Part shown: piece after piece, positions 1 through 64,000 of the stretch
How positions within the stretch are numbered: the stretch's first letter is position 1
Layout: each line of letters begins with the position of its first letter
Source of the DNA: Tropicibacter oceani
GTDB taxonomy: Bacteria > Pseudomonadota > Alphaproteobacteria > Rhodobacterales > Rhodobacteraceae
Direction: 5' to 3'
NCBI RefSeq assembly: GCF_029958925.1
Contig: NZ_CP124616.1
Coordinates: forward strand, 1,240,001 to 1,304,000
DNA length: 64,000 nt
Notes under the pieces: model-generated
Told to the model about the DNA's origin: nothing
The model's input: only the letters and a program-made list of their open reading frames with translations
The model's database searches: none
Position numbers and translations under genes: made by a program

Positions 1-753
1 GAGGCTTGCGAGGAACAGCCGGTGGAGATCTCGCCGCGCCTGGCGCTCGAGGAGTTCGTCGAATGGGCGCATGGCTGGCGGCCCGAGCAGAACGGCGTAA
101 TGGTGCTCACGGCGCACAGCTCAAAGGGCCTTGAGTTCGACAATGTCGTCGTCTGCGATTGCGACTGGCTTCAGGGCTTGTCGATTACTGGCGCAGATCG
201 ACGGCTCTTCTATGTTGCCGCCACCCGCGCCCGATATAGCCTGAGCCTGACAACAGGGGGCTTCATGGCGCCGACGAGGCGGTTGATTTCGGGGGAAAGG
301 TCGGAGCACCTCTCGCCGCTCGATCTCAAGCCGCACCGACCTTCACTGGAAGCTCGAGCCAAGGCACCACTGATCCCCTGCTCTGTCCGGGATGTCTTTC
401 TGTCTTTCCCTGCCTGGGATGGGTGGGGGTGTAAATCCGACGAGGAGGACAGGCAAAAGACCAAGGCCGTCATTTCCAAGCTGAAGCCCAGTGATCGCAT
501 CCTGATCAAGAAAGACGAAGACCAGAAGGATCAAAATCCCTGGCATGTCTTTGCGCCGACCGAGAATGGGCTGCATCGGATCGGCAAGATGCAGAGAGGC
601 TTCTCGCCGCGTGTGGCCGGAGAAGAGTTCTATGCCGAGGTGTTTGCCCTCGTCTCATGGCGCAAGACCGACAGCGACGAAATTCAGCACGGCAAGATTT
701 TCCTCGATCAATGGTTCACTGTCATCCCCGAATGGAGGTCCATCGGCAGCTAA
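1..753 (+). CDS. UvrD-type helicase, C-terminal part (cut by window start)
   Basis: The reading frame is open to base 1, so the 5' end lies outside the window. The visible part starts in the second RecA-like domain of a superfamily 1 helicase. A motif V-like stretch (LTAHSSKGLEFDNVVV) and a motif VI-like stretch (RRLFYVAATRAR) are both clear. About 150 residues follow with no recognised motif. In UvrD/PcrA and RecQ-UvrD fusion proteins these motifs couple ATP hydrolysis to 3'-5' unwinding. Which N-terminal domain precedes them cannot be seen. It runs convergently towards the defence gene at 950 and may be the outermost gene of the same island. Confidence 0.75.
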   Translation, partial: EACEEQPVEISPRLALEEFVEWAHGWRPEQNGVMVLTAHSSKGLEFDNVVVCDCDWLQGLSITGADRRLFYVAATRARYSLSLTTGGFMAPTRRLISGERSEHLSPLDLKPHRPSLEARAKAPLIPCSVRDVFLSFPAWDGWGCKSDEEDRQKTKAVISKLKPSDRILIKKDEDQKDQNPWHVFAPTENGLHRIGKMQRGFSPRVAGEEFYAEVFALVSWRKTDSDEIQHGKIFLDQWFTVIPEWRSIGS

Positions 754-949
754 TACAATACGAAAAGGTTACTATGGCTTTGATGATGTGACCGCCCCCG
801 ACGGCATCTATGTCCCAAGGTTATGTCCCAAGGTGGATCTGCACTCGCGCAAAAGTAAAATTCCTTAAGATAACGTCGACTTTTGATGTCGCGCTGCCCG
901 CCTAAGGTACGGGCGTCGAAAGTCGGCTCACCGCCCTTCGGGCAAAAAT
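754..949. other. intergenic region between convergent genes, with a 13-bp tandem repeat and weak hairpins
   Basis: No gene is seen. A perfect tandem duplication of 13 bp (TATGTCCCAAGGT) lies at 809-821 and 822-834. A short GCCC/GGGC hairpin at 933-943 followed by AAAAATT could terminate transcription from either side. Confidence 0.5.
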
Positions 950-3736
950 TCAGTTCGCGAAGTGAGCAGATGGCAGCACTCTCACCATGATGGCATAGGT
1001 CTCCGGCGTCGAATTGTTGGCGAGGCGGAGGAGCGCGTCCTCAAGGCACCTCAAACGGTCCGTCATTCCCGAAATTTTTGCCTCCATGCGTCGCTGTTCG
1101 GCAGCGATCTGCCCTTCAATCATCTGGATCTGTTGCTGGTCCTGGATATTGCGTGAGCGCAAATTCTCGATGCTGAGTTGCTTCCACCGAACATATGTCT
1201 CGGTCTCAGACATCAGTATCTGCCTCCTTTCCGAAAAGGCAGCCGTAGCTTCCTCACGAAGCTCTCCAATGCGCAGGCGTTCCTCTCGGATCATCTCCCG
1301 TTCCAGTGCGGTCACAAATTTCTGGACATCGCGGAAAGGGGCGAGCGTTTTTTGAAGCTGACGGTTCGTTGTGGGTTTGCAATCTGCGCCAAGAAGGGCT
1401 CGAGCGATCTTGGCGGTGCCGACCTCGACGTCCCCGTCAGCGGCGACCAAGAGGCAGCGCGTCCCGATGGCGTCGGGGAACAGGGTGGAAATCCATCGAC
1501 GGTCTGAAAGGCGCCCCACGCGCACGGCAGGAACATCGTTTTCACGCACTCTAAGCTGCTTGTCCTTGAGTATCGAGGGCCGCCAAGTGCTGCGAACCAG
1601 AATCAGTGTTTTGCCAATCAGATCTGAAGACAGCTCGTCATCCGACAAGTGGACGCCGACCGGAATCGGCGAAACCTTCCCCGGTTCCAGTATGGCGGAT
1701 GCCTGACGGACCAAATCATCATGCAGGTCGTCACCGGTCGAAAAGAAACGTGCCCGTTTTCCGAGGCGATCCTTTGGCAGGACGACATCCTTTTTCGGCG
1801 GCTTCCCAAGTCGATCCCGGCGCCACCGAAAGACTTCGGATTCTCGCGTTGTCATCGCGCCGATCTTGTAAGGGCAATTCTCCAGAAGCGGCGGCAATGA
1901 CAGCGTTGCGACGGGCTCGCCATCGCTTGCTTTGAGAAAGCCGCCTTTCATAGCTCCGCTGACGTGCAACAACCGGAGCCAGGCGTTGCCAGCATTATCT
2001 GAGGCACGAATCCTTCCGACGATTTTGCCGAGGTCACCAGAAGTATCGGGCTGAGCGGACGCAAAACCCTCGCCCGACTGATCCAGCCCGAAGGAAAGTT
2101 CGCTCTTCAGTTCAGAGGCGGCCTGCCTGAAACTTGCCCGACCAGCCGCTGCATCTGTGATGATCCTGTCGATACGCTGGGCCAAGGCTTCATCGAGGTA
2201 GGGCAAGGGATGTTCGAAGACATCGAGGAGGTCGAGGGCCTCCAGAACCCGCTCATCTGCTGAACCGGTAACGACCATGCGCCATATGCCGATCGTGCCC
2301 ACGGTCCGGTCTTTCATGTAGGCACTCAACCCGCCAGAACGCAGGCGGTCGAGGCGGCCGATCAGCTGGTCGATGCGCGAGGCCTGCCAAGGCAGGTTGT
2401 AGAAGACCATGTCCGCGGCGAAGTTGTGCAGGTTGAGGCCTGCCTCGACAAACTCTTCCATGATCAGGACCGTTGCCTGGCTCTGGACGGCGCCCACGAC
2501 ATCCACCAGATCGGTGTTGTGGCGACCACGCATGGTTGCGATCCCGCGCTCCGAGAGGTGCGGGAACATGTCTGACAGGCGCCGTTCAAGCATGTCGACG
2601 GTGGGGGTGTCGCCCGCGACGATGATGATGCGCCGCTCTTTATCTTTGTGCCAATAGCCGAGCAACACGTCGCACAGGTCGTCGAACAAAGCGTTGCCGG
2701 GATTGCGCGACAGGGTGGTTTCCACCTCGTCACGTAAATCCGGGTGCGCGGAGAAGGACCGGTGGCGCAGCACGTCACGCAGGCTTGATCCTGCACGGAA
2801 CATCTGACGGCACTGCAACCATGGCGCCGACTCAATCGGGTTTTCCCCGCCGTCGCGACACGCCGCGTTTTGCAGCATGATCTTAGGCATCTCGGCGTCG
2901 GAAGGCGCGGTTCGGACCGTGTAGACCTTTCGCGTCGGCGCAATGCCGGGCCATTGGCTCCGCGTCTGGCGCAGGATTCGGCGATCCGCCGCGAAGGCAG
3001 TCCTGTACGCCGAGGCAGTGAGCGTGCCGTCAGAAACGCGCGCCTGTGCCGCAGCGGCGTCTTCGGCAAGAAACTCCAGCGGCTCGCGGCCGAGGAGATT
3101 GGCGATTTCCGAGCGTTCCGGCTCGATAGCGCCGATGACTGCCCGTGCCCATGCAGGATTTCCCAGACGCGGCGTTGCCGTCAGCAGAAGGACATGTCGG
3201 AACCGTTGTGCGTCGCGCCGCTCACGGCACAGGCTGGAAAGGAATGCCGCGTCGTCGAGGTTCATGGCGTGGATCTCGTCCACGATGAGCATATCATAGT
3301 CATCCGGGGACGGGCGTGCCGGTTGCCTGCGGACCATGTCAGCCTTGATCAGGTGGACATAGCCTTCGCCTTCGGGATGCTCCTGCTCTTCTTCTGCGTC
3401 TGTCTGGATGCGGGCCGCTATGTGGCCGCGCGCCGAAAGCTCGACCTGCCACTGGTAGCAGATACGCTCAGGTGCCACGATTGCGACCCTCAAGGATGGA
3501 TCGCGCCTGCGCAGGATGTTGAGGATCATCAAGGCCTGTACCGTCTTTCCCATGCCGACCTCATCGGCAAGCAGGTGGCGGATTTCCGTGTCTGCAAGGA
3601 TTCGACGCAGGTTTTGAATCTGATGCGGGTAGGGGTCCGCCGCGACGCCGAGGGCGCCACCCATCTCCCAAGACTCGGCTGCGATCAGGCGTTCGAGGGC
3701 GTGAAAGCCGGACTGGGCAAGGTGAAAGCTATTCAT
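950..3736 (-). CDS. SNF2/RapA-type DEAD/DEAH helicase (DrmD-like candidate)
   Basis: This is a 928-residue superfamily 2 ATPase predicted to move along or remodel DNA. The first RecA domain has a Walker A motif at about residues 58-65 (DEVGMGKT), a DEIH box (LIVDEIHAMN) and motif III (LLLTATPR). The second carries a motif VI-like stretch (DQLIGRLDRLR). The last 150 residues look like coiled coil, rich in E, R, Q and I. I chose the ATG at 3736 because it overlaps the stop of the upstream gene as ATGA. A longer frame reaches 3838 but runs inside that gene. Class 1 DISARM also has an SNF2-like helicase, DrmD, and drmA/drmB lie nearby, so DrmD is a reasonable but unproven label. RapA/HepA-like is the alternative. 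Confidence 0.8.
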   Translation of the reverse strand: MNSFHLAQSGFHALERLIAAESWEMGGALGVAADPYPHQIQNLRRILADTEIRHLLADEVGMGKTVQALMILNILRRRDPSLRVAIVAPERICYQWQVELSARGHIAARIQTDAEEEQEHPEGEGYVHLIKADMVRRQPARPSPDDYDMLIVDEIHAMNLDDAAFLSSLCRERRDAQRFRHVLLLTATPRLGNPAWARAVIGAIEPERSEIANLLGREPLEFLAEDAAAAQARVSDGTLTASAYRTAFAADRRILRQTRSQWPGIAPTRKVYTVRTAPSDAEMPKIMLQNAACRDGGENPIESAPWLQCRQMFRAGSSLRDVLRHRSFSAHPDLRDEVETTLSRNPGNALFDDLCDVLLGYWHKDKERRIIIVAGDTPTVDMLERRLSDMFPHLSERGIATMRGRHNTDLVDVVGAVQSQATVLIMEEFVEAGLNLHNFAADMVFYNLPWQASRIDQLIGRLDRLRSGGLSAYMKDRTVGTIGIWRMVVTGSADERVLEALDLLDVFEHPLPYLDEALAQRIDRIITDAAAGRASFRQAASELKSELSFGLDQSGEGFASAQPDTSGDLGKIVGRIRASDNAGNAWLRLLHVSGAMKGGFLKASDGEPVATLSLPPLLENCPYKIGAMTTRESEVFRWRRDRLGKPPKKDVVLPKDRLGKRARFFSTGDDLHDDLVRQASAILEPGKVSPIPVGVHLSDDELSSDLIGKTLILVRSTWRPSILKDKQLRVRENDVPAVRVGRLSDRRWISTLFPDAIGTRCLLVAADGDVEVGTAKIARALLGADCKPTTNRQLQKTLAPFRDVQKFVTALEREMIREERLRIGELREEATAAFSERRQILMSETETYVRWKQLSIENLRSRNIQDQQQIQMIEGQIAAEQRRMEAKISGMTDRLRCLEDALLRLANNSTPETYAIMVRVLPSAHFAN

Positions 3737-6672
3737 GAAAGGCCAACATTCGTCATCGCGCGATAGCGCAGGGCCGCGTATCGCACGGCACGCGCAGTGA
3801 AGCGGTCCGCGCCGAAGCGCAGCAGTCTGCCCCGCCATTCCGTGTCGTCCATTACGCGTTCCGGGGCGAGGAAAAGGTACAACATGGCACGCAGGTCCGC
3901 GGGCGTGATCCAGCGCCCGCTTCGGGACTGAACGTCCACATGACTGGAAACCAAGGCGGCGATCAGGTCGTCCAGATGGCTGGATTCATATGGCAGCCGT
4001 TCGAGGCTCTCCGCACGCAGCGAGGGCAGTACGAGGGCGGACAACTCGGGGAGGCGCGCCGCTTCACGGGCGCGGGCAACGAGTTTCTGCCAGCTGCCAT
4101 CAGCATTTCCCGCATCGAATTCGAGTTCAGCTGCGCCATTGGACACCGCTTTCTCAGATAGACGCTCCCACGCATCAATGACAGCATCGTCCATTTCCGG
4201 CCACATCTCCCCGTCGGGAATGACGACAAGGTCCGGCGCGGGCAACATTCGGCGGAAGCACTCTTCAAGATATCCGGCGAGTTCGTGCCTCTGATCGTCA
4301 CCCAGTGGCGAGAAGGCTGTCGTTCCACAGACCAGATCGGCCCGCATCGCTTCGGTAACCAGCCGTCGATGGAAGCCTGTTCCCAGTCCTCGACAGGACT
4401 TTTCCGTTTTCATCCACAGATCACCGCACAGCGCGGCCACGAGCCGATCTTCGAGTTTTCGGCGGGCGCTGGATCGGAGACCTTCGCCCATTGCCGTTCC
4501 GGTCGAGGCAAGACACCAGCTGAGGTAGGCTTCAATGCCTTCAGTAAGGCCATGTGTGTTACCGTAGGTGTCCGCGACGCGCGTGATTTGACCCGCTTCG
4601 GCCTGGGGGATAATGTCGAGCACCGTGCCCGCTTCAGGTTCCACCAGAATGCAACTGCGCAAGGCGCCATCGCTTCCACCGGCCGGACGGAGAAGACCAT
4701 ATCCCGAAGACATGGCCGCGGACTGCATCGCGCCCGGACTGAACACCATGCAGGATGTCACGGGGTCGCAGGCGAGTGTCTCACGCGGTTCATGGCCTTC
4801 AGTGGTCCATCTTCCGCTACTGCGATCATATTTCCACTCTGGTTCCGGAGCCGCCAGTGCCCAGGCTTTGGTGTCCAGCCCCGTTGCGCAGACCTGAAGG
4901 CGTGCATGCATCCCGCCACCGGTCCAAAGACGGGCGGCGGTCCGGATGTCGGAAAATTCAGGGCGGTCGAAAGCTATTCTGAGGGGCGAGCTCGGCGCGC
5001 GGATGCGTACGGTATTGGATTGGCCATCACTGGCACTGAATGTGATGTCGAGTTCGACATCGTGCAGGGTGATCGGGGTCGAAAGATGCAGCGCCCCGGC
5101 GCCACGCGCGATTTCCGCGAGACCGATCCCATCCGGTTGAAGTGAAAGGCTTACGGGAGCTGGAGGTTCGATTTCGCGAAAAACCAGGTCGATCTGCGCA
5201 ACCTTGGACGTGTCGAGCGGCGACAGCGTCCAGATACCCTCAGTCATCGGCAATACTTGCCATCGATCATCGGCCAGTCGGAACTCGATGCTGGCTGCTT
5301 GGTCGAGGCGCTCCGCAAGGATTGTAACCGGTGTCCTCGGGTGCGCCTGTACCGGCCGTCCCATGGCTTGGCTGACCGTGGAACCATCGTGGCGAAGGGT
5401 CAGGCCGCCGAGAAATTCGAGGAATGGTTCGGCTTCGACGTGGATGCCATGCCGAGCCAATACGGCATTGCCCTTCGGCGTTCCGCTCGTGAAGTGATAA
5501 AGGCCATCCCCCCACTCATCGAGGGCCAGTCCGTCGAGAACCACCTCGTAAAACGGGACGCCGGGGGTCACCTTGTCCGTGGGTCTGATCTGCGACTGAT
5601 AGCCGTCGTCGCCTTCGTCTCGGAACAGCAATCCCGGCGCGGGAGTGATGACAGCTTCCAGCCAGTCCGGGACCTCGATCTCGTTGATCTGCGGGTGGGG
5701 GACATCTCCGATTGGACGTCCGATGAAGACAGCATCACCGCAGAGGAAACGCTCAAGAGTTGTGGATCGCGCACCGACGGTGACCATCAATGTCGACAGG
5801 GGGACTGCGACTTCTGACTTGACGGCTTCGAGTTCAGCAGGGGTCAGGCTCGGTCCTCGAGCGCTCAGACCGCGGGCTTCGGCATCATCGAGAAGAAGTT
5901 CGTAGGTCGCCTTGGGAAGGTTACCCACTCCCTGATGTTGCGCAAGGCGCCTCGCCCGGACGGCGCGTTCGAGCCGCCTGACCTCGCTTTCGGACCGCAA
6001 GTCGTTGGTGAGCCGCTGCAGGAAGCCGGATTCCATTCCCAGATCACCAGTCCGGCCCGAAACCAAGTGGCCGATGACCGCCAGCGCAAGGTGGTCGTCC
6101 TGAAGCCAGGATTCCAGCCTTCGCGAACCGAAGCCTCGGGCAAGATCCCGCAGGCCAGGCAGCGTGGCGCGGGTGACGCTCAGGCTGCGCGTCTGGCTGA
6201 GGAACTCCCTGACAAGCCGTGCCAAAGGTCCATGGACCTCACGAGGAACCATTGCGTTTCGGACTGGCCATGCAAGATGCGGGAAGGCTGAGGACCATGC
6301 GTCATCAAATGGTCGCGCAGTTCCGAACCGTCTCGCGCATTCCCGGAAAAGGTCGGAGATTACGTTTCGTTGGGGAATTGGTATATCGACCTTGATTGCT
6401 GACTCAACCAATGGCCAGAAATCGGTCCCGGTTCCCCTGTATTCATAGCCTATCTCGGTCACGACAACGGAAAGCGACAGCGCGAAGTCCTGCCACGCGT
6501 GCTTGGTGAACTGGTGCAACCCGGCCCGATGGCTGACAAGGTTCAGCAATTGCTCGATTTTGTCGCGGGGGAAGCCGTGCTCGATCAGGTAAATGGTTCC
6601 ACCATCCCGCTGCCGGGACAGGTCTGAAAAAATCTGCGCCAGCAGATTCTCACTGGCAAACAAGTCATTCAT
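3733..6672 (-). CDS. large protein of unknown function coupled to SNF2-type helicase
   Basis: This 979-residue protein matches no family I recognise. The N-terminal 200 residues are mostly helical, with a conserved-looking tract (FPHLAWPVRNAMVP) near residues 130-145. Residues of about 400-620 look beta-rich with many short hydrophobic/polar alternations. The C-terminal 300 residues are helical again. No Walker motif, nuclease motif or membrane segment is visible. Its stop overlaps the start of the SNF2-type helicase by 4 bp, so the two are probably translated together and may form a complex. The start lies 106 bp from the divergent UvrD-like gene. Its size and position are reminiscent of accessory DISARM proteins of unknown function such as DrmE, but I see no sequence basis for that name. 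Confidence 0.85.
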   Translation of the reverse strand: MNDLFASENLLAQIFSDLSRQRDGGTIYLIEHGFPRDKIEQLLNLVSHRAGLHQFTKHAWQDFALSLSVVVTEIGYEYRGTGTDFWPLVESAIKVDIPIPQRNVISDLFRECARRFGTARPFDDAWSSAFPHLAWPVRNAMVPREVHGPLARLVREFLSQTRSLSVTRATLPGLRDLARGFGSRRLESWLQDDHLALAVIGHLVSGRTGDLGMESGFLQRLTNDLRSESEVRRLERAVRARRLAQHQGVGNLPKATYELLLDDAEARGLSARGPSLTPAELEAVKSEVAVPLSTLMVTVGARSTTLERFLCGDAVFIGRPIGDVPHPQINEIEVPDWLEAVITPAPGLLFRDEGDDGYQSQIRPTDKVTPGVPFYEVVLDGLALDEWGDGLYHFTSGTPKGNAVLARHGIHVEAEPFLEFLGGLTLRHDGSTVSQAMGRPVQAHPRTPVTILAERLDQAASIEFRLADDRWQVLPMTEGIWTLSPLDTSKVAQIDLVFREIEPPAPVSLSLQPDGIGLAEIARGAGALHLSTPITLHDVELDITFSASDGQSNTVRIRAPSSPLRIAFDRPEFSDIRTAARLWTGGGMHARLQVCATGLDTKAWALAAPEPEWKYDRSSGRWTTEGHEPRETLACDPVTSCMVFSPGAMQSAAMSSGYGLLRPAGGSDGALRSCILVEPEAGTVLDIIPQAEAGQITRVADTYGNTHGLTEGIEAYLSWCLASTGTAMGEGLRSSARRKLEDRLVAALCGDLWMKTEKSCRGLGTGFHRRLVTEAMRADLVCGTTAFSPLGDDQRHELAGYLEECFRRMLPAPDLVVIPDGEMWPEMDDAVIDAWERLSEKAVSNGAAELEFDAGNADGSWQKLVARAREAARLPELSALVLPSLRAESLERLPYESSHLDDLIAALVSSHVDVQSRSGRWITPADLRAMLYLFLAPERVMDDTEWRGRLLRFGADRFTARAVRYAALRYRAMTNVGLS

Positions 6673-6778
6673 CTTTTCATTTCGTCACGCAGACGCCAAT
6701 AATGGTGCTACATGCTTGAAGCGGTTCGCGGTGATTTTCAATAGGCATGTCATTACTTTAGGTCGAGTACAACGCGGA
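6673..6778. promoter_or_regulatory. divergent promoter region between modules A and B
   Basis: This 106-bp spacer separates two divergent operons and must hold promoters for both. It is more AT-rich than its surroundings (for example GTGATTTTCAATAGG near 6731-6745). No confident -35/-10 pair was identified. Confidence 0.45.
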
Positions 6779-9085
6779 ATGCAAAACACAGGTGTCGACA
6801 CGGTAGACGCTCTCGTCCCCGGTCAGAAGCTCGCCGCGCAGCTGCGCAGGGATGTCCATGATCTGGGAGCAGTGCCGACTTCCCGGGCAATCGCGGGTCT
6901 CAAGGCGGTTGCCGTCGCTGACGGTATGACCGGGTCGGCAGCAGAGCAGCAGGCTCAGGCTGTTGTTTCTGCCCTGATGGCGTGTGGTGATCTCGGATCC
7001 GGCAAGTCATACGGCGACAGGGTTCTGGTCAAGCGACGATCGGTGGCGGTGCTCGTTCAAGGAGGCCGATGCGTCCTCCTTGGGGGCGATCCCTTACAGG
7101 GTGAGGCTCACGGATTGTTGCGGTCGACTGATCTCATCCCGTCCGATGTCACCAGTTTCCTGGATTGGGTCGGTGAGGTTTCCGAGGCTGATATTGCCAG
7201 GCTCTGGCAAGTTCTCGATGCAGGCGTCTGGCCGTTGGGCGAGATCACCTCTGACGCAGCAACCCGCTTGCTGTGCGGTGCAGGCATCGTGCCGGAGCAG
7301 CCGATTGCCGGTGAGGCATCAGCTTGGCTCAGGGAGTATTTCCCCTTGCCCCGGACGGGAGAGAGCGCCGCAGATCCGTCGCAAACGGCAGTCATTGAGC
7401 GTCCGTCAAGCGCACGGCAAATTGTTACCGCTGGGCCAGGCAGCGGCAAGACGCATACGGCAACGGAACGGGTCATCCACCTGGTAAAGCAGGGCGTTCC
7501 TCCGGCTGGCATTCGGCTCATCACCTTTACCAGGGTCGCAGCGGAAGAAGTCGGACGTCGTGTATCGAGCGCCTTGGCTGAATTCACCTACTCCGGTGGT
7601 GTCACATGCGGGACGATCGACTCGCTTGCGTGGAACCTTGTGACCACGCTTGGGAATGCACCCCGCGGTGGACATGAGCGGATAATCCGTGTCGCACGAA
7701 AGGCGGTGTCGGACGGCGAGCAGGCGATGCTGGATCTGCTGGCAGGCATTTCCCATCTGGTGATCGACGAAGCACAGGACATCGTCGGAGAGCGGCGCGT
7801 ATTCTGTCGCGCTCTGATCGACGCGTTGCCAGAGAGCGTCGGCGTGACGATTCTGGGGGACGGAGCACAGGCGATCTACGGAACGTGGGCCGGTGACAAA
7901 GAGAGCAGCGGCTCGCTCCATGCCGAGCTCAGAGATTTATCCGGTTGGGAAAACCGTTCCCTGACGGCAAACCACCGGACGAAATCGCTTGGCTTGCGAC
8001 AGTTCTTTGGACAGGCGCGGGCGCTGCTCGAGTCTGACAGCGATCCTCGTGCGACCTATCTCGAGATTCGGGGAATGCTCGAAGAGGTTGCGACAGACGC
8101 GAATGTGAGCCTGACCGGACCGGTTTTCCCTTGGCGGGACGACAGCCTGATCCTGTTCCGGGGCCGCGCCGCAACCGAGGCCGCGTCGGTTCGACTTACG
8201 CGTTCCGCGCGGGTGCACAGACTGAAGCTGTCGGGCCAAACCAGTGTTTGCGATCCACTGGTTGGCGCGATCTGTGCTGGGCATGGCTCCGGTGCAGCAA
8301 TCCGCCTCGAGCATGTGCGACGGCGACTTGCAGACCTCCATCCGGCTCCGTTGGGATTGATCGAAGAGGACGTGCTGGCGGACCTTCAGTCCCTCGGGAA
8401 TGGTCATACGCCCCGTCTTCAGGACATTGCTGACGCGGTCGAACGGGAGCCGGTGGGGCACACACGGGATCATGTCGGCACCGCAGGTCCACTGCTGGGT
8501 TCCATTCATGGTGCGAAGGGACGGGAAGCCTCGAACGTGCTCCTCATGCTGCCTCCAGTTCCGATCGGCGACGATGTCGACTGGCTGGAGGAAGCCCGCG
8601 TCCTGTTCGTCGGGGCAACACGGGCATCGACACATCTGTACCTGGGCAAGGCACAGCCGGGGTTGGTCCGCCCCGGCAAGAACGGCAGCAGATGGTTGCG
8701 TGGCAACGGTGGTGGCCTTCTTTTGTCCGGATCGGAGGGACTTCGGGCTCTCGACGGTCTCGCCCCAGCGTTGTCCGTCTGGGAGGCTGGTTTCCGGCAA
8801 CCGAATTGCTCATTTCGTCGGGTCGGAACTGGAGAGGAAACGCCCTGGCATCTCGTCACGGACGGCGGCGACCTTCTGGCTCAAGTCGATGGCCTGTTGA
8901 CCGATGACCTCGATCACATCGAGGCCACCCGGGGAGGCCTCGCACCCGGAACCTTGCGCGTGGTCGGAGCTACAACAGTGGTTGACCGTCGGAAAGACGG
9001 CAGAATTCAAGCGGTGACCTTGCTGCCGGTGCTTCAGGGCGTCGTGCAGGGTACAGGGAAGAGGGACAATCAAGTTGACCAGTAA
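6779..9085 (+). CDS. UvrD-like superfamily 1 helicase
   Basis: This is a 768-residue SF1 helicase. About 210 residues of unknown N-terminal sequence precede motif I (TAGPGSGKTH, residues about 217-226). The order then follows UvrD: Ia (ITFTRVAAEEV), II (LVIDEAQDI), III (ILGDGAQAIYG), IV (LTANHRT), V (SIHGAKGREASNV) and VI (RVLFVGATRAS). The last 130 residues are unassigned. I chose the ATG at 6779. The frame extends to 6593, but that part overlaps the divergent gene and has no good ribosome site. The 3' end overlaps drmA by 11 bp, so it belongs to the drmA-drmB operon. A UvrD-like helicase is not part of the standard DISARM gene set, so here it is either a new partner or a replacement for the missing drmC. 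Confidence 0.85.
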   Translation: MQNTGVDTVDALVPGQKLAAQLRRDVHDLGAVPTSRAIAGLKAVAVADGMTGSAAEQQAQAVVSALMACGDLGSGKSYGDRVLVKRRSVAVLVQGGRCVLLGGDPLQGEAHGLLRSTDLIPSDVTSFLDWVGEVSEADIARLWQVLDAGVWPLGEITSDAATRLLCGAGIVPEQPIAGEASAWLREYFPLPRTGESAADPSQTAVIERPSSARQIVTAGPGSGKTHTATERVIHLVKQGVPPAGIRLITFTRVAAEEVGRRVSSALAEFTYSGGVTCGTIDSLAWNLVTTLGNAPRGGHERIIRVARKAVSDGEQAMLDLLAGISHLVIDEAQDIVGERRVFCRALIDALPESVGVTILGDGAQAIYGTWAGDKESSGSLHAELRDLSGWENRSLTANHRTKSLGLRQFFGQARALLESDSDPRATYLEIRGMLEEVATDANVSLTGPVFPWRDDSLILFRGRAATEAASVRLTRSARVHRLKLSGQTSVCDPLVGAICAGHGSGAAIRLEHVRRRLADLHPAPLGLIEEDVLADLQSLGNGHTPRLQDIADAVEREPVGHTRDHVGTAGPLLGSIHGAKGREASNVLLMLPPVPIGDDVDWLEEARVLFVGATRASTHLYLGKAQPGLVRPGKNGSRWLRGNGGGLLLSGSEGLRALDGLAPALSVWEAGFRQPNCSFRRVGTGEETPWHLVTDGGDLLAQVDGLLTDDLDHIEATRGGLAPGTLRVVGATTVVDRRKDGRIQAVTLLPVLQGVVQGTGKRDNQVDQ

Positions 9086-12000
9086 CGCCGTGGATTTCGC
9101 GCGCCAGCGGATGATCGAACGCCTCAGGCAGGATCTCATGGGTCCCTTGGCGGATGAAGAGGTCCTGCACGACAGCCCTTCGGAAATTTACATGACAGGC
9201 ATCCTGTTCGCCCAGAAGAGCCCGCAGGGCGTGGGCGAGTTGGAGGGCGCAGTTCTTGGTTCCGATGAGGAGGACGATGCCGCGTCCCGGGTGCCGCCGG
9301 ATACCTTCCGACCGAGTTCGGCAGGCTTGTCGTTCGCCGTTCGGCCGACGGATGGTGAGAACATACTTCTCAACGTGGATGTTTCGGCGGCCCGCTACGA
9401 AGCCCGACCACATGCCACCTCTGACGAAGGGCGCCCGCGGTTTGATTGGGCGCGCAAACAGCTGAAAGCCCGACATTCCTTCGAACTGCCCAGTGATCGG
9501 GACGGCGAATATGTCATGCCAGGTATGCCGGAGATGGCACTCTGGTTGCGCTCGCGCAGACATGGCGATCTTTACCTCGTGACGATCATTCTTCTGAACA
9601 AAAACGTTATGCCGGAGAAACCCGAGCCCGGATTGCGCGACATAGGCAACCTGCATCAGGTTGGCTTCAGCGTCGAAGCCGATCCTGATTTCGGTCGGAT
9701 CGTTCCTCGTCCCGATCCAATGCAACGGATGCCGGATGAAGATCGGGCCACGGCTGCGTTGCTCTATCGCGACGCTCCCGACTATGGCGCTGGTCATACT
9801 TGCTCCATCCGAACGGAGCATCTGCCAGATGGAAACGTTCGCCTGTCGACCGAGTGGTTGCCGTCGACACTGGTCAGATCACCGGGGCCTCTGGGTGATC
9901 CAGAGCATTTCGGGAAACTCGTCGCGAAGAAGCTGGAGGGGGCGCTCGGCTCTGAGTGGCTTTCCGTCGCGCCTTCTGGCGATGTGTGCGCGGCGCTCGA
10001 CGAGCTCTGCGCTTGTTACGATCAATGGATTGCTGCCCGAGAAGCTGAGGCCCATGCATTGCCAGCCGAGCAACAGGATACGGCGCGTCGTCACATGTAC
10101 GAGTGTCGCATCGCGTCTGGTAGGATGAAAGAAGGCGTGGACCTTCTCCGGAAGGACGGTCCGGAACTCCTCGCATTCCGGCTCGCCAACCGAGCGCTCT
10201 GGCAACAGAACGAATGGAAGCGCAAACGGGATCCGAGGATCGGCCCACTGGTCTGGCGGCCGTTTCAGATGGCCTTCGTGTTGCTCTGCATGGCTTCGGC
10301 TGGGAACAGGGATCACGATGATCGTGGCGTGATGGACCTCCTTTGGTTTCCTACCGGGGGCGGCAAGACCGAAGCTTACCTGCTCTTGACGGCATTCACG
10401 GTTTTCCTGCGCCGTCAGCAGGGTGGTCCCGAGGCGGCAGGCGTGACGGTCCTTATGCGCTACACACTGCGCCTTTTGACGGCGCAGCAGTTCCAACGGG
10501 CTGCAGCGATGATCCTCGCTTGTGATCTGTTGCGGACCGGGGACTGTGATTGCCCTGGCATCAAGATCCCTTCAGCTCTTTCGCAAGGCGCGCCGATTTC
10601 CATTGGCCTTTGGGTCGGCAGGGACACGACTCCCAACAGAATCGTTGAAACAGAGAAGACGGGTTCGCCCGCACAGATCGAGCATTGCCCGGACTGCGGT
10701 TCACAACTCGAATGGGATATCGCGTCCAGTGGTGACCGGATCCATGCAACCTGCCACAGCACTGGATGCCTTTCAGGTCAGGCACGAGACCATTTCCCCT
10801 TCTGGACGGTCGACGAAGACATCTACCGCGAACTTCCCACACTGCTTCTGGGCACCGCAGACAAGTTCGTTCAGATCGTTACAAAGAAGGAGACCGGTCG
10901 CCTGTTTGGGCTTGGTGATGCCGGTCGATTGCCGCCCGATCTGATCATCCAAGATGAACTTCATCTCATTTCCGGACCGTTGGGCAGCATGGCAGGCCTC
11001 TTCGAGACTGCTATCGACGCCCTATGCACCCGGGAGGGACAACGCCCAAAAGTGATCGGCTCTACAGCCACGATCAGGCGTGCAGCGGATCAGGTGCTGA
11101 ATCTCTTCGATCGATCCGTCATGCAGTTTCCGCCGCCAGGCCTGCACCATGCCAATTCAGGCTTTGCCTGTGTCGAGCAGGACAGCCCGGGACGGCTGCA
11201 TCTGGGCGTGACAACGGCCGGTCGTACCGGCAGCTACATTTACCAGGCGATCGCATCGTCGCTCCTCCAGGCTGCGGCTGATCCGTCTTTTTCCGGCACC
11301 GAGGAAGATTATTACTGGACGCTTGTAGGCTACTTCAACTCGCTGCGCGAACTCGGCAGCGCCTCGATCATCATGCAGGACGACGTCACGCATGGCCTTG
11401 AACTGGTTTCAGCACGGCGGCAGGAGCAGCCGCGTCACCTTCAGCCGCCAACCGAACTGACAAGTCGGGTCAAATCGGATGAGATCCGCAACATGCTCCT
11501 GGAGCTGGATGCAACCCGAGACAGTGGCGAGGCAGCTGACGTCGTACTGGCTTCGAACATGATCTCGGTCGGTCTCGACGTCGGGCGTCTGGGCCTTATG
11601 CTGGTCAATGGCCAACCCAAGACCATCGCCGAATACATCCAGGCAACAAGCCGGGTTGGACGCGGTCGCGTGCCCGGGCTGGTCGTTACGCTATACAATG
11701 CCAGCAAGTCCCGCGACCGAAGCCGGTATGAGACCTTTCCGACGTGGCACAGTGCCCTTTATCGCGATGTCGAGGCGACTGGTGTGACGCCCTTCGCGCC
11801 GCGGGCGCGAGACAAGGCCCTGCACGCTCCGTTTGTTGCAATGGCGCGGCATCTTCTGCCGGGCATGTTGGACACACCTGCCGCGGCGGCGGACCACGAG
11901 GCAGACCTGAAAGCACTGATCGATTTGATATGTCGGCGAATCTCGAACGTAGACCCCGGTGAGGCTGATGCTGCCCGTCGCGAGCTTGACGAGTTCCTGA

Positions 12001-12215
12001 AGCTTTGGCTGCGCCGTGGAGCACTGCCGCAGTATTGGGCCAACTGGTCGGACGATGCTTTGCTGATTTCAGCGGATGCACAGGCGACATCCAATGCTGT
12101 CGGCTTCACCAAGGGACTCGCGCGAGCCACCCCGGGAACACTGCGTGCCGTCGAGCCGTCGACGGAATTCGTCATCAGGGAAATTGTGTCGTCTGGCGCT
12201 GAGGAAATCCAATGA
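9075..12215 (+). CDS. drmA: DISARM core helicase DrmA
   Basis: This 1046-residue SF2 helicase is a core DISARM protein thought to act on incoming DNA with DrmB. The diagnostic features are a Walker A in FPTGGGKTEAYLL near residues 422-434, the unusual DELHLI box (IIQDELHLISGPLGSM) near 625, IGSTATIRRA, and a C-terminal motif VI region (NMISVGLDVGRLGLM then QATSRVGRGR) near 830-860. A zinc-ribbon-like CPDC...CHSTGC lies between the two RecA domains. The annotated start is TTG at 9075, overlapping the previous gene; an internal ATG at 9111 is possible. The stop overlaps the drmB start as ATGA. Family assignment is from motif pattern and the adjacent DUF1998 gene. Confidence 0.85.
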   Translation: MTSNAVDFARQRMIERLRQDLMGPLADEEVLHDSPSEIYMTGILFAQKSPQGVGELEGAVLGSDEEDDAASRVPPDTFRPSSAGLSFAVRPTDGENILLNVDVSAARYEARPHATSDEGRPRFDWARKQLKARHSFELPSDRDGEYVMPGMPEMALWLRSRRHGDLYLVTIILLNKNVMPEKPEPGLRDIGNLHQVGFSVEADPDFGRIVPRPDPMQRMPDEDRATAALLYRDAPDYGAGHTCSIRTEHLPDGNVRLSTEWLPSTLVRSPGPLGDPEHFGKLVAKKLEGALGSEWLSVAPSGDVCAALDELCACYDQWIAAREAEAHALPAEQQDTARRHMYECRIASGRMKEGVDLLRKDGPELLAFRLANRALWQQNEWKRKRDPRIGPLVWRPFQMAFVLLCMASAGNRDHDDRGVMDLLWFPTGGGKTEAYLLLTAFTVFLRRQQGGPEAAGVTVLMRYTLRLLTAQQFQRAAAMILACDLLRTGDCDCPGIKIPSALSQGAPISIGLWVGRDTTPNRIVETEKTGSPAQIEHCPDCGSQLEWDIASSGDRIHATCHSTGCLSGQARDHFPFWTVDEDIYRELPTLLLGTADKFVQIVTKKETGRLFGLGDAGRLPPDLIIQDELHLISGPLGSMAGLFETAIDALCTREGQRPKVIGSTATIRRAADQVLNLFDRSVMQFPPPGLHHANSGFACVEQDSPGRLHLGVTTAGRTGSYIYQAIASSLLQAAADPSFSGTEEDYYWTLVGYFNSLRELGSASIIMQDDVTHGLELVSARRQEQPRHLQPPTELTSRVKSDEIRNMLLELDATRDSGEAADVVLASNMISVGLDVGRLGLMLVNGQPKTIAEYIQATSRVGRGRVPGLVVTLYNASKSRDRSRYETFPTWHSALYRDVEATGVTPFAPRARDKALHAPFVAMARHLLPGMLDTPAAAADHEADLKALIDLICRRISNVDPGEADAARRELDEFLKLWLRRGALPQYWANWSDDALLISADAQATSNAVGFTKGLARATPGTLRAVEPSTEFVIREIVSSGAEEIQ

Positions 12216-13972
12216 GCAAGAACGTCGGCAGCATTCGCCGCAGTCAGATCATCTCGACTTTCGGTCCGGGCGCGATCGTCGATTTTCGCCTGCCGGGAAG
12301 CGGGGCGCTGCTTTCGGGGGTTATGCAGGGTTTGGAGGCCTGGGAGGCCTACACGAAAGGTGGCTACAAGCAGGATGTGGTGCGCGAACCGAGACTCGAA
12401 GCACTCCTTGGCGTTGACCACTTTCGTGCTCCGCCGGTAGGGACTTACCTGAAGGACGGGCAAAAAAAGGATCGCGTGCTCCCGATAGAACGTTTTCCGG
12501 ATTGGCTGTCCTGTCCCGAGTGCCATGTCATCAACCGGTCAGGGCAGTGGGCGCCTTCGCGTAACGGCGACAGCCTGCATTGCGGCCAATGCCGTGGAAA
12601 GCCGGCAGTGGTACCTGTGCGCTTCGTTGCGATTTGCGAGAACGGGCATCTTGATGATTTCCCGTGGTCCACATGGCTGACGCACGAACCCGGGTGTTCC
12701 CGGCCGGTTCTGGCTTTGAAGACGGTCGGCGCAGGCATCGGTGGGCTGTTGCTGACCTGCAAGTCCTGCGGTGCCGGGCGTTCCATGGCCGAGGCATTTT
12801 CGCCCAAGGGTATTCCGAAGCACAAATGCGGCGGTGGCCGGCCTTGGCTCGGTGGGCGCCAATCGGGATGCGAGGCAGCGCCCCGGATCACGCAGCGCGG
12901 CGCCAGCAACGTGTATTTCTCCATCGAGCAGAGTGCGATCACCCTTCCTGACTGGAAGGTGCCATTCAGGGAGAAGATGGCCGACTTCATCGACATGCTC
13001 GATTTTCTCGAAGATGAAGACATGCGGATCGCTTTTATCGCCAAGAAGATCCTACCGACTTGGGACGGCTCCGAAAGCGCCGAAGAAATCGCACGTCGTT
13101 TCAGGGAGATGAAGGAAGACACTTCTGGAAGTGAAGAGGATCTGAGGCTCGACGAGTTCCGGATGCTGCTGACGGATACGTCGGACTCTGAAGAAAGCGC
13201 GAAGATCCTGCTGAACCGCCAACAACCCGTGCCTCCCACATTGTCAGGGATGATCTCATGGATTTCATCGGTGGAAAGGCTTCGGGAGGTACGTGCGCTG
13301 ACCGGGTTTACGAGGCTGAAGGCGCAGGTTGGTGGCAAGCCGGATGCCGTGCCTCTGTCTCGATCAGGTCTTTCCTGGCTGCCAGCGGTAGCCTTGCATG
13401 GGGAAGGCGTATTTCTGTCACTGAACCTTGATGCCGTATCCGAATGGGAGAGGCGGCCTGATGTTGTCGACCATTTGGCTCACCTGATCCAGTCGCACGT
13501 GAATAGTGCTCGGGCCGAAGGAAAGCAGGTGGATGGCGCGCCACAGCAACTCAATGCGCGGTATATGTTGATTCACACTCTGGCGCATGCGTTGATCGCG
13601 CGCCTGTCGCTCGACAGCGGATATTCCTCGAGCGCACTGCGTGAGCGCCTCTATGTCGGACCGGATATGGCCGGATTGCTGATCTATACTTCCACGCCGG
13701 ATGCAGACGGGACGATGGGAGGGCTTTCGCGACAGGCACGACCGGCCCGCATGGAGCAGTTGGTGCTGCAGGCGCTGGCCGACCATGAGCTCTGCTCCGC
13801 CGATCCGCTTTGTTCCGAAGGCCTGGCGCGCAGCGGTTCGAATGGGAATCACGCGGCATGCCATAACTGCGTATTCCTACCGGAAACCAGTTGTGAAGCC
13901 TGGAATGGCTTTCTTGACAGAAGCCTTTTGAGTGCGGGGCCGCTCTCGTTCTTCAAGAAACTCGTCGAGTGA
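12212..13972 (+). CDS. drmB: DISARM protein DrmB (DUF1998)
   Basis: This 586-residue protein has the typical DrmB opening (RRSQIISTFGPGAIVDF), a zinc-ribbon-like CPEC...CGQC pair around residues 91-128, and the conserved ICENGHLDDFPW segment. A second CKSCGAG cluster follows. The C-terminal DUF1998 region includes HTLAHALIARLSLDSGYSSSALRERLY and ends with a cysteine set (ACHNCVFLPETSCEAW). In DISARM, DrmB binds DrmA and DNA. Translation is coupled to drmA by a 4-bp overlap. The next DISARM gene expected in most loci, drmC (phospholipase D family), does not follow; instead a convergent operon begins 54 bp downstream. Confidence 0.9.
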   Translation: MSKNVGSIRRSQIISTFGPGAIVDFRLPGSGALLSGVMQGLEAWEAYTKGGYKQDVVREPRLEALLGVDHFRAPPVGTYLKDGQKKDRVLPIERFPDWLSCPECHVINRSGQWAPSRNGDSLHCGQCRGKPAVVPVRFVAICENGHLDDFPWSTWLTHEPGCSRPVLALKTVGAGIGGLLLTCKSCGAGRSMAEAFSPKGIPKHKCGGGRPWLGGRQSGCEAAPRITQRGASNVYFSIEQSAITLPDWKVPFREKMADFIDMLDFLEDEDMRIAFIAKKILPTWDGSESAEEIARRFREMKEDTSGSEEDLRLDEFRMLLTDTSDSEESAKILLNRQQPVPPTLSGMISWISSVERLREVRALTGFTRLKAQVGGKPDAVPLSRSGLSWLPAVALHGEGVFLSLNLDAVSEWERRPDVVDHLAHLIQSHVNSARAEGKQVDGAPQQLNARYMLIHTLAHALIARLSLDSGYSSSALRERLYVGPDMAGLLIYTSTPDADGTMGGLSRQARPARMEQLVLQALADHELCSADPLCSEGLARSGSNGNHAACHNCVFLPETSCEAWNGFLDRSLLSAGPLSFFKKLVE

Positions 13973-14026
13973 TCAAGTCGACCTGGCGTTGACCTTCGGC
14001 ATTTCGATTTCCCAACCGGCCGGAGG

Positions 14027-14461
14027 TCAATGCACGCGGCGCCAGCCGGTAGAGATCCTGATGCGGACGGGGCCATCTTCGACCGGTTCGTCGGGTTCCT
14101 TCGCGGCCTTGACGACATTAATCAGATAGCTGGTCGCGCCATCTTCCTTTGAGATTTCGAAGGTGTCGCCTTCTTTGGCGCCTTCCGTCCTGAAGTACTT
14201 GGTCAGGTGCGTGATCCGATATTCGTTCCGCGTCCCATTCGGTTTGTGCAAACGGTTATTGTAATAGACGTAGCGCAGTCGAAGTTCGCGACCATCTGGG
14301 GTCACGCAGATGATCCATTCGCTTGGATTGTACTTGTCGGGATCCAAGTGTGGCAGGAAAGCCAGAAGCTCGCCGTCGCCCTTTGGAATGAGGATACCGC
14401 CCATGTGGGCCCCCGTCGATCCGACATCATTGGCGCTGAGGGGCTTGAGGAATTTCTTCAT
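14027..14461 (-). CDS. stand-alone EcoRII-N-like (B3-type) DNA-recognition domain
   Basis: The 144-residue product resembles the N-terminal effector-binding domain of the restriction enzyme EcoRII, a B3-like DNA-binding fold. Matching features are the opening LKPLSANDVGSTGAHMGGI, the segment LRLRYVYYNN and the signature GTRNEYRITHLTKYF. EcoRII is about 400 residues with a PD-(D/E)XK nuclease in its C-terminal half. That half is absent here and the ORF ends cleanly, so the protein should bind DNA but not cut it. The start overlaps the stop of the SNF2 gene as ATGA. It is the last gene of the six-gene minus-strand operon that begins with a 5mC methyltransferase. Inference: it supplies site recognition to the neighbouring ATPases and nucleases. 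Confidence 0.75.
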   Translation of the reverse strand: MKKFLKPLSANDVGSTGAHMGGILIPKGDGELLAFLPHLDPDKYNPSEWIICVTPDGRELRLRYVYYNNRLHKPNGTRNEYRITHLTKYFRTEGAKEGDTFEISKEDGATSYLINVVKAAKEPDEPVEDGPVRIRISTGWRRVH

Positions 14462-16281
14462 CGGGACTTTCCGTTGGGAGACATCTGGAGTGCCCGGGTC
14501 AGATCCTCGCTGTCACGGATCGCCACGGGCACGGTTTCGTTTGCCAGTTCACTTTTCCACGCCGATCGTTCGATCATGACCTGTTCCACCGTGTCCTCGT
14601 AGAACAGGCGGTAGATGGTGACCGGCTCGGTCTGGCCGCGGCGGTGTGCGCGGGCGCTGGCCTGCGCCTCGAGAGCAGGGTTCCAGAGCGGCGTGAAGTG
14701 AATGACGATGGTTGCGGCGGTGATGTTCAGCCCTGCGCCTGCGGCGCGCGGATTGAGCACGAGGCAGGCCGGACCGTCAAAGCACGAGAATTCGTCGACG
14801 ATGGCTTGGCGATCTTCTTGTGCTGTGCTGCCGTTGATGGCGCCCCACCATGCGGCGGGCAGGTCATGCCCGGCTCGTTTCAGCAAGTCACCGATCCTGT
14901 TGAAGGATGCAAAGACGATCACTTTGCGCCGGTTGATGAATGCTTCATGTAAAAGCGCAATGGCCCGCTCCATCTTCGGCGTCATCAGCTGTGCTGCGTC
15001 ACTTGCCACCACGTCGGCGTCTTCGTGGTCGTCCGCATCGTCGCGGCTCCGCAGCCAGGGGTGGGCACAGAACAGCTGCAATTGCATCGTCGCAACCAGC
15101 GCCCCGGCCACCGGATACTTCTCGAGGGTCGTCTGCCTGACCATCTCGTATTGCCAGGCAAGGTCGTCGTCGAGAAAAACAGGCAGGTCGACGTCAATCC
15201 GTTCTGGCAGGTCGCCGGCCACATCGGCCACACGCCGCTTCAGAATGACCGGGTCGGTAAGCCGTGCCAAGCTTTTAGCTGCTTCCACAGTGTCGGGGAA
15301 TTCGATCTCGAAAACGCTCTGCTGGTCGAGCATTCCGGGCACTGCCAAGTCGATCAGGGACCAGAGGTCGAGAAGGGTGTTCTCGACTGGGGTGCCTGTC
15401 ATGGGTATCGCGCAGCGCCGTGGAATGGCGGCCAGTGCCTGACGCCGGTTCGATCCCGGATTTTTGACCGCTTGCGCTTCGTCACAGATGACCCATGACC
15501 ATTCCAGCGATGACAGCACAGCGATATCGTTCACCATCGTGTCGTAGGTCGTGATGACGACGGAGGCGACCTGCAGGTCCCGGAAGATGCCGGCTCGGTA
15601 CGCGCCTCGATGCACCAGAATGGTAAGCGACGGTGCAAAGCGGCGGATTTCGCGGACCCAGTTTGCAATCAGGCTTGTCGGGCAGATGATGAGCGCGGGC
15701 GAACTCTGCGGAGGTGGATCCATCATGAGCAGCGCGATGATCTGCAGGGTTTTCCCAAGACCCATTTCATCCGCAAGGATAAGGCCGCCGGTCCGCCTCG
15801 CGGTCCGCCACATCCACTGGACGCCACGGGCCTGATAGGGGAACAGCTTCGCGTCCAGTCCGGGAATGGACATCTCCGAGCCAAGGGCATCGGCCGCAGT
15901 CGTGCCGGACCGGAATGCCTCCTCGTCGGCCTCGATCAGGATCAATTCGTTTGGCTCCCGCGTGAGTCTCATGCCTAAGGCAAACGGGACATCCCGTGGA
16001 TCGGCACCTTCGAGGACTTCGGCAACCAGATCGGGGGCATCCTGCGGAAGAGGCCTGATCGTATTTCCGTCCAGTACCCAAGCATGTCTGGCTGAGGGGG
16101 CCTCAATGAAGCTCGGCACGCCACGCAGCGTCCTGAGGCCACCCAAGCGTGCGGCAAGGCGCACGGGTCCGTTGCCGATCCGGAGGGCGGGATCGAGGAC
16201 ACGCTCAGATACGCTGAACCTGTCGCCGAATTCAGCGGCAACCGCATCGAACGCGATGGGCATGTCGGTCGGAGAAGTCAA
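14458..16281 (-). CDS. SNF2-family DNA translocase
   Basis: This 607-residue protein is a compact SWI2/SNF2 ATPase. Walker A is DEMGLGKT at residues 171-178, motif II is DEAQ at 267-270, motif III is PMTGTPVEN, and the helicase C domain carries AGAGLNIT and ARAHRRGQT. The first 140 residues are unassigned. In restriction systems such motors translocate or remodel DNA and bring distant sites or nucleases together. The start used is a TTG overlapping the HNH stop; an ATG at 16263 is the alternative and would leave a small gap. It overlaps the EcoRII-N-like gene at its 3' end. It differs from the helicase at 950, which is longer and of the RapA branch. Confidence 0.88.
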   Translation of the reverse strand: MTSPTDMPIAFDAVAAEFGDRFSVSERVLDPALRIGNGPVRLAARLGGLRTLRGVPSFIEAPSARHAWVLDGNTIRPLPQDAPDLVAEVLEGADPRDVPFALGMRLTREPNELILIEADEEAFRSGTTAADALGSEMSIPGLDAKLFPYQARGVQWMWRTARRTGGLILADEMGLGKTLQIIALLMMDPPPQSSPALIICPTSLIANWVREIRRFAPSLTILVHRGAYRAGIFRDLQVASVVITTYDTMVNDIAVLSSLEWSWVICDEAQAVKNPGSNRRQALAAIPRRCAIPMTGTPVENTLLDLWSLIDLAVPGMLDQQSVFEIEFPDTVEAAKSLARLTDPVILKRRVADVAGDLPERIDVDLPVFLDDDLAWQYEMVRQTTLEKYPVAGALVATMQLQLFCAHPWLRSRDDADDHEDADVVASDAAQLMTPKMERAIALLHEAFINRRKVIVFASFNRIGDLLKRAGHDLPAAWWGAINGSTAQEDRQAIVDEFSCFDGPACLVLNPRAAGAGLNITAATIVIHFTPLWNPALEAQASARAHRRGQTEPVTIYRLFYEDTVEQVMIERSAWKSELANETVPVAIRDSEDLTRALQMSPNGKSR

Positions 16282-17111
16282 AGTACACCTGCCTTGCCCG
16301 TCGGATCAGCCATCAATTCGCGAAGTTCCTCCAGGGACCACGGTTCGGGCTTACGTGAATGCACAGCGCGGTGGCAGTTCGGGCAGAGCGGCGCGAGGTC
16401 GCGTGCCGGATCATAGGGGCGCGGCTCCTTCAGGAGCGAGAGTGGTTCGAGATGGTGTACCTCGATGATGCTGCCAGCCACACCGTAGGTCTCGCGCGGA
16501 TCAAGGCCGCAACAGGCGCAAACTTCACCATGCAACCTGATGCAAAGGAGTCGATTTCTGGGGTTGCGTTCGCGGCGCCGGACCGTTGTGACCAGTTCCG
16601 CCCCTTCGTACTCGGGCTCGCCGTGGCCGTCCTCTTCGATGATGTCGTACCCGATCAGTTCGGCCATGGCGGCCATCATCGGCACGATCGTGTCGCGGCT
16701 GACCTCGGTCAAAGCGATCTCGGGGTCCCGCGGAAGGTTCCGGATGATGGCAGTCATCCGGAAATCTCCGGTGGTGATCTTCCAATCGGCCATCTCTTGC
16801 CCGTGGACCTCGACCTCCACAGAGTTGTCGATGGACGCGATGAGGGCCCGTGCCAGACGGACATCCTCGGACCCGGCACCAGCGATGCGTCGAACGACTT
16901 CACCCGCAAATGCGCCAAAACCCAGCGTAACGACGTAGCCCTTCAGACCGTACGGACGCAGCTCCGCCACGGGTCCGTGCCGCTCTTCGAGGTCCGCAAA
17001 CCAGATCCGCAGGCCCGTCCGAGATTTCGACCCGTCGACCGTCATGCCGATCGCAGCGCCGGTTCCGGCCTCCAGTTCTTCCCGGATGAGGGTTTGACGG
17101 GCTGACAGCAT
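16278..17111 (-). CDS. HNH endonuclease
   Basis: The 277-residue protein ends in a clear HNH nuclease domain: CACCGLDPRETYG, then EVHHLEPLSL, then LAPLCPNCHRAVHSR. The CxxC pairs bind structural zinc and the HH...H residues are catalytic, as in McrA-like enzymes. The N-terminal 170 residues form an unassigned domain that may contact DNA or the partner ATPases. I chose the ATG at 17111 because GAGG lies 6 bp before it; a TTG at 17126 is also in frame. It overlaps the GHKL ATPase upstream and the SNF2 gene downstream. Inference: this is the main double-strand nuclease of the operon. Confidence 0.87.
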   Translation of the reverse strand: MLSARQTLIREELEAGTGAAIGMTVDGSKSRTGLRIWFADLEERHGPVAELRPYGLKGYVVTLGFGAFAGEVVRRIAGAGSEDVRLARALIASIDNSVEVEVHGQEMADWKITTGDFRMTAIIRNLPRDPEIALTEVSRDTIVPMMAAMAELIGYDIIEEDGHGEPEYEGAELVTTVRRRERNPRNRLLCIRLHGEVCACCGLDPRETYGVAGSIIEVHHLEPLSLLKEPRPYDPARDLAPLCPNCHRAVHSRKPEPWSLEELRELMADPTGKAGVL

Positions 17112-17112
17112 C

Positions 17113-18741
17113 TCAGTCCTCGTCAACCTCGGTCAGTTCCGCTGAGGTCGGGTCCGGGAGATTTCGGAGCAGCTTCTTGAGGTTGGACGAGATCTCCTCG
17201 CGAATGTCCTCGAACACAGGCTCCAGTTCCGGATCGGTGTTGTTTTGCTCTGCCATTGCGAAGGCGTACAGAAGCAGGTCCATGCCCTCGACTGCGTATC
17301 CGCTGGCTGCAGCGCGCTGGTAGATCTTCTGGTAGAAGTCATGATGCTTGTTCAGCAGGACACCGGGTACGTGATCCGAAACGCCTGGGCTCCGGTACGC
17401 CGGCTCGAAAAGGTGCCCGCTGGTGATGGTCGTGACAGCCTCGACATAGATCGACTCCGGATTGACGTGCTCCTGAACCGGCACCTTGATCCGGATCTTC
17501 ACACCGCGCCGGTTGTTGACCTCGACGGTTTGGCTGGCTGGATCCGCGCTTGCCACCTGAGGCTTGGCGACATTTGCCGTTGCCGCGATGTTCTTGTTGG
17601 AGCTTCCGTGGTCGACCGTTGTCTTCTTGTTGGCATCGTCGCGGGTGATACGGCGATACCGGTTGCCGGCTTCGCGGTAGACCGGTTGCAGAAGACTGCG
17701 CAGCCCATCTTCCAGATCCGGGTGGAACAGGATCCGGGACTTCTTCACGTCGATGCGGAAGGCCTCGTCCAATTCATGTGTGAAGTCGAATTCAATGCGC
17801 AGGAGCGACGTATGGGGTTCGGGGGCGCCAAATACGTCCAGCCAGCCGCCATCCTGAATGAGGCGCCCTTCGCGATAGACATAAAAGCCCTGCGCACGGT
17901 TCGAAATGCGCGCGAATTCGGCTTCCTCTTCTTTTGTCATGTCGCGGCGATGAGGCAGGATCCATGCCTTGATCCCTGCTTCCGCCTCGCTGCCATCCGG
18001 CAGTTCGACAATTATCCGCTGTTTCGTCTCTGCGAGCACCTGATCAGAGCGGGTTGGATAGAACGGGTTCCATGCAGGCACATCGACGCCGTTGATCCGA
18101 ATGGCAACGTTTCGTTCGCGTTCATCAGACGTGTCGAGAAACCGATGAAAGACCAGCGCGACGTGCTTGCCCAGGGTCTCGGCCAGCCGCTTGATCGCGG
18201 CCTTTTCCTTCGAACCGGGGTCGTAGTCCTTGGACAGGATGCGGTCACAGTTCTCCCATACGACAAGCGTCCCGGTTTCCCCGCAGAGCTCCTCGAACAT
18301 GTCGGCCTGATCTGGCGTCACCGGATCGTCGAGCATTTCCCAGATGTTCTTCGCCTCGACATGTTCGAGATCCCAGGTCAGCTTCGCCAGTTCCTCGTTC
18401 GCCGACTTCCTCGAAATCAGGCTGTAACGCTTACATACGGAGCTTGAGGCCGTCTTGAGCCCCAGTCCGAACTTCCCGAGGCTTTTGGCGTCGGAACGCT
18501 TGTCGGCGCCGTAGCGCATCGCATTGCGAACCTCATCGCGGGTCATGCCGTGACCATCATCACCGAAATAGACGATCTTCCGGCCGTCATGCATCAACTC
18601 AATGTTGATGTTTACCGCATTGGCTCCAGCTGCGATCGAGTTATCTATGATATCGGCTGCTGCGGTCTTGACGTTGTAACCCGTGTCACGAAGCCCGACG
18701 ATGAGGCGCGCGGCGTTCGGATCGTTGATGAGGTCGTTCAT
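17113..18741 (-). CDS. GHKL (MORC/MutL/Hsp90-like) ATPase
   Basis: This 542-residue protein has the Bergerat ATP-binding fold at its N-terminus. The N-box contains AAADIIDNSIAAGA (residues 27-40), G1 is DDGHGM (61-66) and G2 is GKFGLGLK (89-96). A middle region resembling the S5-type transducer of GHKL proteins follows, then a helical acidic C-terminus. Such proteins work as ATP-dependent clamps. Iyer, Abhiman and Aravind described prokaryotic MORC-like members in operons with methylases, SF2 motors, Vsr-like and HNH nucleases, and this operon fits that description. It is separated from vsr by 12 bp and overlaps or abuts the HNH gene. Confidence 0.88.
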   Translation of the reverse strand: MNDLINDPNAARLIVGLRDTGYNVKTAAADIIDNSIAAGANAVNINIELMHDGRKIVYFGDDGHGMTRDEVRNAMRYGADKRSDAKSLGKFGLGLKTASSSVCKRYSLISRKSANEELAKLTWDLEHVEAKNIWEMLDDPVTPDQADMFEELCGETGTLVVWENCDRILSKDYDPGSKEKAAIKRLAETLGKHVALVFHRFLDTSDERERNVAIRINGVDVPAWNPFYPTRSDQVLAETKQRIIVELPDGSEAEAGIKAWILPHRRDMTKEEEAEFARISNRAQGFYVYREGRLIQDGGWLDVFGAPEPHTSLLRIEFDFTHELDEAFRIDVKKSRILFHPDLEDGLRSLLQPVYREAGNRYRRITRDDANKKTTVDHGSSNKNIAATANVAKPQVASADPASQTVEVNNRRGVKIRIKVPVQEHVNPESIYVEAVTTITSGHLFEPAYRSPGVSDHVPGVLLNKHHDFYQKIYQRAAASGYAVEGMDLLLYAFAMAEQNNTDPELEPVFEDIREEISSNLKKLLRNLPDPTSAELTEVDED

Positions 18742-18753
18742 CTTCCTGCTCTT

Positions 18754-19242
18754 TCACTTCGGACGAGAGCCGGACTTTCCATCCAGACGTGAGAAAAAGT
18801 CCTGCTCAGAAATGCTGGCCTCTTTTTCGCGGCCCTTCAACCAATCTGCAATCACCGATATCAGAATATCTTCCGATACTTGGCGCGTTGCGCATTCCCA
18901 TACAGTTAGGATGCGCCACCCGGACTGTGCAAGGCGTTGCCGGACCGCCGCATCCCTTTCCTGGTTTCGACCTATCTTGGTTTGCCAAAAATCGGTATTC
19001 GTCTTGGGGATGCGAAAATAATGGCAGCCCTCGTGCCCGTGCCAGAAACACCCGTGAACGAAAATCACAGTCCGATATTTCGGGAGCACGATATCCGGCT
19101 TCCCAGGAAGATCCTTGGTATGCAGGCGGTACCGGAAGCCCAGACGGTGCAGTCCCTTGCGCACCATGATCTCGGGCTTGGTATCCTTGGGGCCGATCCG
19201 CGACATCATCGCGGACCGTGTCATGGGCGGCTTGTCAGGCAC
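18754..19242 (-). CDS. vsr: Vsr-type DNA mismatch/nick endonuclease
   Basis: The product (about 162 residues) matches Vsr endonucleases: [16 protein letters not shown] near the start, GKPDIVL with the catalytic Asp, and [16 protein letters not shown] carrying the catalytic and zinc-binding His/Cys residues. Vsr nicks beside T:G mismatches that arise when 5-methylcytosine deaminates, and usually pairs with a cytosine methylase, as here. I use the GTG at 19242, which overlaps the methyltransferase stop and gives the usual short leader before RSxMM. ATG at 19224 is the alternative; the longer frame to 19407 lies inside the methyltransferase. In this operon it may also act as a second restriction nuclease. 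Confidence 0.88.
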
Positions 19243-20308
19243 GCATCCCCCGTTTGGGGTGCAGTGCGACCGTGTTGGTGATCCAGGGGGCCATGGCCTC
19301 GGCAATGGCAATGGCAACCGGCGCGGCGACTGCGTTGCCGAACTGACGGTAGGCTTGCGTGTCAGAGACGACGATTTTCCAAGGTTGGTTCGAGCCCTTT
19401 CGGTCAAACCCCATGAGTCTTGCGCATTCCCTTGGTGTCAATCGCCGGGGCGTACCGTGGTCCTGGGCGATCAGTATTTCGCTGCCATCCTTGTAGTAGC
19501 GCGCACTGAGTGTGCGTGCCACGTTGTGGGACTGACACAGACCGAATCCGAAGCCATTACCGGCGGCCTTATGCTTGGCAGCGTAGTTCTGGAGGTACTT
19601 CCAGAGGTTGGGTGTCAGTGTGTACTTGCCGCCCACCTCGGCCAAGGGGCCTGTGGTATAGGGTTCTTCAACAGTCTCCGAACCGTCCTGCGGGTGCAGG
19701 ATGTCAACAAGTGTCGGCGCCGGACCCTCAGGGAAGATCACCTCGTCAAGGGAAAACGCGACGGGCACGTCACGCCGGAAGCCGGCGATAAAGATGCGCT
19801 CGCGGTGTTGCGGAACCCAGTGGCGCGCGTCGATCACTTTGTGGTCGACGTCATATCCCAGTTCATCCAAGGCGTGGAGAATGACGCGGAAAGTGTTGCC
19901 TTTGTCATGCGACAGGAGGTTCTTGACGTTTTCCAGAAGGAAAGCCTTCGGTTTGTGGTGTCGCAGGATGCGAACCACGTCAAAGAACAGTGTGCCCTGC
20001 GTCTCATCCGCGAACCCGTGGGCCCGACCCAGCGAATTCTTTTTTGACACCCCGGCAATGGAAAATGGCTGGCAAGGGAAACCAGCGAGCAGGACATCAT
20101 GCGCGGGGATGTCGCGCTCGTCGACTTTGGTAATGTCGCCGTTGATCTCGTGACCATCTTCAAAGTTCGCGCGGTAGGTCTCCTGCGAGAACTTGTTCCA
20201 CTCGCTGGTGAACACGCAGGTTCCGCCAACTGCCTCGAAACCAATGCGCAAGCCGCCGATGCCTGCGAAGAGATCGATGAAGGTGAAACCGTGCGAGACA
20301 GCGGTCAT
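19235..20308 (-). CDS. dcm: DNA (cytosine-5)-methyltransferase
   Basis: This 357-residue enzyme methylates C5 of cytosine using SAM. Motif I is [11 protein letters not shown] (residues 10-20), motif IV is GFPCQPFS with catalytic Cys79, motif VI is LLENV (125-129), motif VIII is [10 protein letters not shown], motif IX is [13 protein letters not shown] and motif X is [11 protein letters not shown]. The target-recognition region between VIII and IX is about 90 residues, which is short. It is the first gene of the minus-strand operon and would mark host DNA. A neighbouring EcoRII-N-like domain suggests a related recognition site, but the target cannot be read from sequence alone. The role corresponds to DrmMII of class 2 DISARM. 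Confidence 0.92.
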
Positions 20309-20740
20309 GTGTGTTCTCCGAGTGATGTGCGCCTACATACGAAAACCAGGGCTGCAAAGCACGGACGCTACAACTTGTAGACCATCTATGCCACGGAAAA
20401 AGTACCTGTCCAATCTTACGATCAGGTTCACGGACCCTGTGATGTAATGAGCACCGGAAATGCTTGGGAACGACGGTCAAAGCTAACCGGATCGACATGC
20501 TGCAGTCGTACAGTCAACTGATGGTCGTCATGAACCAATCAGAGACCTCCAAATTGGTTTCCGTAATGGAAACGCATTGTTGATTTCTGAAAATTCTCGA
20601 TCGACCAATGTCCCGCTCGGACACGCTCGGCAGGCCCAAATCGCACTCTGCCGAGCATCGTGAGGACGCAGAAGCGCCACGGATGATGCCGAGCTTTTCG
20701 GGCATCCGCCTCACCGATAAATCGAGAGCGGAGACGACAG
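20309..20740. promoter_or_regulatory. divergent intergenic region between dcm and tnsA, with two hairpins
   Basis: This 432-bp spacer holds no gene I can support. It must contain promoters for the dcm operon (leftward) and tns operon (rightward). Two inverted repeats precede tnsA. One is GCTCGGCA (20625-20632) with TGCCGAGC (20649-20656). The other is an imperfect hairpin with arms 20680-20692 and 20698-20708, ending about 30 bp before the tnsA start. They may be an operator or leader structure. A transposon end might also lie here, but no convincing TnsB-site array was found. Confidence 0.5.
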
Positions 20741-21415
20741 ATGCATGTCACGCCAACGGGTGGCCGGGTGCTGCCGAAACAGACGGTCTACCTGCGCAAG
20801 GTTGCCAAGGGACGCAAGGAACACTTCACAGGGCATTTCGTCGTGGGTGAACCGGGAGACGAGCGCATTCTGGACATCGAGAGCCATACCGAACTGATGG
20901 TGGGGCTCGTTCTGAGCGCCCGCCGCGACGTCGTCGCGCTCGAAAATCAGGTGCCATTCCGCTGGCTTGCAGACAACGGGCGGCCAGCCACGCATTTCTT
21001 CGACTTCCGGGCAAACCTTGCTGATGGGACGCGGATCGCCGTCATGGTCAAGAGCGCTCACCGCCTGAAATCCGAGCGCCTGCGCCGCGAGTTGGAAGCC
21101 GTCGCCCGGCAAGTGACGCCGGACTTCGCCGATCGAGTCGTGGTCATGACCGAAAAACACCTCGACCGGATCGAGGTGCACAATGCCGAAATCATGCACG
21201 AGATGCGTGAAAGCGAGCCGTCAGTCGATGCTGCGGCACGGCGGGAAATTCAAGCACTGCATGGTGAAATCAGCATTGATCGCTTGCAGGACGCCATCGG
21301 TGCCGGTGGCCAAGGGTTCCGCGCAATCGTGCGGCTCCTGCGGACCGGGGTTCTCGAACTCGCTGGCCCCCAGCGTATTTCCCCAGACGCGATTGTCCGT
21401 CGGAGGACCATCTGA
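20741..21415 (+). CDS. tnsA: TnsA-like transposase endonuclease subunit
   Basis: The 224-residue product resembles TnsA, the endonuclease that cuts the 5' ends of Tn7-like elements and thereby allows cut-and-paste movement. The catalytic pattern of the restriction-like fold is visible: Glu in SHTELMVGLVL, Asp in HFFDFRAN and Lys in IAVMVKS. The usual QxK motif is MVK, so Gln is replaced by Met. A C-terminal winged-helix-like tail follows, rich in E, R and I. It starts at an ATG after a GAGAGCGGAGA purine stretch, and its stop overlaps the tnsB start as TGATG. Presence of TnsA separates this element from Tn5053/Tn402-type elements, which lack it. Confidence 0.82.
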   Translation: MHVTPTGGRVLPKQTVYLRKVAKGRKEHFTGHFVVGEPGDERILDIESHTELMVGLVLSARRDVVALENQVPFRWLADNGRPATHFFDFRANLADGTRIAVMVKSAHRLKSERLRRELEAVARQVTPDFADRVVVMTEKHLDRIEVHNAEIMHEMRESEPSVDAAARREIQALHGEISIDRLQDAIGAGGQGFRAIVRLLRTGVLELAGPQRISPDAIVRRRTI

Positions 21416-23673
21416 TGCTCGATTTCCTGCCCAGCAATATCACTCCCAAGTACGCCCTGGAAATCGGTGACGAGGTTATCCTCGACCGCAATTCGTGGGT
21501 CGTGCGTGACGTTCGAGAAGACCGTTTCATCTTTGTCCAGAAATTTGGCAGCCAGCTTGCGCAGGAGTTCACCAGCGCCAACCTGGCGCTGCATATCGCC
21601 AAGGGAACGATGCAACACATCCCGTGTCGCCCGGTCCATATGTCATCCAGAACGACGGATCTGGCCATTGCCGAGTTTCTCGCCTCGCGAACGGCAGAGG
21701 AACATAAATCGGCAGAGCGTCGAGAAGCGTTGGTGCTCGCCATGCAGCAGCTGCATCGCGAGAAGAAACTGAAGTACACCGACGAATCCATTGCGGCTGC
21801 AAAGAATGAAATTCGTGCGCTGGCCACGGATTTCTACGGACGAGTCATCGATGGCGACACCCTCACGCCTGAGTGGCACAGTCCCAGGACCCTACGGCGC
21901 TGGTTGAAGGCATACGATATTGGCGGCCTGACCGCACTCTATGACGATCGCCGGGCCCGTGGCTTCCGCGCACCGCGCTTCACTGCCGAAGTCAACGCGT
22001 TGCTTCAGCCGATCATCATCGGCTACATGTCTCCGACCCAACCGACCAAAGCCACCGTTTGGGAAAACGTGAAATCGGCATTCCGTTTGGAGAACGCGCG
22101 ACGCGAAGCTGCTGGCGAACCCCTGCTGGATATGCCGTCGCGGGAAACGGTACGACAGCGGATCGATGCGCTCGATCCGTTCGAGGTGATGGTGCATCGA
22201 AACGGCATTCAAGCCGCGCGCCGTGCTTTCGCGCCGGTCGGTCAGGGGCTCGACATCTACCGTCCATTGCAGCGGGTCGAGATCGATGAATTGCGCATTG
22301 ACCTGATGACGTACTTGAAGACCTCCGGTCTGCTCAATCATATGACGATTGAGGAAATCAAGGCTCTCGGTCTTCATGGCAAAAAGGCCGTTCGCGTCCT
22401 CGTGACCGTCGCAGTCGACGTCGCTACCCGCTGTATCGTCGGCATGAAGATGTCGCTCGAAGGCAGCAGTGACAGCGCCCTTCAATGTGTCGAGATGATC
22501 CACGAAGACAAGGGCATCTACGCTGACGCAATTGGTGCGTTCAGCCCCTGGCACATGCACGGGAAGCCCGGTGTCATCGTGACCGATTGTGCGAAGTACA
22601 ATATTTCCGGCAGGACAAAACAAGCTATCGCTGCGCTTGCTGGCAATCTCGAGCATTGTCCGGCTGGAGAACCCGCGATGAAGGGGACCATCGAGCGCAT
22701 TTTTCAAATATTGGCAACGAAACTGCTGCCGCGTTTCAGTGGACGGACGTTCAGCGATGTGGTGCAGAAGGCCGGGAATGACCCGCAAGAGACAGCGGCA
22801 CTGACCATTGAGGAGCTGTGCGCCGTGCTCGTCCGCTGGGTCGTCGACATTTATCATCGTACGCCGCATCGCGGACTGGGCGGAGAGACACCGCTCGACG
22901 CATGGAACCGCATGGTCGCGCAGTACGGCGTTACGCCGTCCGCTGACAAATCGGCGCGCAGGATCGCATTTGGTAAGGAAGAGACCCGCGATCCGCAGCG
23001 CAATGGTCTGACCGTGATGCAAATTCCTTATCATGACGAGCGCCTTGCCGCGTATTTCATGCACAAGAAAAAAAGAGCTCTCCGCCTGCGCTGGCATCCC
23101 AACGATCTTGGTACGATTTCTGTGGAACTCGACGGAGATTGGGTCGACGTGAAGGCAGTTCCGGCATGGGCGCAGGGGTTGAAAGCAGCGATCTGGGAGA
23201 AGACTCTGCGCGAGCTTTCCGCCCGACGGAGGCGTGGTGAGGAGGTATCGGGCCTCATCGTCGCGAGGGCCATTGCGGAAATCACTGCGCTGCATGCTGA
23301 TGCCATGCGGCGTGAGGGCATCCTGGTCGAGACCTGGACCGAGGAGCGTCTCCGCAGGGTCGAGGAAACTGCCATCGGCTTTGCCGACTTCGGCGATACC
23401 GAGGCGAAGCCCGCGAACGAAGGCGACATGCTGGCTGGTGGTTACGGCATATCTCTGAGCACTGCCGGTGCGCACACGAAGGCCGACCTTGACGTGGTGG
23501 AGCACTCTGCGGAACCGCCGCTTGATATTTCGGAAACCATGTCTGCCGAAACCACCCCGGACTCTTTTTCCGTACCGGAGCCTTCGAACGCACATCCACT
23601 TCGTCGACGGAGCAGACGCAGTGCAGCTGAAAAGTCCGGCGATGCTGATGATGGATTCACTTTCGAGGACTGA
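21415..23673 (+). CDS. tnsB: TnsB-like DDE transposase
   Basis: The 752-residue protein is a Mu/TnsB/TniA-type transposase. N-terminal helix-turn-helix domains (about residues 100-250, including TLRRWLKAYDIGGLTALYDDR) should bind the ends. The rve catalytic core has Asp in RVEIDELRIDL, Asp in VIVTDCAKYN and Glu in MKGTIERIFQIL. A Mu-type C-terminal beta barrel (LAAYFMHKKKRALRLRWHPNDLG and similar) follows. The last 100 residues are low in structure and probably contact TnsC. It is translationally coupled to tnsA and stops 5 bp before tnsC. Confidence 0.9.
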   Translation: MLDFLPSNITPKYALEIGDEVILDRNSWVVRDVREDRFIFVQKFGSQLAQEFTSANLALHIAKGTMQHIPCRPVHMSSRTTDLAIAEFLASRTAEEHKSAERREALVLAMQQLHREKKLKYTDESIAAAKNEIRALATDFYGRVIDGDTLTPEWHSPRTLRRWLKAYDIGGLTALYDDRRARGFRAPRFTAEVNALLQPIIIGYMSPTQPTKATVWENVKSAFRLENARREAAGEPLLDMPSRETVRQRIDALDPFEVMVHRNGIQAARRAFAPVGQGLDIYRPLQRVEIDELRIDLMTYLKTSGLLNHMTIEEIKALGLHGKKAVRVLVTVAVDVATRCIVGMKMSLEGSSDSALQCVEMIHEDKGIYADAIGAFSPWHMHGKPGVIVTDCAKYNISGRTKQAIAALAGNLEHCPAGEPAMKGTIERIFQILATKLLPRFSGRTFSDVVQKAGNDPQETAALTIEELCAVLVRWVVDIYHRTPHRGLGGETPLDAWNRMVAQYGVTPSADKSARRIAFGKEETRDPQRNGLTVMQIPYHDERLAAYFMHKKKRALRLRWHPNDLGTISVELDGDWVDVKAVPAWAQGLKAAIWEKTLRELSARRRRGEEVSGLIVARAIAEITALHADAMRREGILVETWTEERLRRVEETAIGFADFGDTEAKPANEGDMLAGGYGISLSTAGAHTKADLDVVEHSAEPPLDISETMSAETTPDSFSVPEPSNAHPLRRRSRRSAAEKSGDADDGFTFED

Positions 23674-23678
23674 CCCCT

Positions 23679-24629
23679 ATGTGCTTTGACCAAACCTCTC
23701 CCTGCCATGATCTCGGCCAGGAACTGCGCGATGCGTACATCGCTTCCGGCCGCGACGAACAGTTCGGACTTGTCTTCGACGGTCTCCTGCGTACCGACGG
23801 GGACGGCCAAGTCCTGCCGATGCCGCGCCACTTCACCGACACGCAGGAAACCCGTGGTGTCATGGTTGTCGCGAAATCCGGTGCTGGTAAGACGCGGATG
23901 ATCAGCCGCGCCTTGGCACGCCATCCGGCGCTGCAGCCGGACGAGACCCGCCTCCGTCCTTGGATCATGGCGCGGGTGCCCAGCCCTGCAACCACGAAGG
24001 GCCTTGGCATCGCGATCCTCGAAGCTACGGACTATCCGTGCTCAGGAACGAAGCGCGTCGAGCGCGAAATCTGGAGCATGGTGCGGCACCGCCTCGCCGA
24101 ACTTGGCACGATCGCACTATGGATCGACGAGGCGCAGGATCTTTTTGGCAAGAAAGATGCGAGCGAGACCCGCAACATCCTCAATTTGCTGAAAGCCCAG
24201 ATGCAGGGCGAAGGTTCAGTCATCGTCATCCTCAGCGGCGTCGAAGAGTTGCAACAGATCGCTGCAACGGACCGTCAGATCACGCGACGCTTCAAGAAAA
24301 TGCACCTGCAGGACATCAGCGCCGGGACAGACAACGCCATGCTGCGCGGTATCGTCGAGAGTTACTGCCGCAAGGCTGGCCTGGGTGCGCCCACGTTTGC
24401 CGACGAACTGCTCGGTCGAATGGTTCATGCGGCTCAGTCGCGCTTGGGGCAGTTCATCGAAAACCTGCTGAATGCGATCGAGATCGCGCTCGACGAAGGC
24501 GCAACCGCTTTGGATCGCGGACATTTCATCGAAGCGCACGCTGCCGAGACCGGCTGTACGCCGACAGACAACGTCTACATGAGTAGCAATTGGTCGCGCG
24601 TCGACTTGGACCGCGTTCCCGCACTCTGA
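23679..24629 (+). CDS. tnsC: TnsC/TniB-like AAA+ regulator of transposition
   Basis: This 316-residue AAA+ ATPase links target selection to the transposase. Walker A is KSGAGKTRMI near residues 66-75 and Walker B is LWIDEAQDLF near 147-156; a sensor-1-like LSGVEEL follows. The TniB branch is suggested by its short length and position between tnsB and tniQ. TnsC proteins form filaments on DNA and recruit TnsB. It begins 5 bp after the tnsB stop. Confidence 0.88.
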   Translation: MCFDQTSPCHDLGQELRDAYIASGRDEQFGLVFDGLLRTDGDGQVLPMPRHFTDTQETRGVMVVAKSGAGKTRMISRALARHPALQPDETRLRPWIMARVPSPATTKGLGIAILEATDYPCSGTKRVEREIWSMVRHRLAELGTIALWIDEAQDLFGKKDASETRNILNLLKAQMQGEGSVIVILSGVEELQQIAATDRQITRRFKKMHLQDISAGTDNAMLRGIVESYCRKAGLGAPTFADELLGRMVHAAQSRLGQFIENLLNAIEIALDEGATALDRGHFIEAHAAETGCTPTDNVYMSSNWSRVDLDRVPAL

Positions 24630-24681
24630 CGCACTCGAGCGCTTCTTTCTTCTTTCCCGCCATCCCCCCGGAGACGATCCC

Positions 24682-26511
24682 ATGCCCCATCTCATGCCGC
24701 ACTTTGCAATGGACGCCTTCGAGTCCGCTCTGTCCTTCGCCGCGCGCCTTGCGGCGTTCCACACCGGGGGCCGGTTGACGGCATTCCTGCGCGATATCGG
24801 GATCGCACCGATGTCGTTGGTGTCTGGTGAGCCCGACGCCATCGCACGGCTGGCTGAGGTGTCGGGTGTTGAACAAGCGGAGCTGGAGCGGAACACGCCT
24901 GTGCGCGTAGGGAAGCGATCCTATCGTTTGCGAGGGCAGGTGTTTCCGGCGGAATTCTTCGTTCGCCCAAAAACAGCGTGCTGTCTGGCTTGCCTGCAAT
25001 CCGACGATGCGAGAGGCTGCAAGCCCGCCAAAGTGCGTCGGCATCAATGGCACTGGGCGTTGGACGTGGTCCGGACTTGCCCCGAGCACGGCATCGCTAT
25101 GCTTCGCCTGGACAAAGATTTTCACGATGGCGAGCTCCATGAACTCGGTTACCGCGCTCCCGCACCGGGCGCGGCGTTGCTCGCCGCAATCGAAGCGCAG
25201 CCCACGCGCCCGGTTTCGCCGTTGCAAACTTATGTCATCGGCCGTCTCAAGGGGCATGTCGGCCCCGCGTGGCTGGATTCCCAGCCTGTCGATTGCGTGG
25301 TGCGCGCATCCGAATTGCTTGGCGCGGTGCTGGCCTTTGGACCCAAAGTAGACCTGCAGGTGATGACCGACGACCAGCGCGAAGAGGCCGGTCGCGCGGG
25401 TTATGAGGTCATGGCTCAGGGGGCGGACGCTGTACGCGACTGCTTGCATGGTATCTTCGACGCCTTCCAGCACGACAGCAGCAAGCCGGGCCCGCAGAAA
25501 ATTTTTGGCCGCCTCTACACAGCCATGAGCGGTGCTCGCACGCTCGGCAAGCATGGCGCATTGACTGACATTCTGCGGGCGGTGATCTTTGACCGCTTCG
25601 CGCTGGCCTCTGGCACTGAGATCCTTGGCGAGGCCCTCGGCGAACGTCGCCTGCATACGGTATCCTCACTGGCCTCCGAGCAGGGCCTCGACCCGCGCAC
25701 TCTGCGCAAGCTGTTGGCCGCACGCGGTCTCGTGCCGTCCGAAGAGCAGACACATCATGCTTTCGACGCTGAGCAGGGCCGCGCGGTTGCAGCGACCATG
25801 CAGCGTATCGTGACTGTCATCTCGCTGCCAAAGGCCCTTGGCTGCGCGCGCCCGTTGGCGGATCAGCTGATTGATGACCGCCTGCTCGCTCCGCTGGCGG
25901 GCGACGGCCCGGATGCTTCGGGCCGTACCCGCAAGGCCGTGGCCCAGGATGCAATCGACGAACTTCTGTCGCGCGTCGCAGAGACGGCTCCGCTCATGTC
26001 CTGTGCCCCGGACAACTATGTGCCGCTGGCGAAAGCCGCAGAGAAAGCCAAGTGCCGTGCCGTCGACATCCTGCATCTGCTTTTCGGCGGCCACCTTCGC
26101 GGCGCAGTGCGTTCTGAAGGGGAGGGGCTGGGAGCCCTTCACGTCGATCCGGTGGAGGTGAAATCGCTGGTCCGGGATCTTCTGACCAACATCTCCTCCG
26201 CCAAAGCATATGCGATGCTGCGCATCCCGGCCGCGGCAGGGTGGGCTCTGGTGGATCGGGGCGTGCTGCCTTCTGTGACGGTCATGCCGAAGCAGGGAAC
26301 CCACGTCATTCATCGTTTCGATGCTGAGGAAGTTGCCGCAGTCGCGGAGACCCTGATCAGCGAAGCCCGCACCCTGGATATGGTCGGGATGGGCGCGCAG
26401 GCATTCTCTCGGCACATGCGCAACGCCCGGGTTCGGCCTGCGTTTTCAGCCGCCGAAATCGGTGTAAACCTCTACCACCGTGCCGACACACATCGCATCC
26501 TCGGCATTTAA
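24682..26511 (+). CDS. tniQ: TniQ/TnsD-family target-site selection protein
   Basis: The 609-residue protein has a TniQ N-terminal domain with a zinc-finger-like set (CCLACLQSDDARGC...WALDVVRTCPEHG) at about residues 96-134. The C-terminal 350 residues contain several helix-turn-helix-like repeats, for example the stretch around SSAKAYAMLRIPAAAGWAL. This layout is that of TnsD/TniQ proteins that bind a chromosomal target and recruit TnsC. The start is an ATG after CCGGAGACGATCCC. Its length is closer to TnsD than to the short TniQ of Cas-associated elements, and no cas genes are present, so a protein-directed target site is expected. Confidence 0.85.
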   Translation: MPHLMPHFAMDAFESALSFAARLAAFHTGGRLTAFLRDIGIAPMSLVSGEPDAIARLAEVSGVEQAELERNTPVRVGKRSYRLRGQVFPAEFFVRPKTACCLACLQSDDARGCKPAKVRRHQWHWALDVVRTCPEHGIAMLRLDKDFHDGELHELGYRAPAPGAALLAAIEAQPTRPVSPLQTYVIGRLKGHVGPAWLDSQPVDCVVRASELLGAVLAFGPKVDLQVMTDDQREEAGRAGYEVMAQGADAVRDCLHGIFDAFQHDSSKPGPQKIFGRLYTAMSGARTLGKHGALTDILRAVIFDRFALASGTEILGEALGERRLHTVSSLASEQGLDPRTLRKLLAARGLVPSEEQTHHAFDAEQGRAVAATMQRIVTVISLPKALGCARPLADQLIDDRLLAPLAGDGPDASGRTRKAVAQDAIDELLSRVAETAPLMSCAPDNYVPLAKAAEKAKCRAVDILHLLFGGHLRGAVRSEGEGLGALHVDPVEVKSLVRDLLTNISSAKAYAMLRIPAAAGWALVDRGVLPSVTVMPKQGTHVIHRFDAEEVAAVAETLISEARTLDMVGMGAQAFSRHMRNARVRPAFSAAEIGVNLYHRADTHRILGI

Positions 26512-26543
26512 CATAATGGGCCCTATCGGCCCGGAGCTGAACC

Positions 26544-26574
26544 TTGCCTTTTGCAACAGTTTGGCGTATATACT
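26544..26574 (+). promoter_or_regulatory. candidate promoter/operator of the toxin-antitoxin pair
   Basis: A TATACT -10-like hexamer at 26569-26574 follows TTGCCT at 26544-26549 with a long 19-bp spacer. The -10 overlaps a perfect GTATATAC palindrome (26566-26573), a plausible binding site for the AbrB-type antitoxin. Confidence 0.4.
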
Positions 26575-26597
26575 TTCGTGAATACGGAGGCGAGGCA

Positions 26598-26822
26598 ATG
26601 ATCGAAACAAGAATCCGCAAGGTCGGCAACTCTGCAGTGATGACCTTGACCACTGAGATGCTGACGATCCTTGATGCAAAGGAGGGGGACACTCTCTTTG
26701 TCGTGCGCGGCGACGACGGCAGTCTCAAGCTTTTGGCACACGACCCGTCAGTAGCAGACGCACTCGCCGCGGCTGAAGTCGTTATGGATGAGAACCGGGA
26801 TATGCTGCAAGCGTTGGCATGA
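26598..26822 (+). CDS. AbrB/MazE-type antitoxin
   Basis: The 74-residue product has the swapped-hairpin DNA-binding signature ETRIRKVGNSAVMTLTTEML at its N-terminus. The C-terminus is acidic, as expected for a segment that wraps the toxin. I chose the ATG at 26598, which follows a strong GGAGGCGAGG site; the frame extends to 26544 without a better start. The stop overlaps the Doc start as ATGA. Such antitoxins repress their own operon and neutralise the partner. Its place between the tns genes and the putative element end suggests an addiction module that stabilises the element. Confidence 0.85.
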   Translation: MIETRIRKVGNSAVMTLTTEMLTILDAKEGDTLFVVRGDDGSLKLLAHDPSVADALAAAEVVMDENRDMLQALA

Positions 26823-27208
26823 GCCGGTTTACTTGGGTTCCCATCGCTGCAGTGACGATCATCCATGACCGGCAAATTGCTCGCCATGGAGGTGCGTCAG
26901 GTCTGCGGGATCAGGCGCTGCTGGAGATGGGTTGCGCACGGGCGATGAACTTAGCGGCTTACACTGACGCCGGTCTCGCCGAGGTCGCGGCAGCTTATGC
27001 GTTCGGAATTGCAAAAGCGCATGCATTCGTCGACGGGAACAAGCGGACAGCTTTCGTCACCGCAATCACGTTCCTACGAATGAATGGTTTCACATTCCGG
27101 CCAGACCCAGTCGACGGTGTGCGCGCGATGGAAGGCTTGGCATCCGGAGACGTGACCGAAGCTGAATTTGCCGAATGGCTTTCTGTCGGCGTGTCGCCGC
27201 TCGACTGA
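26819..27208 (+). CDS. doc: Doc-type (death-on-curing) Fic-domain toxin
   Basis: The 129-residue protein carries the Doc form of the Fic motif, HAFVDGNKRTA, at about residues 66-76. Doc phosphorylates elongation factor EF-Tu and stops translation until the antitoxin acts. N-terminal IHDRQIARHGGASGLRDQALLE is also typical of the family. Translation is coupled to the antitoxin by a 4-bp overlap. There is no sign of frame damage, so the pair is probably functional. Confidence 0.9.
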   Translation: MSRFTWVPIAAVTIIHDRQIARHGGASGLRDQALLEMGCARAMNLAAYTDAGLAEVAAAYAFGIAKAHAFVDGNKRTAFVTAITFLRMNGFTFRPDPVDGVRAMEGLASGDVTEAEFAEWLSVGVSPLD

Positions 27209-27235
27209 AGTTTTCAGAACCTACGACATCAAGTA

Positions 27236-27258
27236 GCCCTGCCGTCCCATCGGCGGGG
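27236..27258 (+). terminator. short hairpin after doc
   Basis: GCCCTGCCG at 27236-27244 faces CGGCGGGGC at 27251-27259 with TTTTCG following, giving a plausible intrinsic terminator for the tns/TA transcripts. The pairing is imperfect. Confidence 0.5.
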
Positions 27259-27276
27259 CTTTTCGCTTGTTGACCG

Positions 27277-27493
27277 GGACAATCCTCGGTTGCTGATCGC
27301 TCTCGGGGACAGGACAGGTATCGCTTGCAGAATGGACACATGCACCGCGCGTTCGGCAGTTCAAGTCAACGCAAACAATCGGTTGGCTGCGGAGAATGGA
27401 CGTTTATTGCCTGCGCCGACAGTTGTGTTTGTCGTCCGACATGCATTGTTGGGTTTTGCGACAAAAGCTGTGTTTTTAAATTGGCGACGGACA
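27277..27493. repeat. array of CGACA/GGACA repeats resembling TnsB-binding sites of a transposon end
   Basis: CGACA occurs at 27417-27421, 27437-27441 and 27459-27463 (spacing 20 and 22 bp), and GGACA at 27489-27493. Further GGACA copies are at 27277, 27307, 27312 and 27334. The minus strand shows TGTCG followed by A-rich and CCAACA-like sequence in several copies. Overlapping or closely spaced 20-22-bp TnsB sites are a feature of Tn7 ends. The stretch 27209-27517 contains no gene. Confidence 0.5.
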
Positions 27494-27517
27494 AGGGCTG
27501 AATTTCGATCCCAAGCA

Positions 27518-27565
27518 TGAAACAGGGCGGCGTGATTTGCGCCGCCCTTTCAGTTTCATGCATGA
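27518..27565. terminator. long bidirectional hairpin
   Basis: CATGAAAC plus AGGGCGGCG (from about 27517) face CGCCGCCCT plus GTTTCATG (to about 27561) with a short loop. It follows the stop of the minus-strand fragment at 27575 and could terminate transcription from both sides. Confidence 0.65.
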
Positions 27566-27574
27566 TCGTCTGGA

Positions 27575-28098
27575 TTAGCTGCCGAGGACCTGCTCGACTT
27601 CGGATCGCAGGTACAGGTAGCCGTAGTCGGCACCATCGGGGCTGAATGGCAGCACGCCAGCATCGCGGAGTTTCGGCGCCAGGCTCTGCCAGGTCACCGC
27701 ATGCGCCTTCGCGAGAGTTCGGAGCGTTACGAACCGCTCGTGGAACACGGCGGCATCTTCCTTCGCGATGTAGCGCTGCATCGCCTTGGTCCGCGGGTTG
27801 CGGATTTCGGTCGACGGCAAATGGCCGTTCTTCACCAATCGATTTATAAACACCGGCTGGGCCAGGCCCACGGCCTTGGTGAAGAGCTCGAAGGACAAGG
27901 CGGCGGGTTCATCGAGCCCGAGCGCCTGGACGACCTCTTCATGGTAGACATGGACGGAGCCATAGCCATGAAACTGGGCATTACGGGCGACGCGTTGGAT
28001 CCGACCTTGCCGTATCGCCTGAATAATCTCTGCCGGACGGACCTTGAGCCGCTGGGCGGCCTTCGCGATGGTTTCCCAACCATGCTGTGCCTGTTGGA
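27575..28098 (-). pseudogene. C-terminal remnant of a TniQ-like or multi-HTH DNA-binding protein, cut by an IS copy
   Basis: About 174 residues remain in frame up to the IS junction at 28098. They contain repeated helix-turn-helix-like units, for example IAKAAQRLKVRPAEIIQAIRQ and TLRTLAKAHAVTWQSLAPKL. The order of units resembles the C-terminal part of the intact TniQ at 24682. The N-terminal half is not found on the other side of the IS, so the gene is truncated, not simply interrupted. It may be a remnant of a second Tn7-like element's target selector. The family assignment is by layout only. Confidence 0.45.
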
Positions 28099-29148
28099 GG
28101 CTCTGTTGCACAAATCGGCTGAACGCCGAGTTTCCCCTTTCCCCGGGCGGACTTATCCTACGACTTCCGTGACGGGCATGCCGAGCGCGGTGTAGCCGTT
28201 CAGGACGGCAATGCGGACCTGGAGTTCCGCGACCTGGCGGTCGAAGTCCCGCGCCATGAGCCGCTGGCCCAGCAACTTCATACAATGCATTTTTGTCTCG
28301 ACGCGGCTTCGGCGGTGGTATCCGCTCCATCGTCGCCAGAGTGCGCGGCCCAGGTATTTCGCCGCGCGCAAGGCCTCGTTTCGCGCCACGGCTCCGGCGG
28401 TGATCGTCTTCCAGGGCTTCGCGTTTTTGCGGGGCGGGATGACGGCATGGGCGCCGCGATCTGCAATCGCATCGTGGCATTTGCGCGTGTCGTAGGCGCC
28501 ATCAGCCGTGACGCTACCGATTTCCTGGTCCTGCGGGATTTGGTCGAGAAGGTCGGGTAGGATCGGCGCATCACCGATGTGGCTCCCGGTGATTTCGACG
28601 GCCCGAACCTCCAGCGTTTCCTCATCAATCCCCAAGTGGATCTTGCGCCAGACGCGGCGTTTAGGGCCGCCATGCTTGCGGGCGTGCCACTCGCCTTCGC
28701 CCTCGACCTTGATCCCGGTGCTGTCTATCAACAGGTGCAACGGCCCCTTGGAGCCGCGGTATGGGATGTTGACGGCCAAGGTCTTCTGGCGGCGAGATAG
28801 CGTGCTGAAGTCGGGCACCGTCCAGTTCAGACCGACCAGCTGCAGCAGGCTCTCGACGAACCCGGTCGTCTGCCGGAGCGCCATGCCGAACAGCACTTTC
28901 ATCGAGAGGCACGTCTGTATGGCGGCGTCGCTATAGCTCTGCTGGCGGCCACGCCTGCCTGTCGGCACGGCATCCCAGATCATCTCAGGGTCGAACCAGA
29001 TCGTCAGCGAGCCCCGGCGCTTGAGCGCTTCATTGTAGGCTGGCCAGTTTCTGGTCTTGTAGGTCGGGGGTATGGGTCTGCTCATGCATCCCAGCTACCA
29101 CGCTGGATTCACGAGATGAATCCCTCACGCGATTTGTGCAACAGAGCC
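28099..29148 (-). mobile_element. IS5-family insertion sequence, copy 1
   Basis: The element is 1050 bp with 19-bp perfect terminal inverted repeats (GGCTCTGTTGCACAAATCG) at 28099 and 29148. It contains one transposase gene. No matching direct repeat is visible in the flanks (CTGTTGGA left, GCAACAGA right). The right flank begins with GCAACAGAGCC, a duplicate of the last 11 bp of the element. Confidence 0.95.
28153..29085 (-). CDS. IS5-family transposase, copy 1
   Basis: The 310-residue DDE transposase has its catalytic residues in LLIDSTGIK (Asp121), VTADGAYD (Asp195) and RVETKMHC (Glu263), with the Y-x2-R-x3-E-x6-K type signature around 256-270. It appears intact and identical to the protein of copy 3. 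The start codon lies about 63 bp inside the inverted repeat end. It moves its own element and perhaps the damaged copy 2 in trans. Confidence 0.95.
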   Translation of the reverse strand: MSRPIPPTYKTRNWPAYNEALKRRGSLTIWFDPEMIWDAVPTGRRGRQQSYSDAAIQTCLSMKVLFGMALRQTTGFVESLLQLVGLNWTVPDFSTLSRRQKTLAVNIPYRGSKGPLHLLIDSTGIKVEGEGEWHARKHGGPKRRVWRKIHLGIDEETLEVRAVEITGSHIGDAPILPDLLDQIPQDQEIGSVTADGAYDTRKCHDAIADRGAHAVIPPRKNAKPWKTITAGAVARNEALRAAKYLGRALWRRWSGYHRRSRVETKMHCMKLLGQRLMARDFDRQVAELQVRIAVLNGYTALGMPVTEVVG

Positions 29149-29355
29149 GCAACAGAGCCAAGTGGCATCCCCAACTCGACTAAGCGTGACACAAACGGAG
29201 ACCATATTTCGCAGTTTTGAAAACTTCTATTTTCCCTCGAAGCGGACATTGACCATCTTTTCAGTATGACAATATCTCCCGTGCTTTGCATACAAAGCCG
29301 GAACTCAAAATCGACACATATTTTTGCACATTAATACTAGCGCGTCGCAGTCAGG
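29149..29355. other. intergenic, duplicated IS end
   Basis: Only the 11-bp IS-end duplicate (29149-29159) is recognisable. The remainder is AT-richer than the surroundings and shows no gene. Confidence 0.5.
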
Positions 29356-30114
29356 TCAGTGGCCTTCCCGATCGGCCCAACCTGCGAATGATCGTTCCAG
29401 AAAAATCACAGCGTAATACAGCAAGATACCGAGCACAGCCAAAGCGATGAGCACTGCAAACATCAATGGGTAATCGCCATTGGTCTCGCCAGATTTGAAC
29501 AAGGCACCAAGCCCACGTCCATGCGGGCTGACGATCTCGACCAGGTTTGTGCCTATAAAAGCCAGCGTTGCAGATACTTTAAGAGCGCCGAAAAACTCTG
29601 GCAGCGTCTTGGGCAGTGCAATCTTGCGGAAAATCGTAAAGCGTGACGCCCCTAGCGCGCGCAAGATATCCCGATATTCGGGTTCTAACGTCGATAGCCC
29701 GATCCCGACGGAAACTGCTATAGGAAAGAAGGAGATCATGAAGGCCATGAGGATGGTGTTAAAATCATGCTGGCCAATGAAGATCAGCGAAATAACCGGC
29801 ACGAGAGTCGCCTTGGGGATCGCATTGAAACCCACGAGTAGGGGATAAAGCGCGTCTCGGGCAAGTTTTGAGAAGCCAATGATCATGCCGATCAACGTGC
29901 CGACGATCACGGCCAAAAACAGCCCGACAACCGTCCGCCAGAGCGTTTGCCACCCCATTAGAAAGAACAGTTCCTTGTATTTCCAGAACGCAGGCGGAAG
30001 GTCTGACGGGGACGCCATTTTATAGTTGGGCCAGCCGTTGGCCCAAACCAGCAGTTCCCATAGCCCAAGAAAGACTAGAATTGCGAGGACGGGTGTCGCG
30101 ATCTTGCTCAGCAT
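29356..30114 (-). CDS. NitT/TauT-type ABC transporter permease
   Basis: The 252-residue inner-membrane protein has about six hydrophobic segments, the first at residues 6-26. The family's cytoplasmic EAA-type loop reads RALGASRFTIFRKIALPKTLPEFFGAL. It resembles SsuC/TauC/ThiX permeases that import sulfonates, nitrate, riboflavin or pyrimidine precursors. The start overlaps the ATPase stop as TGATG, so it is the last gene of the operon substrate-binding protein, ATPase, permease. The substrate cannot be deduced from the permease. Confidence 0.88.
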   Translation of the reverse strand: MLSKIATPVLAILVFLGLWELLVWANGWPNYKMASPSDLPPAFWKYKELFFLMGWQTLWRTVVGLFLAVIVGTLIGMIIGFSKLARDALYPLLVGFNAIPKATLVPVISLIFIGQHDFNTILMAFMISFFPIAVSVGIGLSTLEPEYRDILRALGASRFTIFRKIALPKTLPEFFGALKVSATLAFIGTNLVEIVSPHGRGLGALFKSGETNGDYPLMFAVLIALAVLGILLYYAVIFLERSFAGWADREGH

Positions 30115-30899
30115 CAGGCCGCACCCTCATCGCTGCGCCCTTGGGCAATTTTGATTTGGTCACGAAGGACATGCAGCATGTCACCAGCTTCGGGTGTGAA
30201 CAGGACATCCAGTGTTCTGTCGGCGGGCAAATCAACATCCATCACATATTGGGTCCGCGCAGGACGACCGGAGAGCACGATCACCTGATCCCCGAGAAAC
30301 ACGCTTTCGCGTAGGTCGTGGGTGATAAGGACGGCTGTGAACGGTTCTGCTGCGCGCAGGTCACGCATGGTTTGCCACAGGTCTTCACGCGTAAACGCGT
30401 CAAGCGCGCCGAACGGTTCGTCAAGGATCAAGACTTCGGGTTTATGCACGATTGACCGACAGAGGGATGCGCGTTGACGCATGCCACCGGACAGTTCAGA
30501 GGGACGCTTGTTTTCAAATCCGGCAAGCCCGACCATCTCAAGCAGTTCCATTGCACGGTCAATGCGGTCCTTGCCGGGCATCTTCGGGGCCACGATTTCA
30601 AGCGGCAGAATGACGTTCTCCAAGATCGTGCGCCATTCCAATAGGACAGGATTCTGAAACGCCATGCCGACGGTCTTGCGCGGACCGGTAACGCGTTCGC
30701 CATGCAGCCAGACCTCGCCTTCGTCCGGTTTCATCAGGCCAGCAACCAGTTTCGTCAGCGTGGATTTACCGCAACCGGACGGGCCAACGACCGCGGCAAA
30801 GGTACCAGCAGGGACCGACACATCAAGCCTGTCCAGAACGGGCAAAGGCCCGCTCGCCGTTTGATAAGCGTGCCGCGCGTTTCTGATTTCTATGAGATT
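30114..30899 (-). CDS. NitT/TauT-type ABC transporter ATPase (start uncertain)
   Basis: Walker A is GPSGCGKST, the signature is LSGGMRQRASLCR and Walker B is LILDEPFGALD; the D-loop and H-loop (VLITHDLRE) follow. The first usual start codon in frame is a TTG at 30845 (244 codons). The frame stays open upstream to about 30930 and encodes the expected beginning of such an ATPase (LIEIRNARHAYQTASGPL), including the aromatic A-loop Tyr. That stretch contains no ATG, GTG or TTG. Translation may begin at a non-standard codon such as ATA near 30890-30900, or the true start has mutated. The coordinate given includes this N-terminus. Confidence 0.75.
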   Translation of the reverse strand, partial: NLIEIRNARHAYQTASGPLPVLDRLDVSVPAGTFAAVVGPSGCGKSTLTKLVAGLMKPDEGEVWLHGERVTGPRKTVGMAFQNPVLLEWRTILENVILPLEIVAPKMPGKDRIDRAMELLEMVGLAGFENKRPSELSGGMRQRASLCRSIVHKPEVLILDEPFGALDAFTREDLWQTMRDLRAAEPFTAVLITHDLRESVFLGDQVIVLSGRPARTQYVMDVDLPADRTLDVLFTPEAGDMLHVLRDQIKIAQGRSDEGAA

Positions 30900-30925
30900 T
30901 TCTATGGGATTGCCTTCGGGTGTCT

Positions 30926-30952
30926 GGGGGGGCGCCCTTTAAGCGCCCCCAA
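30926..30952 (-). terminator. intra-operon hairpin after the substrate-binding protein gene
   Basis: Arms GGGGGCGC (30928-30935) and GCGCCCCC (30943-30950) with a 7-nt loop lie between the substrate-binding protein stop and the ATPase. It lacks a strong T run, so it is more likely an attenuator or mRNA-stabilising stem than a full stop. Confidence 0.6.
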
Positions 30953-30957
30953 GTCTT

Positions 30958-31965
30958 TTATTGCAGCATCAGGCTGCCGTCGGCCGGCAGATAGCTTGGA
31001 TCGAAATACAAAGATGCATCAGGTTCGTTGACGAACTCGTAAACCGATTTGGTCTGTTCGATTGCGCTGGCCATACGGCCTGCATCAATGCCGCCCATGC
31101 CGTTTTCGATTACGTAATCCGTGAGGACGTTCGCATCGATAGCCATTTGCAGACGTTCGGTTTCAAGTGCTGCATCCGCGGCCGGATTTCGCTCCATCAA
31201 GGATTTAATCGCAGCGTCAGGTGCTGCAATCGCGTCTTTCCACCCCATCGCGACAGCGCCAAGGAAGGCAGTGACCGCTTCGGGATTGGCTTCGGCGAAG
31301 TCAGTGTTGACGATAATCGCGTTGCCATACAGATCGACACCGTAGTCGGCCATCAGCATAACCGAGATGTCATCCTCTTCGACACCCAAGCGTTTCAGGT
31401 TGAGCGTGGACGAGAATGAAAAGCCGGTGATGGCTGCGACATTGCCTTCGGCCAGCATCGGTTCGCGCGTTGGGAAACCGACGGGTTCGACCGTGATCGC
31501 ATCTACATCAATTCCGGTTTCCGCCGCAAAAATCGGAAACTGTGCCCAAGCGCCATCGGGGGGCGGCGCGCCGAGGATCTTTCCCTCAAGGTCGGACGGC
31601 TCGGTGACGCCCAAAGACGGGCGTCCGACGATCGCGAATGGGGGTTTGTCGTAGACCATCATCACGGCCGTGACAGGTGCGCCGGGGTTTTGGTCAAGAA
31701 AACGCATCAGGGAGTTAATATCAGCGAAACCAATCGGGAACGCCCCCGTCGCAACCTTGGGGATAGCGTCCAAAGATCCAGCACCCTCACTAATTGTCAC
31801 CTTCAGATCAGCGTCAGCAAAATAGCCCGCATCCAGTGCGTGGAAATATGGAGCTGATGGCCCCTCAAACTTCCAGTCCAGTGCAAATGGCATTTCGGTG
31901 TCAGCAAGTGCAGGCGTCGTAAGTACGGCAGCAAAGGCTGCCATCAACGTTTTCTCAAATCTCAT
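30958..31965 (-). CDS. NMT1/THI5-like ABC substrate-binding protein
   Basis: The 335-residue precursor starts with a signal peptide (MRFEKTLMAAFAAVLTTPALA, cut before DTEMPF). The mature part has the NMT1/THI5-like pattern: LDWKFEGPSAPYFHALDAGYF, then EGAGSLDAIPKVATGAFPIGFADIN and VYDKPPFAIVG. Such proteins bring small nitrogen- or sulfur-containing compounds, including thiamine pyrimidine precursors, to the permease. The exact ligand is not evident. The ATG at 31965 follows TGAGGACGTATA, with GAGG as ribosome site. It heads the three-gene operon, which lies between IS copies 1 and 2. Confidence 0.88.
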   Translation of the reverse strand: MRFEKTLMAAFAAVLTTPALADTEMPFALDWKFEGPSAPYFHALDAGYFADADLKVTISEGAGSLDAIPKVATGAFPIGFADINSLMRFLDQNPGAPVTAVMMVYDKPPFAIVGRPSLGVTEPSDLEGKILGAPPPDGAWAQFPIFAAETGIDVDAITVEPVGFPTREPMLAEGNVAAITGFSFSSTLNLKRLGVEEDDISVMLMADYGVDLYGNAIIVNTDFAEANPEAVTAFLGAVAMGWKDAIAAPDAAIKSLMERNPAADAALETERLQMAIDANVLTDYVIENGMGGIDAGRMASAIEQTKSVYEFVNEPDASLYFDPSYLPADGSLMLQ

Positions 31966-32152
31966 TATACGTCCTCAGGAGTGTAGCTCGTCGATGACCA
32001 GGACAGGAGCATCGCCTTGTTTCCAGAAAACGCTCACATGGATTTAACGGAACTTTAATTTAAGTCTGCAATATGGGCAAATTATGCGGCGACGCCTAAA
32101 TCTTGAGCAATGCGAAAAATTGTCCAGGAAGCGGCGGGCTTCGATCAGAACG

Positions 32153-33241
32153 GGCTATGTTGCACAAATCCTGCCAGGGATTCATATCGTGAATCCAGCG
32201 TGGTAGCTGGCATGCATGAGCAGACCGCCCCCCCGACCTACAAGACCAGGAACTGGCCGGCCTATAACGAGGCACTCAAGCGCCGTGGCTCGCTGACGAT
32301 CCCCTGACCGGCAGGCATTCCGAAGAAATATCCCGAGAGGTTGGTTCGATCCCGCCATGAGCTGGGATACCGCGCCGACAGGCAGGCGTGGCCGCCAGCA
32401 GAGCTATAGCGACGCCGCCATACAGACGTGCCTCTCGATGAAAGTGCTGTTCGGCATGGCGCTCCGGCAGACGACCGGGTTCGTCGAGAGCCTGCTGCAG
32501 CTGGTCGGTCTGAACTGGACGGTGCCCGACTTCAGCACGCTATCTCGCCGCCAGAAGACCTTGGCCGTCAACATCCCATACCGCGGCTCCAAGGGGCCGT
32601 TGCACCTGTTGATAGACAGCACCGGGATCAAGGTCGAGGGCGAAGGCGAGTGGCACGCCCGCAAGCATGGCGGCCCTAAACGCCGCGTCTGGCGCAAGAT
32701 CCACTTGGGGATTGATGAGGAAACGCTGGAGGTTCGGGCCGTCGAAATCACCGGGAGCCACATCGGTGATGCGCCGATCCTACCCGACCTTCTCGACCAA
32801 ATCCCGCAGGACCAGGAAATCGGTAGCGTCACGGCTGATGGCGCCTACGACACGCGCAAATGCCACGATGCGATTGCAGATCGCGGCGCCCATGCCGTCA
32901 TCCCGCCCCGCAAAAACGCGAAGCCCTGGAAGACGATCACCGCCGGAGCCGTGGCGCGAAACGAGGCCTTGCGCGCGGCGAAATACCTGGGCCGCGCACT
33001 CTGGCGACGATGGAGCGGATACCACCGCCGAAGCCGCGTCGAGACAAAAATGCATTGTATGAAGTTGCTGGGCCAGCGGCTCATGGCGCGGGACTTCGAC
33101 CGCCAGGTCGCGGAACTCCAGGTCCGCATTGCCGTCCTGAACGGCTACACCGCGCTCGGCATGCCCGTCACGGAAGTCGTAGGATAAGTCCGCCCGGGGA
33201 AAGGGGAAACTCGGCGTTCAGCCGATTTGTGCAACAGAGCC
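32153..33241 (+). mobile_element. IS5-family insertion sequence, copy 2 (chimeric, damaged)
   Basis: This copy is 1089 bp. From about 32375 to its right end it is the same as copies 1 and 3. The first 160 bp differ at many positions, including the left inverted repeat (GGCTATGTTGC instead of GGCTCTGTTGC). An extra 39 bp lies around 32302-32340. The left part thus looks like a diverged relative joined to the common element. Confidence 0.85.
32212..33187 (+). pseudogene. IS5-family transposase, copy 2, interrupted
   Basis: The frame starts at the ATG at 32212 (MHEQTAPPTYKTRNWPAYNE) and stops at a TGA within the 39-bp insertion (CCC TGA at about 32302-32307). It reopens after the insertion, and an ATG at 32357 could give a 276-residue product (MSWDTAPTGRRGRQQ...) with all three catalytic residues. 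The insertion keeps the frame, so the premature stop is the main damage. The shortened protein lacks the first 37 or so residues. Confidence 0.8.
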
Positions 33242-33300
33242 CCCTGTTGGCAAAAGTGATTCACACCGCGGCGTGGGCGTGATTCAAGCTGGTATCTGCA

Positions 33301-33395
33301 ATGGAGACCAGCTTGGCACGAGACCTGATGTCGGACGAGGAATGGAAGTTCTTTGAACGGTTCATCCTGACGATCCGCGCCCCGAACGACTTGGC
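33301..33395 (+). pseudogene. N-terminal fragment of another IS5-family (IS427-type) transposase
   Basis: The stretch translating as MSDEEWKFFERFILTIRAPN is the usual start of IS427-group transposases. The similarity ends after about 30 residues, and no catalytic part is present. The fragment directly follows IS copy 2. Confidence 0.6.
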
Positions 33396-33843
33396 GTTGC
33401 CGGAGAGACCCGAGCCGCAAAATCAGCAACTTCGACCGACTTCTTCAACACTATCCGCCGCCCCTCCATTCAATGCATGCCCCGTCTGGGTGCTGGGGTC
33501 TTAATGCTGACCACGCTGTGTCCGTCTATCGGCTCCTAAAGGGATCGTATCCCTGCCGCGTTGTGTGAAGCCTGAGGCGGTCCCCGAAAACCGGACACTG
33601 GCGCAAGCTCTGATTTGTTCTCTGCTGATCTTCACAACGAAGGAGATCGAAGATGTCGAAACGAAAGCAGCAAGTTCGGGCCAACCTGAAAAGTACTGCG
33701 CCATCGGTGCTCTGAGGCTCTGTGCATGCCGCTACACTGCGGGGCGGCAACGACTGAGGCGACAAAGGTCTACCAAGTTGGATCGCTTCACTGTCTCTGC
33801 CCGCCTCAACGTTGACGCAGCAAGATGAAAGGCGCCGATGCGA
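33396..33843. other. IS debris, no intact gene
   Basis: Around 33568-33715 there is a sequence like the left end and orfA start of an IS3-family element (GGACACTGGCGC, then an ATG at 33652 encoding MSKRKQQVRANLK) that stops soon after. The rest shows nothing recognisable. This spot lies between IS copy 2 and the RuBisCO-like gene. Confidence 0.4.
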
Positions 33844-35115
33844 TCAGGAGTGTCCTACCCGGATATCTGGCCGGCTAAAGGTTTTCAAGGCTGCCTTCAG
33901 TTCCGAGTGCTGGCTGGCGAATTCCTGAATGTCGATGCCTCGGCGCGCGGCCTCCGCCGCTTGGCGCAAGGCGATGACACCAGCGCCTGCGCCTGCCGGG
34001 TGGCTCATGATCCCTCCTCCTGCGCAAAAGATGAAATCGTCGTTCCCCAGCAAACAGCGGGCGGGATCAATCTGCCAAATGGTCTGGCCGGAAGAATAGA
34101 CAGGCATGGCAATATGGGCCGGGCCGGTGTCGCAGACAGGCGTCTGAACCGACTTGGCGGATTGTGCGATGACGCTGTCTTCTTCGGTGAATTTGTTCGC
34201 CAGGCCGTTCACGTGAAGATGGTCCGCGCCTGCAAGCCGCCACAGTTTTTGCATGACCGGAAAGCTGATCCCGACGTCGGGCGAGCGGGAATAGATGCCC
34301 CAGCCGGCGCGGTGCCCATGGATTGTCATGGAAGACCGCTCTCGCACGGCGCGCAATCCGGTCAGGCCGACGGAATTCATGCAGACCATCGCGCAGGTGC
34401 CGCCATGCTTTTCCAGCAGGTCAAGATTGCGCCACATCTGGTCGATCTCGTCAGTGATGTTGAACGCATACATCACCTGCTTGCCGGTCTTGTCGGCATG
34501 CGCTTTGAGAACGCGGCTGACCTTTGCAACCCGCTTGTCAAAGGGACAATGCGGGCCGTTGGCCTGCAATTCGTCATCCTTGATGAAATCAATGCCGGCA
34601 TCCACAAGCGTCTGGACCAGCGCCGCAGTCTCGGACGGATTCAGCCCGACGCTGGGTTTGATGATGGTTCCGATCACTGGGCCCTTGTGCCCCCCCAGGA
34701 AGTCGCGCGTGCCTTGGGCCCCGAATTGCGGACCGGGGTGGTCGAGGGCAAAGGCGCCGGGCAGGTGCATGTCGATCAGGCGGACCGCCGAAAGCTCGGC
34801 CAGTTCGAACAGGTTGCCAGCCAGCGTCGACAAAAGCGTCGGCAAGGAGGTGCCGAAATTTTCCAGCGACCAGCTGATCGTCACGGTGCCGCGTTCATAG
34901 CTGTCGCCGGTCTTGCGGCATGGCAAGGATGGCGTGGCAGAGGTGCCGGTGATCTGGATGTTTTCGATGCGCGCAGCCGAGCGTTCCCGCAACGCATCGG
35001 TTTCGGCCGCAAGCCGGGTGAATGTGCCGGTCGACTGCTCTCCGGCCAGCACCTGGGCGGCACGGGCGACACCCACGGGCGATTCAATGTCATATGTCGC
35101 GGTAATCCGGTTCAT
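33844..35115 (-). CDS. oiaX: RuBisCO-like protein, OiaX type
   Basis: The 423-residue protein has the RuBisCO large-subunit fold: GTIIKPSVGLNP (Lys153 region) and the metal-site motif DFIKDDELQANG with Lys179, Asp181 and Glu182, the positions of the carbamylated lysine and its acidic partners. True RuBisCO is about 470 residues and no small subunit is nearby. Its partner genes (DUF1537 kinase and an ApnO-like enzyme) match the apionate pathway, where the RuBisCO-like OiaX acts on 3-oxo-isoapionate 4-phosphate. I chose the ATG at 35113-35115, which overlaps the kinase stop as ATGA. A role in another acid-sugar pathway cannot be excluded. Confidence 0.72.
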   Translation of the reverse strand: MNRITATYDIESPVGVARAAQVLAGEQSTGTFTRLAAETDALRERSAARIENIQITGTSATPSLPCRKTGDSYERGTVTISWSLENFGTSLPTLLSTLAGNLFELAELSAVRLIDMHLPGAFALDHPGPQFGAQGTRDFLGGHKGPVIGTIIKPSVGLNPSETAALVQTLVDAGIDFIKDDELQANGPHCPFDKRVAKVSRVLKAHADKTGKQVMYAFNITDEIDQMWRNLDLLEKHGGTCAMVCMNSVGLTGLRAVRERSSMTIHGHRAGWGIYSRSPDVGISFPVMQKLWRLAGADHLHVNGLANKFTEEDSVIAQSAKSVQTPVCDTGPAHIAMPVYSSGQTIWQIDPARCLLGNDDFIFCAGGGIMSHPAGAGAGVIALRQAAEAARRGIDIQEFASQHSELKAALKTFSRPDIRVGHS

Positions 35116-36491
35116 CGTGTGCCTCCTCCGCTTCGGATCCATCCGAAGTAATCTGGGCTGCCCATCTGGCCGCCCTTCAGTGCCAATTCCAGGCCGTCCA
35201 TCGGGCCGTCTGCATGAGCGCGGAACAAGGACGCGCCCGGGATGGTGGGGGCCAGCGCCGACAAGGCAAAGATGCCAAGCTGTCGGGTGGCATGGCCGGA
35301 TGTGTCGCCGCCCGAGACGACGGCCCGCCTTGTGTCGCTGCGCACAAGGCTGAGCTTCAGGATGCGGCCAAGCGCCTCTCCGACACGCTGGTTGGCATCG
35401 GCCATGGACAGGGCAGCGCCCTTTGCTGCCTGCCTGAAACGATGGACAGCCGGATCATCGGGACCTTCGGCGGTATGAACCAGCGGATCGGAGCCCCGAG
35501 CCAGCGCAGCAAGGCAGGCTGCGACGCATCGTTCGACCTCGCGCTCCAACGCGGGGGCTGGTGCGCAGGCGCAGGTTGCATCGAAGGCAATCGACGCAAA
35601 GCCGTTGGCCTTGGCCCATGCGATCTGATCGGCAGTTGTCGGAGAGACCGAGCCGGAGACCACGATCATCCTGTCAGATGTTCCGATCCCCTGGGGTGGC
35701 GGTGCATCCGCGATCCAGCCCATGTCGCGCCAGTGCCGTACCAGCGCATATTCCACCCCCTGAGAACCAACCACAAAGGGGTTGGCATGCCGCGCCTCCC
35801 ATATCAGGCGGCCGGCGATTGTTTCCGTTCTTGCGTCCACGGAATCAAGGGTGATCGCCGCAATCCGCCCGGGCATCGATGGCTGCATGGGCAGGGCTGC
35901 GCCGGCCAACATCTGTTCCATCGACAGGCACCGCGCGTCCAGCTTGTCCGACTGCAGGGCGATATGTTTCGCAACGTCGGATTCATTCATCGGTGTGACC
36001 GGATGGCGCGACATGACGGGGTGGCGGTCAAGCCGATAGACAGACCCTTCGAACCCCGCGAAAAGATGACCAAAGGATTGGTACCGGCGCATCTGCGGTG
36101 CGGCGACAAGGACGGGCACCGCAGCGGGCGCAAACAATTCCGCGCCAATTTCCATGGCGCGCCCGATAGACCCCACCGTCGGCGAAGAATCAAGGGTCGA
36201 GCAGACCTTGTAGTGCATCAATGCCGGCTTCAGCGCGGCGAGGCGTGCAAAGATGCCGGGCAGCTCGGCGTCCATCCAATCGGGCGATTGCGCCCGCGCG
36301 GTGGAGGCGACCCCAATGCCTTTGAGGTCGGGATAACGGGCCAGTTGGGCGTCGCTCGGCGGATCCAGGAACAGCATCGCCTTGAGACCTGCGAAAGTCA
36401 GAACCTCCATCACTGCGGCGGCCCCCGTGAAGTCATCCCCGTACCAGGCGACCAGTGGTCCAGCAGGCAATTGGATGTGCGGTTGCGTCAT
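35112..36491 (-). CDS. oiaK: DUF1537-family acid-sugar kinase, OiaK type
   Basis: The 459-residue protein has the DUF1537 N-terminal substrate domain (WYGDDFTGAAAVMEVL) and the C-terminal nucleotide-binding domain (VVSGGDTSGHATRQLG). Family members phosphorylate four-carbon acid sugars; OiaK phosphorylates 3-oxo-isoapionate. Being fused translationally to a RuBisCO-like gene favours OiaK over OtnK or LtnK, whose usual partners (aldolase or PdxA-like) are not here. The ATG at 36491 is preceded by AGGGGCACAGCACG; a longer frame to 36536 exists but overlaps the promoter region. It is the first gene of a two-gene leftward operon. Confidence 0.75.
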   Translation of the reverse strand: MTQPHIQLPAGPLVAWYGDDFTGAAAVMEVLTFAGLKAMLFLDPPSDAQLARYPDLKGIGVASTARAQSPDWMDAELPGIFARLAALKPALMHYKVCSTLDSSPTVGSIGRAMEIGAELFAPAAVPVLVAAPQMRRYQSFGHLFAGFEGSVYRLDRHPVMSRHPVTPMNESDVAKHIALQSDKLDARCLSMEQMLAGAALPMQPSMPGRIAAITLDSVDARTETIAGRLIWEARHANPFVVGSQGVEYALVRHWRDMGWIADAPPPQGIGTSDRMIVVSGSVSPTTADQIAWAKANGFASIAFDATCACAPAPALEREVERCVAACLAALARGSDPLVHTAEGPDDPAVHRFRQAAKGAALSMADANQRVGEALGRILKLSLVRSDTRRAVVSGGDTSGHATRQLGIFALSALAPTIPGASLFRAHADGPMDGLELALKGGQMGSPDYFGWIRSGGGTR

Positions 36492-36606
36492 CGTGCTGTG
36501 CCCCTGCGCCCGAGAATTGAATTGACATACAGACATGCTTAGTTACTGATCATACCAGTTGTCAAATCAATCCCGCGTTCATGGCGGGACCTTGGGAGGG
36601 GAAGAC
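36492..36606. promoter_or_regulatory. divergent promoter region oiaK/apnO with facing TTGACA hexamers
   Basis: TTGACA at 36522-36527 (rightward) and its complement TGTCAA at 36560-36565 (leftward) face each other. Between them is CTGATCATACCAG with a central TGATCA palindrome (36547-36552). The two promoters would overlap and could be controlled together by the nearby FadR-type regulator. This is a pattern-based reading only. Confidence 0.45.
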
Positions 36607-37437
36607 ATGACAAAGCTGGCCTTGTTCGGAGCGGGCGGCAAAATGGGGATGCGCCTTGGCGCGAACCTTGCCAAGACCGATGAGTTCGAAACCATGCATG
36701 TCGAGGTCTCCGACGCCGGAAAGGCGGCTGTCCGCGAGGCTTTCGGCGTTGACTGCGTCGATGTCGATGTGGCCCTGGATGGCGCAGACATCATCGTTCT
36801 GGCGGTTCCTGACACCGTCATCGGAAAGGTGTCGCACGGCATCATCGACAAGGTAAAGCCGGGTGCGATGATCTTTGTACTGGACGGAGCGGCGCCTTTC
36901 GCAGGCCATCTGCCCAAGCGGGATGATGTGACCTATTTCGTGTGCCATCCCTGCCATCCGCCCATCTGGAATGACGAGAAGACTTCCGAAGGCCGACGTG
37001 ACTATTTCGGCGGCATTGCGGCAGAGCAAGGCATCGTCAACGTCCTGGTGCAGGGCCCAGAGAGCGATTACGCCCTGGGAGAGCGGGTTGGGAAGGCAAT
37101 TTACGCCCCGGTCGCACGGTCGCATCGCGTCACGCTCAAGCAATTTGCCCTGCTGGAACCCGGTCTGTCCGAGACGGTCAATGGCTCGTTGATGAAGGTT
37201 CTGCGGATGGCGATGGACGAAGTCGTGAAGAAGGGCGTGCCCTACGATTGCGCCCGCGACTTTCTGCTGGGGCATATGAATATCATGGGGGCGGTCATGT
37301 TCGACCAGCACAAGGGCGTGTTTTCGGATGCGGCCAACAAGGCGATCGAATTCGGCATTCCTGTTTTGATGAAGGACGACTGGCTGCGTTGTTTCGACGA
37401 CGACGAAATCGTGGCAAGCGTCAAGCGGATCACTTGA
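36607..37437 (+). CDS. apnO: D-apionate oxidoisomerase-like NAD-dependent enzyme
   Basis: The 276-residue protein has an N-terminal Rossmann fold (ALFGAGGKMGMRLGANL) and a helical C-terminal half, as in 6-phosphogluconate-dehydrogenase-like enzymes. Characteristic segments are YFVCHPCHPPIWND and LLGHMNIMGAVMFDQHKGVFSDAANKAIEFG. ApnO converts D-apionate to 3-oxo-isoapionate, the substrate of OiaK, and its divergent position beside oiaK and the RuBisCO-like gene supports that role. The ATG at 36607 follows GGGAGGGGAAGAC. The family includes other acid-sugar oxidoreductases, so the substrate is inferred from context. Confidence 0.7.
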   Translation: MTKLALFGAGGKMGMRLGANLAKTDEFETMHVEVSDAGKAAVREAFGVDCVDVDVALDGADIIVLAVPDTVIGKVSHGIIDKVKPGAMIFVLDGAAPFAGHLPKRDDVTYFVCHPCHPPIWNDEKTSEGRRDYFGGIAAEQGIVNVLVQGPESDYALGERVGKAIYAPVARSHRVTLKQFALLEPGLSETVNGSLMKVLRMAMDEVVKKGVPYDCARDFLLGHMNIMGAVMFDQHKGVFSDAANKAIEFGIPVLMKDDWLRCFDDDEIVASVKRIT

Positions 37438-37632
37438 GCCACCCTTGGCCGGGCGATCCGCCTTGGGCCTTTTGTTCGGGGCCGCGATCACGGCCTTGAT
37501 CATCACTGCGGTCTTGCCGCGGATAGCGCCCATTCCACGGCAAGTGATGCAAAGGCTGAAATGGGCGCTTACTGGTCGGCATGTCATACATGTGAAATTA
37601 TGGTTTTGATGTGAAACGAAAGATGCCAGCAC

Positions 37633-38358
37633 ATGCCCGCAGACGCGAAGTTTCCCGACATGGACGCGCCCATTGTCCGAAAGAAGCTGTCCGACCAGGT
37701 CTTTGAACGGCTATGGGCGATGATCCAGTCCGGAGAGTTGACCCCCGGTGATGCAATGCCGTCAGAGCGTGCCTTGATGGAGCGTTTTGGTGTCGGCCGC
37801 CCGGCCGTGCGCGAGGCGCTGCAATCCATGGCCAACAAGGGACTGATCTCGATTTCCCACGGGGAGCGCAGCAAGGTCAACAAGCTGACGCCGGGGATTG
37901 CCTTTGATCAGGTGGACGACATTGCGAAACTGTTGTTGTCGAGCGAACCGTCGAACATCGAAAATCTCAAGCAATTCCGCAAGATCCTCGAGGCGGGGTC
38001 GGTACAGATCACCGCTCGGTCCTGCAGCGCCGAGGAGATTGCCGAACTGCGGGGACTGGTCGAAGCGCAACGCAGCAAACTTGGTCAGGACCGGGCCTTT
38101 ATCGAGGCGGACATCGCCTTTCATGTGGCGATCGCGCGGATGACCGGAAACCCCCTGTTGCAGGCCGTGACACAAGCGATGCTGTCCTGGTTGTCAGAGT
38201 ATTACAAACCGGTCCTGCACTGGTCGGGTCGTGAAAACACTACCCTGCATGAGCATGGCAAGATCGTGGATTTGCTTGAACGTCATGATGTTGCAGGGGC
38301 GGTCACCATGATGGGCGACCACCTCGAACGATCAGATCCGCTGTACGAGCCCAATTAG
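37633..38358 (+). CDS. GntR/FadR-family transcription regulator
   Basis: The 241-residue protein has a winged helix-turn-helix (residues about 20-85: QVFERLWAMIQSGELTPGDAMPSERALMERFGVGRPAVREAL) and an FCD ligand domain with metal-binding histidines (ADIAFHVAIARMTGN and LHEHGKIVDLLERHD). FCD regulators often respond to sugar acids. It follows apnO in the same direction with a 195-bp gap. Its likely targets are the oiaK-oiaX and apnO promoters and its own. An ATG at 37660 is an alternative start. Confidence 0.85.
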   Translation: MPADAKFPDMDAPIVRKKLSDQVFERLWAMIQSGELTPGDAMPSERALMERFGVGRPAVREALQSMANKGLISISHGERSKVNKLTPGIAFDQVDDIAKLLLSSEPSNIENLKQFRKILEAGSVQITARSCSAEEIAELRGLVEAQRSKLGQDRAFIEADIAFHVAIARMTGNPLLQAVTQAMLSWLSEYYKPVLHWSGRENTTLHEHGKIVDLLERHDVAGAVTMMGDHLERSDPLYEPN

Positions 38359-38497
38359 TCAGACTTAAGCAGGCAGTGCTCGCCTTCATGTTCGAAAGGC
38401 CAGCCCTGGCATGCCGGGTGTCCACTGGCTGCCTTCGACGCCAGCGTTCTCGGATTGGTCGCAAACTACTGGCCTGAAAACCCGATCTGTCCCATAT

Positions 38498-39691
38498 CTA
38501 AGGTTCATCCAGCCGGGCATTGAGCATGAATTGCGCACCAATTGGCCGCGTTGCGGCGCCGATTGCCCGGGCTTTGCCCCCGATGCTGCCGGCTTCGATG
38601 CGGGGCGGGATCAGGCCTCGGGTGTCCTGGGTCACGACGTATCGCCGTACCCGGTTCACAAGGTCCTCTCGCACGCTGGAAGGGAAAGACCCGTCAATCA
38701 CAATCGCCTCGAAGTCGATGACCGAGCATGTGGAAAGCGCGGCCTTGGCCAGTTCCTGCGCGGTTTGGCCAAGCCAAGGATCAACATAGCGTGACAGTGA
38801 ATGCCAGCTTTCGGGATCGGTCCAAAGCTGTTGGGGGTCAAGATCCACCTCGCGCAGGCGCAACTCCAGTTGGCGGATAGAGGCCATGTCGATCAGCTGC
38901 ATGCTTTCACCGTTCGGCCCGATACTGCGCAACGACCCAAGCGCGCCCGCGTTGCCCTGTCGTCCCTCATAGACCGAGTTGTTCAGGACGACGCCACCGC
39001 CGATGAAGGCACCGATGAAGAAATAGGCGTAGTCGCGGAACTCCTTGCCGCGGCCGTAGGTATGTTCTGCCTGGCAGGCCGCAGTTGCATCATTCATGAG
39101 GTAGACCGGCAACCCGATCCGCTGTTGGGTGACCTCTTTCAGATCGATCTCTTTCCAGGGTCCATAGGCCGCAGAAGGCATTGCGGCGGCATCCGACCAA
39201 TTCCACATCTCGAAGGGGGCGGCGATGCCCAGCCCGCAAACGCGCGCAGCATTTGAGGGCGTCATGCTGCTGGTGATGTCCCGCACGCCTTCTTCGAAAA
39301 ACGCGAAGATGTCGGCAGGTTCGGGAAAGGTGTAAGTCATCTGGCGCTCGTGCCGCGGCGCGCCGGTGAAATCTATCAACACCAGATCCGCAGACCGCCG
39401 TCCGATTTTCAAACCGAAAGAAAACACGCCGTCCGGGGCCAGCCGCATCGGGATTGACGGTTTGCCAACCTTCCCGCGGACGGGATCACCACGCTCAAGC
39501 AGGCCCTCTGCCTCAAGTCGGCGCAAGATGCTCGACACCGTCGGGGGGGAAAGCTCGGCCAGCCTTGCAAGGTCACTTCCAGCCATCGGGCCGTTGCGTT
39601 GCAGCAACGACAGCAAAAGGCGTTCGTTATGATCGCGAACACCTTTCTGGCTTAGCCCAGTGCTGATTGATCTGACCAACCCGTCATCCAT
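38498..39691 (-). CDS. ROK-family regulator (FrcR-like)
   Basis: The 397-residue protein has an N-terminal winged helix (LLLSLLQRNGPMAGSDLARLAELSPPTVSSILRRLEAEGLLERG) followed by a ROK sugar-kinase-like domain (GLGIAAP, LMNDATAACQAEHTYGRGKE, and FFIGAFIGGGVVLN). ROK repressors release DNA on binding a sugar or sugar phosphate. It is divergent from the FrcBCA-like importer, as frcR is beside frcBCA in rhizobia, and is the probable regulator of that operon. The ATG at 39691 is used; a TTG at 39697 is 10 bp from a GGAGG and may be the real start. Confidence 0.85.
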   Translation of the reverse strand: MDDGLVRSISTGLSQKGVRDHNERLLLSLLQRNGPMAGSDLARLAELSPPTVSSILRRLEAEGLLERGDPVRGKVGKPSIPMRLAPDGVFSFGLKIGRRSADLVLIDFTGAPRHERQMTYTFPEPADIFAFFEEGVRDITSSMTPSNAARVCGLGIAAPFEMWNWSDAAAMPSAAYGPWKEIDLKEVTQQRIGLPVYLMNDATAACQAEHTYGRGKEFRDYAYFFIGAFIGGGVVLNNSVYEGRQGNAGALGSLRSIGPNGESMQLIDMASIRQLELRLREVDLDPQQLWTDPESWHSLSRYVDPWLGQTAQELAKAALSTCSVIDFEAIVIDGSFPSSVREDLVNRVRRYVVTQDTRGLIPPRIEAGSIGGKARAIGAATRPIGAQFMLNARLDEP

Positions 39692-39870
39692 GCGCAAACT
39701 CTATGCACCTCCTTGCTCATCAAGAATAGCCCAAATCAATTAATAAATAAAGTTAACTTATAAATTGACAGATGCGCCCGAATCGCGCTTTTTAAGGGCA
39801 ACGGCAGCATTTTTGGTCGTTGACCGCGTGGGGTGGAGGCCCCGCAGCACACTTGTTCTGGGAGGACATC
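39692..39870. promoter_or_regulatory. divergent promoter/operator region between ROK regulator and sugar importer
   Basis: The AT-rich stretch 39738-39767 contains the 10-bp palindrome AAGTTAACTT (39750-39759) flanked by TAAATA and ATAAAT. ROK regulators of the Mlc/NagC/XylR type bind AT-rich palindromes, so this is a candidate operator. The rightward transcript would cover GGGAGGACATC before the importer start. Confidence 0.5.
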
Positions 39871-40890
39871 ATGAAGAAACTTCTTGTCGGTACTGCGCTT
39901 GCAGCCATCACATCCGCCGGCGCCGCTATGGCAGATAGCCACGGTGTTTCGGCGTGCCTGATCACGAAAACCGATACCAACCCGTTCTTTGTAAAGATGC
40001 GCGAAGGCGCTGAAGCTGCCGCTGCAGAAGCCGGCATCACTTTGCGTTCCTATGCCGGCCAGGTGGACGGTGACCATGAAACCCAGGTTGCCGCCATTGA
40101 AACATGCATCGCGGATGGCGCCTCGGGCATTCTGCTGACCCCGTCGGACACCTCGTCCATCGTCGGCGCGGTACAACAGGCCCGCGACGCCGGCCTTTTG
40201 GTCATCGCGCTGGACACGCCGCTTGACCCGATCGATGCCGCAGATGCGACATTTGCCACCGACAACTTCCTTGCTGGTGAACTGATCGGGCAATGGGCTG
40301 CTGCGCAACTGGGCGACGATGCCGCGAACGCGCGTATCGCCCTGCTGGACCTCGCTGTCAGCCAGCCCACCGTTGGCGTTCTGCGCGATCAGGGTTTCCT
40401 GCAGGGGTTCGGGATTGATCTGGCTGATCCCAATGTGAACGGCGACGAAGATGACCCGCGCATCGTTGGCAACGACGTGACCGCAGGCAACGAAGAGGGT
40501 GGCCGCAAGGCGATGGAAAACCTCCTTGCCGTCGATCCGTCGATCAACGTCGTCTACACGATCAACGAACCGGCAGCCGCTGGCGCCTACGAAGCGTTGA
40601 AATCCATCGGTCGCGAAAACGACGTGTTGATCGTCTCTGTCGACGGTGGTTGCCCCGGTGTCCAGAACGTTGCCGATGGTGTGATTGGCGCGACATCCCA
40701 GCAGTATCCTTTGCGCATGGCGTCCTTGGGGATCAAAGCCATTGCCGCATATGCGGCTGACGGCACGCTGCCGGAAAACACGCCGGGCAAGGATTTCTTC
40801 GACACGGGTGTTGCGCTGGTGACAGACAAGCCGGCCGAAGGCGTCGACAGCATTTCCGTTGCTGAAGGCAAGGATCTTTGCTGGGGCTAA
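39871..40890 (+). CDS. periplasmic sugar-binding protein (FrcB-like)
   Basis: The 339-residue precursor has a signal peptide ([21 protein letters not shown], cut before DSHG). The mature protein has the type I periplasmic binding fold (Peripla_BP_4), for example [27 protein letters not shown] and [17 protein letters not shown]. It is closest in feel to FrcB, the fructose/ribose/mannose binder of Sinorhizobium. Here the adjacent apionate genes make apiose or another branched sugar a possible ligand. The ATG at 39871 follows GGGAGGACATC. Confidence 0.87.
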
Positions 40891-40909
40891 GACTGTGCCA
40901 CTGACTTGC

Positions 40910-40936
40910 GAAAGGGCGGGAATTTCCCGCCCTTTC
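40910..40936 (+). terminator. strong intra-operon hairpin between binding-protein and permease genes
   Basis: GAAAGGGCGGGAA (40910-40922) and TTCCCGCCCTTTC (40924-40936) form an almost perfect stem-loop 20 bp after the binding-protein stop. Such stems lower permease/ATPase expression relative to the binding protein or protect its mRNA. Confidence 0.75.
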
Positions 40937-40989
40937 TATCAATCGGGGTAGGCTCACCCCGCGACTCAGGGAAATTGTGGGGATCCACC

Positions 40990-42075
40990 ATGTCAGGCAA
41001 CGCTGATGACTATGAAGCCGTCGTAAAGGCTTCTGCCACCGAAGGGGTGGCCGAATTCGAAGGACGCAAAGGCGTCTTGGTCCACATCCAGCATGCGCTT
41101 CACGTCAATCCGGCCCTGGTGCCGCTGTTCGTCCTTGTGATGTCGATCATCCTGTTCGGGCTGTTGCTCGGCTCCAAGTTCTTTTCTCCGTTCGCGCTGA
41201 CGCTGATCCTGCAGCAGGTGCAGATCGTCGGTATCGTTGCCGCCGCGCAAAGTCTTGTAATCCTGACCGCCGGAATTGATCTGAGCGTCGGCGCCATCGC
41301 CGTGCTTTCGAGCGTCATCATGGGGCAATTCACGTTCCGATACGGCATTCCTGTCGAAATCGCGGTGATCTGTGGCCTGGCGTTTGGTACGGCCATCGGG
41401 TCGATCAATGGCTGGCTGGTTGCCGTCATGAAACTGCCGCCCTTCATCGTGACCTTGGGTATGTGGCAGATCGTTCTGGCGGCCAACTTCCTGTATTCCC
41501 GCAATGCCACGATCCGCAGCCAGGAGATCGAGGCCGAAGCACCCTTGCTGCAGTTTCTTGGCACAACCTTCAAAATTGGCGCAGATGCGGATGGCCGTGG
41601 AGGCGCGACATTTACCTACGGCGTGATTGCCATGGTCCTGATCTTTGCGCTGCTCTTCTATGTCCTGAGCCAGACCGCCTGGGGTCGCCACCTTTATGCC
41701 GTGGGCGATGATCCGGAGGCGGCGCAGCTGTCCGGCGTAAACGTCAAAGCCACCCTGATTTCCGTCTACGCGGCAACCGGCTTTATCTGCGCCATCGCGG
41801 GATGGGCCCTGATCGGCCGGATCGGTTCAGTCAGCCCGACCTCGGGCCAGCTGCTCAATATCGAAAGCATCACCGCCGTGGTGATTGGCGGCATCTCTCT
41901 CTTCGGTGGGCGCGGGTCCATTCTGGGGCCGTTGTTTGGTGCGCTAATCGTGGGTGTGTTCACGCTTGGCCTGCGCCTTGCCGGCGCTGACGCACAATGG
42001 ACCTACCTGCTTATCGGCGCGCTTATCATTGGGGCTGTCGCGGTTGACCAATGGATCAGAAAGGTTTCGGCATGA
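40990..42075 (+). CDS. sugar ABC transporter permease (FrcC-like)
   Basis: The 361-residue membrane protein belongs to the BPD_transp_2 (RbsC/FrcC) family. About nine hydrophobic segments begin near residue 40 after a charged cytoplasmic tail. Family motifs include GIDLSVGAIAVLSSVIMG, the conserved NGWLVAVMKLPPFIVTLGM and GGISLFGGRGSILGPLFGALIVG. It follows the hairpin and starts at the ATG at 40990. A GGATCCACC precedes the start, so the ribosome site is weak. Its stop overlaps the ATPase start. Confidence 0.88.
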   Translation: MSGNADDYEAVVKASATEGVAEFEGRKGVLVHIQHALHVNPALVPLFVLVMSIILFGLLLGSKFFSPFALTLILQQVQIVGIVAAAQSLVILTAGIDLSVGAIAVLSSVIMGQFTFRYGIPVEIAVICGLAFGTAIGSINGWLVAVMKLPPFIVTLGMWQIVLAANFLYSRNATIRSQEIEAEAPLLQFLGTTFKIGADADGRGGATFTYGVIAMVLIFALLFYVLSQTAWGRHLYAVGDDPEAAQLSGVNVKATLISVYAATGFICAIAGWALIGRIGSVSPTSGQLLNIESITAVVIGGISLFGGRGSILGPLFGALIVGVFTLGLRLAGADAQWTYLLIGALIIGAVAVDQWIRKVSA

Positions 42076-42881
42076 CACTTATGGAAAACATCGCGAACGG
42101 GTCCATTGAACCCATCCTCAAGGGTCGCGGACTGGTCAAGCGATACGGTCGCGTCACTGCCCTAGACCACTGCGATTTCGACCTCTATCCCGGTGAGATC
42201 CTTGCCGTGATCGGTGACAACGGGGCGGGAAAGTCATCTTTGATCAAAGCGGTTTCGGGCGCAATCGTACCGGACGAAGGCGAGGTCTTTCTTGAAGGCA
42301 AGCAGGTGCATTTCACGTCACCGACCGACGCACGCAAGGAAGGGATCGAAACCGTTTATCAAACCCTTGCCATGTCGCCCGCGTTGTCCATCGCCGACAA
42401 CATGTTCATGGGGCGCGAGTTGCGCAAACCCGGGTTTCGCGGCAAATACCTGCGCCAGTTGGATCGCAAGCGAATGGAGGACATCGCCCGCGAAAAATTG
42501 ACCGAACTGGGTCTGATGACCATCCAGAACATCAACCAGGCCGTTGAAACCCTGTCCGGCGGCCAACGTCAGGGCGTTGCGGTTGCGAGGGCGGCGGCGT
42601 TCGGTTCAAAGGTCATCATCCTTGACGAACCGACAGCGGCATTGGGCGTCAAGGAATCCCGCCGCGTATTGGAAATGATCCTGGACGTGCGGTCGCGTGG
42701 CATCCCGATCATCTTGATCAGCCACAACATGCCGCACGTGTTCGAAGTCGCAGATCGCATTCACGTCCACCGTCTGGGCAAGCGGCTTTGCGTCATCGAC
42801 CCCAAGGATTACACGATGTCAGACGCAGTGGCGTTCATGACCGGCGCGAAAGAGGCACCCGCCGAAGTGTCCGCATCGTGA
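42072..42881 (+). CDS. sugar ABC transporter ATPase (FrcA-like)
   Basis: The 269-residue ATPase has Walker A GDNGAGKSS, signature LSGGQRQGVAVARA, Walker B IILDEPTAALG and H-loop ILISHNM. Unlike RbsA-type importers with two fused ATPase domains (about 500 residues), this is a single domain, as in FrcA. It starts at the ATG overlapping the permease stop as ATGA and ends the three-gene operon. Confidence 0.88.
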   Translation: MTLMENIANGSIEPILKGRGLVKRYGRVTALDHCDFDLYPGEILAVIGDNGAGKSSLIKAVSGAIVPDEGEVFLEGKQVHFTSPTDARKEGIETVYQTLAMSPALSIADNMFMGRELRKPGFRGKYLRQLDRKRMEDIAREKLTELGLMTIQNINQAVETLSGGQRQGVAVARAAAFGSKVIILDEPTAALGVKESRRVLEMILDVRSRGIPIILISHNMPHVFEVADRIHVHRLGKRLCVIDPKDYTMSDAVAFMTGAKEAPAEVSAS

Positions 42882-43504
42882 TCTGACGGCGCGTGGGACG
42901 GACATGGATCTGATCCATACTTGCCGATGACAGACCATGGTCATTGTCACTCCAGACCTCACACAAGAGCCTGGGACAAATGTCCAAGCGGCCCCATTGC
43001 GGGCCGCTTCATCTGCTTTGCGATCAGGGTCTTGGTGCCGAGCGGTATGGCTAATGATCTGCGCCTGCCAGTCCCTCACTTAGAAGACAAGCATGCGCGT
43101 TGGCGCTCTGCTCCCCAACGCTGGACCAGCGGAAGTCTGCTTCGAGCCCACGTTGACTGATGCTGCGCAATGTGTGAGCGTCTGCTATCTGGATCGAAGA
43201 AACTATGTCTGACGATTGAATATTGATCGTTCCCAAATCTCCACAGCATGTTCCTTCAAAGAAGGAAACTAGGTGTTCAGTCCCGGCATCTGGTAGATTG
43301 CGCAGACCAACATCTTCCACTCCAAGAATGACATTGGCCGAAAAATCGGTTGCGACGATTTCGTTAACTCTCCCACAGGAAGTTTTTTTGATCGCAACTC
43401 GCCCAGCCTAACCCGGAGATTGAGCGAAACATGTCCGTCGTCATATAAAATGGGACATCAGAGCGGTTTGAGCATTGGAGGCTCTGGCTCTTTGGTTGGA
43501 TTGA
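42882..43504. other. 623-bp gap without a recognisable gene
   Basis: Short open frames exist on both strands but none has a plausible ribosome site together with protein-like composition. Near 43432-43456 the DNA (ATGTCCGTCGTCATAT and TGGGACA) looks like the outer end of the IS3-type element whose transposase remnant follows. Confidence 0.5.
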
Positions 43505-44187
43505 TTATGCCGCCTGTTTTTGATGTTGCAAACGGCGGTTTCGGATTGTCAGTTTCTTGATCTTCTCTCTTTCTCGCAGGATGGCTTTGTCCCGCCCGAA
43601 GTAGACGTCTGCGGGTGTGACGTTGTTCAGGCTCTCGTGGTATCGCTGGTTATTGTAGTAGTCGACAAAGGCCCCGATCTGGCGTTCAAGATCACCGGGC
43701 AGGTAGTAGTTTTCCAGCAGAACCCGGTTCTTCATGGTCTGGTGCCAGCGCTCGATCTTGCCTTGGGTTTGCGGATGGAACGGCGCTCCGCGAACATGGT
43801 CCATCTTCTGTTCCTCCAGCCATTTGGCCAGATCACCAGAGATGTAACAGGATCCGTTGTCGCTGAGCAGATCGGGCTTGAGACGCACAACCGCCTGATC
43901 ACAACCTGACGCCGTCAGAGCCAGTTTGATCGTGTCCGTCACATCCTCGGCCCGCATATTTGTGCAGAGCTTCCAGGCGATGATGTAGCGGCTGTAGTCG
44001 TCAAGGATGGTGGACAGGGAGTACCAACCCCAGCCGATGATCTTGAAGTAGGTGAAGTCGGTCTGCCACATCTCGTTGATGGCCGTGGTCTTGTCCGTGA
44101 ACTCGTCGGCGGCCTTGATCACCACATAGCCCGGAGCAGTGATCAGATCGGCCGCCTTCAGGATGCGGCAAGCCGATGATTCAGAGA
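43505..44187 (-). pseudogene. IS3-family transposase (OrfB), C-terminal part, cut by IS copy 3
   Basis: About 227 residues of an rve-type transposase remain. All three catalytic positions are visible: Asp in MWQTDFTYFK, Asp in LLSDNGSCYIS and Glu in GKIERWHQ. The N-terminal helix-turn-helix part is missing because IS copy 3 abuts at 44188, and it is not found on the far side of that IS. The downstream end of the element extends to about 43432. Confidence 0.85.
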
Positions 44188-45237
44188 GGCTCTGTTGCAC
44201 AAATCGGCTGAACGCCGAGTTTCCCCTTTCCCCGGGCGGACTTATCCTACGACTTCCGTGACGGGCATGCCGAGCGCGGTGTAGCCGTTCAGGACGGCAA
44301 TGCGGACCTGGAGTTCCGCGACCTGGCGGTCGAAGTCCCGCGCCATGAGCCGCTGGCCCAGCAACTTCATACAATGCATTTTTGTCTCGACGCGGCTTCG
44401 GCGGTGGTATCCGCTCCATCGTCGCCAGAGTGCGCGGCCCAGGTATTTCGCCGCGCGCAAGGCCTCGTTTCGCGCCACGGCTCCGGCGGTGATCGTCTTC
44501 CAGGGCTTCGCGTTTTTGCGGGGCGGGATGACGGCATGGGCGCCGCGATCTGCAATCGCATCGTGGCATTTGCGCGTGTCGTAGGCGCCATCAGCCGTGA
44601 CGCTACCGATTTCCTGGTCCTGCGGGATTTGGTCGAGAAGGTCGGGTAGGATCGGCGCATCACCGATGTGGCTCCCGGTGATTTCGACGGCCCGAACCTC
44701 CAGCGTTTCCTCATCAATCCCCAAGTGGATCTTGCGCCAGACGCGGCGTTTAGGGCCGCCATGCTTGCGGGCGTGCCACTCGCCTTCGCCCTCGACCTTG
44801 ATCCCGGTGCTGTCTATCAACAGGTGCAACGGCCCCTTGGAGCCGCGGTATGGGATGTTGACGGCCAAGGTCTTCTGGCGGCGAGATAGCGTGCTGAAGT
44901 CGGGCACCGTCCAGTTCAGACCGACCAGCTGCAGCAGGCTCTCGACGAACCCGGTCGTCTGCCGGAGCGCCATGCCGAACAGCACTTTCATCGAGAGGCA
45001 CGTCTGTATGGCGGCGTCGCTATAGCTCTGCTGGCGGCCACGCCTGCCTGTCGGCACGGCATCCCAGATCATCTCAGGGTCGAACCAGATCGTCAGCGAG
45101 CCCCGGCGCTTGAGCGCTTCATTGTAGGCTGGCCAGTTTCTGGTCTTGTAGGTCGGGGGTATGGGTCTGCTCATGCATCCCAGCTACCACGCTGGATTCA
45201 CGAGATGAATCCCTCACGCGATTTGTGCAACAGAGCC
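44188..45237 (-). mobile_element. IS5-family insertion sequence, copy 3
   Basis: The element is 1050 bp with the same 19-bp inverted repeats as copy 1 and the same sequence as far as compared. The left flank is the truncated IS3 transposase and the right flank a truncated unrelated gene, with no matching direct repeat (TTCAGAGA left, GGATGACG right). Confidence 0.95.
44242..45174 (-). CDS. IS5-family transposase, copy 3
   Basis: The 310-residue protein is the same as that of copy 1, with Asp121, Asp195 and Glu263 in place and no frame damage. Sequence identity of copies 1 and 3 indicates recent spread or gene conversion. Confidence 0.95.
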   Translation of the reverse strand: MSRPIPPTYKTRNWPAYNEALKRRGSLTIWFDPEMIWDAVPTGRRGRQQSYSDAAIQTCLSMKVLFGMALRQTTGFVESLLQLVGLNWTVPDFSTLSRRQKTLAVNIPYRGSKGPLHLLIDSTGIKVEGEGEWHARKHGGPKRRVWRKIHLGIDEETLEVRAVEITGSHIGDAPILPDLLDQIPQDQEIGSVTADGAYDTRKCHDAIADRGAHAVIPPRKNAKPWKTITAGAVARNEALRAAKYLGRALWRRWSGYHRRSRVETKMHCMKLLGQRLMARDFDRQVAELQVRIAVLNGYTALGMPVTEVVG

Positions 45238-45591
45238 GGATGACGGAGTCAAAAAGGAGTCTGCGAACTTCTTGCTGAGCTTGAACCGAACCGTCTTTCC
45301 CTCGATCTCGACTGAATGCAGGATATTCTGTGAGGCCAGCTCATCGCATGCCGACCTGAGCCACCGGTTGTCTCGGGCCGTTTCGGGGCCAACTGCTGCG
45401 GAGATCAGGCTGGCACGGCAGCGATGTTCTTTGGGAAATATGCTGGGCACAAGTTTCATCTGACCCTTAACGGTGCGGTCGAACGCGAAGAGCAGGCCAT
45501 GGATCAGTCTCAGTGCGAGAAACGTGCGGTCTCCGTCCGCAAGGAAGCGCAGCACGGGCTCGGGAGCTATGTATCTGTCGTTGATGGGCAT
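45238..45591 (-). pseudogene. unknown protein truncated at its C-terminus by IS copy 3
   Basis: About 118 residues remain, beginning MPINDRYIAPEPVLRFLADGDRTF. The ATG at 45591 follows TGGAGTCCCCG; an earlier ATG at 45603 is also in frame. The part KHRC...SAAVGPETARDNRWLRSACDELASQNIL looks like a winged-helix DNA-binding region. After residue 118 the frame runs into the IS inverted repeat and stops. I do not recognise the family. Confidence 0.5.
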
Positions 45592-46243
45592 CGGGGACTC
45601 CATTCATGTTGTTGCCCAATGCAATTGGTCCCCTGAGCACCCCGTTCAAAATGCAAGTCGCCCCGTTTTCATGCTGTGTCACCCCGCAAGCCTGATTGCT
45701 CAATCCGTAGAGGTGACGTGCGGCCTTGCATCTGTGGGCTGTGAAGCCCGGACTTCTGTCTTTTGCGCACTGAGCGGGGAGTCCGCAGAACCCGTTTTCC
45801 GGGGCGCAGGGAGATGTCATGATATTGTTTTTACGTAATTTTCCCAGGAATGAATTCCATGAAGACCACCATCTATAGAAGAGTCATGACGATGTCTTTT
45901 CATTTAAATGGCTCATGGCCCTCATCATCAGTCCGGGCGGCGCTTCTGGCTGAGCGCCGCCCGGATTGATGGCGGGGCCACGGAGCGGGCGAACCTGGGG
46001 CGCTACTGTCGAAAGTGCCGGGGCTGGGTGCTTCCGAGAGCAGCGCATCCAAGGAGGCAGTGCTCGAGAACAAGAATTCGACATGCGCCGATTGGACTGG
46101 AATATCCATGCATGTTGAACGGCTGGGGCCTGCAACAGCCCCGAGCCAAACCGCCGCGACCTCCTGCGCGGCGGTTCTTGACAAGAGCCAGAGGATTTTC
46201 CTTGGCGGCATAGTGCCGCCTGTCTCTGGCAGAAGGAGGACCC
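45592..46243. other. 650-bp region without a convincing gene; structured leader near its right end
   Basis: Several overlapping open frames exist on both strands but none stands out. The right end (46151-46230) holds two strong stem-loops, listed separately. Confidence 0.45.
46151..46230 (+). ncRNA. possible structured RNA/leader with anti-Shine-Dalgarno loop
   Basis: Hairpin 1 has a perfect 8-bp stem, CCGCCGCG (46151-46158) with CGCGGCGG (46167-46174), and loop ACCTCCTG. Hairpin 2 is nested: GCCAGAG (46187-46193) with CTCTGGC (46224-46230) enclosing GGCGGCA (46204-46210) with TGCCGCC (46214-46220). The CCTCCT in the first loop is complementary to the AGGAGG ribosome site at 46234-46239. It could be a cis-acting leader or a small RNA with a CCUCC loop, a type known in alphaproteobacteria. 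Confidence 0.4.
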
Positions 46244-46609
46244 ATGATGGGCGAACACCAGACCTTTTCAATCAACCCGAGGACGGGAGTCCAATTCGGC
46301 ACTGCGGTCAGGCTGACACGCGAGTTCCTGAGCAGGCACGGCAGTGGCCTGGACGATCTTCTGGGGCGTTTCCACGGCATCGAGGGGTATAGCATTCGCG
46401 CGGCCGTCGAAGCGTCATGTGCTCCGTCATCGACAACCATGGAATTGTCACTGGCATTGGAGGAGGTCGTCGACCGCCTGCTCTCGCTTCAAGACGAAGC
46501 GTGCCACCCACAGCCGGTCGATGAAGGGCGGCGGCTCCATGTCGATGCAGGTCTTCGTTGGTATGCGGCCCGGTTCCATGATCTCGCGCGCGCCGCGCGG
46601 CTGATGTAG
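46244..46609 (+). CDS. small hypothetical protein
   Basis: The 121-residue product is preceded by a strong ribosome site (AGAAGGAGGACCC) and starts at ATG 46244 or 46247. It is mostly helical, with SIRAAVEASCAPSSTTMELSLALEEVVDRLLSLQDEA in the middle. No family is recognised and no signal peptide or membrane segment is seen. It lies just inside the accessory region beside tRNA-Leu. Confidence 0.5.
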   Translation: MMGEHQTFSINPRTGVQFGTAVRLTREFLSRHGSGLDDLLGRFHGIEGYSIRAAVEASCAPSSTTMELSLALEEVVDRLLSLQDEACHPQPVDEGRRLHVDAGLRWYAARFHDLARAARLM

Positions 46610-46633
46610 GCCGATCCAGAACCGAAGACTGGT

Positions 46634-46657
46634 GTGGGGCAGTTTGTGGGGCAGTTT
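46634..46657. repeat. 12-bp tandem direct repeat beside tRNA-Leu
   Basis: GTGGGGCAGTTT occurs twice in tandem (46634-46645, 46646-46657), followed by TGGGGCC. Short direct repeats beside a tRNA 3' end resemble arm-type binding sites of tyrosine integrases, though no integrase gene is present in the window. Confidence 0.5.
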
Positions 46658-46678
46658 TGGGGCCCAGAGACAAGAAAG

Positions 46679-46713
46679 CCCCCGAAATTCATGAAAAACA
46701 TGAACTTCGGGGG
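46679..46713 (-). terminator. intrinsic terminator of tRNA-Leu
   Basis: CCCCCGAA(A)TTCATG faces CATGAACTTCGGGGG with a 5-nt loop. Read on the minus strand, the 15-bp stem (one mismatch) is followed by CTTTCTTG just downstream of the tRNA. Confidence 0.75.
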
Positions 46714-46720
46714 TTTACTA

Positions 46721-46807
46721 TGGTGCCCAGAAGAGGACTCGAACCTCCACGACCTTTCGGCCACTGGTACCTGAAACCAGCGCGTCTACCAATTCCGCCA
46801 TCTGGGC
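46721..46807 (-). tRNA. tRNA-Leu (anticodon CAG)
   Basis: The minus strand reads GCCCAGA at the 5' end, pairing with TCTGGGC, and ends with encoded ACCA. It has the long variable arm of leucine tRNAs (TGGCCGAAAGGTCG), a T-loop GTTCGAGTC, and anticodon loop TTCAGGT giving CAG. The gene is 87 nt including CCA. Its 3' end faces the accessory region, the usual arrangement when a tRNA serves as an integration site. Confidence 0.95.
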
Positions 46808-46954
46808 ACGGGTTGGTGAAGCAGGCGTTTAAGCCTCATCGTGGGAGGTGTCAACGGCCTTTTTCAAAGAAAATGCACGCGGCATTCCGGCGTCTTGCAG
46901 GCAGGGGTGCACAAAGGTATTCCTACCCCCGAAATGTCCTTGAGGAGACGCCAG

Positions 46955-47938
46955 ATGTCGAAGCTCGTCACCATATACGGGGGGTCCGGTTTCGTGGGCC
47001 GCTATATCGCGCGGCGCATGGCCAAAGAAGGCTGGCGAGTCCGAGTCGCCGTCCGCCGCCCGAACGAGGCGATCTTTGTCCGCCCCTATGGCGCCGTAGG
47101 CCAGGTTGAACCGGTTTTCTGCAATATTCGCGACGATGCCAGCGTGCGCAGCGTGATGAATGGCGCCGATGCGGTGGTGAACTGCGTCGGCACTTTCGAC
47201 AAGGGCGGCAAGAACAATTTTGACGCCGTTCAGCACGAAGGCGCCGAACGCGTCGCCCGAATCGCCGCTGAGCAGGGCGTGGCCCGCATGGTCCACATCT
47301 CGGCCATCGGGGCGGACAAGGATAGCGACAGCCTTTATGCGCAAAGCAAGGGCCTGGGCGAAGAAGGCGTGCTGCAACACATGCCGGGCGCCATGATCCT
47401 GCGCCCTTCGGTGATTTTCGGCCCCGAGGACGAATTCTTCAACCGGTTCGCCAAGTTGACCCGCCTGTCGCCGGTGCTGCCCGTCGTGGGCGCGGACACC
47501 CGGTTTCAGCCGGTCTATGTGGACGATGTGGCCCAGGCCGCGGTCAAGGGCGTGCTGGGCACCGCCGCGGGCGGCGTCTATGAACTGGGCGGCCCCGATG
47601 TGCGCAGCTTCCGCGAATTGATGCAGGAAATGCTGCACACGATCCGCCGCCGTCGCCTGATCCTGAACATTCCGTTCTGGGCGGCCGGCGTGATCGGGTC
47701 GGTTTCGGACTTGGTGCAATCGGTGTCGCTGGGGCTGATCCCGGCGCAGATCACCCGCGACCAGGTGCGCAGCCTCAAGCGAGACAACGTGGTTGCCGAG
47801 GGTGCCAAAACCCTGGCCGATCTGGATATTCGCCCGACCGCGACCGAGGCCGTGCTGGACGAATACCTTTGGCCCTATCGCCCCTCGGGGCAATACGACG
47901 CCATCAAGGAATCGGCCCGCAACCTGCGCGCGCAGTAA
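46955..47938 (+). CDS. complex I NDUFA9-subunit-family protein (NAD(P)-binding)
   Basis: The 327-residue protein is an atypical short-chain dehydrogenase. It opens with [19 protein letters not shown], the NAD(P)-binding glycine motif, and continues with the family pattern ([54 protein letters not shown]). It resembles the NDUFA9 accessory subunit of respiratory complex I, found in many alphaproteobacteria. The ATG at 46955 is chosen because GAGGAGACGCCAG precedes it; the frame is open to 46841. It is the first core gene after the tRNA. Confidence 0.88.
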
Positions 47939-47971
47939 CCCGCGCGCCAAAACGGCCTTGCCCAGACAGTC

Positions 47972-47999
47972 AAAGCGCGTCCCGCCGGGGCGCGCTTTT
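47972..47999 (+). terminator. intrinsic terminator
   Basis: AAAGCGCG (47972-47979) faces CGCGCTTT (47991-47998) and is followed by TCGTTTT, 34 bp after the stop of the NDUFA9-like gene. Confidence 0.75.
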
Positions 48000-48071
48000 C
48001 GTTTTAGGATGCGAGGAAAAAAGGGGAGGGAGGCACCGGCAGCCTGTCTGGACCGCATGGCGCCCGCGGTC

Positions 48072-48335
48072 CTAGTGATGCTTTCGCAGATCGCTCAGCA
48101 GTTGGCCGTTCCAGCACCCCGGCGGCGGGGTCGGGCTGACCTCGGTTTGCCGGGCCAGCCATTGCTCGCAGGCTTCGACCAGGGCGCAGCCCCGGCAGCG
48201 CGTGACCATCCCGGCATAGGCCTCGGGGGCCAGGTGTCCGGTCTGGATTTCATCGGCCAGGCTCAGACCCATGACCCGCGCCACGCTGCGCGTCATGAAA
48301 AAGTGGCGGGCAGGGTCGCCCAGGGTCGGTCTCAT
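48072..48335 (-). CDS. DUF6455-family protein, copy 3 of 3
   Basis: The 87-residue protein has four conserved cysteines in the order C-x2-C-x5-C-x(n)-C (CRGCALVEACEQWL then PPPGCWN). The pattern suggests a small zinc or iron-sulfur site; the function is unknown. The ATG at 48335 overlaps the stop of the preceding paralogue (TGATG), so the three genes form one coupled operon. The region 47939-48071 downstream contains only the terminator of the neighbouring gene. Confidence 0.75.
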   Translation of the reverse strand: MRPTLGDPARHFFMTRSVARVMGLSLADEIQTGHLAPEAYAGMVTRCRGCALVEACEQWLARQTEVSPTPPPGCWNGQLLSDLRKHH

Positions 48336-48649
48336 CAGGTCAGCTCCTGTGCGGCGTTGCGCAGATTGGCCAGAGGCGCGCGGTTGGCGCATCCCTCGGG
48401 CAGGGATCGGGGGGCATCGTTGCCAAGGCTATGCGGCTGGTTCAGCCAATGCCGGCAGCCTTGCGTCCAGGCGCAGCCGCGGCAGGTGGTGACCATGCTT
48501 GCCCAGTCCTGCTGGGTCAGCTCGCCCTGATCCATGGCGCTTTCCAGATCCACCCCGGTGGCCTTGGCCATGCGTTTGGCCAGCCAGTAGTGGCGGCGTT
48601 CGGGGCCAAGCGGGCGGAACGGCTGCGGGTCGGCCTGATCGCGGATCAT
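48335..48649 (-). CDS. DUF6455-family protein, copy 2 of 3
   Basis: The 104-residue protein carries CRGCAWTQGCRHWL followed by SLPEGCANR, the same four-cysteine pattern as its neighbours. It has RRHYWLAKRMAKATGVDLESAMDQGELTQQDW before it, aligning with VARVMGLSLADEIQTGHL in copy 3. The ATG at 48649 overlaps the stop of copy 1; the frame extends to 48748 but inside copy 1. Confidence 0.75.
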   Translation of the reverse strand: MIRDQADPQPFRPLGPERRHYWLAKRMAKATGVDLESAMDQGELTQQDWASMVTTCRGCAWTQGCRHWLNQPHSLGNDAPRSLPEGCANRAPLANLRNAAQELT

Positions 48650-48909
48650 CGGGCGGCCTTTCGCAGGTCGGCGAACATCTCGGTGTTGCGGCAGTATTCG
48701 GGCGGTACATCCACCGGCGCGCTGCGCGAGGCCAGCCAGCTTTCGCAAGTGCAGGGCTGATCGCAGCCGGTGCAGCGCAGCACCGCGTCCTCCAGCTCGG
48801 TCATGCTGAGATTGCCGCGCAGCATCTGTTCTTCGATATCCAGACCCTGCGCCTGTGCCATCCTGTCGACCAGTCCGGCGTGGCGTTTCAATGTTTCGCG
48901 GCTTTGCAT
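48646..48909 (-). CDS. DUF6455-family protein, copy 1 of 3
   Basis: The 87-residue protein has CTGCDQPCTCESWL and PPEYCRNTEMFADLRKAAR. C-x2-C-x5-C is preserved, with one extra cysteine in between. The start MQSRETLKRHAGLVDRMAQAQGLDIEEQML aligns with the helical N-terminus of the others. It is the first gene of the trio. Confidence 0.75.
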   Translation of the reverse strand: MQSRETLKRHAGLVDRMAQAQGLDIEEQMLRGNLSMTELEDAVLRCTGCDQPCTCESWLASRSAPVDVPPEYCRNTEMFADLRKAAR

Positions 48910-49017
48910 CGGTCCGACCCCCTTGGTTTTCAGGACATGTCCCGAACAGGGTAGCCAGCGCGCCCGCGCCGCGCCTTGACTCAGGTCAACGACGTCCGGG
49001 GCGCCGCGCCGTGGCGG

Positions 49018-49755
49018 TCAGTTCTGGCCGGCGACGAATTCGGCATAGGTCTTGCGGACAATCGCCATGCGGGCGGCATTGGGCGGATGCGATCCAAGGA
49101 ACCGGTTGCCGGGGTCCGGGATGCGGTTGAAGAACAGCGCTCCGCGCACCGGATCATAGCCGGATTTGGCCGCGATGATGGTGCCCAGCCGGTCCGCCTC
49201 AAGCTCGAAATCCTTGGAATAGGTGCGCGCGCCAACCGTGGCCCCCAGCTCTTCGGCGGCCTTGATGGTGTCGGCATCGGCCCCCGACAGCGCGGTGATC
49301 CCGGCCAGGACAACGGCGCCAACCGTCGCGCTTTCCTGCGTCTTTGCGATATGGTCCATGACGTGGTGCGCCGCCTCGTGTCCCATGACAAAGGCCAGTT
49401 CGTCGGCATTCTCGGCCGAGGCGATCAGCGCGAGGTTAAAGGCCACGATGGGCCGCCCCGCGCGGTCAACGGTCTGAAAGGCGTTGGGCGGCTGGTCGGG
49501 GCGATCGTCGACGACGATCTGGAAATCACAGTTCAACCGCGTCGAACGGTTGCGGCACACCTGCTCGGCCACCGGTTCGACGGTTTCGACCACCTGCACG
49601 AACTGCCGCGCCGCCTTTTGCGCGCGCAGCTGCACATCGCTTGGCGCAGGCGTCAGATCCTGGCCGCCCGGGGCAGGGCCCGTCGGCGGCATGGGAACCG
49701 GAAGCTCGGCGCAGGCGGCCAGAAGAACGAACAAAAGGGGCAGGGCGCGGCGCAT
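49018..49755 (-). CDS. M48-family metalloprotease, lipoprotein
   Basis: The 245-residue precursor has a lipoprotein signal (LLFVLLAAC, acylated Cys15). The zinc site is HEAAH (His126, Glu127, His130), with the third ligand probably Glu186 in FELEADRLG. This is the periplasmic/outer-membrane BepA/LoiP-type arrangement of M48 proteases, which degrade misfolded envelope proteins. No TPR repeats follow, so the protein is the short form. It is a single gene, with about 100 bp to the DUF6455 operon. Confidence 0.87.
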   Translation of the reverse strand: MRRALPLLFVLLAACAELPVPMPPTGPAPGGQDLTPAPSDVQLRAQKAARQFVQVVETVEPVAEQVCRNRSTRLNCDFQIVVDDRPDQPPNAFQTVDRAGRPIVAFNLALIASAENADELAFVMGHEAAHHVMDHIAKTQESATVGAVVLAGITALSGADADTIKAAEELGATVGARTYSKDFELEADRLGTIIAAKSGYDPVRGALFFNRIPDPGNRFLGSHPPNAARMAIVRKTYAEFVAGQN

Positions 49756-49911
49756 TGGGGGATCCGGGGCAAATCATGGCTGTCAGATGCAAAGATAGGG
49801 ATGCTTTGCCCCATGGGCCAGCCCCCTTGTGATCACGTGGCAAAGACAGGCCGGCCCGGGCCTTGCGGATTTCCTGTTTCAACCGGCCCGCACCCGCGCT
49901 AGCATGGTGCC

Positions 49912-50154
49912 ATGTTCAGCATCGAGCACGAATTTGACGCCACGATCGTGACCCTCGTAGACGAGGGCGAAGCGCCCTTGCAGGAGGACGTCATCGTCTC
50001 AAGCTTTGCGGAATGCTTGACGGTCGAACAATATGATGCGCGCACCGACCGCACCGACAAGGTCACCCTGTCGATCACCCAGCTGAACGATCTGATCGCG
50101 GCGCTGACCCTGCCCGAAGGCGTCTATACCCGCCGGACCGATGGCGGCGAATAG
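49912..50154 (+). CDS. small conserved hypothetical protein
   Basis: The 80-residue acidic product begins MFSIEHEFDATIVTLVDEGEAPLQEDV. It reads like a small beta-rich domain with a helix near VTLSITQLNDLIAALTL. No signal peptide or known motif is seen. Function unknown. Confidence 0.6.
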   Translation: MFSIEHEFDATIVTLVDEGEAPLQEDVIVSSFAECLTVEQYDARTDRTDKVTLSITQLNDLIAALTLPEGVYTRRTDGGE

Positions 50155-50199
50155 CGCCTGAACACCGTTTCATCTGCCGCCGGGCGGTGCTTTCCCCCG

Positions 50200-50457
50200 T
50201 CACGGGGCAATCTGGAACAGCTTGTCGCGCGCGGTTTCGCCCCGGATCAGCAGCAGCCGCGACTTTGGCACACCCAGCGCCTTGGCCAGCAGCTTTTGCA
50301 CCATGGCCGTCGCCTTGCCGCCCTCGGGAACCGTGGTGACATGAACCCGCAGCACATCACCATCCCGCGCAACCGTATTGCGCGATGCCTTGGGCGTCAC
50401 CCGCACCGCGATCACCGCGCCGGGGGTGGCCAGGTCTGACAGGTCGGGTGTTTTCAT
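50200..50457 (-). CDS. DUF167-family protein (YggU-like)
   Basis: The 85-residue protein matches the DUF167/YggU family: VRVTPKASRNTV near the start, VHVTTVPEGGKATAMVQKLLAKALGVPKSRLLLIRGETARDK later. These small proteins are widespread; their role is unclear. Confidence 0.85.
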   Translation of the reverse strand: MKTPDLSDLATPGAVIAVRVTPKASRNTVARDGDVLRVHVTTVPEGGKATAMVQKLLAKALGVPKSRLLLIRGETARDKLFQIAP

Positions 50458-50553
50458 GCGGCAGGCCTAGCGCCAGCTGCGCTGCTTTGCAACTTGGCGG
50501 TTGAAACCGGGGCGCGCAGCGCTGACATATGGGCAAGCCAAGAACAGGATGTG

Positions 50554-51135
50554 ATGATGCCCCCAGCTAACCAGGCCGCCCTCGATTTCCTTTTGTCCCG
50601 GCGTTCGCGCCCGGCCAAGACGCTGCGCGCGCCCGCTCCGGACCGGGCGGCGCTGTTGCCGATCCTGACCGCCGCCGCACGCACCCCCGATCACGGCAAG
50701 CTGGAGCCTTGGCGGTTCATCGTTCTCGAAGGTGCGGCCCTGACCCGGCTGGCAAGCGCGGTTGAAACCACCGGCGCGCGATTGGGTAAACCGGACGAGG
50801 ACATCACCAAGGCCGCCAGCGCCTTTGCCGACAGCCCGCTGTGCGTGGCGGTGGTCGAGGTGCAAAAGGACAGCCCCAAGATCCCGCCGATCGAACAGAC
50901 CTATTCGGCCGGGGCCGCCTGCCTTGCGCTGCTGAACGCGGCGCTGGCCGCGGGCTGGGGGGCGAACTGGCTGTCGGGCTGGGCCAGCCACGACCGGGGC
51001 TTTCTGACCGACGCCCTGGGGTTGCAACCCCATGAAAGCCTGGCCGGGTTCATCCATATCGGGACCGAAGGCGCGGTGCCGCCCGAACGCCCGCGGCCCG
51101 ATCTGGACGCCATCACCGAATGGGTGTCTGAATGA
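50554..51135 (+). CDS. nitroreductase-family protein (YdjA-like)
   Basis: The 193-residue FMN-dependent oxidoreductase has the family pattern LLSRRSRPAKTLRAP at the FMN phosphate site, ARTPDHGKLEPWRFIVLEG and GAACLALLNAALAAGWGANWLSG. It is likely a soluble flavin enzyme; the substrate is unknown. Two ATGs in tandem (50554, 50557) follow AGAACAGGATGTG. The stop overlaps the start of the EI24 gene as ATGA. Confidence 0.85.
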   Translation: MMPPANQAALDFLLSRRSRPAKTLRAPAPDRAALLPILTAAARTPDHGKLEPWRFIVLEGAALTRLASAVETTGARLGKPDEDITKAASAFADSPLCVAVVEVQKDSPKIPPIEQTYSAGAACLALLNAALAAGWGANWLSGWASHDRGFLTDALGLQPHESLAGFIHIGTEGAVPPERPRPDLDAITEWVSE

Positions 51136-51821
51136 TCCTTGGTGATTTTCTCAAGGCGCTGGGCCAGCTGGGCGACCGGCGTTTTCGCGGCGTGCTGCTC
51201 AAGGGGATCGGGCTGGCGCTGGCGCTGCTGTTCGGGTTCTACGCGCTGTTTGTCTGGGGGGTCGGCTGGTTCGTCGGCGACAGCGTGACCTTGCCCTGGA
51301 TCGGCCAGGTCACCTGGATCGACAATGTGATCAGCTGGGCGGCGGTGCCGCTGATGCTGGTGCTCTCGGTCTTTTTGATGGTGCCGGTGGCCTCGGCCTT
51401 TACCTCGATGTTCCTCGAAGAGGTCGCTGACGCGGTCGAGGCCCGGCACTATCCGGCGCTGCCGCCGGTGCAGCCGGTGCCCTTTGGCGATGCGCTGCGC
51501 GATACCTTCGGCTTTCTGGGCATCCTGATCGCGGCCAACCTTGTGGCGCTGGTGCTGTATCTGTTCGTCTCGCCCTTGGCGCCGTTCATCTTCTGGGCGC
51601 TGAACGGGTTCCTGCTGGGGCGTGAATATTTCACCCTGGCGGCGATGCGCAGGGTGGGCCGGGACAACGCCCGCAAGATGTGGCGCAGGCATTTGCCGGT
51701 GATCTGGACAGCGGGCGTGCTGATGGCGCTGCCGCTGACGGTGCCGCTGGTCAACCTGCTGATCCCGGTGCTGGGCGCCGCGACCTTCACCCACCTGTTC
51801 CACAGGCTCAACGGCCGGTAG
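51132..51821 (+). CDS. EI24-domain (CysZ-like) membrane protein
   Basis: The 229-residue protein has four or five membrane segments (for example LLKGIGLALALLFGFYALFVWGVGWFVG at residues 20-45). The conserved core includes VASAFTSMFLEEVADAVEARHYP and GREYFTLAAMRRVGRDNARKMWRRH. EI24 proteins include CysZ, a sulfate channel, but the alphaproteobacterial members are not characterised. Coupled to the nitroreductase gene by a 4-bp overlap. Confidence 0.85.
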   Translation: MILGDFLKALGQLGDRRFRGVLLKGIGLALALLFGFYALFVWGVGWFVGDSVTLPWIGQVTWIDNVISWAAVPLMLVLSVFLMVPVASAFTSMFLEEVADAVEARHYPALPPVQPVPFGDALRDTFGFLGILIAANLVALVLYLFVSPLAPFIFWALNGFLLGREYFTLAAMRRVGRDNARKMWRRHLPVIWTAGVLMALPLTVPLVNLLIPVLGAATFTHLFHRLNGR

Positions 51822-51863
51822 GGCACAGGGCGCAGGGCGGGGCTGTCTGCCCCGCCCGCGCGT

Positions 51864-52151
51864 TCAGTTGTCTTCCAGCGGCGCCATGCGCTGACCGGCG
51901 ATGCTGTCGATGTCGCGAATGCTGATCGCGCCGGTCAGGATGATCGAGGCAAGGATCGCCCAAAGCACCCCGGCGATGGCCGTGGTGATCCAGGCCTTGC
52001 GCTTCAGGTTGTGCACTTCCGGGCTGCCGGCATGGGTGCCCGGTTCGACCTTGCCAAGGTCGCCCTGGGTCTGCAGGCGGATGGGAATCACGCACAGGAA
52101 CGTCAGGAACCAAAGCACCGCGAACAGGACAAGACCCGAGGTGATTCCCAT
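51864..52151 (-). CDS. DUF1467-family membrane protein
   Basis: The 95-residue protein has two membrane segments (SGLVLFAVLWFLTFLCVIPI and ITTAIAGVLWAILASIILTG) with the loop QTQGDLGKVEPGTHAGSPEV that marks DUF1467. Function unknown. It overlaps the epimerase stop as TGATG, the usual pairing in this bacterial family. Confidence 0.87.
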   Translation of the reverse strand: MGITSGLVLFAVLWFLTFLCVIPIRLQTQGDLGKVEPGTHAGSPEVHNLKRKAWITTAIAGVLWAILASIILTGAISIRDIDSIAGQRMAPLEDN

Positions 52152-52555
52152 CAGACCTGCTCCAGCTCGACCAGGCAGCCGTTGAAATCCTTGGGGTGCA
52201 GGAACAGCACCGGCTTGCCATGGGCGCCGATCTTCGGCTCTCCGGTGCCCAGAACGCGGGCGCCGGTTTGCTGCAGGTGATCGCGCGCCGCGATGATATC
52301 GTCGACTTCATAGCAGATGTGGTGAATGCCGCCCGACGGGTTCTTTTCCAGGAAACCGTTGATCGGGCTGTTGTCGCCAAGCGGAAAAAGCAATTCTATC
52401 TTGGTGTTAGGCAGTTCGATGAAGATCACCGTGACGCCGTGATCGGGTTCATCCTGGGGCGCGCCGACCTTGGCGCCCAGGGCGTTGCGATATTGCGCGG
52501 CGGCGGCCTCCAGGTCCGGGACGGCGATTGCGACATGGTTCAGACGACCGATCAT
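52151..52555 (-). CDS. mce: methylmalonyl-CoA epimerase
   Basis: The 134-residue glyoxalase-fold enzyme converts (S)- to (R)-methylmalonyl-CoA in the propionyl-CoA to succinyl-CoA route. Metal-ligand segments LNHVAIAVPDLEAA, GIHHICYEVDDI and CLVELEQV are visible, and the length is standard. It is the first gene of a two-gene operon with DUF1467. Confidence 0.9.
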   Translation of the reverse strand: MIGRLNHVAIAVPDLEAAAAQYRNALGAKVGAPQDEPDHGVTVIFIELPNTKIELLFPLGDNSPINGFLEKNPSGGIHHICYEVDDIIAARDHLQQTGARVLGTGEPKIGAHGKPVLFLHPKDFNGCLVELEQV

Positions 52556-52690
52556 GGGGGTTCTCCTACGTATCCTTGTTGCAACAGGTTATGGCGCGAC
52601 AGACCCAGCCGGACAAGGCGGTGCGGCCTTTAACCGCTTGTTCACCCTGTTGAGGGCAGCATGAAGCCCTACCTGCCACTGGAGGGGATC

Positions 52691-53413
52691 ATGGACGACT
52701 ATCGAGACGACCTGGAAGTGCAACATCGGCGGCCCACGGCGACCCGCCCCCTGCTGGGACTGACGGTCCTGGTGGTCGAAGACAGCCGTTTTGCCTGTGA
52801 CGCCATGCGGCTTTTGTGTTTGCGCTCGGGCGCGCGCATCCGGCGCGCCGATTGCATCAAGTCCGCGCGCCGTCACCTGCAGGTCTATCGCCCCAGCGTG
52901 GCGATCATCGACCTTGGGCTGCCTGATGGCTCTGGCGCGGAACTGATCGCTGAACTGGCCCATACATCGCCGCGCATCGACGTGCTTCTGGGCACCAGCG
53001 GTGACAGTTTTTCCGAAGACGTGGCCATGGCCGCCGGGGCGGACGGCTTTCTGGCCAAGCCGATCGAATCGGTGCTGGTGTTTCAAAGCAAAATCCTGTC
53101 GGCGCTGCCGCCAGAACGCCAGCCGAACGGCCCGCGCCTGGTCAGCGATGATCCGGTCCGTCCGGACCCGATGGCCTACCGCGATGACATGGCCCATGCC
53201 GCCGACGTGCTGGACGAACGCGGCGACGGGCGGATGCTGGACTATCTCGCGCAGTTCCTGCGCGGTGTCGCCCACAGCGCCGGAGACGGATCGCTGCAAA
53301 AGGCCGCCGAGGACCTGGCCGAGGCCCGCGCCAAGGGTCGTCCACTGCAGGCGGTCATCGCCCGGGTCGCGGCGCTGATCCAGGATCGGCTTTCGGACCG
53401 GGTGGCCATCTGA
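52691..53413 (+). CDS. response regulator with REC domain
   Basis: The 240-residue protein has one receiver domain at residues 25-130: VLVVEDSRF acidic pair, phospho-acceptor Asp74 in IIDLGLPDG, Thr/Ser102-103 and Lys123 in FLAKP. The C-terminal 100 residues are helical with no DNA-binding motif; the family may act through protein contacts, perhaps with an Hpt-like helical bundle. The ATG at 52691 follows GGAGGGGATC; the frame extends to 52661. Confidence 0.85.
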   Translation: MDDYRDDLEVQHRRPTATRPLLGLTVLVVEDSRFACDAMRLLCLRSGARIRRADCIKSARRHLQVYRPSVAIIDLGLPDGSGAELIAELAHTSPRIDVLLGTSGDSFSEDVAMAAGADGFLAKPIESVLVFQSKILSALPPERQPNGPRLVSDDPVRPDPMAYRDDMAHAADVLDERGDGRMLDYLAQFLRGVAHSAGDGSLQKAAEDLAEARAKGRPLQAVIARVAALIQDRLSDRVAI

Positions 53414-53571
53414 CCCCAGCTCAGGCCGCCCCCGGCCTGACGCGTCCCAGCGCCCAAAGGTACGCCGTTAAGAAAGGTTAATTTTTCACCAAATCCCCGC
53501 AGCCTGAACGCAAGTGTGCCACAATTGCCCTGCAACTTTGCGGCGAATTTGGCAAATCGGAGACAAGGGAC

Positions 53572-53814
53572 ATGGGGACACAGGCCGCAATGATGATGGC
53601 GCTGGCAACGGTTGGGTTGCTGCTTCCGCTGGTGTTGATCAAGTACTACGTGAAAAAGGTCACGATGGAAAAGGACGGGGAACAGGCCGCCTATCGCCGC
53701 AACGAGGCAGGGCGCCTGATGATCATGACCGCCATGTCGGCCCTGATGTTCGGGCTGGTCATCGCCTTTGGTTCCCAGGTCGTCGCGCCGGAAATGATGG
53801 CCGCGGTCCACTAG
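53572..53814 (+). CDS. small membrane protein, hypothetical
   Basis: The 80-residue protein has two hydrophobic helices (MMMALATVGLLLPLVLIKYY and LMIMTAMSALMFGLVIAFGS) joined by a charged loop. GGAGACAAGGGAC precedes the ATG. A terminator follows directly. Function unknown. Confidence 0.65.
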   Translation: MGTQAAMMMALATVGLLLPLVLIKYYVKKVTMEKDGEQAAYRRNEAGRLMIMTAMSALMFGLVIAFGSQVVAPEMMAAVH

Positions 53815-53840
53815 GGCAGGGGCACCAACCTCAAGACAAC

Positions 53841-53880
53841 AAAAAGCCCCGCCTGCGTCACGCAGCGGGGCTTTGTCTTT
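53841..53880. terminator. bidirectional intrinsic terminator
   Basis: AAAGCCCCG-C-CTGCG and CGCAG-CGGGGCTTT form a long stem with loop TCA between convergent genes. A-rich sequence on one side and T-rich sequence on the other allow it to serve the small membrane protein gene and aspS. Confidence 0.8.
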
Positions 53881-53919
53881 TTCAAGCTGTCCGACGCGCC
53901 GGATGATCCGGCGCCGAAA

Positions 53920-55701
53920 TCAGTCTTGCGGGATCACCCGCAGGCCCAGCTCCATCAACTGGTCCGAGGTCGGATCTGAGGGCGCCTGCATCATCAGGTC
54001 TTCGGCGCGCTGGTTCATCGGGAACATGATGACCTCGCGGATGTTCTGCTGGTCGGCCAGCAGCATCACGATGCGGTCGATCCCGGCGGCGCAGCCACCG
54101 TGCGGCGGGGCGCCGAATTTGAACGCGTTGACCATGCCGCCAAAGCGCTTGATCACCTCGTCCTTGCCATACCCGGCGATTTCAAAGGCCTTGAACATGA
54201 TTTCCGGGCGGTGGTTCCGAATCGCGCCGGACACCAGTTCATAGCCGTTGCAGGCCAGGTCGTACTGATAGCCCTTGACCGCCAGCGGATCGCCCATCAG
54301 CGCCTCCATCCCGCCCTGCGGCATGGAAAACGGGTTGTGTTCAAAGTCGATCTTGCCGCTTTCCTCGTCCTTTTCGTAGATCGGGAAGTCCACGATCCAG
54401 GCAAAGGCAAAACGGTTCAGATCGGTCAGGCCCAGTTCATCGCCGATGACGGTGCGCGCCTTGCCCGCGACCTTTTCAAAGACCGCCGGCTTGCCGCCCA
54501 GGAAAAACGCCGCATCGCCAATGCCCAGCCCCAGTTGCTGGCGGATCGCCTCGGTGCGCTCGGGGCCGATATTCTTTGCCAGCGGGCCGGCGGCTTCCAT
54601 GCCCTCACCCTGGTCGCGCCAGAAGATGTACCCCATCCCCGGCAGGCCCTCTTTCTGGGCAAAGGCGTTCATGCGGTCGCAGAACTTGCGGCTGCCGCCT
54701 GTCGGCGCCGGAATGGCGCGGATTTCGGTGCCGTCCTGCTCCAAAAGCTTGGCAAAGATCGCGAAACCAGACCCGCGGAAATGCTCGGACACGTCCTGCA
54801 TTTCGATCGGGTTGCGCAGGTCGGGCTTGTCGGTGCCGTATTTCAGCGCCGCCTCTTTATAGGGGATCTGCGGCCAGTCCTGCGGCGCATCGACCTTGCG
54901 GCCCCCGCCGAATTCCTCGAACACGCCCGCGATCACCGGGGCAATGGTGTCAAAGACATCCTGCTGCTCGACAAACGACATCTCCATGTCCAGCTGATAG
55001 AAATCGGTCGGGGATCGGTCGGCGCGCGGGTCTTCGTCGCGGAAACAGGGCGCGATCTGGAAGTACTTGTCAAAACCCGACACCATGATCAGCTGCTTGA
55101 ACTGCTGCGGGGCCTGCGGCAGCGCATAGAACTTGCCCGGATGCAGGCGCGACGGCACCAGGAAATCGCGCGCGCCCTCGGGGCTGCTGGCGGTGATGAT
55201 CGGCGTCTGGTATTCGCGGAAATTCTTCTCCCACATGCGCTTGCGCATGCTGGCCACCACGTCCGAACGCAGCGTCATGTTGCGCTGCATCTGCTCGCGG
55301 CGCAGGTCAAGGTAACGATAGCGAAGGCGGGTTTCCTCGGGGTACTCCTGATCGCCGAACACCATCAGCGGCAGTTCCTCGGCGGCGCCCAGCACCTCCA
55401 TGTCGCGCACGAAAACTTCGATTTCGCCGGTCGGCAGCTTGGGGTTCACCAGATCGGCGTCACGCGCCTTGACGCTGCCGTCGATGCGGATGCACCATTC
55501 GCTGCGCACCTTTTCGACCTGCGCAAACACCGGGCTGTCAGGATCGCAAAGCACCTGCGTGATGCCGTAATGGTCGCGCAGGTCGATGAACAGGATGCCG
55601 CCGTGATCGCGGATGCGGTGCACCCAGCCAGACAGGCGAACGGTATCGCCGACATTGGCTTTGGTCAGATCGGCGCAGGAGTGGCTGCGAAAGGCGTGCA
55701 T
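53920..55701 (-). CDS. aspS: aspartyl-tRNA synthetase
   Basis: The 593-residue class II enzyme charges tRNA with aspartate. The N-terminal OB-fold reads [26 protein letters not shown]; motif 2 is in [27 protein letters not shown] and motif 3 in [15 protein letters not shown]. The inserted bacterial GAD domain is present, giving the usual bacterial length. The ATG at 55701 ([12 protein letters not shown]) matches the family start; the frame reaches 55752. Confidence 0.95.
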
Positions 55702-56000
55702 GATCGGGATCCTTTGTGGAAGGCCGTATAAAGAGGTCAGGCGCGGATACACCCTTTGAGGGGGCCAAAGTCAAGGCAATCGACCCCTTTTGACGCCATT
55801 TGCGCGCCCCTTGGCTTCTTCTTGGCAAAAATACTCCGGGGGGGCGCCGCAGGCGCGGGGGCAGAGCCCCCCGAACTCGGCCACGGATGGGGCTTGAACC
55901 TACCCGCCCCATGTCTATAACCCACAACAATTTGCGGGCAGGACGCGAGTCACCGGCCCGTTGCCCCATGCCGTACTCATGCCGCCAAACGAGGTCCCCC

Positions 56001-59333
<3,333 letters not shown>

Positions 59334-59358
59334 AACCGCCGACCACTGAAACAGACCC

Positions 59359-59384
59359 AAAGCCCGCCTCACCGGCGGGCTTTT
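59359..59384 (+). terminator. intrinsic terminator of carB
   Basis: AAAGCCCGCC (59359-59368) and GGCGGGCTTT (59374-59383) with a short loop and a following TCTTTG lie 25 bp after the carB stop. Confidence 0.85.
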
Positions 59385-59509
59385 CTTTGCGCTCCGCCAG
59401 CCACCCCGCACCAACCCGTCCCGGTCGCCGTAGGCCGGGCTTCAGCCCGGCCCCACCGGTGCCTTGACCCGCTGTCCCGCCCCTTCGGGTTAGCGTCGTC
59501 GCAAAGAAA

Positions 59510-59533
59510 AAGGCCGCCCCGAGGGACGGCCTT
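59510..59533 (-). terminator. intrinsic terminator of the MipA-like gene
   Basis: AAGGCCG (59510-59516) and CGGCCTT (59527-59533). On the minus strand the stem is followed by TTTCTTTGC, 20 bp past the gene's stop. Confidence 0.8.
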
Positions 59534-59553
59534 GAAACGCGGTGCGACGGGGC

Positions 59554-60306
59554 TCAGAAGCGCCAGTCGAACTTGCGGATCAGCATCAGGCTGACGGTCC
59601 CCTGATCGCGGTCACCGGCCTTGACGATGGGCGAATCCGCCGCATCCCCGGCCATCTGGGTCCAGCCCAGCGTGCCCTGCACGGCCCAGGCTTCTGTCAC
59701 GTCATGGCGCAGGCTCATTTCCAGGCCAAAGGACTTCAATCCACCGTCGGCGTCATAGGCGCGCAGGCGCGTCGCCGTGGTCGGCACCGTGAAATAGGTG
59801 TCCATATAGCTGTCGTCCGCAAAGGACACGCGCGGGCCAAAACGCAGGGTGGTGTTGGATCCGGCGTCGATGATTGCATCGGCGCCAAGGTCGGCAACCA
59901 TGCCTTCGTGGCCGGTCACGCCCTTGCGCAGTGCGCCCCAGGCCTCGGCATAGTCCCAGCGGTACGAGGCCTTCAAACCCAGTTCCAGCGCCGCATCGAC
60001 ATCGTCGATCCCGCGCAGCATCGGGACATCGTCCTTGGTGCGTTCGGACAGATAGCGGAACGACGGCGCAAGGCCAAAGCCAAGCTGGCCGGGCTGGATC
60101 TGCAGCGGCCCAAGCGACAGCGCCTGCAGGCTGCCTGTCAGGGCCACGCCCGCCTTGTAGTCGTCCGATCCTTCGTAGGTCGGTGCCAGGCTGGTCCCAA
60201 GCCCAAGCTCGAACTGGATGTTGCGGTCTTGCGCGGTGGCAAGGCCGGGGACAAGCGCGACGGCAAGGGCGATCAGGCTGGTCGAACGGCGGGTGGGGAA
60301 GGTCAT
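59554..60306 (-). CDS. MipA/OmpV-family outer-membrane protein
   Basis: The 250-residue precursor has a signal peptide (TSLIALAVALVPGLATAQ). Alternating beta-strands such as FELGLGTSLAPTYEGSDDYKAG and SFRYLSERTKDD, and a final aromatic residue (KFDWRF), mark an outer-membrane barrel of the MltA-interacting (MipA/OmpV) family. I chose the ATG at 60306, 4 bp from the GGAGAG site; an ATG at 60309 is adjacent. Confidence 0.85.
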   Translation of the reverse strand: MTFPTRRSTSLIALAVALVPGLATAQDRNIQFELGLGTSLAPTYEGSDDYKAGVALTGSLQALSLGPLQIQPGQLGFGLAPSFRYLSERTKDDVPMLRGIDDVDAALELGLKASYRWDYAEAWGALRKGVTGHEGMVADLGADAIIDAGSNTTLRFGPRVSFADDSYMDTYFTVPTTATRLRAYDADGGLKSFGLEMSLRHDVTEAWAVQGTLGWTQMAGDAADSPIVKAGDRDQGTVSLMLIRKFDWRF

Positions 60307-60326
60307 CATGCTCTCCAATTCGTGAA

Positions 60327-60350
60327 AGGGGCCCCTTGATCGGGCCCCTT
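60327..60350. terminator. GC-rich hairpin between DUF992 and MipA-like genes
   Basis: GGGGCCCC (about 60329-60336) and GGGCCCC (60343-60349) form a stem with loop TTGATC. It lies downstream of the DUF992 stop and ahead of the MipA-like start, so it may attenuate read-through. Confidence 0.6.
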
Positions 60351-60376
60351 GGCATTCATTCATTCATGTCGGCCGC

Positions 60377-60898
60377 TTACTGGGCGGCCTTGAGGGTCAG
60401 CGAGGCCAGGCCAAGCGCCAGGTTCACGCCCTGGACGCCTTCGACACTGACGGGCTGCAGGCCGATCTGCTTTTCGGAACCACCGACCAGGGCATTTGCC
60501 CCAAGGCCAATTCCAAGCGATGCGCCGGCTGATACGCCTACATAGTTGCCCGCCAGGGCATAGTCACCAGGTTTGTTTTGGGCCGTGGTAAAGACCAGCC
60601 ATGTCATATAGCTTTTTTCGGTCTTGCCGATATCCAATCCCAGCTTGTCCATGCTGCCGGCGTAGTTTTCGACCGCCCCGTCGGTGTGCTGAAAGGTGCA
60701 GGTGACGGCCTTGGACGAGCCCAGGAACATCCCCCAGCCGCCTTCGATTTCGCAATCGAGCGTCCCCAGCTGCTGCCCGGTGACTTCGGACGCCGGTTTG
60801 ACGGTGTCCATCTTGTCCTGGATCGTTTGCTGGGCCAGGGCGGGGGCGGCGATCAGGGTTGCCAGGGCCGCGATGGTGCCGAGTTTCGAAAGGGTCAT
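60377..60898 (-). CDS. DUF992-family periplasmic protein
   Basis: The 173-residue precursor has a signal peptide (KLGTIAALATLIAAPALA). The DUF992 region contains GTLDCEIEGGWGMFLGSSKAVTCTF with two cysteines that could form a disulfide, and a glycine-rich part (YVGVSAGASLGIGLGANALVGGS). Function unknown; probably periplasmic. The ATG at 60898 is followed upstream by TTAGGAGACCACC, a good ribosome site. Confidence 0.87.
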   Translation of the reverse strand: MTLSKLGTIAALATLIAAPALAQQTIQDKMDTVKPASEVTGQQLGTLDCEIEGGWGMFLGSSKAVTCTFQHTDGAVENYAGSMDKLGLDIGKTEKSYMTWLVFTTAQNKPGDYALAGNYVGVSAGASLGIGLGANALVGGSEKQIGLQPVSVEGVQGVNLALGLASLTLKAAQ

Positions 60899-61256
60899 GG
60901 TGGTCTCCTAAGGTTTGGAACCGGGCTGGACGAGGTAAGGCAACCAGCCCGGCACTTTTGGCGACGTTTCCAGTTGGGGGCGCGCCAGAACCTGATCCAA
61001 GGATACCCCCTTGGGATGAGGGATGGAAAATTCATAATAATAATGGATAAAGTGAGTAATTCTTATATTCACGCAAGGCTTTGCCGGGAAACGGCTATTC
61101 CAGGTGGGCCGCGGCCCTTTCGTCCGGCAAACCCTGCCGGTTGTTGCAAAAAGGGCGCAGCGCGACGCTCTGCCTATCGAATGACGGCTTTCTGGACGGG
61201 CCGACTGGCCGCTGATAAACCCCCTTTGAAAGCCCGATTTCCAGTAGGAGCAGACC
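60899..61256. promoter_or_regulatory. divergent intergenic region, DUF992/gpmI
   Basis: This 358-bp region holds no gene. The AT-rich stretch 61023-61072 (for example ATAATAATAATGGATAAAG) is a probable promoter area. The gpmI ribosome site AGTAGGAGCAGACC lies just before 61257. Confidence 0.5.
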
Positions 61257-62765
61257 ATGCCCAAACCCGTGATCCTGTGCATTCTTGATGGTTGGGGCCT
61301 GAGGGATGAAACCGAGGCCAACGCGCCCGCGCTTGCCCATACGCCGACGATGGACCGGCTGACGGCGACATGCCCCAATGCGACACTGATCACCTTTGGC
61401 CCCGATGTCGGGCTGCCTAGCGGGCAGATGGGCAATTCCGAAGTGGGCCACACCAATATCGGCGCGGGCCGCGTGGTGGCGATGGACCTTGGCCAGATCG
61501 ACCTGGCGATCGAGGATGGATCGTTCTTCGACAACGCCGCGATCCGGGATTTTGCCGCCGCGCTCAAGGCTTCGGGCGGAACGGCGCATTTGATGGGCGT
61601 GGTGTCTGATGGCGGCGTGCATGGCCACATCAGCCATATCAAGGCCGCGGTAAAGGCGATCTGCGATCAGGGCGTGCCGGTGGTCGTCCATGCCATCACC
61701 GATGGCCGCGACGTTGCGCCGAAATCGGCGGACGGTTTTGTCGCCGACCTTGCCGCCAGCCTGCCCAAGGGCGCGCGCATCGGCACGGTGATTGGCCGCT
61801 ATTACGCCATGGACCGCGATAACCGCTGGGAGCGGGTGCAAACCGCCTATGACGCGATGATCCTGGGCAAGGGCGACAGGGCCGACACCCCGCAGGCGGC
61901 GGTGCAGCAGGCCTATGCCGCCGAAAAGACCGACGAATTCCTGCCCGCCACGGTGATCGGCGATTATGCCGGGGTGCGGGCGGGCGACGGGTTTTTCTGC
62001 CTGAACTTCCGCGCCGACCGCGCGCGCGAAATCCTGGCCGCGATCGGCGATCCGGAATTTGACGGGTTCCAGCGGGACACCCCGCAGTTCGCCGCCCTGC
62101 TGGGGATGGTGGATTATTCAAAGGCGCACAACGCCTATATGACCACCGCCTATCCAAAGCAGACCATCGTCAACACGCTGGGCGAATGGGTCGCCAAACA
62201 TGGCAAGACCCAGTTTCGCCTGGCCGAGACGGAAAAATACCCGCATGTCACCTTTTTCCTGAACGGAGGCCGCGAAACCCCCGAGGAAAACGAAGACCGC
62301 TTCATGCCGAAATCGCCCAAGGTGGCGACCTATGACATGCAGCCGGAAATGAGCGCGGCCGAAGTGACCGAGCATCTTCTGGGCGCCATCGACCACGGCT
62401 ATGACCTGATCGTGGTGAACTATGCGAACCCCGACATGGTGGGCCATACCGGCGATCTGCAGGCCGCGATGAAGGCCTGCGAGGCGGTGGACGAAGGGCT
62501 GGGACAGGTCGTGGCCAAGCTGGAGGATACCGGGGGCGCCATGCTGGTGATCGCCGATCACGGCAATTGCGAAACCATGGTTGATCCTGAAACCGGTGGG
62601 CCGCACACGGCGCATACCACGAACCCTGTGCCGGTGATCCTGTTCGGCGGTCCCAAGGGCGCGCAGATCCGGGCCGGGCGGCTGGCCGACGTGGCGCCGA
62701 CCCTGCTGGAGCTGATGGGGCTGGAACAGCCTGCGGAAATGACCGGGGAAAGCCTGATCTCGTGA
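61257..62765 (+). CDS. gpmI: 2,3-bisphosphoglycerate-independent phosphoglycerate mutase
   Basis: The 502-residue enzyme interconverts 3- and 2-phosphoglycerate in glycolysis. The alkaline-phosphatase-like core starts ILCILDGWGLRDE and has the catalytic Ser in GQMGNSEVGHTNIGAGR; metal ligands are in NYANPDMVGHTGD and IADHGNCETM. Length is standard. The stop overlaps the envC-like start as ATGA-type coupling (TCGTGAAG). Confidence 0.95.
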   Translation: MPKPVILCILDGWGLRDETEANAPALAHTPTMDRLTATCPNATLITFGPDVGLPSGQMGNSEVGHTNIGAGRVVAMDLGQIDLAIEDGSFFDNAAIRDFAAALKASGGTAHLMGVVSDGGVHGHISHIKAAVKAICDQGVPVVVHAITDGRDVAPKSADGFVADLAASLPKGARIGTVIGRYYAMDRDNRWERVQTAYDAMILGKGDRADTPQAAVQQAYAAEKTDEFLPATVIGDYAGVRAGDGFFCLNFRADRAREILAAIGDPEFDGFQRDTPQFAALLGMVDYSKAHNAYMTTAYPKQTIVNTLGEWVAKHGKTQFRLAETEKYPHVTFFLNGGRETPEENEDRFMPKSPKVATYDMQPEMSAAEVTEHLLGAIDHGYDLIVVNYANPDMVGHTGDLQAAMKACEAVDEGLGQVVAKLEDTGGAMLVIADHGNCETMVDPETGGPHTAHTTNPVPVILFGGPKGAQIRAGRLADVAPTLLELMGLEQPAEMTGESLIS

Positions 62766-63883
62766 AGCGGCTTTGCCTGATCCTTGCCCTGCTGGCAGGC
62801 CCCGCCTTTGCCCAAAGCGCGGGGGATGCGGCGCAGGCTGCTGCCGATGCGCTCGAGGCGGCGTCGATCCAGCTGGATCAGGCCGAAAGCGCGCGCGACC
62901 GGGTGGCGGCGCTGACCGGCACAGTGCGCGCCTATGAAGACGGGCTTGCCGCGATGCGCCAGGGGCTGCGCGCGGCGGCGATCCGCGAAACCGAGCTGAG
63001 CCACAAGCTGGCCGCGCAAGAGGCCGAGATTTCCCAGCTGTTGGGCGTGCTCAGTGCGCTCGGCGGTCAGGTGCAACCGCAGACGCTGTTGCATCCGCAG
63101 GGGCCCTTGGGCACGGCGCGGTCCGGGATGCTGGTGGCGGCGGTGACGCCGGGGCTGGCGGACAAGGCCGCGGCGCTGCGCTCGGACCTTCAAGAGGTGA
63201 CGGCGCTGCGCGAGTTGCAGCAAAGCGCGGCCGACACGCTCAAGGAAGGGCTGGCCGGGGTACAGGCCGCCCGGACCGAGCTGAGCCAGGCCATCGCCGA
63301 CCGCACCGACCTGCCGCGCCGCTTTACCGAGGACCCGATCCGAACCGAAATTCTGATCGCCTCGACCGAGACGCTGCAGGGCTTTGCCAGCGGTCTCAGC
63401 CAGATCGTCGAAAACGAGGTGCCGGAAAATCTGCCGCGCATTGCCGGGCAAAAGGGCACGCTGGCCTTGCCGGTGCGCGGCGTGCTGCTGCGCCGGGCGG
63501 GCGAAAGCGATGCCGCCGGGGTGACGCGCCCCGGTATCGTTCTGGCCACCCAACCCAAGGCGCTGGTCACCACGCCCACCGCCGCGACGATCCGTTATAA
63601 CGGGCCGCTGCTGGACTATGGGCTGGTCACCATCCTTGAGCCCCAGGCCGATCTTCTGTTCGTGATTGCCGGTCTGGACGAGGTGTACGGCAAGGCCGGA
63701 CAGGTCCTGCCGGCGGGCAGTCCGGTTGGTCTGATGGGCGGGCAGGCCCTGCAAAGCGGCGACATCCTTTCACCAAACGGTGATAGGGGTGGCGCTGGGC
63801 GTTCGGAAACGCTCTATATAGAAGTGAGAGAAGGCGATGCGCCTGTTGACCCACTGACGTGGTTCGCAACCGACAAGGGATAA
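62762..63883 (+). CDS. EnvC-like murein hydrolase activator
   Basis: The 373-residue precursor has a signal peptide (LCLILALLAGPAFAQ), a long coiled coil (residues about 25-110 and 140-190) and a C-terminal LytM/M23 domain. The catalytic HxxxD and HxH residues of true M23 peptidases are not seen (IRYNGPLLDYGLVTILEP and LYIEVREG instead). This is normal for EnvC, which activates amidases but does not cut peptidoglycan itself. It starts with GTG at 62762 inside the gpmI stop and is followed by a CtpA-type protease, a common alphaproteobacterial order. Confidence 0.87.
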   Translation: MKRLCLILALLAGPAFAQSAGDAAQAAADALEAASIQLDQAESARDRVAALTGTVRAYEDGLAAMRQGLRAAAIRETELSHKLAAQEAEISQLLGVLSALGGQVQPQTLLHPQGPLGTARSGMLVAAVTPGLADKAAALRSDLQEVTALRELQQSAADTLKEGLAGVQAARTELSQAIADRTDLPRRFTEDPIRTEILIASTETLQGFASGLSQIVENEVPENLPRIAGQKGTLALPVRGVLLRRAGESDAAGVTRPGIVLATQPKALVTTPTAATIRYNGPLLDYGLVTILEPQADLLFVIAGLDEVYGKAGQVLPAGSPVGLMGGQALQSGDILSPNGDRGGAGRSETLYIEVREGDAPVDPLTWFATDKG

Positions 63884-63891
63884 GATTGGAT

Positions 63892-64000
63892 ATGAAGAAA
63901 TTCATGATGGCCGCATGTGGCGGCGCGCTGGCCTCGGTGGTGGCGACCACGCAATTCGTTGGCCCTCTGCTGGCGCAGGAACAGAACCGCCCCACCAACG
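63892..64000 (+). CDS. ctpA: S41-family C-terminal processing peptidase, N-terminal start (cut by window end)
   Basis: Only 36 residues are visible: MKKFMMAACGGALASVVATTQ then FVGPLLAQEQNRPTN, a signal peptide plus the beginning of the mature protein. The assignment rests on position directly after an EnvC-like gene and on the signal; the PDZ and protease domains lie outside the window. Confidence 0.6.
   Translation, partial: MKKFMMAACGGALASVVATTQFVGPLLAQEQNRPTN

Follow-up and report, generated by a model that had tools for sequence, protein, structure and literature searches.

P979, a large protein encoded with an SNF2 helicase beside a DISARM-like operon, is homologous to proteins of Druantia loci and a candidate sensor or adaptor

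How DISARM and Druantia recognize infection is largely an open question; a sensing role for DruH of Druantia III is a recent proposal. In its cryo-EM structure, helical ends lie around Ig-like domains; DruH is proposed to sense late phage proteins, and it is reported to nick supercoiled DNA through a dimer-dependent nuclease activity, with no canonical nuclease domain known (PMC13192584). A survey of YprA-helicase systems describes DISARM, Dpd, Druantia, ARMADA, BRIGADE and TALON (PMC12458937). Here we describe a locus in a 64,000-nucleotide stretch of Tropicibacter oceani DNA (the window) in which a 979-residue protein, P979, is encoded with an SNF2 helicase, divergently from a UvrD-DrmA-DrmB operon (Table 1). 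The family of P979, common to DISARM-like and Druantia-locus settings, is apparently undescribed.

Table 1. Features of the locus and its surroundings (window coordinates)
Feature	Coordinates	Strand	Remarks
SNF2/RapA/DpdE-type SF2 helicase	950..3736	-	928 aa, overlaps P979 by 4 bp
P979	3733..6672	-	979 aa/979 codons, ATG start; proposed sensor/adaptor subunit
Divergent intergenic region, conserved	6673..6778	.	106 bp; presumed promoter region of both operons
UvrD/GajB-like SF1 helicase	6779..9085	+	768 aa from conserved ATG; probable DruD-like N-terminal domain
DrmA-type YprA-family helicase core	9075..12215	+	NCBIfam DISARM_DrmAS 810.8 bits, cut-off 950; PADLOC DrmA E 2e-197
DrmB family (MZB/DUF1998 canopy subunit)	12212..13972	+	DrmB_fam 475.3 bits, cut-off 240
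C5 cytosine methyltransferase	19235..20308	-	neighbouring Vsr / GHKL-ATPase / HNH / SNF2 cluster; system membership uncertain

Comparison of the window locus with known systems

The locus resembles DISARM in that its YprA motor is divided into DrmA and DrmB and an SNF2 helicase is present. DrmB was recognized by its family model, and DrmA is DISARM-like, yet under the equivalog cut-off. Unlike in DISARM, no DrmC was recognized: models of DrmC and PLD nucleases had no match among the genes scanned from window 22 to 19407, and we recognized no dedicated nuclease in the window operons or the window clade. The SNF2 helicase is also unlike a class 1 DrmD, which it matches at 88.8 bits (cut-off 610); its best scores are against DpdE (157.2 bits, cut-off 500), RapA and DrmD, all far below the curated cut-offs. 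In further contrast to DISARM, the window adds P979 and a UvrD helicase with a probable DruD-like domain, and has a methyltransferase only in a neighbouring cluster.

The N-terminus of the window UvrD aligned with DruD (hhalign prob 65%, E 6e-5) and with the DruD-like proteins of two related loci, L016 and L036 (prob 80%, E 1.4e-5). Against the combined DruD set the real score was 37.7, compared with a maximum of 20.5 among 200 column shuffles, and the alignments indicate that this helicase probably carries a DruD-like N-terminal domain. Even so, the window is not a Druantia type I locus. Its motor is DrmA plus DrmB rather than a single-chain YprA helicase of the DruE type, which occurs only with relatives of P979; DruA had no match among the window genes scanned; and P979 is neither DruB nor DruC. 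ARMADA type II (ArmA-ArmD) likewise brings together a BrxHII/RapA-like SNF2 protein, a YprA helicase and a GajB-like UvrD (PMC12458937), but the window has P979 in place of the PglX-like methylase ArmB, a YprA helicase of the DrmA+DrmB type and a UvrD whose N-terminus resembles DruD. We also considered P979 as a degenerate PglX methylase in the place of ArmB; this was rejected, as no methylase profile model matched it. The locus is not classical DISARM, Druantia or ARMADA, and the examined portions of the YprA survey's main text do not mention a P979-SNF2/UvrD-DrmA-DrmB layout, although its supplement may hold an unlabelled earlier sighting (PMC12458937).

Conservation of P979 and its homologues in Druantia loci

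The P979 interval holds a single open reading frame of the length given in an earlier note on this DNA, and the 4-bp overlap with the helicase start reported there was confirmed: the P979 stop TGA and the SNF2 ATG share ATGA (junction TTTCATGAATAG). The long open reading frame of UvrD appears to overlap the start of P979. Its in-frame ATG at 6779 is conserved in seven relatives, so the UvrD start is probably located there and the two operons probably diverge from the 106-bp region, which contains one weak sigma-70-like match (plus strand, 6674-6703). The earlier note had placed P979 divergent from a drmA operon; the divergence holds, although the first gene across the gap is UvrD and not drmA. 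That note had not seen that P979 forms one system with this operon.

In each of the 16 loci found, at identities of 22-84%, the gene immediately after P979 is SNF2, with stop and start overlapping in most: by ATGA in L002, L004, L005, L016 and L036, in a GTGA/TTGA-type arrangement in L018 and L025 and by 1 bp in L014, with an overlap in L019 as well. The tie to an SNF2 motor in a defence cluster, noted earlier in one genome, proved to be conserved over deep divergence. In 14 of these loci the pair lies divergently beside UvrD-DrmA-DrmB, again over deep divergence. Seven Rhodobacterales genomes with relatives at 70-84% identity keep the full five-gene set; relatives at 26-28%, in Rhizobium, Azospirillum, two further genomes and one viral-collection contig, have the same divergent layout with a NERD-UvrD protein added after DrmB. 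In Rhizobium leguminosarum RCAM0626 (L015 5649-19890), the NERD-UvrD, DrmB, DrmA, UvrD and P979 genes are split into fragments, reflecting a decaying locus or sequencing errors. P979 is rare: a search of 296 genomes from the family matched five, including a weak match that was later dropped (G243; E 7e-4, no neighbours), and extra scans of viral contigs yielded few relatives.

The gene is more than a chance reading frame, because dN/dS over six close-clade sequences is 0.14 and because homologues with the same neighbour occur in other alphaproteobacterial families. Within P979, region 609-705 evolves fastest (dN/dS 0.25) and the ends more slowly (0.10-0.12); the values for its partners are 0.08 for DrmA, 0.06 for DrmB and 0.08 for the SNF2 core (first 450 codons). 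Compared as whole proteins, SNF2 diverges almost as fast as P979. Values of dN/dS are below 1 throughout, so positive selection in P979 is not indicated. For 13 loci, P979 distances between pairs track those of SNF2 with a correlation of 0.995, a value dominated by two clusters.

Class-wide and phylum-wide searches returned N-terminal matches in open reading frames of 948-954 aa, each located after DruA and before DruD, with DruE next in the two loci uncut by a contig end. The same DruA-X-DruD-DruE order was observed in Nitrosococcus watsonii pNWAT01, a decayed Sinorhizobium copy and two viral-collection contigs. In all, seven Druantia type I-like loci have, between DruA and DruD-DruE, a homologue that covers nearly the full length. 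A profile-profile comparison (hhalign) of the P979 set with the Druantia-locus set gave prob 99.9 and E 7.8e-34 over 740 columns, and the C-terminal LCG-W-E segment alone gave prob 91 and E 9.5e-7. These proteins of 934-955 aa (e.g., the hypothetical protein WP_013221941.1 of N. watsonii pNWAT01) are homologous to P979 over nearly the whole length and share its domain order and class of partner (a YprA helicase and DruD), but they are only about 19-21% identical to it, lack an SNF2 partner and have DruE in place of DrmAB. The earlier note had missed these homologues, and with them the link to Druantia.

Both profiles aligned at a probability below 1% with DruB and DruC of the canonical type I locus L037, whose identity was verified by PADLOC models (762 and 902 bits). 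Given this result and its position, the Druantia-locus homologue fills the place of DruB and DruC without being either. Homology of P979 to DruB, DruC and the DruF and DruG candidates was rejected on the same grounds (prob <1%). In L056, a 1013-aa protein that was at first read as DruH proved to be DruF, and DruD1 had no match in a phylum-wide search.

Two loci are intermediate in composition. In Leisingera sp. S132 and Paracoccus versutus pTAV4 (L016 and L036), P979-SNF2 is convergent with a 316-333-aa protein, a NERD-UvrD protein and a DruE-type helicase of 2,052-2,094 aa. The Leisingera protein of the 316-333-aa class matches DruD1 (E 1.3e-5), and the Paracoccus locus also encodes a 686-aa DruA with a full-length match to the PADLOC model (1,029 bits). 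A single stretch of the latter plasmid (L036 21873-25446), for which the PLSDB record carries no annotation, contains DruA, the DruE-type helicase, NERD-UvrD, the P979-like protein, SNF2 and an MzaB-like ATPase. Because of the intermediate loci and the probable DruD-like domain of UvrD, we regard P979, SNF2, DruD-like domains, NERD-UvrD and the YprA motors as a shuffled set of parts. On the basis of the Druantia-locus homologues, these same loci and the probable DruD-like domain, we infer that P979 is a subunit interchangeable among YprA-helicase defences, one that would bridge DISARM and Druantia.

A proposed role for P979

The earlier note recognized no motif in P979, and we obtained zero matches in Pfam, PADLOC models, NCBIfam (E<=1), PHROGs (E<=0.1) and PDB sequences (E<=10). 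Searching these collections with the whole family likewise found nothing, and matches of single family members at E 0.003-0.1 were treated as chance. No clear profile match to an already characterised defence protein, which that note had held would tell against its proposal, emerged; the homologues from Druantia loci are uncharacterised proteins too. The AlphaFold2 models, run with alignments of 11 rows for P979 and 9 for a Druantia-type relative, were weak for P979 (pLDDT 51, pTM 0.32; confident only at 1-228 and 505-608) and poor for the relative. The predicted layout of P979 comprises a helical N-terminus (1-228), a beta-rich core with a beta-sandwich at 505-608 and a helical C-terminus (about 706-974). 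Foldseek searches of the PDB and of viral models gave no meaningful match (best E 0.16 and 0.025), the PDB matches being generic beta-sandwiches.

We therefore considered how P979 compares with DruH (YjiT / STY4851-ECs_5259 family). The two are of comparable size (1,100-1,155 aa for DruH), have helical ends around a beta-rich or Ig-like core and are partnered with a YprA helicase. The N-terminal 90 columns of P979 are collinear with a 12-sequence DruH profile at E 0.001, with an hhalign prob of only 20-25%; the score of 32.3 was reached in 0 of 400 column shuffles (best 22.7). By contrast, P979 has no NCBIfam or PADLOC match to the DruH / STY4851 family, and its C-terminus shows no similarity to that of DruH by hhalign. 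A common origin of the C-termini was rejected for want of an alignment. The N-terminal similarity is suggestive only, a lead and not a demonstration.

With moderate confidence, we propose that P979 is an infection-sensing or adaptor subunit of a YprA-helicase anti-phage system. The earlier suggestion of an effector or a sensor is thus supported in part, leaning towards a sensor or adaptor, which fits best because P979 has no recognised catalytic motif, a fast-evolving core and a DruH-like layout. In this proposal, the helical ends of P979 would touch DNA or the partner helicases, and the beta-rich core would recognize an infection cue, either a phage protein or a DNA structure. P979 would be made together with the SNF2 ATPase, which may remodel or translocate DNA for it, and would then license processing of phage DNA by the YprA motor (DrmA and DrmB in the window, DruE in relatives) and by the DruD-UvrD helicase; in sister systems, NERD-UvrD proteins would cut. 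In favor of this role we count the agreement of the predicted helical-beta-helical layout with cryo-EM DruH (PMC13192584), the DruH N-terminal alignment, the rate at core residues 609-705, the SNF2 tie in 16 loci, the Druantia-locus homology and the occurrence of P979 either with DrmAB and a DruD/UvrD helicase or with a DruE-type helicase. Counted against it are the DruH prob of 20-25%, the weak fold model, the lack of a significant structure match, dN/dS below 1 and an SNF2 partner diverging almost as fast.

P979 might instead be a structural scaffold that holds SNF2 and the YprA helicase on DNA and senses nothing, as its large size, conserved helical ends, lack of a catalytic motif and exchange between DrmAB and DruE partners would permit. 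We consider this unlikely, since the variable core suggests a changing external partner and the Druantia-type loci have a P979 homologue with no SNF2 to hold. It is more doubtful still that P979 is an effector, a nuclease of unrecognised type switched on by the helicases. The reported nicking by the DruH dimer offers a precedent (PMC13192584) and no other nuclease was recognized in the window operons, but the invariant residues of P979 include no recognisable nuclease motif, and the NERD-UvrD protein is a nuclease candidate in sister systems. Finally, divergent transcription and the other partners of the L016 and L036 homologues could mean that P979-SNF2 is a separate defence system merely adjoining a DISARM-like operon, which is very improbable in view of the 14 conserved divergent loci, the Druantia-type homologues in one operon with DruD and DruE, and the probable DruD-like domain of the window UvrD.

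Returning to the sensor or adaptor role, we suggest more tentatively that P979 founds a family of exchangeable sensors for different YprA motors (DrmAB, DruE), whether or not an SNF2 ATPase is present, such that DISARM-like, Druantia I-like and possibly Druantia III systems may share one sensing principle and the window may represent a distinct, undescribed class linking DISARM and Druantia directly. A subunit family that occurs beside both DrmAB and DruE motors provides a concrete, testable sensor candidate and a second DISARM-Druantia link beside ARMADA. It also defines two layouts, P979-SNF2/UvrD-DrmA-DrmB and DruA-X-DruD-DruE, neither found in the portions of the literature examined, with which annotation tools could find systems now missed or labelled incomplete.

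Neighbouring clusters

The C5 methyltransferase of Table 1 belongs to a separate cluster about 5 kb away. It matches the DrmMII model along its whole length (442 bits), and the generic MTase_II model higher (493 bits). Such a gene accompanies the locus in the window, Rhizobium, Azospirillum and G241 but is missing there in G123, so it is only a possible fixed subunit. The cluster (window 14027-20308, minus strand) adjoins DrmB and encodes a small protein that weakly matches a type II REase, an SNF2 helicase, an HNH nuclease, an MzaB-like GHKL ATPase, Vsr and the methyltransferase. In five relatives (L002, L003, L006, L007 and L008), synteny with the main system extends to at least the portion of this cluster nearest DrmB. 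A C5 methyltransferase and Vsr also occur within a few kb of the system in distant hosts (L014 21331-24341, L042 2995-8391, L045 15250-16735; window 18754-20308), with varying partner genes (MvaI-type nuclease, DUF2357); the pair may belong to the system or represent a recurrent association. On the other side, a 1,847-aa fusion, apparently of a RecQ-like helicase followed by a UvrD helicase (L017 5210-10753, ending at window 753 and crossing the left edge) is directly convergent with the SNF2 gene.
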